Assembly (NCBI RefSeq): GCF_022965805.1
Contig: NC_133117.1
Span: 11,866,183-11,930,182, forward strand
DNA: 64,000 nucleotides
Direction of reading: 5' to 3'
Origin: Primulina eburnea
Taxonomy: Eukaryota > Streptophyta > Magnoliopsida > Lamiales > Gesneriaceae
The position numbers and the translations under genes are program-made. Under the pieces are notes generated by a model. It saw nothing but the letters and a program-made list of their open reading frames with translations, did no database searches and had not been told where the DNA came from. Positions within the stretch are counted from its first letter, which is position 1. Each line of letters opens with the position of its first letter. Positions 1-64,000 of the stretch are shown here, in pieces.

Positions 1-136
1 GATTTTATCAGGTATCACTCGTTACTAGGATCAGATAAAGAATTTGAGGGAAAATATGAGAACAAAGACGAACCACCCATATTGGAGTTAAAACACTTGC
101 CAGAAGAATTGAAGTATGCATTTCTTGGAGAAGATG
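1..136 (+). pseudogene. Ty3/gypsy (Athila/Tat-like) pol fragment, 5' part
   Basis: The stretch is open in frame 1 to 136 and encodes the segment just before the reverse transcriptase of Athila/Tat-type gypsy elements (motif LKHLPEELKYAFLGED). The reading resumes at 8674 after the gypsy-1 insertion: the last five bases, AGATG at 132-136, are repeated at 8674-8678, and the sense of the protein carries across the two flanks. It is the oldest layer at this end of the window. The element's gag, protease and 5' LTR lie outside the window. The lineage is assigned from motif style only. Confidence 0.75.
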
Positions 137-1966
137 TGTAATGCCCAAGATTTTATATCATGTTAAATTACGATTATAGATGTTTAATCGAGATGAGTAT
201 GGAATACTAATTTAATGTGATTATTAAAGGGCTATTACGAGACCAATCGGGCCAAGCATATGAATTTCATAATATGTGGACAGAGAGTCTGGCGCCCGAG
301 CGGTAGTTTTTGACCGCTCGAGCGCCAATGTTCATCACAAATATGTTCTGGGCCAAAGGTGCATTTTGAAATTTCTCGGGCAGTGAGGGCCGCGCCCGAG
401 CGGTAGATTCCAACCGCCCGAGCGCCAAAGGATGCATTTCGATAGTGCTTGGGTAGAAAAGGTCGCGCCCGAGCGGTACATTATTACCGCCCGAGCGCCG
501 ACCAAGCCACAAGAAAAGCGTGGACAGAACCTACCGCGCTCGAGCGGTAGATTTGCACCGCTCGAGCGCCGCTTAAGAATGGAGAAAAGTGCCACGTTTC
601 AAAGACATGCAAAGTTTGGATATATATATGTTTATACGACAATATTTGTAATCTCAGAAGAAAAGAGAAGCTCAGGAAACTTTCGAAAAATCCTTACGCC
701 TTTATATTTCAATCCGTCCGTTAGATTTTAAATCCGACTTTGGTACCGTGTTCCTAGCAACGCAGGCTTCTACTGGACGTAAGTTTTACTACGTTTTGAC
801 ATGTTTTGAAATTATGATGTTGTTAGAATTGAATACACGTCATATATGTTGTTCTTGACATGTTAGACAGCGTAGAAGCGAAGTCAGATTAAGATACGGA
901 TTGAATATGGAATTGTTATTAAATTCGGAATGAAATTGACTAGAATTGATATCAGATTTGTATCGTGGTTGATTGTAAATGATTGGAATTGGTACAGACT
1001 GATATAGGATTATCAGTATCGCAAGACTGTACTGTTGTACTGTCAGAATTTGATAAAACAAAGATGTTGTGAATTGATTAGAATATTGATACAGTATATT
1101 GATATTGTCATTGCCAGATTGAGTAGTGACAGACCTTGTGTTCGAGACTTCGACAGATTCAGAAAGACAGCAAGAAAGGTATAAATAAATGTTGATTCGG
1201 GAATGCACAACTCGAGTTAGGTTTGACTTGAGTTTCCCTAAATCACATACTTTATTTTATTGCATAGATATTTGCAGATTATCAGATTGATATGTTAATG
1301 AATTGACTTAGAATAGAGTCAGAGTCCGAGTCTAGGGCAGACAGCCTAGCTAGGGCAGAACCGCCGAGTCTTTTTCAGAACCGATAAGACTCTAGACTTA
1401 CGGTGTATCGAAGAGCTTCAGATGTAGATCGACGTCTATCTCAGACACATTCGATACAGCATACCAAAGTCTAAATTAGATTGGGATCCCTAGATTTAAG
1501 ATAAGATAAGATTAGATCACGAGTCATTGATTCATGTAGTCAGATTGGATACATGTTTTGATGTTTGTTTATGCTTTTATATATGTTTTATACGATTGCA
1601 TTTAATACATTGTTTATACTGGGATATTTATATCTCACCGGAGTTATCCGGCTGTTGTCTTGTTTGTATGTGTACATGGCAACAGGTGGGACAGGTTCAG
1701 GGTCACAGAGGTGAAGACAGATCGAGATTAGAGTGGTGATACCGGACTTGGATTAGAGCTAGGGTTTGAACACTTGATAGTGGTTGTTGAACCTGAGATG
1801 TAAATTATTGTATGATGTTTGAGATTTATGCTTTTATACTGATATGTATAGGATTTTGATTCCATTACCTTCCGCATTTAAAAACAAAAAAAAATTTAGA
1901 CCCTGTTTTATAATTGATTAAATTGTCCCAATGATTAAAAACTTGATTAGCGTCCGGGTCCCCACA
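137..1966 (+). repeat. Gypsy-1 5' LTR
   Basis: 1,830 bp, matched to 6837-8673. The 5' part (291-570) carries four GC-rich inverted-repeat hairpins. A TATA-like TATAAATAA lies at 1180-1188, so U3/R may meet near 1210; that start site is inferred. The ORFs visible inside it are not credible genes. Confidence 0.92.
291..570 (+). promoter_or_regulatory. Array of four GC-rich hairpins in gypsy-1 U3
   Basis: Four copies of an inverted repeat of the form GCGCCCGAGCGGT ... ACCGCTCGAGCGC, at about 291-326, 391-426, 464-499 and 535-570. Each has arms of about 14 bp around a loop of 6-9 nt. The array recurs in the 3' LTR at 6991-7270. It sits upstream of the TATA-like box, in the position of an enhancer or a structured/CpG-methylated control region. 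The function is inferred. Confidence 0.6.
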
Positions 1967-1971
1967 ACAGG

Positions 1972-1983
1972 TGGTATCAGAGC
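1972..1983 (+). other. Gypsy-1 primer-binding site (tRNA-Met type)
   Basis: TGGTATCAGAGC, five bases after the 5' LTR end, complementary to the 3' end of initiator tRNA-Met as in many plant LTR retrotransposons. Confidence 0.85.
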
Positions 1984-2261
1984 GATAGATCCTTTAGATT
2001 GAGATAGTCAGAACTGATAGATCCTTTAAATTGAGATAGAAGAAGCTACTAGTGAGCGGGTTAGATTGAGGTTTTCTTTCCTGCTTTTGAATGCTAGCAT
2101 GTCTTACTGCTTTATTACATGTTACTTGTTTATCTGATTTGATATAGTAATATGTTTTATTGAGATTGGATCAGTACTGATTCTAGATCAGCAGTAAGAT
2201 GATCAGAGGAGGATTGAAACAGAATTGTGGTATTTGGTATTAATCTATTTGATTATCAGAT

Positions 2262-3326
2262 ATGCCTCCGAGACGAGTACCAGAACAGGGAAGTACATCA
2301 AATACTCCAATGGATGTCACACCGACTCCAATGGAAACGTTATTGAAACGTTTTCAGTCATTTCATCCGCCGACCTTGAAAGGCATAGAGAACGCTGTAG
2401 AGTGCGAGAGTTGGCTCGATGATATAGAGATGTTGTTCGAATCCTTGGAGTATACGGATGAGAAGAGAGTGAAATTGATTGGACATCAGCTGCACGATGT
2501 TGCTAAGGACTGGTGGATCACGAGAAAGAGAGCCATGGAGCATAGAGGTACGATGATTACCTGGAATATATTTAGAACTGAATTTTATCAACGATTCTTT
2601 CCAGTGTCGTACCGGAAGGATAAGGGGGCGGAGTTTGCCAATCTAAAGCAAGGACCGATGAACATAGAAGAATACGTGTCAAAGTTCTCCTCCTTGCTGA
2701 AATTTGCTCCACATGTGGCTGACAGCGAAGAAGCTACTGCTGATCAGTTCATCAATGGCCTGAACCCCGACATTTTCACATTTGTGAACACAGGGCGACC
2801 CGATAATTTTACTGATGCCCTGAACAGAGCCAAGGGAGCAGAAGCCGGTCTGATAAGACAGAAAGGAGCTTCATTTGTGCCTCCAGCACCGAGACCACAG
2901 CAACCACCTCCCAGATTTGAGAGTGGCAGCAGTAGTGGAGGAAAGAAAGAATTTTTGAAAGCCAGAGGAAAGCAATTCAAGAAATCTGGCAGCAGTTCTT
3001 CCAGCTCCGGTGGTTCCAGATTGAGCCAGAGTTACACTGGAGTTTATTGCAAGACTTGCGGGGGAAGACATGCTACTGAGCAATGCAAGGGAGTGACTGG
3101 TAGTTGCAACTTCTGTAAACAGCCGGGACACTTTGCTAAAGTGTGTCCCCAGAGAGGTTCCCAAAGATCTCAGGGGGCCGAGTCATCAGGATCAGCAGCA
3201 CAGATTGAGAGACGATCAGCGGCTGTTACACCTTTCAGTCAGCGCCAGTTCAGTCACAGCAGAGGCCAGGAGGAAGCCAGACAGTTGGTCAGCCTCCGAG
3301 ACAGCAGGCCAGAGTCTTCGCTTTGA
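2262..3326 (+). CDS. Gypsy-1 gag (nucleocapsid/capsid), 354 codons, frameshifted at its end
   Basis: Gag forms the cytoplasmic virus-like particle and packages element RNA. The start ATG at 2262 follows the leader. Residues about 25-200 match the retrotransposon gag capsid domain. Two zinc knuckles follow, at about residues 262-275 ([13 protein letters not shown]) and 278-291 ([14 protein letters not shown], spacing C-X2-C-X4-H-X4-C). In gypsy-2 the same region is fused in frame to protease. Here the frame that leads into protease opens only after about 3242, so a one-base indel between about 3210 and 3242 has separated gag from pol. Its own stop is at 3324-3326. Confidence 0.85.
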
Positions 3327-6300
3327 CAGAGGAGCAGGCCCAGGAAGCACCAGATGACGTGGTGGCAAGTAATTGTTCTTTATGTGGTTATCCTGCTTAC
3401 GTATTAATTGATACCGGTGCTTCACACACATTTATTTCAGAACGATTTGCATTGAGTCATGCATTGCCTGTAGAGTCGTTAGCTACTGTAGTGTCTGTCT
3501 CTTCTCCGTTGGGGATGGGTTTGATATCAGTGAATTCGGTTAACCATTGTGTACTACAGTATGACGGGCATGAGATTGAGTTAGATTGCATCGTACTTGG
3601 GTTGTCAGATTTTGATTGTATTATCGGTGTTGATATGCTAACCAAGTACAGAGCGATAGTTGATTGTTTCCACAAGATAGTGAGATTCAGACCAGATATG
3701 GCTGAAGAGTGGAAATTTTACGGTAAGGGTTCTAGATCGAGAATTCCTTTAATATCCGTATTATCTATGACTCGATTATTACAGAAAGGAGCAGAAGGGT
3801 TCCTTGTATATTCAGTAGATTTACTGAAGTCGAGTCCAGCATTGGCAGATCTGCCAGTGGTACGGGATTTTGCTGACGTCTTCCCAGATGAGATTCCGGG
3901 ATTACCTCCAGTTAGAGAGATAGACTTCAGCATTGAACTGATGCCAGGTACAGTACCGATTTCTAGAGCTCCGTACAGAATGGCACCAGTTGAATTGAAA
4001 GAATTGAAGGAGCAGTTGGAAGATTTACTGGCCAAGGGGTACATCAGACCGAATGTGTCTCCTTGGGGTGCTCCAGTACTGTTTGTAAGAAAGAAAGATG
4101 GATCGATGAGACTCTGCATCGACTATCGGCAACTAAACAAGGCAACGATAAAGAATAAATATCCTTTGCCTCGTATAGATGATTTATTTGATCAGTTGCA
4201 GGGTTCTTCAGTATATTCCAAAATCGATTTGAGATCGGGATATCATCAGCTGAGAGTCAGAGATTCTGATATCTCAAAGACAGCATTCAGAACCAGGTAC
4301 GGACACTATGAATTTATTGTCATGCCATTTGGTCTGACGAATGCTCCAGCTGTATTCATGGGATTGATGAACCGTGTATTCCAGAAATATCTCGATGATT
4401 TTGTGATTATTTTCATCGATGATATTTTGATTTATTCAAAGAATATGAGTGAGCATGCTGAGCATCTAAGAACTGTGTTGCGAATTCTAAGGGCTGAGAA
4501 GTTATATGCTAAACTGTCGAAATGTGAGTTTTGGCTAAGACAGGTAGTATTTCTAGGTCATATTATATCCGGAGATGGGATATCAGTTGATCCCAGTAAA
4601 GTGCAAGCCGTGATTTCTTGGCCAAGACCGACATCAGTGCCTGAAATTCGCAGTTTCATGGGTTTAGCAGGATACTACCGTCGTTTCATTAAAGATTTCT
4701 CGAGTATAGCTAAACCAATTACTCAGCTGACTCAGAAGAATACTCCATTTGTTTGGTCTGAAGAATGTGAGACCAGTTTTCTGGAGTTGAAGAAGAGGTT
4801 GACCAGTGCACCGGTGTTGACTATACCATCTGCTACTGGTGATTTTGTGGTTTATTGCGACGCTTCTCACAGAGGGTTGGGATATGTGCTGATGCAACAA
4901 GGGCATGTTATCGCTTATGCCTCAAGGCAGCTTAAACCACATGAGGCTCGTTATCCAATTCATGACCTTGAATTGGCAGCCATTGTCTTTGCATTAAAGA
5001 TATGGCGACATTATCTTTATGGTGAAAAGTTTGAGATATATTCTGATCATAAGAGTTTGAAATATCTGTTTTCACAATCCGAATTGAATATGAGACAGCG
5101 AAGATGGCTAGATTTGCTTAAGGATTTTGATTGTGAAATCAAATACTATCAAGGAAAGTCTAATGTAGCAGCAGATGCATTAAGTCGAAAGGTATGTTCT
5201 TTATCCTTATCGACGATGGGTGTTTCAAGTTTGATAGAAGACTGCTGTTTGTCTGGATTAGAATTTGAAACAGATTATAGACCGTTGAGACTCTATACGG
5301 TGCAAGTAGAACCAGAGCTGATTATGAGAATTAAGGCAGCTCAGAAAGTTGATCAGAATGTACAGAAATCAATATCGATGGTTAGAGCAGGACATCGATC
5401 AGAGTATCAAGTACGTGATAACGTTTTGTATGTGAATAATCGTCTAGTGGTGCCAAATATTTCATATTTGAAATGACAGATATTGTCAGAAGCGCACAAC
5501 AGTCGATTTAGCATTCATCCTGGTGGCAGAAAGATGTATAACGATTTGAAAAGACAGTTCTGGTGGAAACAAATGAAGACTGACATCGCCGAATTTGTTT
5601 CCAAATGCCTGAATTGCCAGCAGGTGAAAGCAAAAAGAAAGAAATCAGGAGGTTTATTACAGAGCTTGTCCATTCCTGAGTGGAAATGGGATCACATTTC
5701 CATGGATTTTGCGACACAGTTGCCACGTTCCTCCAAAGGTTGTGATGCGATTTGGGTCGTGATTGACAGATTAACCAAATCTGCATGCTTTATACCGTAC
5801 AAGATGACATACAGATTTGACCAGATGGCAGAGATCTATGTCAGAGAAGTGGTCAGATTGCATGGAGTGCCGAAATCGATTGTATCAGATCGTGATCCTC
5901 GATTTACTTAGCACTTCTGGCAGAGTTTGCAGCAGGCTATCGGTACTAAGTTACATCTGAGTACCGCATATCATCCACAGACCGACGGACAGTCAGAGCG
6001 GACTATCCAGACACTGGAGGATATGCTGAGAGCAGTAGTGCTAGATTTTAGCACTAATTGGCAAGATGCATTGCCTCTTTGTGAGTTTTCGTACAACAAC
6101 AGCTATCAGACGAGTATTGAGATGGCACCATTTGAAGCGTTGTACGGAAAGAAGTGTAGATCCCCTCTCTATTGGGATGATATCTCTGAAGTACCTGAGA
6201 TTGGACCAGACATGATCAGAGATATGACAGAAAAAGTGAAGCTAATTCGAAAGAAAATGAAGGCAGCACAAGACAGACAGGCCAAATATGCCAATGTTCG

Positions 6301-6742
6301 ACGTAGACCGTTGGTATTTGAAGTAGGAGACCGAGTATTTCTAAAGATTTCACCTTTCAGAGGAGTTGTCAGATTTGGCAAGAAAGGGAAATTGTCTCCG
6401 CGATATATTGGGCCTTATGAGATTCTCGAAAAGATAGGAGATCGTGCCTATCGACTTGCCCTACCGCCTTCATTATCAGGGATACATGATGTCTTTCATG
6501 TATCATTATTGAGGAAGTACCTTCCTGATGCTTCACATGCTATTCAACCAGACGAGGCTGAGCTGGATGAATCACTAAGCTATATTGAAAAACCGATCCA
6601 GATCATCGATCGTAAAGAAAAACAGCTCAGAACGAAGACGATTCCACTTGTGAAAGTGCAATGGACTCGTCATGGTGTAGAAGAAGCAACTTGGGAGACT
6701 GAATCAGATATGAGACAAGAATTCCCAGAGTTGTTTCGATGA
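3323..6742 (+). pseudogene. Gypsy-1 pol (PR-RT-RNase H-integrase-chromodomain), two nonsense codons
   Basis: One long frame, broken by TGA at 5474-5476 and TAG at 5909-5911. Order of domains: aspartic protease (LIDTGAS near 3407), reverse transcriptase with catalytic FIDDILIYS near 4414-4440, RNase H ([11 protein letters not shown] near 4854), and an integrase zinc segment ending CLNCQQVK near 5610. The integrase core follows (SMDFATQLP near 5700, SDRDPRFT near 5890, DGQSERT near 5985), then a GPY-type region and a C-terminal chromodomain-like tail ([12 protein letters not shown] near 6664). The chromodomain places it among chromoviruses. Apart from the two stops and the upstream frameshift the residues look well preserved, consistent with a recent death. 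Confidence 0.9.
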
Positions 6743-6798
6743 TGTAAATTTTGATACAGTTCTATATATACTCCTTGTTGATATAATGAAATGCCTAA

Positions 6799-6836
6799 GA
6801 TTTCGAGGACGAAATCGTATCTTAGGGGGGGAGAAA
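6799..6836 (+). other. Gypsy-1 pre-PPT hairpin and polypurine tract
   Basis: GATTTCGAGGACGAAATC (6799-6816) is a perfect 7-bp stem with a 4-base loop. It is followed by the polypurine tract AGGGGGGGAGAAA (6824-6836), which abuts the 3' LTR and would prime plus-strand DNA. Gypsy-2 has the same arrangement. Confidence 0.8.
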
Positions 6837-8673
6837 TGTAATGCCCAAGATTTTATATCATGTTAAATTACGATTATAGATGTTTAATCGAGATGAGTAT
6901 GGAATACTAATTTAATGTGATTATTAAAGGGCTATTACGAGACCAATCGGGCCAAGCATATGAATTTCATAATATGTGGACAGAGAGTCTGGCGCCCGAG
7001 CGGTAGTTTTTGACCGCTCGAGCGCCAGTGTTCATCACAAATATGTTCCGGGCCAAAGGTGCATTTTGAAATTTCTCGGGCAGTGAGGGCCGCGCCCGAG
7101 CGGTAGATTCCAACCGCCCGAGCGCCAAAGGATGCATTTCGATAGTGCTTGGGCAGAAAAGGTCGCGCCCGAGCGGTACATTATTACCGCCCGAGCGCCG
7201 ACCAAGCCACAAGAAAAGCGTGGACAGAACCTACCGCGCTCGAGCGGTAGATTTGCACCGCTCGAGCGCCGCTTAAGAATGGAGAAAAGTTCCACGTTTC
7301 AATGACATGCAAAGTTTGGATATATATATGTTTATACGACAATATTTGTAATCTCAGAAGAAAAGAGAAGCTCAGGAAACTTTCGAAAAATCCTTACGCC
7401 TTTATATTTCAATCCGTCCGTTAGATTTTAAATCCGACTTCGGTACCGTGTTCCTAGCAACGTAGGCTTCTACTGGACGTAAGTTTTACTACGTTTTGAC
7501 ATGTTTTGAAATTATGATGTTGTTAGAATTGAATACACGTAATATATGTTGTTCTTGACATGTTAGACAGCGTAGAAGCGAAGTCAGATTAAGATACGGA
7601 TTGAATATGGAATTGTTATGAACTTCGGAATGAAATTGACTAGAATTGATATCAGATGTGTATCGTGGTTGATTGTAAATGATTGGAATTGGTACAGACT
7701 GATATAGGATTATCAGTATCGCAAGACTGTACTGTTGTACTGTCAGAATTTGATAAAACAAAGATGTTGTGAATTGATTAGAATATTGATACAGTATATT
7801 GATATTGTCATTGCCAGATTGAGTAGTGACAGACCTTGTGTTCGAGACTTCGACAGATTCAGAAAGACAGCAAGAAAGGTATAAATAAATGTTGATTCGG
7901 GATCGCGCAACTCGAGTTAGGTTTGACTTGAGTTTCCCTAAATCACATACTTTATTTTATTGCATAGATATTTGCAGATTATCAGATTGATATGTTAATG
8001 AATTGACTTAGAATAGAGTCAGAGTCCGAGTCTAGGGCAGACATCCTAGCTAGGGCAGAACCGCCGAGTCTTTTTCAAAATCGATAAGACTCTAGACTTA
8101 CGGTGTATCGAAGAGCTTCAGATGTAGATCGACGTCTATCTCAGACTCATTCGATACAGCATACCAAAGTCTAAATTAGATTGTGATCCCTAGATTTGAG
8201 ATAAGATAAGATTAGATCACGAGTCATTGATTCATGTAGTCAGATTGGATACATGTTTTGATGTTTGTTTATGCTTTTATATATGTTTTATACGATTGCA
8301 TTTAATACATTGTTTATACTGGGATATTTATATCTCACCGGAGTTATCCGGCTGTTGTCTTGTTTGTATGTGTACATGGCAACAGGTGGGACAGGTTCAG
8401 GGTCACAGAGGTGAAGACAGATCGAGATTAGAGTGGTGATACCGGACTTGGATTAGAGCTAGGGTTTGAACACTTGATAGTGGTTGTTGAACCTGAGATG
8501 TAAATTATTGTATGATGTTTGAGATTTATGCTTTTATACTGATATGTATAGGAGTTTGATTCCATTACCTTCCGCATTAAAAAAAAAAAAAAAAAAAATA
8601 AATTAGACCCTGTTTTATAATTGATTAAATTGTCCCAATGATTAAAAACTTGATTAGCGTCCGGGTCCCCACA
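6837..8673 (+). repeat. Gypsy-1 3' LTR
   Basis: 1,837 bp, about 98.8% identical by eye to the 5' LTR. The main length difference is a longer A run near 8579-8600. It is followed directly by the TSD AGATG and the resumed Athila/Tat-like pol. Confidence 0.92.
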
Positions 8674-11062
8674 AGATGAAACATATCCGGTGATAATTTC
8701 TTCCAAACTAGCAAGTGATCAAGAAGGTAAATTATTTTATATGCTTAAAAGACATAGAAATACAATTGGTTGGACATTAAAAGATCTCAAGGGCATTAAT
8801 ACACTAATTTGCACGCACAAAATTCATTTAGAAGAAAATGCTAAAACATCTCAACAATCACAAAGGAGATTAAATCCACATATAAAAGATGTTGTGAAAA
8901 CCGAAGTTCTCAAACTACTTGAGGTTGGAATTATCTACCCTATTGCCGATAGTAAGTCCAACACAAGTAGTTCAAAAAAAATCTGGCATTACAGTGATAA
9001 AAGATGAAAAAAGTGAATTGTTAACAAGTCGAGTCCTATCTAGTTGGCAGATGTGTATTGATTATAGAAAATTAAATGAAGCTACTAGAAAAGATCATTT
9101 TCCATTACCATTTTTGGATCAAATTTTAGAAAGAGTAGCAGGTCATCCTACTACTGTTTTCTTGACGGATATTCATGCTATTATCAAATTCTCATTGCTC
9201 TCGAAGATCAAGAAAAAACTACATTCACATGTCCTTTTGGAACATTTGCATTCAGAAGGATGCTATTTGGTTTATGCAATGCCCCGGCAACATTTCAAAG
9301 ATGTATGCTAAGAATTTTTTGCGACATGGTTGAAAATTGTTTGGAAATTTTCATGGATGATTTGACTTTTTTGGGAATACATTTGATAATTGTCTTGAAA
9401 ATTTGGAAAAAGTTTTAAAAAGTTGCAAGGAAAAAGGCCTTATTTTAAATTGAGAAAAATTTCATTACATGATTACTTCTGGAATTGTTTTCGGACATGT
9501 CGTGTCATCTGATGGAATTGAAGTTGATAAAGCAAAAGTTGATGTCATTGCCAATTTACCCCCTCGAAAAGCCATTAAAGAAATTCGCTCATTTTTGAGA
9601 TATTCTGGATTTTAGCCATTAAAGAAATTCGCTCAGGAGGTTTATAAAGGACTTTAGTTTTAATTTCTAAACCCATTTGTAACCTCTTTGCAAAAGACAC
9701 TGCATTTAAGTGGACTCAAGAATTTCAAAATGATTTTGATAAAATCATTCGACATTTAACATCAACTCCTATCATGCAACCTCCTGATTGGTCTTTACCA
9801 TTTGAAATCATGTGCGACGCGAGTGATTATGCAGTCGGTGCAGTATTGGGTCAAAGAAGAAACGGTAAGCCTTATGTGATATATTATGCAAATAGAACTT
9901 TAAACAATGCTCAAATGAATTACTCCAAAACCGAAAAAGAACTACTTGTTGTAATATTTGCATTAGATAAATTTCGTTCTTATTTGATTGGATCAACAAC
10001 TATTGTGTTTACTGATCATTCTACTATTAGATATTTGTTGATCAAAGAGGATGCAAAGCCACGACTGATACGATGGATTTTGTTGCTCCATTAATTTGAC
10101 ATTGTGATCAAAGATAAAAAAGGAACCAAGAAAGTCGTAGCCGATCATTTATCGAGACTAGTAACAGGATCATCTTGTGGAATGACACCAATTGATGATA
10201 ATTTTCTTGATGAACATCTATTTTCAGTTACTACTACACCTTGGCTTGCTAACATAGTAAATTTTCTTGTGACAGGAAAAATGGCACTGCAATGGAATTC
10301 CCAAGATAAAATAAAATTTTTGAATGAGGTAAAAAACTTTTATTGGGATGATCCGTATATGTTCAAGTATTGTTCAGATCAAATTTTTCGACGTTGCATA
10401 CCGGACAATGAGGTAAGTAGTGTCATTAAATTTTGTCATTCAGAAGCATGCGGAGGACATTTTTCTTCAAAGAAACGGCTTCAAAAATCTTGCAATGTGG
10501 ATTTAATGGCACACTTTGTTTAAAGACACCCACGAAATCTACAAGATCTGTGAAAATTGTCAAAAATTGGGTGCGATTTCAAAAAGAAACATTATGCCTT
10601 TGAATCCTATCATTGAAATTGAAATATTTGACTGTTGGGGAATTGATTTTATGGGACTTTTTCCACCGTCGTTTGGATACTTATATATTTTAGTTGCAGT
10701 TGATTATGTTTCCAAATGGATAGAGGCAATTCCATGTCGAACAAATGATCATAAAATCGTCATCAAATTTTTAAAAGAAAATATTTTTTGTAGATTTGGA
10801 ATTCGTCGAGCCATGATAAGTGATGGGAGAACTCCCTTTGTTAATAAACCATTTGCTTCATTAATGAAAAAATATGATATTACTCACAAAGTAACTACTC
10901 TTTATCATCCTCAAACAAATGGGCAAGTTGAATTAGCTAATAGGGAGATAAAACAAATTTTGGAAACAACTGTTAATTCAAAAAAAAATATTGATCCCTA
11001 CGACTTAATGATGCACTTTGGTCATATCAAACAGCTTTTAAAATATCATTGAATATGTCTCT
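8674..11062 (+). pseudogene. Athila/Tat-like gypsy pol, 3' part (RT, RNase H, integrase), decayed and truncated
   Basis: Continuation of the fragment at 1-136. The region before and into RT spans 8680-9010 (RRLNPHIKDVVK, KLLEVGIIYP). RT continues at 9040-9450 with MCIDYRKLNEATRKDHFPLP and catalytic FMDDL near 9350, broken by several frameshifts. RNase H is open at 9774-10094 ([16 protein letters not shown]). Integrase occupies 10104-11062, with [20 protein letters not shown] and [15 protein letters not shown]. Homology ends near 11062, inside the integrase C-terminus, where a minus-strand copia sequence begins without an LTR. That end is a deletion or illegitimate junction rather than an insertion. 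No LTR of this element is in the window. Confidence 0.85.
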
Positions 11063-11605
11063 CTAGTTGGGAAACAAAAAATGAATCAATAAACAAATTA
11101 ATCATTTGATTCCTAGTTCTTATCGAACCAGATGGATTACCTATCACCAATTCTGGTGGATGTGATTTCTTCTATCTGTATTAAAAATTGGTTAGATCAA
11201 TTTCAGCAATTGTTTGAGTTGGTAACTGAACGTTTTCTTCAGTTTCAATTGATGTTGCTTCAGTTGTTATTTGAATATCATCGTTTTGCTCCACCAACTG
11301 ATTGTCAAGAATAATTTCTTGTTCAACTGATTGATCCACTACTTCTAGTTCTGTTGTTTGAAGAAGATTTTGATTGATATGAGCTTCTTCTTCACTATCC
11401 TCCTCCAAACTTATATCTGTAAAGCGATCAACCAGCTCAACTGGATCAGTTGGTTTATCAGTTAGTCGTGATTCATCAAATACAACGTGAATCGATTCTT
11501 CTATATTCAAATTACATTTATTAAAAACTCTATAAGCTTTACTTACAGATGAATAACCCAAAAATATTCCTTCTGCAAATTTTGCATCAAATTTTTTCAA
11601 ATTAT
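11063..11605 (-). pseudogene. Copia-2 pol, left part (integrase C-terminus to RT start), minus strand
   Basis: Minus-strand reading from 11605 to about 11063 matches copia-1 and copia-4 pol: an integrase C-terminal segment ([16 protein letters not shown]), an acidic linker, then [11 protein letters not shown] before RT. It is open from 11600 to 11181. It is the direct continuation of 23506 and beyond, interrupted by copia-1, with ATTAT at both edges (11601-11605 and 23506-23510). RT, RNase H, accessory ORF and 3' LTR are missing. The element stops abruptly at about 11063 against the Athila/Tat-like integrase. Confidence 0.85.
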
Positions 11606-12584
11606 TGTTGGAAACTAGATTCTGGAGTTTGACAAAACATGAATCAATCGATTAACAAAATATGAATCAACTAATACGTGAAAGCAAATTCGGCAACTGA
11701 ACTTATCAACTGAAATCAGCTGATACAATGATACAAAGTAAACTGATCAGTTGGAACTGATCAGTTAAAACATTCAGCCGAATGCCTTAAAGTCTCTCAA
11801 CTGAAGATGTCTCGGGAAAGAACAAAGAAGACATAACAGATTACAAGAGCGCCGCACAACAACCAAGACTACTTAAAACAACGCATTCCGGACAAAGCAA
11901 TTAAGAAGCCGAATTACAATAAATGAAGCAAACAATATCGAAGGAATAATCAAGTGGAAACCAACGGATACAAAGATTCAAATTTATCTCAAGATTACCG
12001 TTGGAAAAGAAGAGTATAAATATGGCAGAAGAAAAAGAAGAAGTAACGATACACCATTCAAAACTTGCTATTACTCTGTCAAAATCTCAGTTCACTCTTA
12101 CTTGATTTATTCGTAGCAATCAAGGCTACAAGTTGAGCAAACTAGCACTCTGTAATATTTGTTAATTCAATAGTGCTAAGATCAGTTACGCACAGAGATC
12201 ATTTTGTAACAATAAGAGTTTCAGTTTAGGCAGTGGGCAAGTCCTAACTGAAGTGGGTCTGTACAAGTGTTGTATTGGATCAAAGTCTTTTAGTGGAAAT
12301 CCTATCCTTGTGATATAAGGGGTGACGTAGGAGTAATTGAATTCTCCGAACATCCAGAAACAATCCTTGTGTATTTTATTCAGTTCTGTATTCTATCTGT
12401 CAGTCAGTTACCTTCCGCAACTACCTCAGTTTAACTGATTAATATTGACCAACAAGATTCCGAGAATCAGTTTGTTACCAAACTGAACTCAAAAATTCGA
12501 AAATACCAATATTAATTGAGAGTGTTTATTCAACCCCCCCCCCCCCCCTTCTAAACACTCTTGACACGTCAATCGATCCTATCA
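11606..12584 (+). repeat. Copia-1 5' LTR
   Basis: Starts TGTTGGAAAC, ends CCTATCA, 979 bp. U3 (11694-11804) has seven AACTG/CAGTT motifs. The TATA box TATAAATA is at 12015-12022. A C-tract near 12532-12548 is more than twice as long as that of the 3' LTR copy, a likely slippage product. Confidence 0.92.
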
Positions 12585-12586
12585 AG

Positions 12587-12598
12587 TGGTATCAGGGC
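12587..12598 (+). other. Copia-1 primer-binding site (one mismatch)
   Basis: TGGTATCAGGGC lies two bases after the LTR. It differs by one base from the tRNA-Met-type TGGTATCAGAGC that copia-4 keeps, so priming may be weakened. Confidence 0.8.
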
Positions 12599-12644
12599 AG
12601 TTGAATCTTGTTCTTGAATACTTCTGATCTATAAATCTTCTAGC

Positions 12645-14607
12645 ATGACTTCATTCAATAAAATTCCTATATTCTCAAGAGAAGATTTCGATGACTGGAA
12701 AATCAGAATGCAGGCTCACTTAGCTGCACAAGATGATGACATGTGGTATGTCATAACAGACGGACCCATGAAGATTCTAAAAGCAAATACAGCAATTGCC
12801 ATAACTGAAGGGGCACCACAGAGAATTCAAAAGCCTAGAGAAGAGCGGACAACTGAGGACAAAAGAAAAGCCAATCTTGACAATGTGGCCAAAGATACTC
12901 TATACAAAACACTGGACAAAGCAACATTCAACAAAATAAAGATGTGCAAAACAGCAAAGAAATTTGGGAAAAGTTGATTCAGTTATATGAAGGAAATGAT
13001 CAAACAAAAGAAAATAAACTCTCTGTTGCTGTTCAGAAATTTGACAATATCAAAATGAAGGTTGGAGAATCAATGAATGAGTATGATGAAAGGGTGAGCA
13101 GTATTGTAAATGAATTAAATGCACTCGGAAAAGTGTATACTAACAAAGAGGTTGCACTAAAAGTGATGAGAGGTCTTCCAAAGGAATGTGATGTCAAAAC
13201 TATGGCTATGAGAGAATCTAAAGACTTGAACCAGATCGAAATTTATGAACTATTTGCTGATTTAAAGGCTTATGAATTTGAATTGCAGAGCAGAGAAGGA
13301 GAACCATTTACTCCTACAGCTACAACTGCTCTAGCAGCTGTAAGAACTGAATCAACTAGTTCAGTCGAGAAATCTGCCGATCAGTTAAGCAACGATGCTA
13401 TGTCATTATTCATCAAAAAGTTTGGGAGGTTCATGAGAAAGAACCAAGGAAACTTTCAGAAGCAATACCAGAGAAACAATTCCAAAGAAGAAATAAATGC
13501 TTGCTACAATTGTGGCAAAACATGTCATTATATTGTTGGTTGTCCTAAACCTAAAAAGGACAGTCAAGGATCAACTGACAGAAGAAAGAAATCATATGAG
13601 CATAAGAGAAGACCCAGAGATGATAAGAAAACCTAGAGATAGAAACATGAGGTTCTATTAGCTGAAGAGAACAAATCCAAATGGGCAGAAACTGATAGTG
13701 ACGAATCAGAACCAGAAAGCTCATATAGCTCAAGTGATGAAGAGGAAGTCAAATGTCTAATGGCCAATGATACAGAAGCAGAATCTACAAGTCAACAGGT
13801 ATTTGATTTTATTTCAACTGATTTTACACGAGAAGAACTCACTTTAACATTGCATGAAATGGTAAATGAGTACCAGAAACTTGCATCATCATTTGAGGAA
13901 ATAAAGTCAAAGCAAAATGATCCCATGGACAATAAAACCAAAACTGATGAATCAGTTGATGGGTTGAGTCTAAAAAGGGAAATTGCTGAGTTAAAAGCAG
14001 AGAGAAAGAAAGATCAGTCACTGATCCAGAAATTGATCCTTGAAAATTCAAAACATACTGAACTCATTCAATCTTGGAATAAGTCGTCTACTGCACTGAA
14101 TGAGATGCAGAATTCACAAAAATCAGTTTCTGATAAACTGGTTTAGGGTTCAGTAATCAAGGAGAAACGTTTTCAAATGATACTCGACCAAAGCTGACAA
14201 TGAACAAAGGGAAGTACATTCACTTTGTCAAATCAGCAGTGGTACAAGAACAAATTGAGCCCAGTAAACTGATTGAACAACCTACTGAAAAGTTGAACAA
14301 GACTAGAAGATATGGGATTGGCCATAGCCAAAAGCTTTCAACTGATTCACAAAGCGGGTCATCAAAAAGATTTCAGAAAAACTATTCGAATGGCTATGTC
14401 AATTACTATAACTGCAAGCCAGTTTAGAAGAGATACATATTGAACAATCAGTTGAATAAGACTAAAACAAATACTGTATCATCTGTACACTACTCACCAA
14501 GCACACAAAAGCCGAGAAAAATCATTTGGAATACAGGTACTGGAAAGTCAGTTAGACTAAACCAAGTATGGGTTCCAAAGGGACTAATAAGTTTTGGACC
14601 CAAATAG
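12645..14607 (+). pseudogene. Copia-1 gag, broken
   Basis: ATG at 12645 begins a SIRE-like gag (MTSFNKIPIFSREDFDDWKI). The frame shifts by one base near 12960, inside the segment where copia-4 reads AKEIWDK. It continues in 12944-13636 through a zinc knuckle (CYNCGKTCHYIVGC near 13501), hits a TAG near 13634, and resumes at 13760-14146 in a Lys/Glu-rich, probably coiled-coil region. The ancestral frame ends at a TAG (14605-14607) after the motif FGPK, at the same place as in copia-2 and copia-4. Copia-4 gag gives the intact comparison. Confidence 0.85.
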
Positions 14608-17600
14608 ATATGGGTACCAAATCATATTATGTGTGTGCTTGCAGGTAACAGGTACATATAAAAATTCAATATGGTATTTGGACAGCGGTTGCTCACGACA
14701 AATGACAGGAGATGCAAGTATGTTATCTCAACTGACCAAATATAGTGGTCCAAACATCAGTTTCAGAGATAATTCCAAAGGTAAAACCGTGGGTAAGGGT
14801 AAGCTTATCCATGGTAACTTTACTATTAAAGATGTTTTATTAGTAGAGAATCTGAAGTATAACTTGATTAGCATCTGTCAGTTATGCGACAATGGATTCT
14901 CGGTACAATAAGATAAAAACTCATGCTCAGTTAAAACATCAACTGATGAAATCATACTAACTGGCAAACGATGTGGAAACACATATAAAGTCAGTTGGAA
15001 TGAACAGCCTCATGCACCAGTCTACTTTATTGCTTCAAAATCATCTCAAAACTGGTTGTGGCATAAAAGGTTAAATCATTTAAACTTTAAATCCATTGCT
15101 TATCTGAGTAAACATGAACTTGTAACTGGTTTTCCCAAAATAAATTTTTCAAAAGAAAAACTTTTCTCAGCATGTCAGTATGCAAAACAAGTACGATCTT
15201 CTTTCAAAAACAAGGGCTGTAAATCTTCATCCCGATGCTTAGAACTATTGCACATAGATCTCTTCGGTCCAATACCAGTCATGAGCTTAGGGGGAATAAA
15301 ATACACCTTGGTGGTCGTAGATGATTTTTCAAGATTTGCTTGGGTTATCTTTCTCAAATCCAAAGACCATACAGCTGCACAACTGATTTAACTCTTTAAA
15401 AGACTTTTAAATGAAAAATCAGTTGGGATTGATCGAATCAGATCTGATCGAGGAACTGAATTCATCAATCAAACACTTTCAGGCTTTCTAGAAAATGCTG
15501 GAATCAAGCATGAGCTCTCAGCAGCAAGAACTCCTCAGCAAAACGGTGTAGCTGAGAGAAAAAATCGAACCCTTAAAGAAGCTGCTAGAACAATGCTTGC
15601 TGATTCTGGTATTTCTCAAAGATTTTGGGTAGAGGCAGTAAACACTGCATGTTATACTCAGAACAGATCAATGATTAATAAGAATCATATGAAAACACCA
15701 TATGAGATCTGGCATGGAAGAAAAAGTATAATCACTTATTTCAAAATATTCGGCTGTAGATGTTTTATTCATGATAATGGTAAAAATTACTTAAAAGCAT
15801 TCGATGCCAAATCTGCAGAAAGAATATTCCTTCGATATTCATCAGTTAGTATAGCTTATAGAGTCTTTAATAAGAAAACTTTAAATGTTGAAGAATCTGC
15901 GCATGTTGATTTTGATGAAACTGTACTAACTGATAAGCCAACTGATCAAGTTGAGCTAGCTGATCGATTTACAGATATCGGTTTGGAAGATGATGACAAA
16001 GATGAAAGTCATAATAATCAAAACATCTTTCAAACACCAGAACCAGAGATATTAGATCAATTAAATGAGCAGGAAGTCAATGCTGACAATCAGTTATTAA
16101 AGCACACTGATAACATTCAAATACCAGCTGACGAGGCATCAACTGAAGCTGAAAACTGCATTCAGTTACCAAATGAAGAAGTTGCTGATGCAACAAATGC
16201 AGAGTACAGATGGAGAAAATCACATCCACCACAACTGGTAATAGGAAATCCATCTGATCCAGTAAGAACTCGCAATCAAATGTTAAATTTATTTATTCAT
16301 TCAGCCTTTGTCTCACAAATGGAACCAAAGAAAACTGATGAAGCTCTTGCTGATCCAAACTGGGTAAATGCTATGCAAGAAGAGCTGAATCAGTTCACTC
16401 ACAATAACTTCTGGAACTTAGTTCCAAGACCAACTTCAAAAACCATTATAGGTACAAAATGGGTGTACATGAATAAACTAAACGAGGACGGTTCAATTAT
16501 ACGCAACAAAGCAAGACTAGTAGCACAAGGATATAGGAAAGAAGAAGGAATTGACTACGATGAGACGTATGCTCCAGTTGAAAGATTAGAAGCAATCAGA
16601 ATATTTATTGCTTATGCATCTCACAAAAACTTCAAAGTTTACCAGATGGATGTGAAGAGTGCATTCCTAAACGGTCAGTTACAAGAAGAAGTATATGTTG
16701 AACAACCTCCAGGTTTTGTAAATCACAAACTTCCTGATCATGTATACTATTTGAACAAAGCATTATATGGTCTTAAACAAGCTCCCAGGGCTTGGTACGA
16801 AACTCTTTCAAAATTACTGATCATGACTTTACAGTCGGATCAGTTGATAAGACCTTGTTCAAATTTACTAAAAATAATCATATTCTATTAGTTCAAATTT
16901 ATGTTGATGATATAATATTTGGGTCAACTAACCCCAAATTGTGCGAAAAGTTTGCTAAGTTAATGCAGGACAAGTTTGAAATGAGCATGATGGGTGAACT
17001 GACATTTTTTCTTGTACTGCAAGTGAAGCAACTGGAAACTGGTATATTCATTAGTCAAACAAAATATAAAAAGGAGTTGCTAAAGAAATTTGGTATGGAA
17101 TCATGCTCAGCTGCAACTACTCCCATGAGCTCATCAGTTAAACTAGATACTGACGAAGGGGGAATATCAGTAGAGGCGACATTATATAGAGGATTAATAG
17201 GTTCATTGTTGTACCTAACAGCCAGTCGACCTGATATTGTTTTTGATGTCTGTATGTGTGCCAGATTTCAAGCAAATCCTAAGCAATCACATTTCTCAGC
17301 TGCTAAAAGAATTCTGAGATATCTTAAGGACACGCAAAATGTTGGGCTATGGTATTCCAAAGACTCCACCTTCAATTTAGTTGGATATTCAGACGCAGAT
17401 TATGCAGGATGTAAGCTTGATCGCAAAAGTACAAGTGGATCTTGTCAGTTCTTAGGAGACAGACTGATCTCTTGGTTCAGCAAGAAGCAGACATCCATAG
17501 CTACCTCAAGAACAGAAGCAGAATAGCTTGCTGCTGGTAGCTGTTGTGCACAACTGATCTGGATTCAGCAACAACTGAAGGATTATGGAGTAACGTCAAC

Positions 17601-17843
17601 TGAATCGCCCATATTTTGTGATAATACCAGCACAATTGCTATCACTTATAATCCAGTTCTTCACTCAAGGACCAAGCATATAGATGTCAGGCATCACTTC
17701 ATTAGGGATCATGCGTTAAAGAAGGATATTCGACTAGAATATATTTTAACTGAACAGCAAGCAGCTGACATCTTCACAAAACCATTACCCGAGGCTAAGT
17801 TTTCTTACTTTCGAAATATTCTTGGTTTAATTGATTTATCTTA
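14594..17843 (+). pseudogene. Copia-1 pol (PR-INT-RT-RNase H), at least four disabling changes
   Basis: Protease begins after the TTGCAG at 14639-14644 (IWYLDSGCSRQMTG near 14670). The GAG-pre-integrase zinc segment (LWHKRLNHLNF) is near 15055 and the integrase core near 15245 (HIDLFGPIPVMSLGG). RT spans about 16300-17200, with [14 protein letters not shown] near 16640 and YVDDIIFGS near 16900. RNase H has GYSDADYAGC near 17385 and TKHIDVRHHFIRD near 17675. Breaks: TAA 14909-14911, TAA 15389-15391, a frameshift near 16815, and TAG 17524-17526 (Tyr codon in copia-4). The stop of pol is TAG 17841-17843. Confidence 0.9.
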
Positions 17844-18012
17844 GAAATTATTAGTAATATTGCTTCACTAACAGAATTATTTGAAGAAAATAAGAACACA
17901 ACAAATTGAAAATAACACTTCATTAAGAATACCAACGTTCCCATTTTACAGAAGATATCATGGAATCAACTGAATCTAGCCACACCCTAACCCAATCATT
18001 TAATTCATAAAT

Positions 18013-18345
18013 TCAAACTCTAGAAAATGCCCTAGATTTCGAAATCTTATCAACAACATGCCACTCCTTCCATAGCATCGCCTCCAAAAGACATTTGTCT
18101 TCAACCAAATGCCTAACATGCCTAACTTCAAAACATTCAAGGTATTTCAGTGATCTTGCCTCCTGAGCACGAGTAGGAATAGCACTACTGTCACTCACCC
18201 TCTTCAACTCATGAATCTTTTCCCATTTTGACATCACCTTCTAAAAAACATATATCTCCATCTTTCTCTTGATATCTTTTAAACGAGGGGTTGACTGCTC
18301 AGTAACATGAACATGAGTGCTGCTGCATGCATCAGAATCAGACAT
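18013..18345 (-). pseudogene. Copia-1 antisense ORF A2 (diverged duplicate of A1), one internal stop
   Basis: The minus strand reads from an ATG at 18345 (MSDSDACSSTHVHVTEQ) to a stop at 18013, with a TAG near 18241. Downstream of that stop, 18237-18013 is open for about 74 codons. It aligns end to end with A1: the same MSD start, W-E-x3-EL near residue 40, an ML-x2-E segment, and a C-terminal I-x-x-S. A TATA box (minus-strand CTATAAATAAG, about 18395-18405) lies 59 nt upstream of the ATG, as in the other members. I infer a tandem duplicate of the antisense gene that has since decayed. The product is unknown. Confidence 0.6.
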
Positions 18346-18394
18346 ATTGAAATATTTTTTAACTGATATTGCATCACATTTTTATCACTATCAT

Positions 18395-18405
18395 CTTATT
18401 TATAG
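18395..18405 (-). promoter_or_regulatory. TATA box for antisense ORF A2
   Basis: Minus-strand CTATAAATAAG, 59 nt upstream of the A2 ATG at 18345. The upstream text (CAGCTTCTCCAACATC) resembles the sequence before the A1 TATA box, so promoter and ORF were probably duplicated together. Confidence 0.5.
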
Positions 18406-18658
18406 GAAAATGATGTTGGAGAAGCTGAAGAGTCTCGAGTCAATCAAAGCGTCTTTCACATTTACCAAGGACTTTAAGTTATCAGTTGTTCATTGTCAAC
18501 TGACACCAGTTTGAATTCTATTAATAGTTGTTTAAATAGTCCCAGTTCATGATCAACTTATGACAGTTAGTCTCTCATCAATTCATTTGTTTACATATCA
18601 CAACTGATGAAATATATCATTTGCAGAAAACCCGAGTTAAAACCAGATAAATATTTCA

Positions 18659-19057
18659 TTACTTATAAATGTTGGTCTGGATTACATCATCATACTTCTC
18701 CTCCACAACAATTATCCAAAATTTCAGCCAAACAGATAGAGAAGAAGAAGCAGTCATGAGAAAGCTGTGAGAATGAGCTATGCGCCTCAGGATCTTCAAT
18801 TCATTGCGGAGCATCAGCTGATACATATGACCGTCCTTGAAGACGTCCACCCACACAGCAATATTCAAGTGCTTTCGCACTTGATTCAGTTCTATCACCA
18901 ATTCAGGAGTGGTGGCCTCCCCAGAGTTGTATAAGAGCTCAAGCTCCTGCAATCGCTCCCAGTAATGCAGACTTTCATAGAAGACTTCGTCTTCTATCTC
19001 AGCCTTCCTGGCCTCCACAGAAAAGGGAGAAAGACTTGAGTCACCCTTATCAGACAT
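18659..19057 (-). CDS. Copia-1 antisense ORF A1, 132 codons, unknown protein
   Basis: An intact minus-strand ORF between pol and the sense accessory ORF. I do not recognise a family. It is mostly alpha-helical in character: an N-terminal SPFSVEARKAEIEDEVFY segment, then YWERLQELELLYNSGE, then VFKDGHMYQLMLRNELKILR. No signal peptide or clear membrane segment is visible. Copia-4 has the homologue at 59431-59808, about half identical by eye, with the same start, near-equal length and the same place and orientation. Conservation of frame across the two copies argues for a real protein. A TATA box lies 62 nt upstream of the ATG. Confidence 0.7.
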   Translation of the reverse strand: MSDKGDSSLSPFSVEARKAEIEDEVFYESLHYWERLQELELLYNSGEATTPELVIELNQVRKHLNIAVWVDVFKDGHMYQLMLRNELKILRRIAHSHSFLMTASSSLSVWLKFWIIVVEEKYDDVIQTNIYK

Positions 19058-19109
19058 TTTTTTATCTTGAATATTTTGGATGATCTGTCTAAAACTAATT
19101 GAGCTATTT

Positions 19110-19120
19110 CTATTTATAGC
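19110..19120 (-). promoter_or_regulatory. TATA box for antisense ORF A1 (copia-1)
   Basis: Minus-strand GCTATAAATAG at about 19110-19120, 62 nt upstream of the ATG at 19057. The equivalent in copia-4 is at 59862-59872. A transcript would start about 30 nt further in and have a very short leader. Confidence 0.55.
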
Positions 19121-19390
19121 AGAATATCAAGAAAGCTGAAGAGTCGTCAACGTTTCAGCAAAACCAATAACCTCTCTGACTCTTAAAATTATTTTATAGC
19201 ACTACTTTAATTATTATATGCACCAATCTAGGGGGAATGTCAGTTTTTAAAGAAGTTAACTGAGAAGACAATCGTTTGTGAATTCTCAACTGACTTGAAT
19301 CAGTTTCCCAACTGATCGTTCAGTTTGAAAATTTTACAAATCTTCTCACATAAGTTAACCAAGTAAAAACTTATTATATTCCAAATCAAA

Positions 19391-19648
19391 TGACGTGGCT
19401 AAATTTTTATGACGTGGCATATTTTAAAACCGCTCATTATTATATACACACGATTACAGCACACGTACACACATTTTTATTCAAAATTTTTCCCGGGCTG
19501 ACACGTGTCCAGAATTTGAACAGTCACGAACAAAAGCATTTTGCCCGCTTCACTTCAGTTCTATTCTTCACAATTACAATCAGTTTCTAAGAGTATACAA
19601 ATTTCAGAACTTATTCTCTTCAATTTGCAGATCACTACACTTTCCGAA
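19391..19648 (+). promoter_or_regulatory. Putative internal promoter of the copia-1 sense accessory ORF
   Basis: Contains TGACGTGG twice (19391 and 19410), a TATA-like TATATACAC near 19441, CACGTACAC near 19462, and a G-box palindrome, GACACGTGTC, around 19500-19509. The G-box is 148 nt before the ATG. Copia-4 keeps the same motifs in the same order, with the G-box 145 nt before its ATG. A TTGCAG at 19625-19630, 18 nt before the ATG, could also serve as a 3' splice site for a subgenomic RNA. bZIP-type binding is inferred from motif identity only. Confidence 0.5.
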
Positions 19649-22372
19649 ATGGCAAACCAGCACCCAGCCCATATTTTGAATGCGATGGTCATCGATTTTA
19701 ACTCGGTTCTATCGATTCAAGAAGCAGATGTTAAGAATGTATTTCTAAAGCTTCAGTCGGCAGGTCTCAGGATGTTCTTAGGACAATCTTCTCAGAAGAT
19801 ATACCTCAAGGAGGTCAATGAACTCTATCGGAAGGGATTTATCACTGCTAATGACACTATCTCTGTGACTATCAATGATCAGTTGCTACTCCTTTCTGAA
19901 GAAGCTTTCGGAGAAATCTTCTCTTTGCCAACTGATGGTTATGTCAGCTTTTCTGAAGTAAAAACTCAGGACATTGAAGAAATGCAGTCTCGATTATCTG
20001 CTGATGGACGGAAAATCAAGGTTTCCGATCCAAAGAAGGAACTGAAACCAGAAATTCAGTTGTTAGCTGATATCGTGGCAAAGGGAATATTAGCAAAAGC
20101 CGGTTCTTATGCTGCTCTTACACTCGAAAAATTCCAGGTGATGACCATAATCATGGGTGAAAAGAAAGCAAATTGGAGATATATTCTTTTTAACATCTTG
20201 AAGAATATTCTCAAGTCATCCAAACAGTCATAAAGCTTTGCCATCCAAATCAGTTATCTGTTAAAATTGAAGGGTTTGGTAGCTGAAAATGCTGAAACAT
20301 CATCAAAATTCAAGGTCTTTACTGCCAAAAACACCTTGCCATCAAAAACCAAACTAGAGGTTGAGCCATCACCATTCAAGAAGGCCAAAACAGCAAAAAG
20401 GAAACTGATTCTCAGTGAATCAGATTCAGAGAAAACTCCTTCCCCTAAGCTTGTCAAGAGACCAAGGACTCAAAGAATCAAACCAATAACAACAGTGGAA
20501 GTCATTCCACCTGAGAAAATTATTCAATCAGCTGCTCAACAGCCCATTCAGGCTATCCCTTTGCAAGTAGTCTCACCTGATGATTCAGTTACCAAAGCAA
20601 AGACACCAGCTAAGGTAAGAGCTCCCTTGACTCTTGTAAATCGCCCTACCATCTTGCCTAGAGCCATACCTAAAGGTGTAATATTAAGGGAACCAGTGCA
20701 CTCCACACATTCTGGAATGGATCTTCCTCACATTCTCTCAACTGACAAAGGAAAAGGCAAGCTGGTTGAAGAACCCCGGCCATCCAATGTCATTCAAACA
20801 CACATTGACCTAGTTTGGGAATAGGTCAATGCATTTGCCACATCACAATTAAAATCTTTTGATTGTTGGAAAAGCTTCAGAATAGAAATCTTTGCCAAAG
20901 AACTGAAGCATAGATCTCAACTGAAAAAGTTCATCAAGCTAGAAGCGATTGTGATGAAAGTAGTCAAAGCTGCTACAATTCCACAGGCATTAGAAAGGCA
21001 GAAATATTTCTTTGATCAGATTCGCGTCAAAAAGCTAACAAGAATGGTAGCAAAGCTGAAGTCCAACTACAATCCCACAAGTCCAGCTGCATACAATGAT
21101 AGAGCTGTGTTAACTCAACTGGACACAGATCTTAGTAGTCTGCAGAGTGAAATCAGATTTTGGGAATAAGATCAGGAACTAGTTCTTCATGAAAAACCCC
21201 CCAACTCAAATACTGAAAAAGATTTATCCTCCTCTCCACAAAAAGAACCATCTCCACAACAGGCAACTGAAAAGCCAGTTCAGGGAATACCTCAATCCTC
21301 TCAGACAGAACATCAGCTATATTCTGAAGCAGAACTATCCTTGGCAAACATTGATGAAATCATTCAAGCCGTTACCTTGGAAGCTCAGCTAGAGAAAATA
21401 CAGTATGACTCAGTTACCCATTCAGGTGAACAACCAGAGCAAGACATTAAGATATCATATGAAGCATCAGCTGAGTCACTTATTGCTGAAAAATTTATAT
21501 CTGCTCAAACTGAAGATCAAACTGAAGTGCCAAACCAAAATTCAGAAAAAGAAATACCTGATTCGGAAAAAGCTCAAACTGAAGCACCAGTTCAGCCAGA
21601 AAGTTCTGCTGAACAAGATATTCAAACTGATGAACAAGCAAAACCCTCAAAACAAGAAACTGCTGAACATGTGGAAGGTCAGTTGCTCACTGAATCAAAG
21701 AAGAAAGAACAAAGTTCAGTTAATTCTCCACAGGAGGCCCCTATGTATGAACCATCCATCTCCATCATTCAGCCAGACAGTCCATTTCTTGATCAAAACC
21801 AACGTTCATCATCTCAAATTCAAGAAAACATTCCAGCTCAACCTATGGCTGGAACAATGGAAACTAATCGAGCATTAGTTCTTTTTGGACAAACATCGAA
21901 GCATTCAGAAACGCTCAGTCAGCGACCTCCAATTCAATCCACAGAAATGGATGTTGTTCTTGAAGAAATCCAGAACATACAGTACAATATGCAGCAGATG
22001 CTCGCTGAAATCAAGAGAATTCTATTAGAACAACTGTCTCATACTGTCAAATTAGATTCTTCGACTGAATTTGACTCGGCAAAACTAAACGCTCTTCAAG
22101 CCAACATGGACTCTCTTAGCAGAACTGTGAATGAAATAAAGAAGGGGCTAGTTAACTCACTCTTTACAACTCAGGATGTAATCAGTCAGAGAGTTGAGCG
22201 ACTGGAAACCTCTGTTTCAAATCAAATAGAATTGCTACAGACCTCCCTCACAACTGTTGCCACAAGTATCTCATCAGGTGTAAAACTTCTTTTCATTGAC
22301 GTTCGAAAGTTATCAGACAAAATAGAGTTGTTTGACAAAAAGGGGGAAGAACAGCAGCTGAAGAAGAATTAA
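19649..22372 (+). pseudogene. Copia-1 sense accessory ORF 3' of pol, broken
   Basis: ATG at 19649 (MANQHPAHILNAMVIDF). The N-terminal domain is open to 20233 and holds LSADGRKIKVSDPKKE. After a frameshift come a basic, nuclear-localisation-like segment near 20380-20480 (KKAKTAKRK, KRPRTQRIK) and LPHILSTDKGKGKL near 20725, then TAG at 20822. Next is a Lys-rich segment to a TAA at 21167-21169. The last part, open from 21341, is Gln/Glu/Ser/Thr-rich and then a long C-terminal coiled coil ending DKKGEEQQLKKN. It sits where env-like ORFs occur in SIRE elements, but I see no signal peptide or transmembrane helix. Its layout recalls the ill-defined plant transposon ORFs, not a glycoprotein. Confidence 0.75.
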
Positions 22373-22504
22373 TCAGATTATTAAAATCAACTGATATTAT
22401 ATTCTCAGATTTTATGTTATCTACAAGGAATCCAGTTATTTTATGATTCAGTTGCGTAAACTATTATCTACAAAGAGCTCAGTTATTCGATCTTAAATCA
22501 CTTG

Positions 22505-22566
22505 GTTTTGTCAAACACCATAAAGGGAGAAATTGTTGGAAACTATATTCTGGAGTTTGACAAAAC
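22505..22566 (+). other. Copia-1 polypurine tract inside a 12-bp inverted repeat
   Basis: The polypurine tract AAAGGGAGAAAT (22522-22533) abuts the LTR start at 22534. GTTTTGTCAAAC (22505-22516) and its exact reverse complement GTTTGACAAAAC (22555-22566) bracket the junction. Confidence 0.75.
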
Positions 22567-23505
22567 ATGAATCAATCGATTAACAAAATATGAATCAACT
22601 GATACGCGCAAGAAAATTCGGCAACTGAACTTATCAACTGAAATCAGCTGATACAATGATACAAAGTAAACTGATCAGTTGGAACTGATCAGTTAAAACA
22701 TTCAGCCGAATGCCTTAAAGTCTCTCAACTGAAGATGTCTCGGGAAAGAACAAAGAAGACATAACAGATTACAAGAGCGCCGCACAACAACCAAGACTAC
22801 TTAAAACAAAGCGTTCCGGACAAAGCAATTAAGACGCCGAATTACAATAAATGAAGCAAACAATATCGAAGGAATAATCAAGTGGAAACCAACAGATACA
22901 AAGATCCAAATTTATCTCAAGATTACCGTTGGAAAAGAAGAGTATAAATATGGCAGAAGAAAAAGAAGAAGTAACGATACACCATTCAAAACTTGCTATT
23001 ACTCTATCAAAATCTCAGCTCACTCTTACTTGATTTATTCGTAGCAATCAAGGCTACAAGTTGAGCAAACTAGCACTCTGTAATATTTGTTAATTCAATA
23101 GTGCTAAGATCAGTTACGCACAGAGATCATTTTGTAATACTAAGAGTTTCAGTTTAGGCAGTGGGTAAGTCCTAACTGAAGTGGGTCTGTACAAGTGTTG
23201 TATTTGATCAAAGTCTTTTAGTGGAAATCCTATCCTTGTGATAGAAGGGGTGACGTAGGAGTAATTGAATTCTCCGAACATCCAGAAACAATCCTTGTGT
23301 ATTTTATTTCAGTTCTGTATTCTATCTGTCAGTCAGTTTACTTCCGCAACTACCTCAGTTTAACTGATTGATATTGACCAACAAGATTCCGAGAATCAGT
23401 TTGTTACCAAACTGAACTCAAAAATTCGAAAAGACCAATATTAATTGAAAGTGTTTATTCAACCCCCCCTTCTAAACACTCTTGACACGTCAATCGATCC
23501 TATCA
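22534..23505 (+). repeat. Copia-1 3' LTR
   Basis: 972 bp, TGTTGGAAAC to CCTATCA, followed by the TSD ATTAT (23506-23510). It has the same features as the 5' LTR, with a short seven-base C tract in place of the expanded one. Confidence 0.92.
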
Positions 23506-26457
23506 ATTATTTTTGCCATTACCGTGAATAAAACATCTACAGCTGAATATTCTAAAAGAGGATACCACACTTTTATGTCCATGCCAAATCTCATACGACA
23601 TTTTCAAATGAATTTTGTCAATCATTGATCTTTCTGAGTGTAACATGCAATGTTCAATGCTTCTGCCGAAAACCTTTAAGAAATACCAGAATCAGCGAGC
23701 ATTGTTCTAGCAGCTTTTTAAGAGTTCGATTTCTTCTTTCAGCTACATCATTTTGCTGAGGTGTTCTAGCTGATGAGAACTCATGCTTAATTCCAGTATT
23801 ATCTAAAAATTGAGAAAGATTTTGATTGAAAAATTCAGTCCCTCGATCAGACCTTATTCTGTCAATTCCAAATGATTCTTCATTTAATAATATTTTGAAA
23901 AAATTAATAAGTTGTGCAGCAGTTTGGTCTTTTGATTTAATAAAGATAACCCAAGTAAATCTTGAAAAAACATCAATGATTACCAAGGTTTATTTCATTC
24001 TCCCTAAACTCATGACTAGTATAGGATTAAAAAGATCCATATGTAGCAGTTCTAAGCATCTGGATGAAGATTTATTAGCCTTGTTTGTAAATGAAGATCT
24101 TACTTGTTTACCAAACTGACATGCTGAAAAAATTGTCTTTTGAAAAATCTATTTTAGGCAGACCAATTACAAGATCATGGTTACTCAGATGAGCAATAGA
24201 CTTAAAATTTAAGTGGTTTAACCTTTTATGCCACAACCAGTTTTTAGAAGATTTTGAGGCTACAAAACATACTGGTGCATTAGGTTGATCAGTACAGCTG
24301 ATTTTGTAAGTATTGCCACAACGATTGCCACTTATAATGATCTCATCAGTTGAGTTCTTAACTGTGCACATGTGTTTGTTGAACTGAACTGAGAAATTAT
24401 TGTCGCATAACTGACTGATGCTAATCAAGTTATACTTAAAATTATCAACCAGTAAGACATATTTAATAATAATGTTACCATTGATAAGCTTACCCTTATC
24501 CATAGTTTTACATTTAGAGTTGTCTCCAAAACTGATATTTGAACCAGAATATTTGATCAGTTGGGATAGCAATTCAGCATCACCTGTCATGTGTCACGAG
24601 CATCCGCTATCCAAGTACAAAATCGATTCTTTTGTTGTACATGTTACCTGCAATCACACACAATATACAATCTTTGTACCCACATCTATTTGGGTCCTAA
24701 ACTGATTAGTCTTTTAGGAACCCAGACTTGGATCAGTCTATGACTTTCCAGTTACTGTGTTCCAAATTATTATCCTCGACTTGTTTGTGTAGATGTGTGG
24801 TGTTCGGATGAAGCAGTATGATTGTTAACCTTTTTCAATTGCTTGTGCACCCGATGTCTCTTTTGATCTGGCTTATAGTTGTAGTAATTGTGATATTCAT
24901 CCTTAGAGTTTTGTTTTTGTAGCTGAACATTTTAGGTGACCAGCTTTCAAATCAGTTGAACTCTTCGGCCTATATCCAATTCCAAATCGTTTAGATTTGT
25001 TCTAATGTTCAATCGGTCGGACACTAGGTTTACTTGGTTCAAATATTTCTCGTACCACTGTTGATTTCAAATCAGTTAATGTATTTCTCTTTGTGGTCAT
25101 TCAACTTTTGTATGGTATCACTTGCAGAAGTTTCATCAATACTATTGAATCCTAAACCAGTTTTATCAGCAACTGATTTTTTCAAACTATGCATTTCAGT
25201 CAGAGTGACTGATGACTTATTCCAAAACTGAAACAAGTCAGTTTGTTTTGAAATCTCATTTTTCAACTGATGAATCAAGGATTGGTTCTCGATAATTTCA
25301 GCTTTTTGCTATACAATCTCCCTTTTCAGAATCAACAATTCAACTGACTAACCAGTTTCAGTTTTGTTGTCTTTGGGATCAGTTTGCTAAGCTTTGGCTT
25401 TTTCAAATTAGCGAGCAAGTTTGTGATACTCATTTACCATATCATCCAAAGTGAAAATGAGTTCTTCACGTGTAAAATCAGTAAAGCTGAATTCAAATAC
25501 ATATTCACTTGTTGACTCCAGTTCTGTGTCATCTACCATTAAGCATTTAACTTTTTCTTCATCATAGCTAGAAATACTCGAGCTCTCAACCTCTGAATCT
25601 TGACTGTCAGTCTCTGCCCATTTGATTTGCCTTCTTCAGCTAGCAGGATTTCATGATTCTTCTTGAATAATCTCTTATCATTCCTATCTCTTCTTTTGTA
25701 TTCAACTGATCTCTTCCCTTTTTCAGTTGAATGTCTACTGTCCTTTTTCGGTTTAGGATAGTCAGCAATAAAGTGTCCTGGCTTGCCACAATTATAGCAA
25801 GAATTTGGTTGTTGCTTAGAGTTGTTTTTCTGATATTTCCTCTGGAATGAATCTTGGTTTCTTCTCATGAATTTACCAAATTTCTTCACAAATAATGACA
25901 TGGTGTCATTACTCAACTGATCTGCTGTTTTCTCAATTGAACTAGGTGCTTCGAGTTTGATAACACTAAGGGCAGTTGTGATTTGTTTTGTAGAAGGCTC
26001 TCTTTTTTTTTTGTTTGCAGTTCAAACTAATAGGCTTTGAGATCAGCAAACAAATCATGTAGTTCAACCTTATTCAGGACCTTTGACTCTCTCATAGCCA
26101 TGGTCTTGACATCCCATTCTTTAGGAAGACCTCGGACCACCTTCAGGGAAACTTATTTTTTTGAATACACTTTTCCAAGTGCATTCAATTCATTTATAAT
26201 GTTGTTGACTCTTTCATCGTACTCGTTCATAGACTCTCCAGTCTTAATTTTAATATTGTCAAACTTCTGAACAGCAACTGAGAGTTTATTTTCTTTTGTT
26301 TGCTCATTGCCCTCGGACAGTTGAGTCAACTTCTCCCAGATTTATTTTGCAGTTTTAGAAATCTTTATCTTGCTGCAGCTAAATGAGCCTGCATTCTTAT
26401 CTTCCAATTATCAAAATCTTCTCTGGAGAACATTGAAATTTTATTGAAGGAAGACAT
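23506..26457 (-). pseudogene. Copia-2 gag and 5' half of pol, minus strand, decayed
   Basis: Minus-strand gag starts at an ATG at 26457. It includes a zinc knuckle near 25770-25810 in which the last Cys is Tyr (CYNCGKPGHFIADY). A conserved gag-terminal TAG is at 24686-24688 and TGA-TTG-CAG at about 24649-24657. Pol follows with LDSGC near 24605, the GAG-pre-integrase zinc region near 24230, and an integrase core open at 23986-23654 (EFFNQNLSQFLDNTGIKHEF). The reading breaks off at the copia-1 insertion and continues at 11605. Several stops and frameshifts make it non-functional. Confidence 0.88.
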
Positions 26458-26503
26458 GGTTTTCAGATGTAAATATGGTTATGTTCTGAAACAAGATTCA
26501 ACC

Positions 26504-26515
26504 GCTCTGATACCA
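26504..26515 (-). other. Copia-2 primer-binding site
   Basis: The minus strand reads TGGTATCAGAGC two bases after the LTR end, a perfect tRNA-Met-type site. Confidence 0.8.
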
Positions 26516-26517
26516 CT

Positions 26518-27553
26518 TGTTAGGATCGGTTGGGTGTGATCAAGTGTTTAGAAAGGGGGTTGAATAAACACTTGAAACACAACTTTTCGAAGGATGAATC
26601 AGTTTAGTGATCAACTGAATTCGAGAATCTTGTTTTCCATGTCAATCAGTTAACTAATGAAATGGCGGAAATAAATTGCATGACAGATAGATTAAACTGA
26701 AATTAAAGGATGCAAGATTTGTGGAAGTTCGGAGACTTCAAATGCTCCTATGTCTCCCCTTCTATCTCGAGGATATGATATTTACTAAAAGACTTTGACA
26801 TATACAATAATTTTTACAAGCCCACTTCTATTTGGACTTAACACTGCCAAAACTGAAACTCTTAGCTTCAATACAATTTTTATTAGTACTGAACTGATGT
26901 AATTTTTCACAACTGGTCTCTAAAAGATCGAATATTACAACAATAAGTGTTTGTGCTTTAGCACAAAATATAGCCTGAAAGCTATAAATAAATCTAATAG
27001 GCGAGAGGTTCTTGTAACTGATAATATTTTGTTGTGTGTTCTTTGATAGCTTGTGAATAACTTGGTAACTGGGTTAATTGGTTAACTTTGTATCAGTTAA
27101 TTTTCTCGGTTATTTATAGGCTCTGCTTCCAACGGTAACATTGAAAGCGTTTGAAACTTTATATCTGTTAGACACTTCAACATTCTTCTGACAGTCGTAC
27201 ACTGTATCTTTTCTGAAATGCGGCATTCCCACTACAATTTGCAGTCTGCTTATGTACAAATTGTTGCTTGATAGCTATGTTCCTTAACTGATGACATATC
27301 AAGCTGATTTATGAGTTGACTCTTTATAGACGATATGAATAGCTGATTGTTGTGTAACTGATCAGTCTTAACTGATCGTCCAATTGACTATACAGCTTCA
27401 GTTAGCTTTGAACACTTCAGTTGTCTTTAATAAATTGCGCATTAATCTTAAGTTCGGGTAACTATCAGTTACACGCCTTCATTTCAGTTGACTTGATCAC
27501 TTCTTCAATATTTTCATGCTCAACTTGTCAAACTCCAAAATTATGATTCCAAA
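26518..27553 (-). repeat. Copia-2 5' LTR, minus strand
   Basis: About 1,036 bp. The PBS-proximal end is TGTTAGGATC on the plus strand (CA end on the minus strand). The body matches the LTRs of copia-1 and copia-4: GTTCGGAGACTTCAAATG, CTAAAAGACTTTGACA, AAGCCCACTTC. The outer end reads GGAATCATAATTTTGGAG where TGTTGGAAAC would be expected, so the first few bases are degraded or cut at the junction with the next sequence. Confidence 0.8.
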
Positions 27554-28580
27554 AAAGCTTATATGATGATTTGGGTTAGACTCGAGTCAATAAAAGTAAG
27601 AAAAAGTCAAAATCGAGAATTTTAGGGTCAAAGGGTAAAATGATCATTTTGCGTCACGGGTAGTACAAAAGGCTTGGCAGTGCCCCTAAGAATCATAATA
27701 CATACAAAATGATATTTTAAAATATTTATGATGAAAATATGAAATTTTATGATTTATGATAAAGTTGTGCAATTTTTACTGTTAAAATGCTATTTTTCGA
27801 ATGTGGAAAGGACACAATATTTTATAATTTAAAAAAATAAAATTATTTTGAAGGATGTGAATTTACTGAGACAAAAAAGATATGATATATGATTTTTGAG
27901 AATATCGTCAGGGAGAAGACCCCAGAGAGATCCCGTTTACGGGAGAAGGCACCAGAGGGAGCCCAACCGATCGTATTTTCATTTTACATCGGTCCCTAGT
28001 ACATGTCCCCATGTGCAATGGTGAGCTAAAACTGATCAGTGGACCAGATGATAGTAAATTTCAAGGATCAAACTTCACTCAAAACGATAAATGATGGAAA
28101 GTTTTATGATTTAATTATCTATGATCACAAGATTTTACGCGAGCTTATCTGACTAAAAAGTTTTATTTTAAAGTTGTATGTGCATGTATATGTATTATTT
28201 ATTATATATGTTTTGAATCATTAGATTCACTAGGTTTGGATGGTTGAAGACAATGATGATTTTGAGAGAGGCGCTGACGCTCGAGTTGATCGGGATCGGC
28301 AGTACACTCCTTAGGGATATTTATTTTCCGCAATTATTTAGCATTTAAAAGTTTTACGAAAATATTTTGAGGATTTTCTATTTAAAGATTTATGTTTATT
28401 TTGAAGTTCAATTTTGGATTAATTTTAAATGTTGACGTATGATTTTGGCGGTTGACGATTTATGGTATTTGTATGCATTTATGATTTTTGAAAAGCTATG
28501 TGGGTTTTAATTAAAAGTTTCGAATTTTATTAAAAAAAATTAGTAGGATTATAAATTTTAAAAGTAGTGGACGTTTCACA
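27554..28580 (+). repeat. Chromovirus-type LTR fragment
   Basis: No ORFs. The text has the look of a Ty3/gypsy LTR: GGTCAAAGGGTAAAATGATC, a GGCTTGGCAGTGCCCC block, GGGAGAAGACCCCAGAG, and a terminal GTGGACGTTTCACA ending in CA at 28580. The 5' end is missing at the copia-2 junction and no internal domain follows, so it is a truncated or solo LTR. Assigned by resemblance only. Confidence 0.45.
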
Positions 28581-28939
28581 TGTTGAATGCATCATTTAAA
28601 TCATTTTAATTAATTAACTTATTAAATTATGCATGCGGTTTACATAAGCTAGTTTTTGAACACAACAGTAACAGTTAGCTTTTCCCTTCTCAGAGTAAGT
28701 TCCGAATACACTTGTCTTTTTGTGAGACCATTTCAAGCTGTTGGACCGGCAAGATTTTTTCTACCCTCAGGTCATGATCGATTAGACATAGAACCCTCCG
28801 GTTCATATATTTTTCAAACTTTACATTTCGTTTGGGTTGAACTTTAAGCTGGTCATATTCATATATTGTGCTAGACATGAAAATTTTAATCATATTTTAC
28901 TTGTCCTTTTCTAAGCACGGTTGAGTACTTAACTAATAT
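28581..28939. other. Unassigned AT-rich stretch
   Basis: Nothing recognisable. Short ORFs on both strands are not supported by codon pattern or homology. It may be a decayed pol segment of the minus-strand copia remnant to its right. Confidence 0.4.
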
Positions 28940-30458
28940 TTGTTGCACTTATTATTGTCAAACCCTGGCCAAATTCTATCACTGGCTAATTTTTGCAACT
29001 CAAGCTCCTTTCTATTGAAACAGGAGATTTTTTCCAATAGTTGACTTGAAGTGTCAACCGTTTATTTTCATTCAACGTTGCTTAGAACACTCTCTAATTT
29101 CATCATTCTCAGCCACTAACAGATTATTTTTTTACTTTCAGACAGTCAACCTCTTTTCATTGCTAGCATCTAAAATTGGTTGACTTATCTTAAAAGTTTT
29201 TTTCTCTATCTTGGCTTCATGGAATAATTTTGTGAGTCTTTTGTTCTCATCTACTATGTCATGCAATGCCGTAAGAAGATCCTCACATATAAACTCAATT
29301 GAACCAAAATAAAATACCATGTCGTTGGCAATTTCTAGTTCTACTTCAGAAGTCTTTGGCTCAACATCTGCCATGAGACATTGGACCTTCTCATCGTCAC
29401 TTCCACTTGATGAGGTCTATGAACTGGATTTTTCTGAATCTTAGTCTGCCGATAGGCTTTTGCTTTCCTCAGCAATAAGCACTCTTTGATCTTTTTTCTT
29501 CTTGAAATATCTTATTTCATCTTTGGACCATCAATTCTCAAACGGTTTCTTCTCATTTTTCTTAGGCCTATTACAGTATGTAGTAAAATGACGTTTTTCA
29601 CAGTTCAAACAAGCTTGATTATCATCGTATTGATCTTTTTTCCGATAAGATTTAAATTTTTACTGATTCTTTTTCATGAATTTTCCAAATTTCTTAACAA
29701 ATAAAGTCTAGCTTCATTGCTTATTTGTTCAGGAGATTTTTTGTAGAGTCTTCTTCAGCAATGATTGGAGTTTATATTATGATGGCTAGAACTTTTGTGG
29801 GTTGAGGAGTGGATGGCTTCTTTTCTGTCCTGATTCTTAGCTCAAACTGGTAATATTTCAAGTCATCAAACAAAACACGCAGCTCTAGTTTGTTAAGGTC
29901 TTTGGGCTCCCTCATGACCATTGTGTTTATATCCCACTCTCTATGAATTTCTGTCATTACCTTCAAAGAAATCTTACTACTAGAATACTCCTTACCAAGA
30001 GATGCAAGTTCAATTACGATACTCCTAAACCGTTCATCAAACTCATTGAAAGTTTCTCCATGCTTCATTTTGACATTGCCAAAATTCTGTATTTGCAACA
30101 GCCAACTTGTTTTCCTTGTTCTGGTCGTTGCATTCGTGATGTTGGGTTAGCAGCTTTTATCAAATCTTCTTCTCCGTAAAACAAGGTTTGTTTTCTAAAC
30201 ATATTTATCTTTGGTCACATTGTCCAGATTGGCCTTCTTTTCGTCATCCACTGTCCATTTGGACCAATGCTTCTCTACCATCTCTGAAGCACCTTCTGTT
30301 ACAACAATAGTTGGATTTATTTTCAGAATCTTCATTGACTTATATGTGCGACATACCACATGTCATCATCATGATCTGTTAAATGTGTCTGCATTTGAAT
30401 TTTTTGGTCGTCGTAATCCTATTTGGAAAACATATGAATCTTGTTAAATGATGTCATT
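28940..30458 (-). pseudogene. Decayed Ty1/copia gag, minus strand
   Basis: The minus-strand ATG near 30456 opens a SIRE-like gag (MTSFNKIHMFSK, then a stop, then HLTDHDDDMWYVAH). A capsid segment is open at 30098-29772 (NTMVMREPKDLNKLEL). A worn zinc knuckle follows near 29575-29620 (CLNCEKRHFTTYC), with an acidic segment at 29374-29138. Many stops interrupt it. It is homologous to the gag of copia-1, -2 and -4, but far more diverged. No pol follows. Confidence 0.75.
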
Positions 30459-30492
30459 TCTAAGTGTAGTAATCAGAGTTTAAGAACAACCC

Positions 30493-30504
30493 GCTCTGCT
30501 ACCA
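30493..30504 (-). other. Primer-binding-site-like sequence of the decayed copia gag
   Basis: The minus strand reads TGGTAGCAGAGC about 35 nt upstream of the gag start, one base off the usual tRNA-Met-type site. It supports the direction of the remnant. Confidence 0.5.
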
Positions 30505-30886
30505 ATTTTAGGAATGAACTCTTGTAGTTTTACCAAAATCTATAGCTGGTGGTACTAATGCAACTCAGATTTTTTAAACTGCTCAACAGCTCAAGTATCA
30601 TGTTTCGATTGTTCTATTAAAAAAATAGGCAAGTATTGCATCCAACAATGGGGTTATTAAATAAATATAGAAATTTCTTATTTTTCTTGTTTTTTTCAAA
30701 TATAACCTTTTATATTTTTCTAAAGTAATATATACATATTACAAATTTTGCAATAAATATAACACTTCATTTAAACTTTTAACATCGAAATTGATATAAA
30801 AATATAATGTTTACTACACACACGACGTGTATGTGTGTGTGTTTAATAACTTTGATAGCATATAGTAATTATCGATCTCTATGGCA
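30505..30886. other. AT-rich stretch, no gene; possible LTR remnant
   Basis: It lies where the 5' LTR of the decayed minus-strand copia would be, but no TG...CA pair was found. It contains a short GT/AC microsatellite near 30815-30841 and the target site of gypsy-2 (TATTA at 30887-30891). Confidence 0.4.
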
Positions 30887-30891
30887 TATTA

Positions 30892-32229
30892 TGTAGTATC
30901 CCGATGCCTAATTTGAGTTAATTATTGGATTAATTGTATTTCGGTGGGATCGGAAGGACCGAACCGGGTTCGGATCGTCCGAAGTTGGTTCGGATCGTCC
31001 GAAGTGGGTTCGGATGGACCGTTCTGTTCGGAGTCAGACGAGTCATGTCATGTCAGAGTTCGGATCGTCCGATCAGGGTTCGGATCGTCCGAAGACAGGT
31101 GGCTGGACACGTGGAAGACATGCAATGTTCGGATCGTCCGAAGTGGATCGGATCGTCCGAAGTGTACCGGATCGGAGCGTCCGAAGTGGATCGGATCGTC
31201 CGATCGTTGTCTATAAATAGAAGCGCGAGGCTTCACTTTTCACTCGCCAATTCCGAGAGTTCCAGAGCGTTTTAGTCGTTTCTGATGGGTTTCTAGTCTT
31301 TTCCCGAGGTTCGGGCACTAGCGGGGAGCTACTGGTTTTGTAGCGGAGCTGTGCTCTAGTTGGGGGCTAGCGGCATCAGTGGGCTGACTACGGACGCAGG
31401 TATAGTTCTGGGTTCCCTTTGAGATTTGGGAGTATCTATTAGTCTAGTTAAGGCTTTTAGATGTGGTTTAGTGATATGGTATCACTTGGATTGTAGGCTT
31501 GATTCTAGGGCTGATTGCTAGGATCTACTGATTTGAGGTACGAAAGTACTATCCGAGATAGCAGGATTGAGTATGCTTTACTATGTGTTGCATGTTTATA
31601 TGTTGCATTATTATCTGTCATATGATGCATGGTTTATTATGCGGCATTTGCATAATCATGTTGAGCCTGATTATCTTTGAGATAGCCTGTTGAGAGGGTG
31701 CTCAGCCCTCATTTGTTGTGGATGGTTGGACCCCGTTGGCCGACGGTGGTCAGGTCACCGGTATATCCACAGGTTCATTTGGTATGGGAGCCACCTCCTG
31801 GTGCGACGGCGCAGAGTGCTACATACCTTGACGTCATTTGTCTGAGCAGTATTTCGATATACCCAGATCCTGGTATCCAGTACATTTTGCATACATGCAT
31901 GTCATAGTCTTGTATACTCATGCTTTCGGTACTGAGCGTTTTATGCTCACGTCCTCGGTTTATCTCTGTTTTGGACACCCTATTCGATGGGGCAGGTCTC
32001 AGGTTAGACGGTCCAGGAGGGAGTGGACAGGGAGCTGGCAGAGGTTGACCATTAGTTGTTGGTATTTGTTCTTGGAATTTAGTTCGATCTGGTTGTTTAA
32101 GTATTTTGTACTTACAGATTCGATTGGGTTGTATTATTGTTTTTCCGCTGTTTACCTGATTCAGTTTTAAATGTTAATTTTGCATGCTTAAGTTCTGATT
32201 AGTAGGTGATTCTGGAACGGGTCACTACA
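30892..32229 (+). repeat. Gypsy-2 5' LTR
   Basis: TGTAGTATCC to GGTCACTACA. An array of CGGATCGTCCGA repeats (30955-31207) ends directly at the TATA box CTATAAATAG (31211-31220), so transcription probably starts near 31245. Several ORFs of 60-113 codons inside the LTR arise from the repeat array and appear identically in both LTRs. I do not call them genes. Confidence 0.95.
30955..31220 (+). promoter_or_regulatory. Gypsy-2 U3 repeat array and TATA box
   Basis: Seven exact copies of CGGATCGTCCGA, mostly as TTCGGATCGTCCGAA (6-bp arms, 3-base loop), plus variants, within about 250 bp. The last copy ends four to six bases before CTATAAATAG at 31211-31220. The position suggests a bound-factor enhancer or a dense CpG methylation target. 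Function is inferred. Confidence 0.65.
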
Positions 32230-32233
32230 TTTA

Positions 32234-32245
32234 TGGTATCAGAGC
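32234..32245 (+). other. Gypsy-2 primer-binding site
   Basis: TGGTATCAGAGC, four bases after the 5' LTR, tRNA-Met type. Confidence 0.88.
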
Positions 32246-32314
32246 ATGCATTGAGATTTTGGGATTTAGAACTGTTCTTTTGGGTTTAATCTCTGGTAAC
32301 TTTTGTAGCGAGAG

Positions 32315-35300
32315 ATGTCTGGTTATGACGACGATGCTAGTAGTCATGGCAGCGTTGGACGCTGGGGAGACCGCGACGATCGGGAGCATCGTCGAGAGCA
32401 TCGAGAACGTCGTCAACACCGTCGTGATGAGCCTCGGAGTTTTAGTATGCATCGGTTCTTGCAGATGGGGCCGAAACCTCTTTCGGGCGGTGAGACTCCG
32501 GATGTTGCGGAGAATTGGCTTGAGAGGATGGAGAGCTGCTTCAAGACTTTTCAGTGCTCGGCGGAGCAGCAAATTGATACCCTTGATTTCTTGCTGGAGG
32601 GTGGTGCGCGTAAGTGGTGGAGGTCTACCTCTGCACCGATAGTTCAGCGACAGGGTCGAGTTCTTTGGGCCGATTTCCGAGCCGCTTTCATGTTGCTTTA
32701 CTTTCCGCCAGCTCTTCTGCAGACCAAGGCGATTGAGTTGATCAATCTGAAGCAGGGAAGTTTGTCTGTTGATGAGTATCAACAGAAGTTCTTTGAGTTG
32801 CTTCCGTATGTTCCACATGTCAGTGATAATGCTATGGCCAAGTATAACCATTTTCTCCAGGGCCTCAATCAGGAGATTTATGATCGGGTTGTTGTCTGTG
32901 ATGATCCGACATCGTATGAGGGTCTTGTGAACCGATGTCGCCAGGCTGAGGGCAGTTTGCTGAGAGGTCGAGCCATGCAGTCTGCTCGTCCTACTAGTTC
33001 TTTGGGTCCCCGCGCCCAAACATTTAAGAAGGCTGGATCTACTTCTTCTTCCTCTGGATCTGGAGGAGTTCACCATTTTGGGAGGAAGAAAGGCCCGTGT
33101 CTTAATTGCGGGAAGGATCATCCGACGGAGCGTTGTCGCAAGGTTGCGGGTGCTTGTTACAAGTGCGGTGAGATGGGCCACATGAAGAGAGATTGTCCAC
33201 AGACAGGCGGAGGATCAGGATCTGGTTCTCAGGCTTCAGTTCATCAGAGGCCACAGCAGGGACAGTCTACTCAGGGTTCTAACCTCCGACCGCGTACTCA
33301 AGGGCAGGTCTTTGCTCTTAACCAGGATCAGGCGGCTGAGGAGAACGAGAGAGTTATCGCAGGTGTGTTTTTATTATGTGGATTACCTGCTTACGTTCTC
33401 ATTGATACTGGTGCATCGCATTCATTCATATCTGCGAGATTTGCTAAGCGTCATAAGTTACCTTTCACTTCTTTGGACGTTGTGGTATCTGTTTCCACGC
33501 CGATGGGTCATTCGGTGCTAGCTAAACGTCTAGTTTTGGGTTGTCCTCTAGAATTTGAGGGAAATATTTTAACTGCTAATTTGATGATTCTTGCGATGGA
33601 GGATTTTGATTGCATTCTGGGAATAGATGTGCTGACTGTGTTTAGAGCTACTGTGGACTGTTATCAGAAGTTTGTGCAGTTTCGTCCAATTGAGGGCGAC
33701 AGTTGGTTTTTCTATGGAGAGGGAGCGCGACCCCCGATGCCTGTGGTTTCTGCTCTGAAAGCCTGTCGTGCTTTAGAGTCGGGCGGGGAAGGCTACCTTA
33801 TCTATGCTATTGATTCGTCCGCAGTTAGTGTCGGTATCAGTGACATTCCAGTGGTTTGCGATTTTCCGGATGTTTTTCCCGAGGAGATTCCTGGTTTTCC
33901 TCCCGTTCGGGAAGTGGATTTCGGCATTGATTTAGTGCCAGGCACGGCACCAATCTCTAGAGCTCCTTATCGTTTATCTCCATCGGAGATGCAAGAATTG
34001 AAACAGCAGTTGCAGGATCTTCTTGACAAGGGGTATATTCGACCCAGTGTGTCCCCGTGGGGAGCACCAGTTCTTTTTGTCAAAAAGAAGGATGGTTCTA
34101 TGCGGCTCTGCATAGATTATCGGCAGTTGAATCGTGCTACGATAAAGAATAAGTATCCGTTGCCACGGATTGATGATTTATTTGATCAACTGCAAGGTAC
34201 CTCTGTATATTCCAAGATTGATTTAAGGTCTGGTTATCATCAGCTTCGAGTTCATCAGAGAGACATATCGAAGACTGCATTCAGGACCCGGTACGGGCAT
34301 TATGAGTTTCTGGTTATGCCTTTTGGGGTGACGAATGCACCAGCAGTTTTTATGGATCTGATGAATCGGGTATTTCGGGATTTCTTGGATAAGTTTGTTG
34401 TGGTGTTTATAGATGATATCTTAATCTATTCGCATAATCAGCAAGAGCACGTACAACACTTAAGGATTATTTTGCAGACACTTCGCGAGAATCAGCTTTA
34501 TGCGAAGTTGAGTAAATGTGAGTTTTGGACTGACAGAGTTGTATTCCTTGGTCATGTCATTTCTAGCAAGGGAGTTTCAGTTGACCCGAGCAAGGTGGAA
34601 GCGGTATTGAACTGGTCGCGTCCAACGACAGTAGCCGAGATCCGCAGTTTTCTGGGATTGGCTGGGTATTATCGCCGTTTCATTGTCAACTTCTCTCAGA
34701 TTGCTAAGCCACTCACTCAGCTCACTCGGAAAGATGTTTCATTTGAGTGGACATCAGAGTGCGAAGAGAGTTTTCTGGAACTTCGCAGACGTTTGACATC
34801 TGCGCCTGTTTTGGCTTTACCGTCTGGATCTGGTGGTTTCAGTGTCTACACCGATGCTTCTTTGCAGGGACTAGGGTGTGTTCTGATGCAGAATGAGCAT
34901 GTGATTGCTTATGCGTCGAGACAGTTGAAGTCTCATGAGGAAAACTATCCTGTTCATGATCTGGAATTAGCAGCGATCGTTTTTGCTTTGAAAATCTGGC
35001 GCCATTATCTGTATGGTGAGCGATTTGAGATTTTCACTGATCATAAGAGTTTGAAGTATCTGTTCACTCAGGCTGAGTTGAACATGCGTCAGCGTCGTTG
35101 GATGGATCTACTCAAGGATTATGATTGTGAGATCAAGTATCATCCAGGATCTGCGAATCTCACAGCCGATGCTCTTAGTCGGAAGGTGAGATTGTCTGCT
35201 CTTCAGACTTGTGCTGTATCTGAGATTATTCAGGATTTCTGTTCGATGGGATTCAATTGTAAGCATCGGAAGGGAACCGACGGTATCCGTGTAGCTACTA

Positions 35301-36742
35301 TTTTGTCTGAGCCAGTTCTGTATTCTCGGATTAGAGATGCTCAGATGTCTGATTCTAAGGTTCAGAAATTAGCTCGGTTGGCTGATGGAGATAATACTTC
35401 TGGATTCCACTATCAGTCCAAGGGTCTTTTGTGTTTATCTGGTCGTGTTGTTGTACCGGAAGATGACACTTTGAGGGAGGAGATTTTATCCCAGGCTCAT
35501 CGTAGCAAGTTGAGTGTTCATCCGGGGAGCAACAAGATGTATAAGGATTTGAGGACTCGATTTTGGTGGAAAGGTATGAAACGTAATGTTTATCAGTATG
35601 TCTCCAAGTGCCTAGTCTGTCAGCAGGTGAAGGCTGAGTATCGACGACCTGGAGGGTTATTGCAGAATCTTCCTATTCCGGAGTGGAAGTGGGAGCATAT
35701 CACGATGGACTTCGTGACTCACTTGCCTATGTCTGTGGGGAATAGAGATGCTATCTGGGTGGTAGTGGATCGGCTTACTAAGTCTGCCCATTTTCTTCCG
35801 TATAACAGAGATTTCACTTTCGATCGGATGGCACGGTTGTACATTCAGGAGATTGTACGGTTTCATGGTGTGCCCGTGAGTATCGTTAGTGACAGAGATC
35901 CTCGTTTTACATCTAGATTTTGGGGCAGCTTTCAGCAAGCTTTGGGCACTACCTTGAGTCTGAGTACTGCATATCACCCAGAGACTGACGGTCAGTCAGA
36001 GAGGACTATTCGTACTCTTGAGGATATGTTGAGATCTTGTGTGATGGATTTCGGGCCAGCTTGGCAGGATCATCTGCCACTGATAGAGTTTGCATACAAC
36101 AACAGTTTTCATAGAAGTATTGGTATGTCTCCGTTTGAAGCATTGTATGGTCGACGTTGTCGTACTCCTTTGTTCTGGGAAGAAGTCGGAGAACGACAGG
36201 TCGAGGGTCCGGAATTGATTCAGCAAGCCATGGACAAAGTTCTTGTGATCAAACAGCGGATTAAGACTGCTCAGGATCGACAAGCAAGTTATGCGAACTC
36301 CAAGCGCAGACCTCTTCATTTTGATGCAGGCGAGAAAGTGTTTCTCAAGGTATCACCTTTTCGGAGGATTCTGAGGTTTGGACTCAAGGGTAAGCTATCT
36401 CCGAGATTCATTGGCCCTTTTGAGATCTTAGAATGCGTGGGAGATTTGGCCTACAGATTAGCTTTGCCACCGTATCTGTCTAGTGTTCACAATGTGTTTC
36501 ATGTGTCCTTGTTGAGACGATACGTAGCGGATGAGTCTCATGTTTTGCATCCAACAGAAGTTCAGCTGAATCCGGATTTGTCTTTTGTGGAAAGACCGGT
36601 TTCGATCTTAGACCGGAAGGATAAGGTACTGCGGAATAAGACTATTCCTCTTGTCTTAGTGCAGTGGCAGCGCCGAGGTACTGAAGAAGCTACTTGGGAG
36701 CTAGAGAGTCGCATGCGGTCAGAGCATCCAGAGATGTTCTAG
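32315..36742 (+). CDS. Gypsy-2 gag-pol polyprotein, 1475 aa, intact
   Basis: ATG at 32315; no internal stop or frameshift. Residues about 60-220 are the gag capsid domain. Zinc knuckles lie at about 261-274 ([13 protein letters not shown]) and 279-293 ([14 protein letters not shown]). Protease is at about 360 ([12 protein letters not shown]), RT at about 580-760 with FIDDILIYS at about 694, and RNase H at about 840-950 ([11 protein letters not shown]). The integrase zinc domain (about 1060-1107, CLVCQQVK) precedes the core, with catalytic residues in [17 protein letters not shown] and DGQSERT. A C-terminal chromodomain-like tail follows (about 1427-1475, [13 protein letters not shown]). All catalytic residues I can place are present. 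The chromodomain of such elements may guide integration to modified histones. Confidence 0.97.
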
Positions 36743-36845
36743 TTGTAGTATTTTCAGTTATGATTGTAATTTCAGTTGTGCTTTCAGTTGTAATTCATTC
36801 TTAAGTTGAATGTATTGTTGTTCAGAATTGTCATTCTTCAGACTC

Positions 36846-36881
36846 GATTTCGCGGACGAAATCCTTTTTAGAGGGGGAGAA
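36846..36881 (+). other. Gypsy-2 pre-PPT hairpin and polypurine tract
   Basis: GATTTCGCGGACGAAATC (36846-36863) forms a 7-bp stem, followed by AGAGGGGGAGAA (36870-36881) against the 3' LTR. It is the same device as in gypsy-1, although the LTRs are unrelated. Confidence 0.82.
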
Positions 36882-38219
36882 TGTAGTATCCCGATGCCTA
36901 ATTTGAGTTAATTATTGGATTAATTGTATTTCGGTGGGATCGGAAGGACCGAACCGGGTTCGGATCGTCCGAAGTTGGTTCGGATCGTCCGAAGTGGGTT
37001 CGGATGGACCGTTCTGTTCGGAGTCAGAAGAGTCATGTCATGTCAGAGTTCGGATCGTCCGATCAGGGTTCGGATCGTCCGAAGACAGGTGGCTGGACAC
37101 GTGGAAGACATGCAATGTTCGGATCGTCCGAAGTGGATCGGATCGTCCGAAGTGTACCGGATCGGAGCGTCCGAAGTGGATCGGATCGTCCGATCGTTGT
37201 CTATAAATAGAAGCGCGAGGCTTCACTTTTCACTCGCCAATTCCGAGAGTTCCAGAGCGTTTTAGTCGTTTCTGATGGGTTTCTAGTCTTTTCCCGAGGT
37301 TCGGGCACTAGCGGGGAGCTACTGGTTTTGTAGCGGAGCTGTGCTCTAGTTGGGGGCTAGCGGCATCAGTGGGCTGACTACGGACGCAGGTATAGTTCTG
37401 GGTTCCCTTTGAGATTTGGGAGTATCTATTAGTCTAGTTAAGGCTTTTAGATGTGGTTTAGTGATATGGTATCACTTGGATTGTAGGCTTGATTCTAGGG
37501 CTGATTGCTAGGATCTACTGATTTGAGGTACGAAAGTACTATCCGAGATAGCAGGATTGAGTATGCTTTACTATGTGTTGCATGTTTATATGTTGCATTA
37601 TTATCTGTCATATGATGCATGGTTTATTATGCGGCATTTGCATAATCATGTTGAGCCTGATTATCTTTGAGATAGCCTGTTGAGAGGGTGCTCAGCCCTC
37701 ATTTGTTGTGGATGGTTGGACCCCGTTGGCCGACGGTGGTCAGGTCACCGGTATATCCACAGGTTCATTTGGTATGGGAGCCACCTCCTGGTGCGACGGC
37801 GCAGAGTGCTACATACCTTGACGTCATTTGTCTGAGCAGTATTTCGATATACCCAGATCCTGGTATCCAGTACATTTTGCATACATGCATGTCATAGTCT
37901 TGTATACTCATGCTTTCGGTACTGAGCGTTTTATGCTCACGTCCTCGGTTTATCTCTGTTTTGGACACCCTATTCGATGGGGCAGGTCTCAGGTTAGACG
38001 GTCCAGGAGGGAGTGGACAGGGAGCTGGCAGAGGTTGACCTGTAGTTGTTGGTATTTGTTCTTGGAATTTAGTTCGATCTGGTTGTTTAAGTATTTTGTA
38101 CTTACAGATTCGATTGGGTTGTATTATTGTTTTTCCGCTGTTTACCTGATTCAGTTTTAAATGTTAATTTTGCATGCTTAAGTTCTGATTAGTAGGTGAT
38201 TCTGGAACGGGTCACTACA
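36882..38219 (+). repeat. Gypsy-2 3' LTR
   Basis: 1,338 bp, nearly identical to the 5' LTR, followed by TATTA. Its end lies 743 bp from the stop codon of the homeobox gene, and any read-through transcript would run antisense into that gene. Confidence 0.95.
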
Positions 38220-38224
38220 TATTA

Positions 38225-38961
38225 GCCATTGAATTATTATTTGAGCAAATTTATGACTGAAACGACAATACAATAATTCGGATGGTCACTTTAGCTTTGT
38301 TCGGCCACTCATTATTTAAACTTCACCAATTAGTGACAAAAAATGGTTGAAGATTCATTGTAGCATTTTAACATATGCCAATAGATTAAGTGTCCAAGGC
38401 TGCAAATTGATTAAACTTATGGATGAATTATTAAAATAATTCACATCTTAACTTTTAGTTGACTCAAATATATTTTTTATAGGGAAAATTTCTATTTTAA
38501 TCCCTATATTTTACTAAAAAAATAAGAAATGTGAGACTCGGTATAGGATAATTTTGCTAACAGTACCATCTTAGGCAGGCATAAAATAAATTAATTATAT
38601 ATACTTGAACATGAATTGACATCAAATTATCAATTCAATCATTAATCATTTGAGAAAACATAGCACATATAGATAATAAATATTTATAATGTTATTAATC
38701 AAATAAGTAAAAATAAAAATAAAACATAGTTCTATTAGTTGACATTAAGATAAAACGAACACCACATGAAAAACCAAACAAACATCAGTTACTCAAAATT
38801 AAACTAGTTAAAAATCCAAAGTTTTTCAACTTCAAGAACCTGAATCTTATATTATATATGATTCTTACGTTCTAATTAACACTATCTAAAACTAGATTAA
38901 CCACTTTTAATCCTATAATTAAGATTAGATTAGCCACAGCACGAATTATCCTTAGTTAATT
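38225..38961. other. 3' flank of the homeobox gene
   Basis: AT-rich, without ORFs or repeats that I can name. It should contain the 3' UTR and polyadenylation site of the minus-strand gene; no single signal stands out. Confidence 0.4.
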
Positions 38962-39195
38962 TCAAGAACACGAAGGCATATCGGCCCAGTATGCAGCACC
39001 CATCATAACTGGATTGTAGTCATCCATATTTATAGCATAGCTGCATTCTGGGATTTGGTTAATGTGTCCAGGGGGCTTGTCAGAACCCGGAATCGATGTG
39101 CTCTCGACGGTTTCGTCGCCGGAAACTTCTGTAAAGGCTGTGGAGACTTGATTCTTAACCACTTGATCCTTTAGTATTGCTCTTAGTGAGAAGAC
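38962..39195 (-). other. LMI1-like exon 3 (zipper end and C-terminal tail)
   Basis: 78 codons including the TGA stop at 38962-38964. It starts VFSLRAILKDQV, completing the heptad leucines, and ends with an aromatic tail, YNPVMMGAAYWADMP, resembling the C-terminus of the clade. The frame is clean, which argues that selection was recent. Confidence 0.85.
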
Positions 39196-39686
39196 CTTGA
39201 TATATATAAAAGTTGCAGAAAGTGGTTATTTTCCAATATATAATTATTCATACATGCATGATGCAAATGGAAAGTAGTTCATTTCTAATAATTTATGCAT
39301 GTATCTATATTAAATAGGTGGCGTAAATGATTAAGCTATACGTCTTATTATTTAATGACGGAAGTTAAATATGAGAGAAAAATAGAACAAAAATTTAGAG
39401 AATTTAAATGTTGAGATAAATTATATTTTTTAAGTGAAGTTCAATTTGCAATATGGAAGGGTCACGTGAACAGAAATCCACTTTTTTTCTTTTTCTTTTT
39501 TTTTTTATATTAAAAAAATCTATTTTAAAGAGAAATTAATTATGCATTTAAAACATAAAATAATTTTTTTGAAAATTTTATTTTGTGCTATATTCTCAAG
39601 AATTTTCAGGAACACAAAGATTCAAATATTCTTAAAACTCATGGTACTTCCTATAAGCCTGTACGTACCGAAAGTAAACAAGATTT

Positions 39687-41703
39687 TGTTGGATCACTGT
39701 TTTCTACGCACCCAAACGCAGCGGAAGTTTAAATTTTAATTTTATTTTGACAATCAAAATATGTTTTGCTTTGGGCGCTCGTATGATTTTCACAAATTAA
39801 TATTCATAGGGTGTTGAAATTTTATACTTTTGTGAATTAAATCACTTGGCTCCAACTAATCCGTTATGAACGGATTAGCTCTTGATGAATCCCTACGAAC
39901 TTTCTTTGATTCTTCTAATTAGGTCCACGACTAGAAGATTTGTTCCTCTTCCAAATAGCACTAGAATATTTGGAAGATGTTTCAACGTTGGAGATTAAAA
40001 TCGAGAGACGGCTCAACTTTCTTTTTCTTGAAAAAGTTGGCCAAAAAGTTGGAGCAATTTTTAATGTGATTTACATAATTCACACCTTTGAATTGTTGTG
40101 GAGGCTAGGTTAATTTTTTTTTCTTGGTAGGCTAGGGTTTGACTTGTATGCTTAATTTATATTAAATTATACCCTAATTACATAATTAACATTAATGGAC
40201 TTGATTTAATTAATTGGGCTAGTCCAACTAGTTTAATTAATTTAATCAAATCCCATTAAAACTTTAATTATATATTATGTAGAACTTGTACTCCTACAAG
40301 CCCATTAAATATACTACCCACAATATTTAATTTATTAATTAATAAACTCAACTTTTGAGCTTAATAAATTAAATACATTATAAATTAAACATTTGAATTT
40401 ATTATTTAAATTATAAATTCAACTACTTGAATTTTCATCACCTTCAAAATTTAATATTTAATAAACCCAACATTTGAGTTTAATAAATTAAATTCTCAAA
40501 TTTTATAAATTCAACTCCTTGAATTTATTCTCTCAAAATTTAATTATCATAAATTCAACTCCTTAAATTTACTATATAATATAAATTCAACTTCTTGAAT
40601 TTATTCTCTCAACGGGAACAAACAATCCAGTACTTGTGTGACCCTCAATGGTTCAGGGATACAGCTAGCCGTGGGTTCACAACTCTTTGTGATTCAGGAC
40701 ATAATCTTTTATTTGGGCTTACCCTAGTTAGACCCATTCTTTTCATCAACACCTTGATCAAGATTGTCAGAACTCATTTCTGATTGCACCCATCGGATCA
40801 TGGTAAGAGCGTCTAGTAGCATCGCCCCATGATCCCCTAGGTACCACTGATAGTGCTTGCAAGAACCAGTCGATTATGATTAGCGTACAGTACGGTCCCT
40901 TCATCTCATATATCCCGATCGAATCTGCAACCATTGGTTCATCGAGGGTTGCATATTCATTCGATAAATATGTGATAACTATAATAGTGGCATCGCGTGT
41001 ACTATTTGAAGAACTCCTTCTCCAACGTACATCTCGTACTCTGGCCAGAGATTCCATGCATTATTATTTCATTAGATCACATAGGATATCTACACCTGTA
41101 GGTGAGCAGCAAATCCCCGACTACAATGCACTGGCTCCTATATGTGTCGCAACTGTACCCAACCTCGTCACTTGATGACTCTCATGGAGCCGGTAAACGA
41201 GTCAAAGCATAGCCCTAGCATATAGAGCCTCAGTGTTGTCCCGGGTCGTAAGGACTAATGGTGTACAATCATAACCACGGACTTATCCTCTCGATGAATG
41301 ATAACCACTTGGAAAGTCCGAGGGAGGGTTGTTCGGTATAATCATCATATGACTACCCATCTACATGTTTGGACATCTCCATGCCCTTACCAAGAAACGC
41401 AGTACACAACATCACAGATGCCAGTCTCGAGCTCAAGCGACCTTTATCCCTGTTTTAGGCGGCTGAATCGACTAGGAACGAATTTAGAATATGCAGTGTT
41501 TACAAATGAGTTTCAACATCGAATTACGATTCATTTGTATTAAAGTATAATCAAGGACTTTATCTATGCTGATTGCATGGGTATACAGATAAAGTATAAC
41601 GAAACCAGTAAAAGTTAAATTATATTAAAATAAAGATCGTTTATTTCAATTGAGTCAATAAATTCCCTAGCCAACCGTTGCTTGCAGGGCATCTACTCTA
41701 ACA
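39687..41703 (-). repeat. Solo LTR (Ty1/copia type), 2,017 bp, inside intron 2
   Basis: Flanked by the TSD GATTT (39682-39686 and 41704-41708), with TG...CA ends (TGTTGGATCACTG ... CATCTACTCTAACA). No internal PBS, PPT or coding domain is present, so it is a solo LTR left by LTR-LTR recombination, or a non-autonomous element. The end TGTTAGAGTAGATGCCCTGC on the minus strand resembles the U3 start of copia LTRs, so I orient it minus, the same strand as the gene. The short ORFs in it are not genes. Confidence 0.8.
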
Positions 41704-41844
41704 GATTTTCCAACACATCAATATTTAAATGCACTAAAATAACAAGATATTTTGTTAAGTTTCTTTTGATATTTAATTTAAAGCATATATATTTGATATT
41801 TTTCTTAGCATATTTGTGTGAAATTCAATCTATTAATAATTTAC

Positions 41845-42197
41845 CTCTTGTTGAAGCTTATGTTTCTCCCTGGAAACATGATCGAATTCTTGTTTAAGCG
41901 AATCGTACAATCGCTCGAGCTGCTTGACCTTCCATCGAGCCGTTCTGTTCTGGAACCAAACAGCAATCTGCCGAGGCTGCAGCCCCAGATCATTAGCCAG
42001 CTTCATTTTCCTGTCGGGGTCTAACTTTATCTCTTCCTGAAAACTGTTCTCCAGCGAATCCAACTGATCCTTGTTCAATCTTTTCTTCTTTGGATCTTGC
42101 CCGTAGTTACTGTTGCCGTTGCAGCTCTTGTTATCCATCAATGCTGGAAGCATAGCATGTTGCGTCGCCTGCATCGATTGCTGCTTCATTTCTAGAC
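41845..42197 (-). other. LMI1-like exon 2 (homeodomain and first part of zipper)
   Basis: 353 nt, open throughout. It joins exon 1 in phase 1 to give [10 protein letters not shown] and ends at KLQQE before GTAAAT. It encodes the whole homeodomain, including the Thr at position 53. Confidence 0.85.
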
Positions 42198-42288
42198 CTG
42201 GAAATATTAAAAAATAGGATGCGCTTGTTATAGAAAGAAATGTTACAAATGAAACTTATTCTGATTAGTCAAATCTCCAACAACAAAC

Positions 42289-42392
42289 CTGCAGGGTAAT
42301 GATTGTAGTTGTAGCTGTAGAGGAAGCTTAAAGAGCTAGGATCGGGCACACGAGGAACGAAAGGCACTTGAAAATTGCCATTCCAATTCATT
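42289..42392 (-). other. LMI1-like exon 1 (frameshifted)
   Basis: Begins at ATG 42392-42390, in the context of a family-typical M-x-W start. The run of four A (plus strand, 42359-42362) puts the ATG out of frame with the rest. The second ATG, at 42382-42380, is in frame with exon 2 and would give a protein with a different short N-terminus. Confidence 0.75.
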
Positions 42393-42859
42393 TCCCGTCT
42401 CTTTTTTTTCCAAATCAACAAAACCCTCTTTCCAGAATATCTATCTGTAATATTTCAAATGTGAACCAAGTAATGTTTCAGATAAAGAAATAAGTTAAAA
42501 TTTTACTAGTGAGGCAAATTAAGAATGAGAAGAGGAGACCAACACAGAAACATGGGAATGTTTCCCACAAAGAAAGAAAGCTGGAAAAAGGCTTTTTGTA
42601 AGGGCACGCTGCCTCTAACTTTGGATGCATCTAACAAATACTGGTGCCGCCATCACCAAGCAGTACTATTGATTCTCAGTATGTGTGAGAGATGAATTAG
42701 AGTTATATGGTAGAATGTGGATATAAATTAATTAACGTCTGTAACACGGTAGTGTTTGTTTAAGACGTAGTAATACGGATTTTATTGTCATGAAAAAAAA
42801 TACGATGTTTTTAGTTATTTTAAATGATTTATTTAAAAAAAAATCGTGTTATAATTACG
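42393..42859 (-). promoter_or_regulatory. 5' leader and promoter of the LMI1-like gene
   Basis: About 470 bp between the ATG and a copia LTR. A TATA-like element (minus-strand ATTTATAT, 42721-42728) would give a leader of about 300 nt that includes a pyrimidine-rich CTTTCTTTCTTT stretch. Any enhancers beyond 470 bp have been displaced by, or lie within, the copia-3 LTR. Confidence 0.45.
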
Positions 42860-43230
42860 TTCGGATCGGAAACTAATTTAAAGGAGGTGAATAAATAACA
42901 TCAACAAATTTTTAAAATATTTTGTTTAGTTAGCAACATTGAAATGAAATTCTTATCAATTAGGTATCAACGAGCCAATTACAGTTTGTCACTGTTAGGT
43001 TAACTGATGAGGAATTTGAACACAAAATTTCTTAAGGTAAAAATCAGTTGGACTATCGAATAGAAGGTTAAGGCAAGTAACTGATAAGTAAATGACACAA
43101 TTTTGTTTATAGATGTTTGGAGACTTCAATATTGCTGCATCTTCCCTTCTTCCTTCCGTAATGATTTAACTAAAATAATTTGACAATTACAACACTTACA
43201 ATTGCTCACTTCAGCAGTTTTTGACAATTT

Positions 43231-44109
43231 AAGATTTTAGCGACATTTTTTGACTAGTTTATTTTGGTAGATTTATTAAATTATAAAAGTTATTCTTTTT
43301 TATTTTACGTAAAAAAATAGCGACGGCTTAGTCAAAAGCCGTTACTATTATTTTATGTAAAAAGAAAAATTACTTTTATAATTTAATAAATCTACTAAAA
43401 AAACTTACAATCTGACTAAGCTAATAATATTCATGATCTTAACAAACATTTAGAAATTTACCAAGAATTCAAGCGAAAAAAATTATCCTATTTTGAAATT
43501 AAAATCTTTTAAGAGAGAAACATTTATCGTGTGAAGAAAATGAACCGAGGACACGGATATTTACAAACAATATGCCATGGTTTTTGGTTAAACTTTCGCT
43601 ATTAGCGACGGTTATGCTAAATTCATCGCTATTAACGACGGCTGTTTAATAAAACCGTCGCAATTTTTATATTAAACTGTCGCTAATTTAAAAATTGAGA
43701 CGAGTTTGTTAAAACTGTCGCTATATATAGCTAATTTAAAAATGCGATGGTTTAAACAAAACTATCGCTAAATATTGCAACATTTTAAGATAATCGTTGT
43801 TGTTTGTCCAAAAAACACGTTAATCCATAATAGTTTTCTAAAACAGTTGTCGTTTGTCCAAAAAAAACACGCTAATAGACGTTTTCTTTGACCCCCAAAA
43901 AAACGCTGAAAGACAATGGTTTTTAGAAAATTTGTTGTCGTAGACACATCAAAGACAGAGGTTTTTAAAAAACTATTATCTATGAGCGGGTTTTTTTAGG
44001 CTACGACAACGGTTTTTGATGAAACCGTTGTTAAAAGAAAAAACACAATGGTTTTAATAAAAAAACATTTGTCTTTGATTTGTTGTGGAATGCCTATTTT
44101 ATTGTAGTG
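43231..44109. mobile_element. CACTA-like non-autonomous transposon (block A)
   Basis: The right end reads ATAAAATAGGC-type TIR sequence, ending TGTAGTG at 44109 (reverse complement CACTACAATAAAATAGGC). Internally there are repeated sub-terminal motifs: GCGACGGTT/AACCGTCGC near 43600-43790 and AACGGTTTT/GACAACGG types near 43800-44060. The left terminus is not clear; a long hairpin lies there (43255-43411). CACTA assignment rests on the right TIR and the motif arrays. Confidence 0.5.
43255..43411. repeat. Long imperfect hairpin in block A
   Basis: Two arms of about 77 nt (43255-43331 and 43335-43411) are near-reverse complements (TAGATTTATTAAATTATAAAAG against CTTTTATAATTTAATAAATCTA). The turn lies at a GCGACGGCTTAG/AAGCCGTTAC pair. 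A transcript would fold into a long stem. Confidence 0.65.
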
Positions 44110-44429
44110 ATGATCCTTAACACTTACTAAATTGAAGAATTTCAAAGATTTTTGTTGACATAAACCGGCAGATCGACTGAGGAAAACTATTCCATCAGTT
44201 GTCATTTGATTAGTTTTCTATCGGTGACCATTTTAATAATAAATTATCAATTTTTTAAAGCAATCAGTAGGGCTCTGATTAACTTTGGAAACTTATGCAC
44301 CTGAATTGTTAGTTTCCTTCTTGAGTTCAGTTCAGCTAGGCTATATAATTATCAATTTTGTCAAAAACCTTATTAAATCACCAAAACATAAATTTTCTAG
44401 CAATTTATCCTTTTTTGTTGTTTCAAGAA

Positions 44430-47400
44430 ATTTAGCACTTGACTCAAAATAATGAATTCATTCGATAGAAAATAATTTAAAAATATACAAAAATTTATCT
44501 CTAAGCACTATCTTTTGCGATGATCTTTATGGGATACAGAGTTCTTGATGCTAGGGTCAGTTGCTTCTTGGGATGATCAATTGGCTTGGGTTGTTCTCGC
44601 TTGTGAGCCTGACTACTAAAAGATTCAGTTCTTTTTCTTTCTTCCTCATTTTTCTCAACACCAAAAGGTTTTTTTTTAGGTAGGAAAGTACAATGGCCAA
44701 CTGATTGCTCACTTCTTCAATCTTCTCATTAAAATTACCTTGAACTTCCTCAATCATGGTGCAATGCTGAAAATTATTTGTCTGAAGTTGTCCACCAAGA
44801 TGATTAGTAGTTGCTTCCTAATTCTTCTTAATTTGATCCAAGCGAGTGAAGATATCAATCATGCTTCTGGAAAAATAAGATACTTCCTTGAAATTTTGTC
44901 CTTAAACGAATTCAGATCTTCTTCATTATTTAGGTTGCTTCTCTTCAAAATAGTAATAGTTGACGAAATGGCAGTCAAACTGGAGTAAATTATGTCCACA
45001 ATATTCACAGCATAAATGTAAATTTGGAGAGGAAGGCTCGATCCTAGAATGTTCTTAGGTAATGTCAAGAGTCAGATTAGGAGCTTAAATGTTTGAAAGA
45101 TCGGCCTACTCTATCATCAACATCTCCGAGTCAAACTAACAAACAAACTCTTTTATTTGGACTTCTGCAACCGAATTGACTAACTCATCAGCTTGAGCTA
45201 ATGTAACAATATCAGCTTCTCCATGAGGGATTATGAATACAATCTCAACAACTTATGGTATTGCCTCCACATACCTAGGCAACATGTCAACATTGACTTG
45301 ATCATCCACTGGTATCTTGACAACTTCTTCAATAGTTTGAACAAAAATTTCTTCAACAACACTCTGTCTCAGAATTTTCTTCTTTCACTGGTACGTCCTC
45401 AAAGAGAATGACTTCTTTTTCTGGAATTTGAATTTGATCATATTGTCAAATCAATATGGATTCCTTAAGTTGTTTTTGTGCAATGGATTGCACAACTTCA
45501 TCATATTTTAAAACTGTTGTTAAAGCCCCTGTGGTTAAAAGGTGCACTCAAAGACAACGGTTTTTTTCCATTGTTGTAGCTACAATCAGCGACGGATTGT
45601 ACACATCGTCGCTCATTACCGTCGCTAAAATTAGCGACAGTTAATTCATGCTTAATGTCGCTAATTTTAGCGACGGTTAGATCGTGATTTCTGTCGCTAA
45701 TTTTTCCGGAAAATAAAAAAAATTACTTTTAATAATGTAATAAATCTAAAAAAACTTACAATTTGAATAGGCTAACAATATTCATGATATTCACAAACAC
45801 TTAAAAATTTACCAAAAATTAAAGGGAAAATATTTACCTTAAATCAAAATTAAATCGTGTAAGAAGAAAAATTTGAAGTGTTGTAAAGTGCTAAAATTGT
45901 GTAAGAGAGAAAAATTTTAAGTGTTGTGAAGTGGGTGGAAAAAATAGATCGGAAGTGCTGGTATTTAAAGAAAGTTTGTGACGGTTATTGGTATAACTGT
46001 CGCTAATAGAGACGGTTATACTTAAAACCGTCGCTAATTATGGCTTTTTTTCAATTTTGAAATATTGCGACGGTTTGGGTTTAACCGTCGCTAAATTTAG
46101 CGACAGTTTTAACTATCGCTAAATTTAGCGACGGTGGTAGAATAATCGTCGCTATATTTATGAAGACGATGGTTCTACCTAAAATCGTCGCTAAATTTTA
46201 GCGACGGTTGTAATAAAAACCGTCGTCATTTTAAAATAGCGACGACGGTTTCGCCGATTTTAGCGAAACCATCGCTAAAAATAGCAACATCATCCTAAAT
46301 CTGTTGTTGTTTGTCGAAAAACACTCTAATCGACAATGGTTTTCTAAAACCATTGCCGATTATCCAAAAAAACACGCTCATAGACAACGGTTCATAAAAC
46401 CGTTGTCGTAAACGCTCAAAGACAATGGTTTCATAGAACTGTTATCATCGACCCTAAAACCCGTTGTATTTGACCCCCAAAAGACAACGATTTTTATAAA
46501 ACCATTGTCTTTTGCTTAAAAAAAACGTCATATCACAATGGTTTTCACTAAAACCGTTAACAACGGTTTTAGTGAAAACTGTATTTGTATGTGTGTTGTT
46601 GATTAATGAATTTCTTGTAATGTTGGACAGTTTCTTGAATAGTTTGTTCAGTTGAGTTCTTAGAGGGCGGCTGAGAAGATGATTCAGCTGTTTTTTTGGT
46701 TTCTCATGGGAGTCTACTGGCCCAAGAAGTTGATTATCGTTATCCCAATACCTGATTTTCATTTGCAATGACACAAGATCCATATCCAATTGATTTATCA
46801 CTATGATATCATCAAAAGCTTTTGGACAAGATGGATCATAGTTGGCCCTCTATTCATCACAAATTGTAGTCAGCATCTGAATGCACAATAAATCAAGCAA
46901 GTATTCTTTTAATTGAAGTGCTTAAACAATGACCACTGTTTTTACTCTGATTATCATGGATTTTTATAGTTCTATGAATCTATCCAATGCGAACATCTTC
47001 TTTAGTTTCTTTGCAAATGTAACTGTTTTGATCTCAGCACATTCATTGTAGAACTCAAATTTCTCTGACGCAAATCATTTACTTCATCCATGAGAAGGTT
47101 AATTTGTGTCTGAACTGCGGACATTGGTTCATTTTTCACAACTTCTTTCATTTTCTCTTTGCCTTTCCCTGAAAATGGTTTGGTGGAAAATTTAGAATAT
47201 TGTCCTGATCTTGTGGAGTATATGGGATCTTTTATGACAATTGTTTTATATGGGCAAGGAGGAAGAAGAGTAAATTTCATATTGGTTATCCTTGGTTGGC
47301 CTACAACAGTTATAAGTTTGATTTCTTCAGTAGGATTTTTAGTAGCCTTGCCTTTAGTTTCTTTAACTTTTTGTAGTTGAGGGATAGGCACTGCCTTTAT

Positions 47401-48228
47401 TGGTATGGGCACTGGTCTGGTCTTAACAGTACACGGCTTTTTTGGAGAAGAAGAAGGGATATCCAACTCAAAATCAAAGGATTTCAAGCTCAGTTTCTTC
47501 TCAGACTTTTGAACATCTATTTTACTCACATTATTCTCTGATGCCTTCTTGATAGCATCCAAATATTCTCTTATTCATTTCTTAACAGCCAGCATACCAG
47601 TAGAATAGATGTTCAGTGCACGTACCTTAGGCTTGAGAGAAATAATATTGACAGCAGTGAGAGATTTGAATTTATGCTGGGTGACTGAATCACTAAGAAA
47701 GATTCTTACATCTTCAAATAATCTGTTGAGAAGGATAGCAAATCCTAAAGAATGATTCTCATATTGAATAATTTCTTTGAAAATTTGGAAAAATATTACG
47801 GACCAACTGATCTTGATTCCAGAGCCATTGCCAAAAATTTCCCAATGGTGAAGGCATTGAAGAAACCTGTCTTTGCCCGAATAGATTTGTCCACCACATG
47901 AGCTATCAACTACTGTTCCAATTTCATCTCTTTTTTATTCACAAAGTTTTTGACAGAAACACTGGTAGAAGAAAACATAACCTTCATCTCATCAATGGAA
48001 GGTTGAGGAACCTCAGAAAAGTAAGTTATTCCTTTAGTATGTAACAGGAAAAGGGCGTAGAAGAACGCTTGGTCAATCAAAAAATTTTCTTCTCCCAGTG
48101 GCATCAATACTCTTCCATCATCAATGACTTTGCCCCTAACAAAGAAATTCTTCAGTTTGGAAACATAGATATCCAAAGAAGAACTGAGAAAGATCCTAAG
48201 TCTAGATGATTCAATTCTACTTAAAAAT
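44430..48228 (-). pseudogene. Copia-3 sense accessory ORF, decayed, minus strand, interrupted by block B
   Basis: Minus-strand segments align in order with the copia-4 accessory ORF. 48228-47910 gives the N-terminal domain (MDIYVSKLKNFFVRGKVIDDGR). 47562-47002 gives the middle part with basic and GKGKEKM motifs. 46801-46620 gives MINQLDMDLVSLQMKIRYWD. On the far side of block B come YDEVVQSIAQKQLKES near 45500, and a coiled-coil end near 45060-44560. The first 35 or so residues of the ORF are missing and the N-terminal domain follows the end of pol directly. Many stops interrupt it. Confidence 0.65.
45505..46570. mobile_element. CACTA-like repeat block B
   Basis: Inserted within the copia-3 accessory ORF between segments that are contiguous in copia-4. 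Dense GCGACGGTT/AACCGTCGCTAA motifs occupy 45590-45700 and 45970-46280, then CAACGGTTTT/AAACCGTTGTC motifs 46310-46570. The middle part (45710-45900) matches block A at 43370-43520. The ends (CTGTTGTTAAAG left, CAACGGTTTTAGTG right) are inverted-repeat-like, but the canonical CACTACAA terminus is not present. Confidence 0.5.
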
Positions 48229-48273
48229 ATGAATTAAAATGCTTCTGAAATAAGAAAACTTAGCATCTGCGAG

Positions 48274-48803
48274 TAGGGGTGTTCAAACTTCGGATAAAAC
48301 CGAAAAAACCGAACTCCGAACTGAACCGAAAGCCGAATTTTGTAATTCGGATATAAATATTAAAATCGAAGTTTATTTGGTTCGATTTTGGATTATATAT
48401 GTCAAAACCGAAAAAACCGAAATTTCATTAAATTAGTAATTTTTTTATCTGTTTATTTATATTATATCTTTTGATATGATATTTAGTGAATGAAAAACCA
48501 TTTTGAATAATTTTTAGTTGATTGTTTTTTGTTTAATTAATTTAGACTTTATATTTAAATATTTTGCTAAGAAAACATGTAGAAAGTTAACATATTAATT
48601 TTACAATATATTTATATTATTAATTTAAATAATTATATCAAAACCGAAATAACCGACCGAAATAACCGAACCGTTTTGGTAGAAAACCGAATCGAACCGA
48701 ATCGAAGAAAAATGGTTCGGATATCGGATTATATATTTTTAAAACCGAAAAAACCGAAATAAAAAACCGAAAATCAAACCGAACCGACCGATGAACACCC
48801 TTA
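48274..48803. mobile_element. hAT-type MITE, 530 bp
   Basis: Terminal inverted repeats TAGGGGTGTTCA and TGAACACCCTTA, flanked by the perfect 8-bp TSD TCTGCGAG (48266-48273 and 48804-48811). An 8-bp TSD and a TAGGGGTG terminus are hallmarks of hAT. The inside is non-coding and full of AAAACCGAA/TTCGGTTTT motifs, allowing extensive self-pairing. It inserted in the last codons of copia-3 pol. Confidence 0.88.
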
Positions 48804-51578
48804 TCTGCGAGTGGTTTGGGGAAGATGTTAGTTGTCTGTTATTCATTATACATATATTCAAACTGAATAATCTTCTTCAACATATGATGTCGAATAAAAT
48901 GATAACGAATATCAATATGCTTGGTTCAAAAGTGCAAAACTAGATTGTAAGTGATATCAATTGCACTTGTGTAGTTGCATAAAATTGTTGATTCCTTGCA
49001 TCAATTCCATAATCTTTTAATTGTTGAATATAGAGTAGTGGGGAATAACAAATTCCAACAGCTAAGTATCCAGCTTCTACAATTGAGGTGGAAATTGATA
49101 TTTGTTTCTTGCTGAACCAAGAAATCAGTCGGTCTCCTACAAACTGACATGATCAACTAGTACTTTTTTCTGTCAAGCTTAAAACTTGAATAGGCTGCAT
49201 CAGAATATCCAACTACATTGAAGATTATCCATATCATACCATAATCCAACATTTTGAGTTTCTTTTAAGATATTTAAGAATATTTTTGGCAGCGAAATAA
49301 TGAGACTGTTTTCAATTAAACTAAAATCGAGTAGATATACAGACTACAAACATGATATCAGATCGACTGGCATTTAGATATATAAGAGAACCTATTAAAC
49401 TTTGATACAATGTTACCTTGATTGATATTCTTTCTTCGTCTTTATCAAGCTTAACTGATGAGTTCATGGGATTTGCTATTGCTGAACATGATTCCATTCC
49501 AAATTTCTTCATTTATTGGTATACTTTGTTTTACTGACAAAAGTTCCAACGTCTAGCTGCTTGACTTTCAAACCAAGAAAGAAATTTCACCCATTAAGCT
49601 CATCTCCAATTTATGTTGCATTGAGTTAGTAGATTCAAAAATAATTTCATCAACATAGATTTGAACTAAAAAATTATGATAACCTTTTACAAAAATAAAT
49701 TTTCTTGTCAACTGAACCAATTTTGAAATTATGATCAAGCAAAAATAATTTGTTATGCAAGGCACGTGGTGCTTGTTTTAATCCATAAAATTCTTTATTT
49801 AATCTAAACACACAATCAGGCTGAGTATGATTTACAAAACATCGGGATTGCTCTACATACACTTCTTCTTGAAATATGTCATTTAGAAATGCACTCTTTT
49901 TTCTTAAGCACAATTAATCTTGCATTATTCTTAATCACAATTCCGTATTAGTTCAGTTTGTTTCTGTAAACCCATCTGATTTTTATCATTGACTGATGAG
50001 AGGGTCTAGGAACTAAGTACCATACTTTCTTTTTACAGACAGATTTAGTTCTTCATGCATAGCATATATCCAACTGCTATTTAAAAGAGCTTAATTTATT
50101 TTCTTAGATTTTAATTTCAAAATCAAAGCAATATGTAAGAATTATTAATCATTTTTTGTGTAGTTCTAAGAGAAGGGTTATCGATCAGCAGTGAGGGTGA
50201 ATGAGACTTACTCCATTTTTAATTTTGCCCAAGTGGATTGCCATTTGTATTTTGGAGTAGGATCGGTTAGGTTCTCCTCATCCCGGTTTCTTTTAGCTTG
50301 GTTGTCAACATTAAGAGTCTAATCAGCATTATCAAAATTAACTTGGATATCATCAGTCTGGTTAAAGTTATCTTGGTTCAGATCAGTCTGATTTCCTGTT
50401 CTTCATTTATTTTTTTAGCTGACTGATATGAGATCTATGGTTCAGGTGACTGATGAATCCTCTTGTTCACATTGATTTCATCTTTGTTGTCATCTACCAA
50501 ATCAAAAACATTCATCATTCTTCTTGTTGATCATGTATCGGTTATGTGTTTAGCATACGGTGTTAATTGCTTACGTCCAAAATCTTTATGAAACACCAGA
50601 ATAAGCAATCATTGTTCTAGCAGCTTCCTTCAGAGTCTTATTCCTTCTTTAATTTAGAAACTTCATTTTATTGAGGTGTTCTTGTTGCAGAAACTCGTGC
50701 TGAATTCCATGTTATGTTAGATAATCATCCAAAGTTTTGTTAGTGAACTCACTACTCGATCACTTTTGATCTTGATTACTGACATGATTTTTCATTTGAA
50801 TATGCTTCAGAAATTTTATCAGTAGGGTACTGGTATGATCTTTACAACTGAGAAATATAACCCAAGAAAATCGATAAAAATTATCAACAATTATGGGTGT
50901 ATATTTCATTTCCCATAAACTGATCACAATTATTTATCCAAAAAAATCCATATGCAACAGTTCTAAGCATCTATCAGTCAATTTGCAACATTTATTCTTA
51001 AAGCTAGATCTAATCTATTTACCTAACTGACATGCAGAACATACACGATTTTTAACAAATTCAATATTAGGCAATCCATAAACTAGGTTTGATTTACGCA
51101 TGTTATTGATTGATCTAAAGTTAAGATGATTCAAACATTTATGCCAAAACCATTTTTTATCGTTATTAATTGCAGCAAAACTACTTGGTGAGACTAAGCA
51201 GTCATTATTCCAATCAATTTTATAAGTATTACCATTTGTAACGATAGTTAACAAAATTCGATTATCAGCATACTTAATTATGCATATGCTCTTGTGAAAC
51301 TCAACTATGTAACAATTATCACAAAGTTGACTGATGCTGATCAAATTATAACATAGATTTTCAACAAGTAGAGTATCATTAATCACAATATTTATGTGAC
51401 TAATCTTACCCTTAATTAACCACGGTATTACCTTTTTCATTGTCGTCGTAAGTGATTTCGGTCCTTCATAATTTATTAAATTAGTTAACAGTTGGGATTG
51501 TCCAGTCATATGCCTTGAACAAACATTGTGCAAGTACCAGACTTGATTCTTCAGCCTTTCTTGTTTATTGATCTGCAA
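48804..51578 (-). pseudogene. Copia-3 pol, minus strand, decayed
   Basis: Minus-strand 51578-51015 is open and holds the protease/GAG-pre-integrase part (YLHNVCSRHMTGQSQLL, then FWHKCLNHLNFRSI, then CSACQLGK). The protease motif is L-H-N-V-C where copia-4 has L-D-S-G-C, so the catalytic Asp is lost. Integrase remnants lie near 50970-50570. RT is at 49913-49321 ([35 protein letters not shown]). RNase H lies near 49140-48850. Its final codons lie beyond the MITE, to about 48231. Confidence 0.8.
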
Positions 51579-52012
51579 TCACAAATTAAATCAGCTGGTA
51601 CCTAAACTTATTTTGGTCCAAATTAGACTAGTCTCGTAGGAACCCGCACTTGGATCAGCATGACTGACCGTCCATTTTGTTTGTTCAGAAAGGTTTTCCA
51701 TAAATATGTGTGTGAAATGCTCTGTGCGCATTGGAAATAGTATGTTGTCTTGCCTTTTCTATCATCATTGTTTTACTTGTATCTTTTATGAACATGCTTG
51801 CAGTTATAGTATCGGCTGGTCTTACCTCTAGTTGAGTTTTTCATTACCGAAATGAATTATCATACCTGTTAGGCATAGGATTAGAACACCCAGGTTCGTA
51901 ACCAATACAAAACTTTTTACTTTTGTTCAACTATTCAACAAGTTTCTCAGTTTGAATAGTTGGCTCCTGGTGTTCATATATCATACTGGACATAACAACG
52001 AATAGCAGACGT
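51579..52012 (-). pseudogene. Copia-3 gag tail, minus strand
   Basis: Worn minus-strand text matching the end of copia-4 gag (GYEPGCSNPMPNRYDN region) and the gag/pol boundary, including TGA-TTG-CAG at 51573-51581. The homology stops near 52012, where a plus-strand fragment begins. Confidence 0.55.
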
Positions 52013-52014
52013 TT

Positions 52015-52122
52015 CATTATCAGTTCGGTTCGATCATCTCCAAAATACTATTGAAAGACAGTTGCAAACATTATCAGTTCGGTTCGATCATCTCCAAAAT
52101 ACTATTGAAAGACAGTTGCAAG
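52015..52122. repeat. 54-bp tandem duplication
   Basis: CATTATCAGTTCGGTTCGAT ... GACAGTTGCAA occurs at 52015-52068 and again, essentially identical, at 52069-52122. It lies at the start of a plus-strand fragment that reads as coiled coil (VRFDHLQNTIERQLQEIVDH). Confidence 0.85.
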
Positions 52123-52310
52123 AAATTGTTGATCACATGCAACATGGTAATGTATAATGGGGGTATTAGTGGATTACAAAAACTAGAAGAGCGAAAAAGA
52201 CATGCTGACATGAATAAATTTGAAGAAGACAAGAGGTGGTGTGAAGAAGATAGGATGAAAAAGGGTGGAGGCAGTGGCAATTCGAACATTAGAAGTTGAT
52301 TTAGTTTTGA
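52015..52310 (+). pseudogene. C-terminal remnant of a plus-strand copia accessory ORF (tentative)
   Basis: A coiled-coil-like reading is followed by a charged tail (EERKRHADMNKFEEDKRW, then MKKGGGSGNSNIRS and a stop at 52299). This recalls the C-terminal ends of env-like/accessory ORFs of SIRE-type elements. About 180 bp on, GTCATCATCAAAAAAGAGAA resembles the sequence that precedes such LTRs. No homologue is present in the window, so this is a guess from composition and context. Confidence 0.3.
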
Positions 52311-52999
52311 CTTTGTAGGTGGAATAGAATTTTAGATTTTTGCACACCTGTAAATTTATCATTTCATTATCTCAATGAAATATAATTAGTTTTTCCGTAA
52401 ATATATGTTTTGGTATCTTTTTGTAACTAAGTGTATAGTTTTGCATCTTGATTTTGTCATCATCAAAAAAGAGAAATTTTTTGAATATTTCAATTATCCT
52501 TAAGTTTTAGTGATTGAAAAAATAAATAGAATCGAGCTATTTTAGTATCCCATTATTCTATTTTATGTACAACATGTTTTTTATACCGCTGGATAAATTC
52601 GGGCATTTTATGTCGTTTAGAAGTTAAGTCGTTATGTCAAGAAGTCAAACCGATGTATTTATTAAACTTCAACTGCAAGAGATCATCTGACAAAACTGAA
52701 GGATTTGAAAATCCAATATAGTGCAAAGATTCAAGCCTCCTTATTCTAACCGCATTACAAACGGACAGTTTTAAGAATTTCAATTAAGATTTTTCAGATC
52801 AATGCTGCAAATGGAAAGTTCACACGGTAACCTACCAACCCCCCAAGTGATAGAAAATTACTTATTTGATCTACGGACTGTCAGCTTTTCAAATAACATG
52901 GAACTAAAGTGGCAAAGCAAGAAGAACATTAAATAGAATTTAATGATACGTACAAAAGGTCTGCATATTTCAGACTGTTGAACCAAAGCACACACATAC
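52311..52999 (+). other. No gene seen; possible decayed copia LTR
   Basis: The ATCATCAAAAAAGAGAAAT near 52460-52480 could be a polypurine end, with LTR-like sequence after it. No TG...CA pair or ORF is supported. It ends at the copia-4 insertion site; CATAC at 52995-52999 is the expected TSD copy, not testable here. Confidence 0.35.
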
Positions 53000-53952
53000 T
53001 GTTGGAAACGAAATTCCGGCGTTTGACAAAAGATTGACCAACTAATTCTAGCAACTGAATTGGACCAACTGATCGACCTAACTGAACACGTCATCGGTCA
53101 ACTGATCGCTTCAACTAAAGTATATTTCTTCGTCAACTGATCTTTACTAGCTGATCTCTCAGTTGTACACGTCATCAGTTGACAGCGACAACCGACATAT
53201 AGTACAGCCATCTGCAACTGGTAGTGGCTCGCCGCATTTCAGAAATGAACAGTGTACTATTGTCAGGATATATCGACGTGGCAATCAACGGTTAGAATAT
53301 TCAAATATCTTTAATGTTACCGTTGAAAGGGAAGCCTATAAATAGTCGAAGACAGCAGCTGAAGCAACATCGCATTCTTAGTTATCTTACTTGCTGTTAC
53401 GCTGCAAAAATATCCGCTCACACTCAGAAATCAAGCTCACGCTTATCAGTTTTATCAGTAGTATTCTAGACTACGTTCTTGAGCTTTCATAGCACATTGT
53501 AATAGATTGATAGAATTTCTAAATTGTGCTAAGATCAGTTACGATCTGTAAAAGTGTTGTATGCTAAGAGTTTCAGTATTGGCAAAGTGATAAGTCCAAA
53601 CTGAAGTGGGTCAGTACACTGATTTGTATTTGATCAAAGTCTTTTAGTAAAAATCCTATCTGCGTGATAGAAGGGGTGACGTAGGAGTTGTTCAAGTCTC
53701 CGAACATCCAGAAACAAATTGTGTTGTTATTACCTTCAGTTATTATTTTCAGTTAGATACTCTATCCTTCAGTCAGTTATTTTTTCCGCAACTGTTTATT
53801 CAGTTTAACTGATTGTTGTTGACCGAAAGAATATTTTTAGATTCAGTTTGTAATACAACTGAAATCAGTTTGTCGAAGAATTATTTTAATTGAGCAGTGT
53901 TTATTCAACCCCCCCTTCTAAACACTCTTCACCCGATTCACCGATCCTTTCA
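53000..53952 (+). repeat. Copia-4 5' LTR
   Basis: 953 bp, TGTTGGAAAC to CCTTTCA. The U3 segment 53052-53221 has eight AACTG/CAGTT motifs. The TATA box is TATAAATAG at 53337-53345. A short C tract, TTCAACCCCCC, near 53903 is shared with copia-1. Confidence 0.92.
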
Positions 53953-53954
53953 AG

Positions 53955-53966
53955 TGGTATCAGAGC
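53955..53966 (+). other. Copia-4 primer-binding site
   Basis: TGGTATCAGAGC two bases after the LTR, perfect tRNA-Met type. Confidence 0.87.
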
Positions 53967-54011
53967 AAGTCATATCCTTTCAAAAGAATATCTATACTCA
54001 AATTGTTCATT

Positions 54012-55934
54012 ATGTCTTCATTCAACAAGATCCCCATGTTCTCCAGAGAAGATTTTGACGATTGGAAGATCAGGATGCAGGCTCATCTAGCTGCACAGGA
54101 TGATGATATGTGGTACGTTATAACTGACGGACCCATGAAGATTTTGAAAGCAAACACAGCAGTTGCAATCACAGATGGGGCACCTCACCGTATTGAAAAG
54201 CCCAGAGATGAATGGACTGCCGAAGACAAGAGAAAAGCAAATTTGGATAATGTAGCAAAAGACATATTGTACAAAACACTGGACAAAGTGACGTTCAGTA
54301 AAATCAAGATGTGCAAAACAGCCAAAGAGATTTGGGATAAATTAATCCAGCTTTGCGAAGGCAGTGAACAAACCAAAGAAAACAAGCTATCTGTTGCTGT
54401 ACAAAAGTTCGATAACATCAGAATGAAAATTGGAGAAACGATGCATGAATATGATGAGAGAACCAGCTGCATCATCAACGAACTGAATGCACTTGGAAAG
54501 GTGTATACAAATAAAGAAGTAGCATTGAAGGTTATTAGAGGTCTTCCCAAAGAATGGGATGTGAAAACCATGGCTATGAGGGAGTCTAAAGATCTGAACA
54601 AAGTTGAACTCCATGACTTGTTTGCTGACTTAAAAGCATATGAGTTTGAACTGCAAACTCGAGAAAGAGAACCATCTACCCCAGCAGTAACTACTGCCCT
54701 AGTTGCTGTAAGATCAGAACCAACCGATTCAGTTGAGAAAGCCGCAGATCAATTAAGCAATGACGCCATGTCATTGTTCATCAGGAAATTCGGAAGATTC
54801 ATGAGGAAGAATCAAGGAAATTTTCAGAAGCAGTACCAAAGAAACAATCCCAGAGAAGAGTCCAATGCATGCTACAACTGTGGCAAACCTGGTCATTTTA
54901 TTGCTGACTGTCCAAAGCCTAAAAAGGATAGTCAAGCTTCGACTGAAAGAAAGAAGAAAGTGTATGAGCATAAGAGGAGATCTAAGGACGACAAGAAGCC
55001 TTACAGAAAGAAGCATGAAGTACTCCTAGCTGAGGATAGAAAAGCCAAATGGGCAGAGACTGACAGCGAAGAGTCAGAACCAGAAACCTCTTGTAGCTCT
55101 AGTGAAGATGAGGAAGAAGTGAAGTGCTTGATGGCTGATGATACAGAAGTTCATTCAAGCAGCCAACAGGTATTTGACTTCAGTTCAACTAATTTCACAA
55201 GAGAAGAACTTATTTCTACTCTTCATGACATGGTTAGTGAATATCAAAAGCTTGCCTTATCGTTTGAAAAGGTCAGAGTAGAGCAAACTGATCCCTCTAA
55301 CAATAAGACAACAACTGATGTATCAGTTGAAATGTTGAGTCTAAAAAGGGAGATTGCCGAACTCAATACTGAAAGGAGCAAGAATCAATTAATGATTCAA
55401 AAGTTAATGCTTGAAAATACAAAGCAAACTGAGCTCATTCAGGCTTGGAATAAATCATCTGTTGCATTGACTGATATACAGAACTCTCAGAAATCATTTA
55501 CTGATAAAACTGGCTTAGGGTTCAGTAACCAGGATGAAATACCCTCCAAAGATATTCAACCAAAACTGAATATGGACAAAGGGAAATATATTCACTTTGT
55601 CAAATCAGTTATGGTACAAGAACAAGTTGAGCCGAGTAAACTGATTGAACAGCCGACTCATAATATGAGCAAGGGCAAAAGATGTGGTATTGGTTATAGT
55701 CCAAGAGTTGTGACTGACTCACGAAGTCAGCCACCAAAATTTTTCAACAAAAACCATTCAAGTGGCTATTCAAATTACTATAACAGCAGACCAGTTCAGA
55801 AAAGATACTGGCTGAACAATCAGTCGAAAAAGGGCAAATCACATGTTGTATCTTCTACATACCATACATCACACACACACACATGTCGGGAAAGACAATT
55901 TGGAATACAGCAACTGGACAGTCAGTTATACTGA
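54012..55934 (+). CDS. Copia-4 gag, 640 codons, intact
   Basis: The first true ATG, at 54012, gives MSSFNKIPMFSREDFDDWKI; a TTG at 54003 is in frame but unlikely. Residues about 10-230 are the SIRE-type capsid domain (KENKLSVAVQKFDNIRM, LPKEWDVKTMAMRESKD). One zinc knuckle sits at about residues 289-302 (CYNCGKPGHFIADC, C-X2-C-X4-H-X4-C), followed by a Lys/Arg-rich, RNA-binding-type stretch. An acidic stretch (SEESEPETSCSSSEDEEE) and a coiled-coil region follow. It ends 45 bases before the FGPK-TAG (55979-55981) that ends the gag frame in copia-1 and copia-2, through a local frame change. Confidence 0.9.
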   Translation: MSSFNKIPMFSREDFDDWKIRMQAHLAAQDDDMWYVITDGPMKILKANTAVAITDGAPHRIEKPRDEWTAEDKRKANLDNVAKDILYKTLDKVTFSKIKMCKTAKEIWDKLIQLCEGSEQTKENKLSVAVQKFDNIRMKIGETMHEYDERTSCIINELNALGKVYTNKEVALKVIRGLPKEWDVKTMAMRESKDLNKVELHDLFADLKAYEFELQTREREPSTPAVTTALVAVRSEPTDSVEKAADQLSNDAMSLFIRKFGRFMRKNQGNFQKQYQRNNPREESNACYNCGKPGHFIADCPKPKKDSQASTERKKKVYEHKRRSKDDKKPYRKKHEVLLAEDRKAKWAETDSEESEPETSCSSSEDEEEVKCLMADDTEVHSSSQQVFDFSSTNFTREELISTLHDMVSEYQKLALSFEKVRVEQTDPSNNKTTTDVSVEMLSLKREIAELNTERSKNQLMIQKLMLENTKQTELIQAWNKSSVALTDIQNSQKSFTDKTGLGFSNQDEIPSKDIQPKLNMDKGKYIHFVKSVMVQEQVEPSKLIEQPTHNMSKGKRCGIGYSPRVVTDSRSQPPKFFNKNHSSGYSNYYNSRPVQKRYWLNNQSKKGKSHVVSSTYHTSHTHTCRERQFGIQQLDSQLY

Positions 55935-56013
55935 TCCAAGTTTGGATTTCTAAAGGACTAATCAACTTTGGACCCAAATAGAAAAGGGTACCACAATCTT
56001 ATCTTGTGTTTGA

Positions 56014-59000
56014 TTGCAGGTAATAGGTACAAGCATTGGATCTATATGGTATTTGGACAGTGGATGTTCACGCCACATGACTGGAGATTCAAATTTATTA
56101 TCTCAACTGACTAAGTACACTGGACCAAACATCAGTTTTGGAGATAACTCTAAAGGTAAAACTGTGGGTAAGGGTAAGTTTATTCATGGTAATTTCACCA
56201 TTAATGATGTTTTATTAGTTGAGAATCTCAAGTATAATCTGATCAGCATTAGTCAGTTATGCGATAATGGATTCTCAGTTCAGTTTGACAAACATTCTTG
56301 TTCAGTCAAAAACTTAACTGAAGAGATCATCCTAACTGGCAAAAGGTGTGGAAACACTTATAAAGTTAGTTGGAATGATCAACCTTATGCACCAGTATGT
56401 TTTATTGCCTCAAAATCTTCTAAAAACTGGTTGTGGCATAAGAGATTGAACCACCTAAATTTCAAATCTATTGCATATTTGAGTAACCACGATCTTGTTA
56501 CTGGATTGCCCAAAATGGATTTTATCAAAGATAAAATTTGCTCAGCATGTCAGTTTGGTAAACAAATCAAATCCTCTTTTAAGAACAAGGGTCGTAAATC
56601 TTCTTCCCGATGCTTAGAACTGTTACATATGGATCTATTTGGTCATATACCAGTCATGAGCTTAGGGGGAATGAAATATACCTTGGTGGTTGTAGACGAT
56701 TTTTCGATTCACTTGGGTTATATTTCTCAAGTCCAAAGACCAAACTGCTGCTCAACTGATTAAGCTTTTCAAAAGATTATTAAATGAAAAATCAGTTGGA
56801 ATTGATAGAATCAGGTCCGATCTAGGAACTGAATTTATCAATCAAATTCTTTCAAATTATTTAGAGAATACCGGAATCAAGCATGAGCTCTCAGCAGCCA
56901 AAACTCCTCAGCAAAATGGTGTAGCTGAAAGTTGAAATCGGACCCTCAAGGAGGCTGCTAGAACAATGCTTGCTGATTCCTCTATCTCTCAAAGGTTTTG
57001 GGCAGAGGCAGTGAACACTGCGTGTTATACTCAAAACAGATCAATGATTAATAAGAATCATATGAAAACACCTTATAAGATCTGGCATGGAAGAAAAAGT
57101 GTGGTTTCTTACTTCAAAATATTCGGCTGCAGATGTTTTATACTTGTCAATGGTAAAACCCATTTAACAGCCTTTTACGCTAAATCTGCAGAAGGAATAT
57201 TTCTTGGTTACTCTTCAGTAAGTAAAGCCTATAGAGTCTTCAACAAAAATACTTTGAATGTTGAAGAATCCATTCATGTTGTGTTTGATGAGTCTACACT
57301 AACTTCTAAGCCAACTGATACAGTTGAGCTAGCTGATAGATTTACAGATATAAGCTTAGACGATGATGATGATGAAGAAGATATCCATATTAACCAAAAC
57401 AATCTCCAAACACCTGAACCTGACATATTGGATCAATCAGCTGAATTGGAAGCAAATCTTGACAATCAGTTAGTGGAGCATACTAATGAGAATCAGTTTC
57501 CAACTGAATTAGCTCCAACTGAAACTGAAAACATTCAGTTGCCTACTGAGGAAATTGCTGATACAGAAGAAACACATTCTGAAATTAGATGGAAGAAGTC
57601 ACATCCTCCAGAATTAGTGATAGGTAATCCATCTGATCCGGTAAGAACAAGAAATCAAATGCTTAATTTATTTATACATACAGCTTTTGTGTCTCAACTG
57701 GAGCCAAAGAAAACTGATGAAGCTCTTGCCGATCCTAACTGGATAAATGCAATGCAAGAAGAGCTAAATCAGTTTATCCATAACAATGTCTGGAACTTAG
57801 TTCCAAGACCACTCTCAAAAACTGTGATAGGTACAAAGTGGGTATACAGGAACAAACTAAACAAAGATGGATCAGTTGTGCGCAATAAAGCAAGGTTGGT
57901 AGCACAAGGATATAGGCAAGAAGAAGAAATTGATTACGATGAGACTTATGCACCAGTTGCAAGACTGGAGGCAATCAGAATATTCCTAGCCTATGCCTCA
58001 TTCAAAAACTTCAAAGTCTACCAAATGGACGTAAAAAGTGCATTTCTGAATGGCCAGTTGCAGGAAGAAGTCTACGTTGAACAACCCCCAGGTTTTGTCA
58101 ATCATCACCTTCCTGATCATGTCTATCATTTGAACAAAGCCTTATACGGTCTTAAACAAGCTCCAAGAGCTTGGTACGAAACCCTTTCAAAATTTCTAAC
58201 TGATCATGACTTTTCAGTTGGATCAGTTGATAAGACATTGTTCAAATTTTCCAAGAATGATCATATCTTACTTGTTCTAATCTAAGTTGATGATATTATT
58301 TTTGGGTCAACTAACCTCAAATTATGTGAGAAGTTTTCCAAGTTAATGCAGGAGAAATTCGAGATGAGCATGATGGGTGAACTAACATTCTTCCTTGGTC
58401 TACAAGTGAAACAACTGGATTCAGGAACATTTATCAGTCAAACTAAATACACAAAGGAATTGCTGAAGAAATTTGGCATGGAATCATGTTCAGCTGCAAG
58501 CACTCCTATGAGCTCATCAGCTAAATTAGATACTGATCAAGGGGGAATGTCAGTTGAGACGACGCTTTACAGAGGTTTAATAGGTTCATTACTGTACCTA
58601 ACTGCTAGTCGTCCTGATATTGTGTTTGTTGTATGTATGTGTGCAAGATTTCAAGCTAATCCTAAACAATCACATTTTTCTGCTGCCAAACGTATCTTGA
58701 AATATCTTAAAGGTACGCAAAATGTTGGTTTATGGTACTCTAAAGATTCATCTTTCAATTTAGTTGGCTATTCAGATGCAGACTATGCAGGATGTAAGCT
58801 TGATCTAAAAAGTACAAGTGGATCATGTCAGTTTCTAGGAGACAGACTGATTTCTTGGTTCAGTAAGAAGCAAACATTCATAGCAACTTCCACAACTGAA
58901 GCAGAATATCTTGCTGCTGGAAGCTGCTGTGCTCAACTGCTCTGGATTCAGCAACAACTGAAAGATTATGGTGTTGAAGCAAAGGAATCGCCAATATTCT

Positions 59001-59227
59001 GTGACAACACGAGTACAATTGCTATTACATATAATCCAGTTCTTCACTCCAGGACTAAGCACATAGATGTTAGACATCACTTCATCAGAGATCATGCTTT
59101 AAAGAAGAACATCAGATTGGAATACGTATCAACTGAACAGCAAGCGACTGACATCTTCACCAAACCACTGGCTGAGACTAAGTTTTCTCATTTCCGCAAT
59201 ATACTTGGATTAATTGATTTATCCTAA
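56014..59227 (+). pseudogene. Copia-4 pol (PR-INT-RT-RNase H), three disabling changes
   Basis: Protease motif WYLDSGCSRHMTG near 56048. GAG-pre-integrase (LWHKRLNHLNF near 56430, CSACQFGKQ near 56540). The integrase core starts HMDLFG near 56625. RT includes [14 protein letters not shown] near 58020 and VDDIIFGS near 58286. RNase H has GYSDADYAGC near 58768 and TKHIDVRHHFIRD near 59055. Lesions: a two-base deletion near 56703, TGA at 56933-56935 in the integrase, and TAA at 58283-58285, which replaces the Tyr of the RT catalytic YVDD box. The 3' portion is open from 58286 to the stop at 59225-59227. Confidence 0.92.
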
Positions 59228-59430
59228 TTAATTATTATTGCTTGTAATTCATGTGTTAGCCTTACTGTCTTCTTACTAATTACTTAAATGAGTTGCTTAT
59301 TCTTATGAATTTTTAACTGATGTCAGTTAGCGTTTCAGTAGTTCTTGTGTTTGTGTCTCATACAGAACATTGCAAGCAGGAACAAAGGAGAACAACGATA
59401 AAACATAACCATTTTATTAATGAAAGTGGG

Positions 59431-59808
59431 TTACATTTTCATATTCTTTTTCTCCAAATCAGCTATCCACATACTCAACCAAGCAGCTAGTGCTGGAGAA
59501 GAGGTTTTGCAGAAACTGTGGGAGGAAGCGATGCGGTGGAGGATCTCCAGCTCCTTCCGAAGAAAGAGTTGATAGAGATGCCCATCATTGAAGACGTTCA
59601 CCCCTGCAGGAACATTCAAGAGCTCCCACACCTCTCTTAGTTGGGCCATCTGTTTGAAGGTGGTGACCTGTCCAGAGTAGTACCGGAACTCCAACTCCTG
59701 CAAATCCTCCCAGTAGGAAAGGCTTGAGTAAAAGACTTCGTCCTCTATGGCCTCCTTTCTGGTCTGCAGTGAAAACGGAGAGACGCTTGAGCTTCCAGCA
59801 CCGGCCAT
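59431..59808 (-). CDS. Copia-4 antisense ORF A1, 125 codons, unknown protein
   Basis: Intact minus-strand ORF, ATG at 59808, 204 bp beyond the end of pol. Homologous to copia-1 18659-19057: shared SPFS, EIEDEVFY/AIEDEVFY, YWE-x-LQELE, VFNDGHLYQL, LRKELEILHRIA and SHSF, with the same start position and almost the same length. No known domain is recognised; it looks like a small, mostly helical, soluble protein. Minus-strand CTATAAATAAG lies 64 nt upstream of the ATG. Being antisense to full-length element RNA, its transcript could also act on the sense RNA. That role is conjecture. Confidence 0.72.
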   Translation of the reverse strand: MAGAGSSSVSPFSLQTRKEAIEDEVFYSSLSYWEDLQELEFRYYSGQVTTFKQMAQLREVWELLNVPAGVNVFNDGHLYQLFLRKELEILHRIASSHSFCKTSSPALAAWLSMWIADLEKKNMKM

Positions 59809-59861
59809 TCTTCTTCTCTATGAAATTATTTGCTGAGATAGCTGTGACTAACCATCTTACT

Positions 59862-59872
59862 CTTATTTATAG
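59862..59872 (-). promoter_or_regulatory. TATA box for antisense ORF A1 (copia-4)
   Basis: Minus-strand CTATAAATAAG, 64 nt upstream of the ATG. Position and sequence match the boxes at 19110-19120 and 18395-18405. Confidence 0.55.
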
Positions 59873-60141
59873 GCCAAGATGAGGGAAATGAAAGGACACT
59901 TTTTTAAGTGACGATTACTCTACCAAGCACCAGGCTCTACTTTAATCATTTCTGTCTATTACCGTCATTTTTTTTTGCATTTATTAAGGAGGAATAATGG
60001 TCTAAGAGGTTAACTGAGAAGACAGTTGTTAGTGCATTTTCAACTGAAAGGACTTAGTTTTACTAACTGATCATTCAGTTGAATCCTTCACTAATCTTCT
60101 CATATAAGTTAACTAATTAAACTTATTTTATTCCAAATCAA

Positions 60142-60415
60142 TGACGTGACTGTCTGCTAAACTCATGATGAATTTCAGTCTATGACGTGGACTCAATTTT
60201 TACCGCTCAAATTGTATACACGCTTATAGCACACGTACACACTCTACTTTCTCAAAATTTCTACGGACTGACACGTGTCCAGATTTTGAATGGTCACGTA
60301 CATATGTACCATTACCCGCCTTGATTCAGTTTCACCTTACATTTATCCACAAACTTTTGAGAGCAAGAACTATTTCATCCTTCAAATTTTCTTTCAGGAA
60401 CTCAATCAGTTATCA
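60142..60415 (+). promoter_or_regulatory. Putative internal promoter of the copia-4 sense accessory ORF
   Basis: Motifs in the same order as in copia-1: TGACGTGAC near 60142, TGACGTGG near 60183, TATA-like GTATACAC near 60214, CACGTACAC near 60233, and G-box GACACGTGTC around 60270-60279, 145 nt before the ATG. CTTTCAG (60391-60397) could be a 3' splice site, parallel to TTGCAG in copia-1. The block may drive the accessory ORF or feed a bidirectional promoter with the antisense TATA box about 300 bp away. Confidence 0.5.
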
Positions 60416-63068
60416 ATGGCAACCCAAATTTCCGCTTTTATGCTGAATGCTATGGCCATTAATTTTGGATCCATCTTATCCTTCGGCGATGCTGAAGTCA
60501 AGAAGTTGTTTCAGAAACTCGAAGCTGCTGGACTCAAAACCTTTTAGGACAATCCTCGCAGGACATTTATCCGAAAGAACTTCAGGATTTCTACTCCACT
60601 GGGATGATTGATTCTGAAGGTAACATTATCTCTACTGTCAATGGTCAGTCGCTGACCATCTCTGAAGACTTTCTTGGGGATGTATTTTCTTTACCCTCTA
60701 ATGGTGTGGCACAACTTTCGGATGTTAAGGCATCTGATATTGAAGAGATGCAAACTCTTCTCTCTGCTGATGGACGGAAGATTAAAGTTTCTGATCCTAA
60801 GAAGGAACTGAAGCATGAAATTCAGTTGCTTGCTGATGTAGTTGCTAAGGGGCTTTTGGCAAAAGCTGGATCATTTGCTGCCCTCACCTTGGAAAATTTT
60901 CAAGCCATTTCTGCTATTATGGCTGACCGCAAACTTAACTGGAAGCACCTTATCTTTACCATTCTGAATAATATGTTTTATCCTCAAAACAGTCCAAAGG
61001 ATTTGCTGTTCAAATCAGTTATCTATTGAAAGTCAAGGGATTTGTGGCTGATGATTCTGAAAGGTCATCAAAATTTAAAGTGTTCAATGCAAAGAATACA
61101 ATGCCACCCAAAACCAAAATGGATATAACTCCTGGTCAGTTTGTGCAAATCAAACAGGAGATTGGGACTCAGTTAGCAGCTCCTAAATCAGTTAAGAAGG
61201 CCAAAACCTTGGGTCAACTGAAGGCCACCAAAAGAAAATTAGTGTTGAGTACATCTGAGTCAGAAAAGACTCCATCACCACAGATTACGAAGAAACCAAG
61301 AACCCACAGGGTTAAAACAACTTCGGAGGTCTCCATTCCCATTGACGCAATGATTTCTTCAACTGATCAGCAGCCTATAGAAGCAGTTCCTCTGCAGGTC
61401 ATTCCACAAGAAGCTTCAATTAGTACCACAAAGGAATCAGTTAGGATCAAAGCTCCTCTGATTCAGATATCTCGTCCTCCTGTTGTGGCACCTGCTAGAC
61501 CTAAAGGCATCAAATTTGTAGAGCAGGTGGAATCTACTCGAACAGGACTGGAAATTCCTCATCTTTTGAGTACTGATAAAGGGAAAGGAAAGTTGATTGC
61601 AGAGTCCAGACCCTCCAATCCAATTCAGACTCATATTGATCTTGTATGGGAGAAAGTTAACAGTTTTGCTGCCTCAAAAATTCAGTCCTATGATGCTTGG
61701 ACAGCTTACCGCACTGAAGTTTTCGCCAAGCAATTGAGAAAGAAATCTGAACTGAGCAAATTCATCAAGCTGGAGGCCTTTGTGCTCAGGACAGTCAAAG
61801 CTGCCTCGATTGCTCAAGCTATGGAGAGGAAAAGTTATCTGTTTGATCAGACAAGAGCGAAGAAGTTGGCTCAAATTGTTTCCAAGCTAAAGGCCAACTA
61901 CTTACCTACCAGTCCTACTGCCTACGCTGATCAAGCTGTAATCACTCAGCTCGACACTGATCTCATAGGACTGATATCCCAAATCAAGTTCTGGGAAATG
62001 GATCAAGAACTGGTTCTCTATCAAGAAAATTCTGATGATGATGACGAGGAAATATTGGAGGAAGCACCCTCTGAAAGAACAGAACCATCATCAGCCTTAG
62101 CTCTTGTTCCAACTGAAGAGCCAGCTCATGATAAGTCTCTTTCACCTACTGTTGAACAACAAATGTATACTGATGCTGAGCTTTCCCTCGCACACATCGA
62201 TGAAGTTATTCAGGCCGTTGTGGAAGAATCACAGATCAGTGCCCCCATTTCTGACAAAGTTGATCCATCTGCTGATCAAATCCATCCAGAAGCACTTATT
62301 TCTACCGAAGAACATGTTCAGTCAGATCCATCTACTGATCAAGTTATCTCAACTGATGTGCCAGTTGATTCTTCAATTCCTTCAACTGATGTGCCAGTCA
62401 ATTCCATTGATCACCCTTTAGAGGCACCAGTTTCTGCTGTGTCACCATCTGCTGAACCAAATCCTCCTTCACCACCTCTGGATCAAGGAGAAATTACTAC
62501 TGCTGATACTTCAGTTCGAGACGCTGCTGAACTAATCTCAACTGATCAAGCCTTGATAATTTCTGAACACACTACAAGTGAACCCAGCACTTCTCGACAA
62601 TCTCATCCTCCATCTTCCGCAGATTTTGATCTTATTTTTGAAGAGGTTCAAAATATGCAAGACAATATGAGTCAAATGATTTCTGCCATCTCGAAGATTC
62701 AAAATACTCAATTATCGCATACTCTGAAGTTGGACGATAATCAGAAATCGTTAAAAAGTCTGAAGGATATTAAATCTGATGTTTCCGCCCTTTCTTTCGC
62801 CGTCAACGACATTCAGAAAAATAGAGGAATTATTTCAAGTTTGACTGCCACTCAAAACTCTATTAACCTACGGGTCGACAGCATGGAGTCAATTATGTCA
62901 AGAAAAGTCGAACTGCTACAACTCTCTATGACTACTGCTATCGATAACATCTTAACCTCTGTTAAGCTCCTTTCTACTGATGTTGGGAAGATATCTCTCA
63001 AGATGGAACAGTTTGACAAAAAGGGGGAAGAAATAAAGGAGATCTTAGAGCAGCAGAAGAAACACTAA
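60416..63068 (+). pseudogene. Copia-4 sense accessory ORF, frameshifted, about 880 codons if continuous
   Basis: ATG at 60416 (MATQISAFMLNAMAINF). A one-base loss near 60543 (copia-1 reads MFLGQSSQ) shifts the frame, which is open again at 60604-61029. A second frame change near 61020 leads into 61026-63068, 680 codons and intact. Domains: an N-terminal globular part with LSADGRKIKVSDPKKELK; a basic nuclear-localisation-like segment (KKAKTLGQLKATKRK, KKPRTHRVK, about 61195-61315); LLSTDKGKGKLIAE; a helical segment; a Ser/Thr/Pro/Asp-rich segment (about 62030-62600); and a C-terminal coiled coil ending DKKGEEIKEILEQQKKH. No signal peptide or transmembrane helix, so it is unlikely to be an envelope glycoprotein. 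Function unknown. Confidence 0.75.
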
Positions 63069-63179
63069 TAGGCGCAATATCTATTGTATTTATTTTGAAG
63101 AAATAAGAATTCAGTTGATTCAGTTAACCACCATATTATTTTATCTACTTTGCATTCAGTCAAGTATCTTTCTCTATAG

Positions 63180-63239
63180 TTTTGTCAAACACCATAAAGG
63201 GGGAAATTGTTGGAAACGAAATTCCGGCGTTTGACAAAA
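63180..63239 (+). other. Copia-4 polypurine tract inside an 11-bp inverted repeat
   Basis: AAAGGGGGAAAT (63196-63207) abuts the LTR start at 63208. TTTTGTCAAAC (63180-63190) and GTTTGACAAAA (63229-63239) are exact reverse complements around it, as in copia-1. Confidence 0.75.
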
Positions 63240-64000
63240 GATTGACCAACTGATTCTAGCAACTGAATTGGACCAACTGATCGACGTAAATGCACACGTC
63301 ATCAGTCAACTGATCGCTTCAACTAAAGTATATTTCTTCGTCAACTGATCTTTACTAGCTGATCTCTCAGCTGTACACGTCATCAGTTGACAGCGACAAC
63401 CGACATATAGTACTAGCCATCTGCAACTGGTAGTGGCTCGCCGCATTTCAGAAATGAACAGTGTACTATTGTCAGGATATATCGACGTGGCAATCAACGG
63501 TTAGAATATTCAAATATCTTTAATGTTATCGTTGAAAGGGAAGCCTATAAATAGTCGAAGACAGCAGCTGAAGCAACATCGCATTCTTAGTTATCTTACT
63601 TGCTGTTACGCTGCAAAAATATCCGCTCACACTCAGAAATCAAGCTCACGCTTATCAGTTTTATCAGTAGTATTCTAGACTACGTTCTTGAGCTTTCATA
63701 GCACATTGTAATAGATTGATAGAATTTCTAAATTGTGCTAAGATCAGTTACGATCTGTAAAAGTGTTGTATGCTAAGAGTTTCAGTATTGGCAAAGTGAT
63801 AAGTCCAAACTGAAGTGGGTCAGTACACTGATTTGTATTTGATCAAAGTCTTTTAGTGAAAATCCTATCTGCGTGATAGAAGGGGTGACGTAGGAGTTGT
63901 TCAAGTCTCCGAACATCCAGAAACAAATTGTGTTGTTATTACCTTCAGTTATTATTTTCAGTTAGATACTCTATCCTTCAGTCAGTTAGTTTTTCCGCAA
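63208..64000 (+). repeat. Copia-4 3' LTR, cut by the window end
   Basis: First 793 bases of the LTR, matching 53000-53792. The TSD is beyond the window. Confidence 0.9.

Follow-up and report, generated by a model that had tools for sequence, protein, structure and literature searches.

Grande of maize is a Ty3/gypsy element, AtRE1 is a Ty1/copia element and the VANDAL elements are DNA transposons; each offers a point of comparison for the genes described here. Antisense genes placed after pol are established in plant Ty3/gypsy retrotransposons, one of them with its own promoter (PMC7264820). In maize, gene23 of Grande is an antisense accessory gene located between pol and the 3′ LTR, with a promoter upstream and a nuclear product (PMC7264820). 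The plant examples RIRE2, Retand and PvRetro13 are likewise gypsy, by text or by title (PMC7264820, and the available sections of PMC11963269 and PMC4093653). According to those sections, the antisense ORFs of Retand (TRP28/PF04195) occupy the region between pol and the 3′ LTR, are conserved across families and were mostly counted from 600 bp (PMC11963269), and ORF2 of common bean is antisense, SMC-like in some cases and 211-939 aa long (PMC4093653). Only extra ORFs with 250 codons or more were counted in a large survey, as its available text has it (PMC6317226); because of this cut-off, genes of 125-140 codons would have been invisible to it, and more antisense genes may hide in known elements. 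Antisense promoters have been named for AtRE1 and Mdoryco1-1, the latter a copia element by the title of its reference, so that antisense transcription in plant copia elements has been reported, but no conserved antisense protein gene was described for them (PMC7264820). In the VANDAL system, VANC21 recognises the word YAGTATTAY, which is dense in VANDAL21 according to the available sections of PMC5735166. A search of the open-licence PMC literature for an antisense protein gene in Ty1/copia or Sireviruses found none.

Here, a 64,000-nt stretch of the Primulina eburnea genome (hereafter the window) was analysed, in which the copia elements copia-1 and copia-4 carry small genes on the strand opposite to pol. 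These genes differ from gene23, whose product is reported as nuclear, in that their carriers are copia and not gypsy. By its review description (PMC7264820), gene23 nevertheless resembles them in being antisense and in lying in the region between pol and the 3′ LTR. This likeness, together with conservation across families, extends to the Retand ORFs and common-bean ORF2 as far as their available descriptions go; those are Ty3/gypsy and mostly longer, whereas ours gave no TRP28 match at the thresholds tested. As with the eORF-3′F of Sirevirus/SIRE elements, a sense env-like ORF is present in our elements, and the antisense gene is additional to it and on the opposite strand. As far as the open-licence literature shows, antisense genes are known in Ty3/gypsy, and an antisense protein family and a tandem pair of such genes in Ty1/copia are new. 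A tandem pair of small antisense genes in an apparent Sirevirus branch shows that this strategy is not confined to gypsy, having arisen or spread outside it.

The carrier elements

Copia-1 (11606..23505, plus strand) is complete: its LTRs are about 97% identical, and it has a 5-bp target duplication, ATTAT. In copia-4 (53000..64000, plus strand) the two LTRs agree at 98.7% over 793 nt; the 3′ LTR begins at 63208 and extends beyond the window. The gag-pol of copia-4 (54012..59227, plus strand) lies in several open pieces with a copia-type gag, zinc knuckle, GAG-pre-integrase and RVT_2; the matches to Retrotran_gag_2, gag_pre-integrs and RVT_2 exceed the Pfam cut-offs, which identifies the gag and pol as Ty1/copia. 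An env-like sense ORF after pol, often present in Sireviruses, was found in pieces in both elements, at 60417..63068 on the plus strand of copia-4 and from 19649 in copia-1. A weak match to Transposase_32 in one of the copia-4 pieces does not reach the curated cut-off.

In its available text, PMC2829016 describes the Sirevirus junction as a polypurine tract (PPT), AGGGGGAG, beginning 10 bp before the 3′ LTR, with AT/TG; a final-A variant is known for ToRTL1 and Tnd-1, and several identical PPTs, four on average, lie in the linker near the 3′ LTR. The PPT of copia-4 is this final-A variant, AGGGGGAA (63198..63205, plus strand), beginning exactly 10 bp ahead of the LTR at 63208, and AT/TG at the 3′ LTR completes a Sirevirus-type junction. 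The copia-1 tract differs by one base. Extra copies of the copia-4 PPT were found nearby (63022) and twice inside pol, which is fewer near the 3′ LTR than usual. Judged by these features, the lineage of both elements is likely Sirevirus-type Ty1/copia. Separately, CCCCCC occurs 13 times in copia-1 (11606-23505) against 0.9 expected, and may be related to the polyC-rich integrase signal of Sireviruses mentioned in the available text of PMC2829016.

Antisense gene 1 in the window

An intact 125-codon minus-strand ORF between pol and the accessory ORF of copia-4, reported in the initial annotation of this DNA, was found at 59431..59808, and its 132-codon homologue, also intact, lies at the same place in copia-1 (18659..19057, minus strand). 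We refer to both as gene 1. The motif CTATAAATA, a putative TATA box, was located where the annotation had placed it, 64 nt before the ATG in copia-4 (59864..59872, minus strand) and 62 nt before it in copia-1 (19111..19119, minus strand). A putative poly(A) signal, AATAAA, is situated just past the copia-4 stop (59413..59418, minus strand); in copia-1, AATAAA is absent from the 90 nt past the stop.

The two proteins, estimated by eye at about 50% identity, share 55% over 121 aligned residues (E ~1e-40, search within the window). Across the aligned stretch the antisense frame is stop-free, and the remaining five frames contain stops in both copies. Substitutions number 45/25/56 at codon positions 1/2/3 (125 codons), giving a dS of 1.26, a dN of 0.32 and a dN/dS of 0.26 (Nei-Gojobori). 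When neutral change to 34% difference was simulated without indels, an ATG followed by 120 open codons survived in 126 of 20000 runs.

The annotation had also described the flanking non-coding sequence as less alike than the gene. In 100-column blocks of the copia-1/copia-4 alignment, the four blocks spanning most of gene 1 have 60-69 matches and most flanking blocks 32-66, so the description holds for most of the flanks; it fails for one block, 79 of whose 95 columns match, which lies some 240-335 nt upstream of the gene 1 start. Between gene 1 and the env-like ORF (60049-60310 in copia-4, 19295-19520 in copia-1), this block is followed in both elements by TGACGTG and ACACGT/CACGTG-type words. 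ACACGT occurs 6 times in the linkers, 15-fold over the rest. Perhaps the env-like ORF has its promoter here, or the stretch is a shared control region.

Gene 1 across the genome

The genome was searched with the copia-4 gene 1 protein, and the best 150 of 4569 first-look candidates were scored. All 150 had E below 1e-48 and 129 were stop-free in the matched part, a share that is biased upwards because only the best matches were scored; the same applies to the 94/150 given for the second gene below. Fifty-five distinct loci were retained (44 flanked by 1.5-3 kb, ten short, plus copia-1) after removal of L002, L004, L006 and L008 as duplicates of L009-L012. The loci were chosen by presence of gene 1, so the counts cover carriers of gene 1.

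Gene 1 was antisense to pol in 44/44 flanked loci, the position of an antisense additional ORF (aORF-3R) in plant LTR retrotransposons, and in the window it is located before the 3′ LTR as well. An env-like ORF accompanied it in 41 of the 44, always antisense to gene 1 and at near-constant spacing; L013, L015 and L047 had no env-like match, and at L047 an RT match alone lay beside gene 1.

TATAAA was found 48-66 nt before the gene 1 start position in all 55 distinct loci, against a background of 0.67 per kb per strand in the window, and exact CTATAAATA in 48 of them. In a six-copy promoter alignment, in which L001 and L015 are 98% alike, the TATAAAT columns are invariant and many neighbours vary. 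The promoters of copia-1 and copia-4 align weakly outside the TATA box (34/1000 mononucleotide shuffles were as good). The ATG is kept in 51/55 loci, and an ATG with a frame of 118-140 codons in 46/55. Among these 46 intact loci, AATAAA occurs within 90 nt past the stop in 38 and is missing in eight, including copia-1. The conserved TATA box and frame and the mostly present AATAAA therefore make up the anatomy of a complete small Pol II gene in the pol-env linker.

Selection on gene 1

For the codon models, the 9/55 loci with no ATG or with a frame shorter or longer than 118-140 codons were excluded. Five copies chosen on the alignment, at 62-86% likeness, gave an omega of 0.32, and omega=1 was rejected (2dlnL 57.7). 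Six copies including the 98%-alike L001 and L015 gave an omega of 0.31 (2dlnL 63.3), and the same set minus L015 gave 0.32 (58.5). All 46 intact copies, close relatives included, gave 0.46 (2dlnL 59.4), a value probably raised by neutral changes in copies that died recently. Kappa was set to 2.0 for the omega=1 runs, and the likelihood was insensitive to it. Among families, dN/dS is thus clearly lower than the value near 1 that the initial annotation had set against its own proposal.

In comparisons of copia-1 with copia-4, the antisense dN/dS of 0.26 is close to that of the larger env-like piece (0.24); gag and pol are lower (gag 0.08, PR/INT 0.10, RT 0.12, RT-C/RNase H 0.05), as is the smaller env-like piece (0.12). 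Gene 1 is therefore conserved like other element proteins when measured against the larger env-like piece.

Full-length matches in the 44 loci were stop-free in 36/42 cases for gene 1, and in 30/38 and 33/41 for two pol pieces of equal length. Intactness of single copies was accordingly dropped as proof of selection, since the pol control behaves similarly; intact single copies show youth and not host-level use. The caution in the initial annotation, that young copies may stay open by chance, is borne out to this extent, single copies being no more intact than pol, but it does not reach the selection signal among families. Function is shown for gene 1 because the protein changes slowly across families, and not by the intactness of single copies.

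A second antisense gene

Between gene 1 and pol in copia-1 sits a further antisense gene, missed by the initial annotation. This gene 2 (17923..18345, minus strand), a tandem paralogue of gene 1, has 140 codons and is a pseudogene in this copy, with two in-frame stops, but many other copies in the genome are open. Its putative TATA box, again CTATAAATA (18397..18405, minus strand), starts 60 nt before the ATG. A profile of the gene 1 protein matched gene 2 in the window with an E of 8e-9, and hhalign aligned the two over 108 columns without gaps at a probability of 95.8%; protein identity is 23-27%. Scoring 150 of 4616 first-look candidates in a genome search for gene 2 gave 94 without an internal stop and 56 with one. 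A chance TATA as the explanation of the region was abandoned in view of the profile match and this 150-match search.

Six gene 2 loci, falling into three groups, were compared: the window copy bearing two stops and five open ones. TATAAA occurs at -58 to -60 in 6/6. The dN/dS of the eleven between-group pairs is 0.14-0.25 in ten and 0.35 in one, and third positions change most (e.g. 12/6/29); the four within-group pairs, with few changes, have values of 0.31-0.55. At locus L061 both antisense genes are open in tandem, with TATA at -54 and -59. Among the 150 listed matches per gene, both genes were found by eye on the same strand, with gene 2 downstream, in at least 21 places. A separate cluster at G000 C2:33790614-33801057 comprises four gene 2 copies in 10.5 kb, of which three lie at intervals of about 2 kb, each with two TAG stops; it is an amplified array.

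In copia-1, gene 1 and gene 2 have a promoter block in common that ends with the TATA box (0/1000 mononucleotide shuffles reach the score), and the gene 2 promoter also aligns with that of copia-4 gene 1 (4/1000 shuffles as good). Because of the shared block, gene and promoter were probably duplicated together. The duplication is probably the older event, predating the split of the two element types, since gene 1 and gene 2 differ more from each other than gene 1 does between types; copia-4, whose copy is without gene 2, would then have lost it.

Interpretation

Comparison of the copies establishes homology, a fixed position, a conserved TATA box, purifying selection on the protein and a likely duplication with promoter, all at the level of sequence. 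That the antisense ORF is a coding gene under selection is close to certain, and that it has its own minus-strand promoter is highly probable; for the two together we put the probability at about 0.87. The accessory protein with its own promoter that the initial annotation proposed for Ty1/copia has thus gained support from the conserved protein, the TATA box and the position, and further from the poly(A) signal of most copies and a dN/dS well below 1.

We propose that a Sirevirus-type Ty1/copia lineage of this Gesneriaceae plant carries a small and independent transcription unit, which is placed in the pol-env linker and runs antisense to both pol and the env-like ORF. A TATA box opens the unit and a single intronless ORF of 125-140 codons follows, with a poly(A) signal past the stop in most copies; were transcription to begin 30 nt below the TATA box, the leader would measure about 30 nt. 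One element type bears the unit twice, as diverged tandem paralogues. Transcription by Pol II would be independent of the LTR, and after translation the accessory protein would act in trans; it could be made even with the LTR promoter silent. The favoured candidate for the product is a small helical nuclear regulator that would act on element chromatin or transcription. This nuclear role is possible but doubtful, a guess, since searches for domains, folds and solved relatives found none, and anti-silencing, copy-number control and particle assembly are all candidate roles.

The AACTGA word

AACTGA/TCAGTT occurs 95 times in the 11,001 nt of copia-4 against 7.3 expected from base composition, and 110 times in copia-1 against 8.0, about 13 times over expectation in each. 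It is the top over-represented hexamer of copia-4, second to CCCCCC in copia-1, and first or second in ten other loci examined. Its orientations are about equal on both strands. Density per kb is 17-19 in the LTRs, 10-14 in most linker pieces, nearly 8 in gag-pol and 6-7 in the env-like ORF; one 81-nt linker piece has none. The antisense coding region is nearly free of it, with a mean of 0.05 per copy against 5.5 in the 600 nt upstream (44 loci).

Within sense ORFs the word exceeds synonymous-codon shuffles in gag (12 vs 4.1), PR-INT (8 vs 1.7), RT (13 vs 3.4) and env-like piece b (12 vs 4.5), 0/2000 shuffles being as high in each, and more weakly in RNase H (5 vs 1.4, P 0.006) and env-like piece a (3 vs 0.5, P 0.0045). 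With six of six ORFs above their shuffles, codon bias is disfavoured as the cause. In the two gypsy elements the density is 0.7 and 1.0 per kb, without excess in their polyproteins.

From copia-4 to copia-1, within blastn blocks lying no more than 900 nt from the main diagonal, AACTGA is kept at 39/63 aligned sites against 24% for all hexamers. This is the first rank among the 48 hexamers that have 15 aligned sites or more, AATCAG (60% of 20) and TCATCA (59% of 17) following close behind. By region it is kept at 7/9 sites in the LTR (all hexamers 142/392), 5/5 in the linker (116/775), 21/39 in gag-pol (1414/5109, binomial 5e-4) and 4/6 in the env-like ORF (108/1410). Strand-symmetric and conserved, the word points to a DNA-binding reader, belonging to the element or to the host. 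AACTG resembles MYB-type sites, and given this resemblance a host factor may be the reader.

A possible logic for such a word is that of VANC in VANDAL, an accessory protein paired with a short repeated DNA word, and AACTGA is dense as such a word should be. The antisense protein, with or without the env-like product, would then recognise AACTGA and counter methylation. The excess on both strands and over synonymous shuffles, the conservation and the lack of excess in the gypsy polyproteins all speak for this VANC-like anti-silencing, and an own promoter would fit early expression. However, nothing links the word to the antisense protein, the gene 1 products are acidic, the word nearly avoids the antisense coding region, and the host may supply the reader. 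VANC motifs, moreover, are a different word, occur mostly outside coding sequence, keep to one orientation and often form tandem repeats, according to the available text of PMC5735166, whereas AACTGA lies in both orientations and in coding sequence too. Taken together, we consider VANC-like anti-silencing unlikely.

A broader proposal, a shade less probable again, is a control module in which one or two antisense genes with their own promoters would be joined to AACTGA as an address marking element DNA. Its proteins would be acidic and mostly basic helical ones, and its address strand-symmetric and element-wide, coding regions included, serving for instance escape from silencing. To our knowledge no VANC-like addressing system has been described in an LTR retrotransposon, and the control module, if true, would be the first. 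The many copies and clear selection make the role of antisense element proteins testable, with AACTGA as a concrete ligand candidate.

As a minor observation, the top hexamer of an older copia fragment at 48804-51714 is GACTGA (9 vs 0.9 expected), which differs from AACTGA by a single base, as though the word had changed from one family to another.

Protein relatives and origin

Neither window gene 1 protein matched any Pfam family at E up to 1, PF04195 (TRP28) included, and neither gene 2 nor the gene 1 of L061 had a Pfam match up to E 5. Searches of the antisense proteins for a Pfam domain, a PDB entry or a fold relative found none. Structure prediction, at middling confidence, gives a Ser-rich tail followed by a helical part. 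The gene 1 product is acidic (pI 4.8-5.6, eight copies) and that of gene 2 mostly basic (pI 7.9-9.1, five copies); such a contrast would suit a pair of partners of which one is close to nucleic acid.

A search among 5.8 billion proteins, able to reach only relatives with short exact words in common, found P0001, P0003 and P0002 and nothing else. The first two are relatives on two short ENA contigs, which match the host genome at 93% and 98% and therefore derive from this or a near species; for the same reason they were dropped as a sign of deep conservation. Against Pfam up to E 5, P0001 gave an insignificant DCD_N match alone. P0002 is a Primulina eburnea gene model of 194 aa that begins with the gene 1 ORF and, judged by eye, continues into integrase-like sequence; the model probably reflects a nested insertion that was mistaken for a gene. 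Within the scope of these searches, homologues are confined to the host genome and the two ENA contigs.

These results bear on the origin of the unit. A host gene might have been captured at the DNA level together with its promoter and terminator, reversed, and now serve as an element gene; the unit does resemble a complete short plant gene, with its TATA box, ORF and mostly AATAAA. However, the protein search returned only the two ENA proteins and P0002, and 44/44 loci adjoin pol, so that we hold capture to be improbable. It is a hypothesis of origin, compatible with the reading of the ORF as a selected coding gene with its own promoter.

Remaining alternatives

The conserved feature might instead be an antisense RNA, a minus transcript of about 400-450 nt that would pair with the sense genomic RNA and tune copy number via dsRNA or siRNA, the frame being secondary. 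The sense genomic RNA must traverse the gene 1 region, the TATA box is conserved and AATAAA mostly so, and a dual role has been proposed for other antisense ORFs (PMC7264820). However, selection acts on amino acids (the omega of 0.32, and the excess of changes at third codon positions), and gene 2 belongs to the same protein family at an identity so low that mutual pairing would be lost. Because selection is at the protein level, RNA-only action is disfavoured, and we regard it as very unlikely.

A functionless ORF open by chance in young copies would suit the pol-like intactness of single copies and the 97-98.7% identity of the LTRs, but the rarity of open neutral simulations, the low omega, the conserved TATA box and the same signs in the paralogue gene 2 already disfavour it for the family as a whole and leave it a negligible chance.

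Other features of the window

A young Ty3/gypsy element occupies 30891-38220, with 1.3 kb repeats 99.8% identical and an open polyprotein of 1475 codons. A minus-strand ORF at 41833-42189 reads as homeodomain-leucine zipper-like by its motif and is probably part of a host gene.
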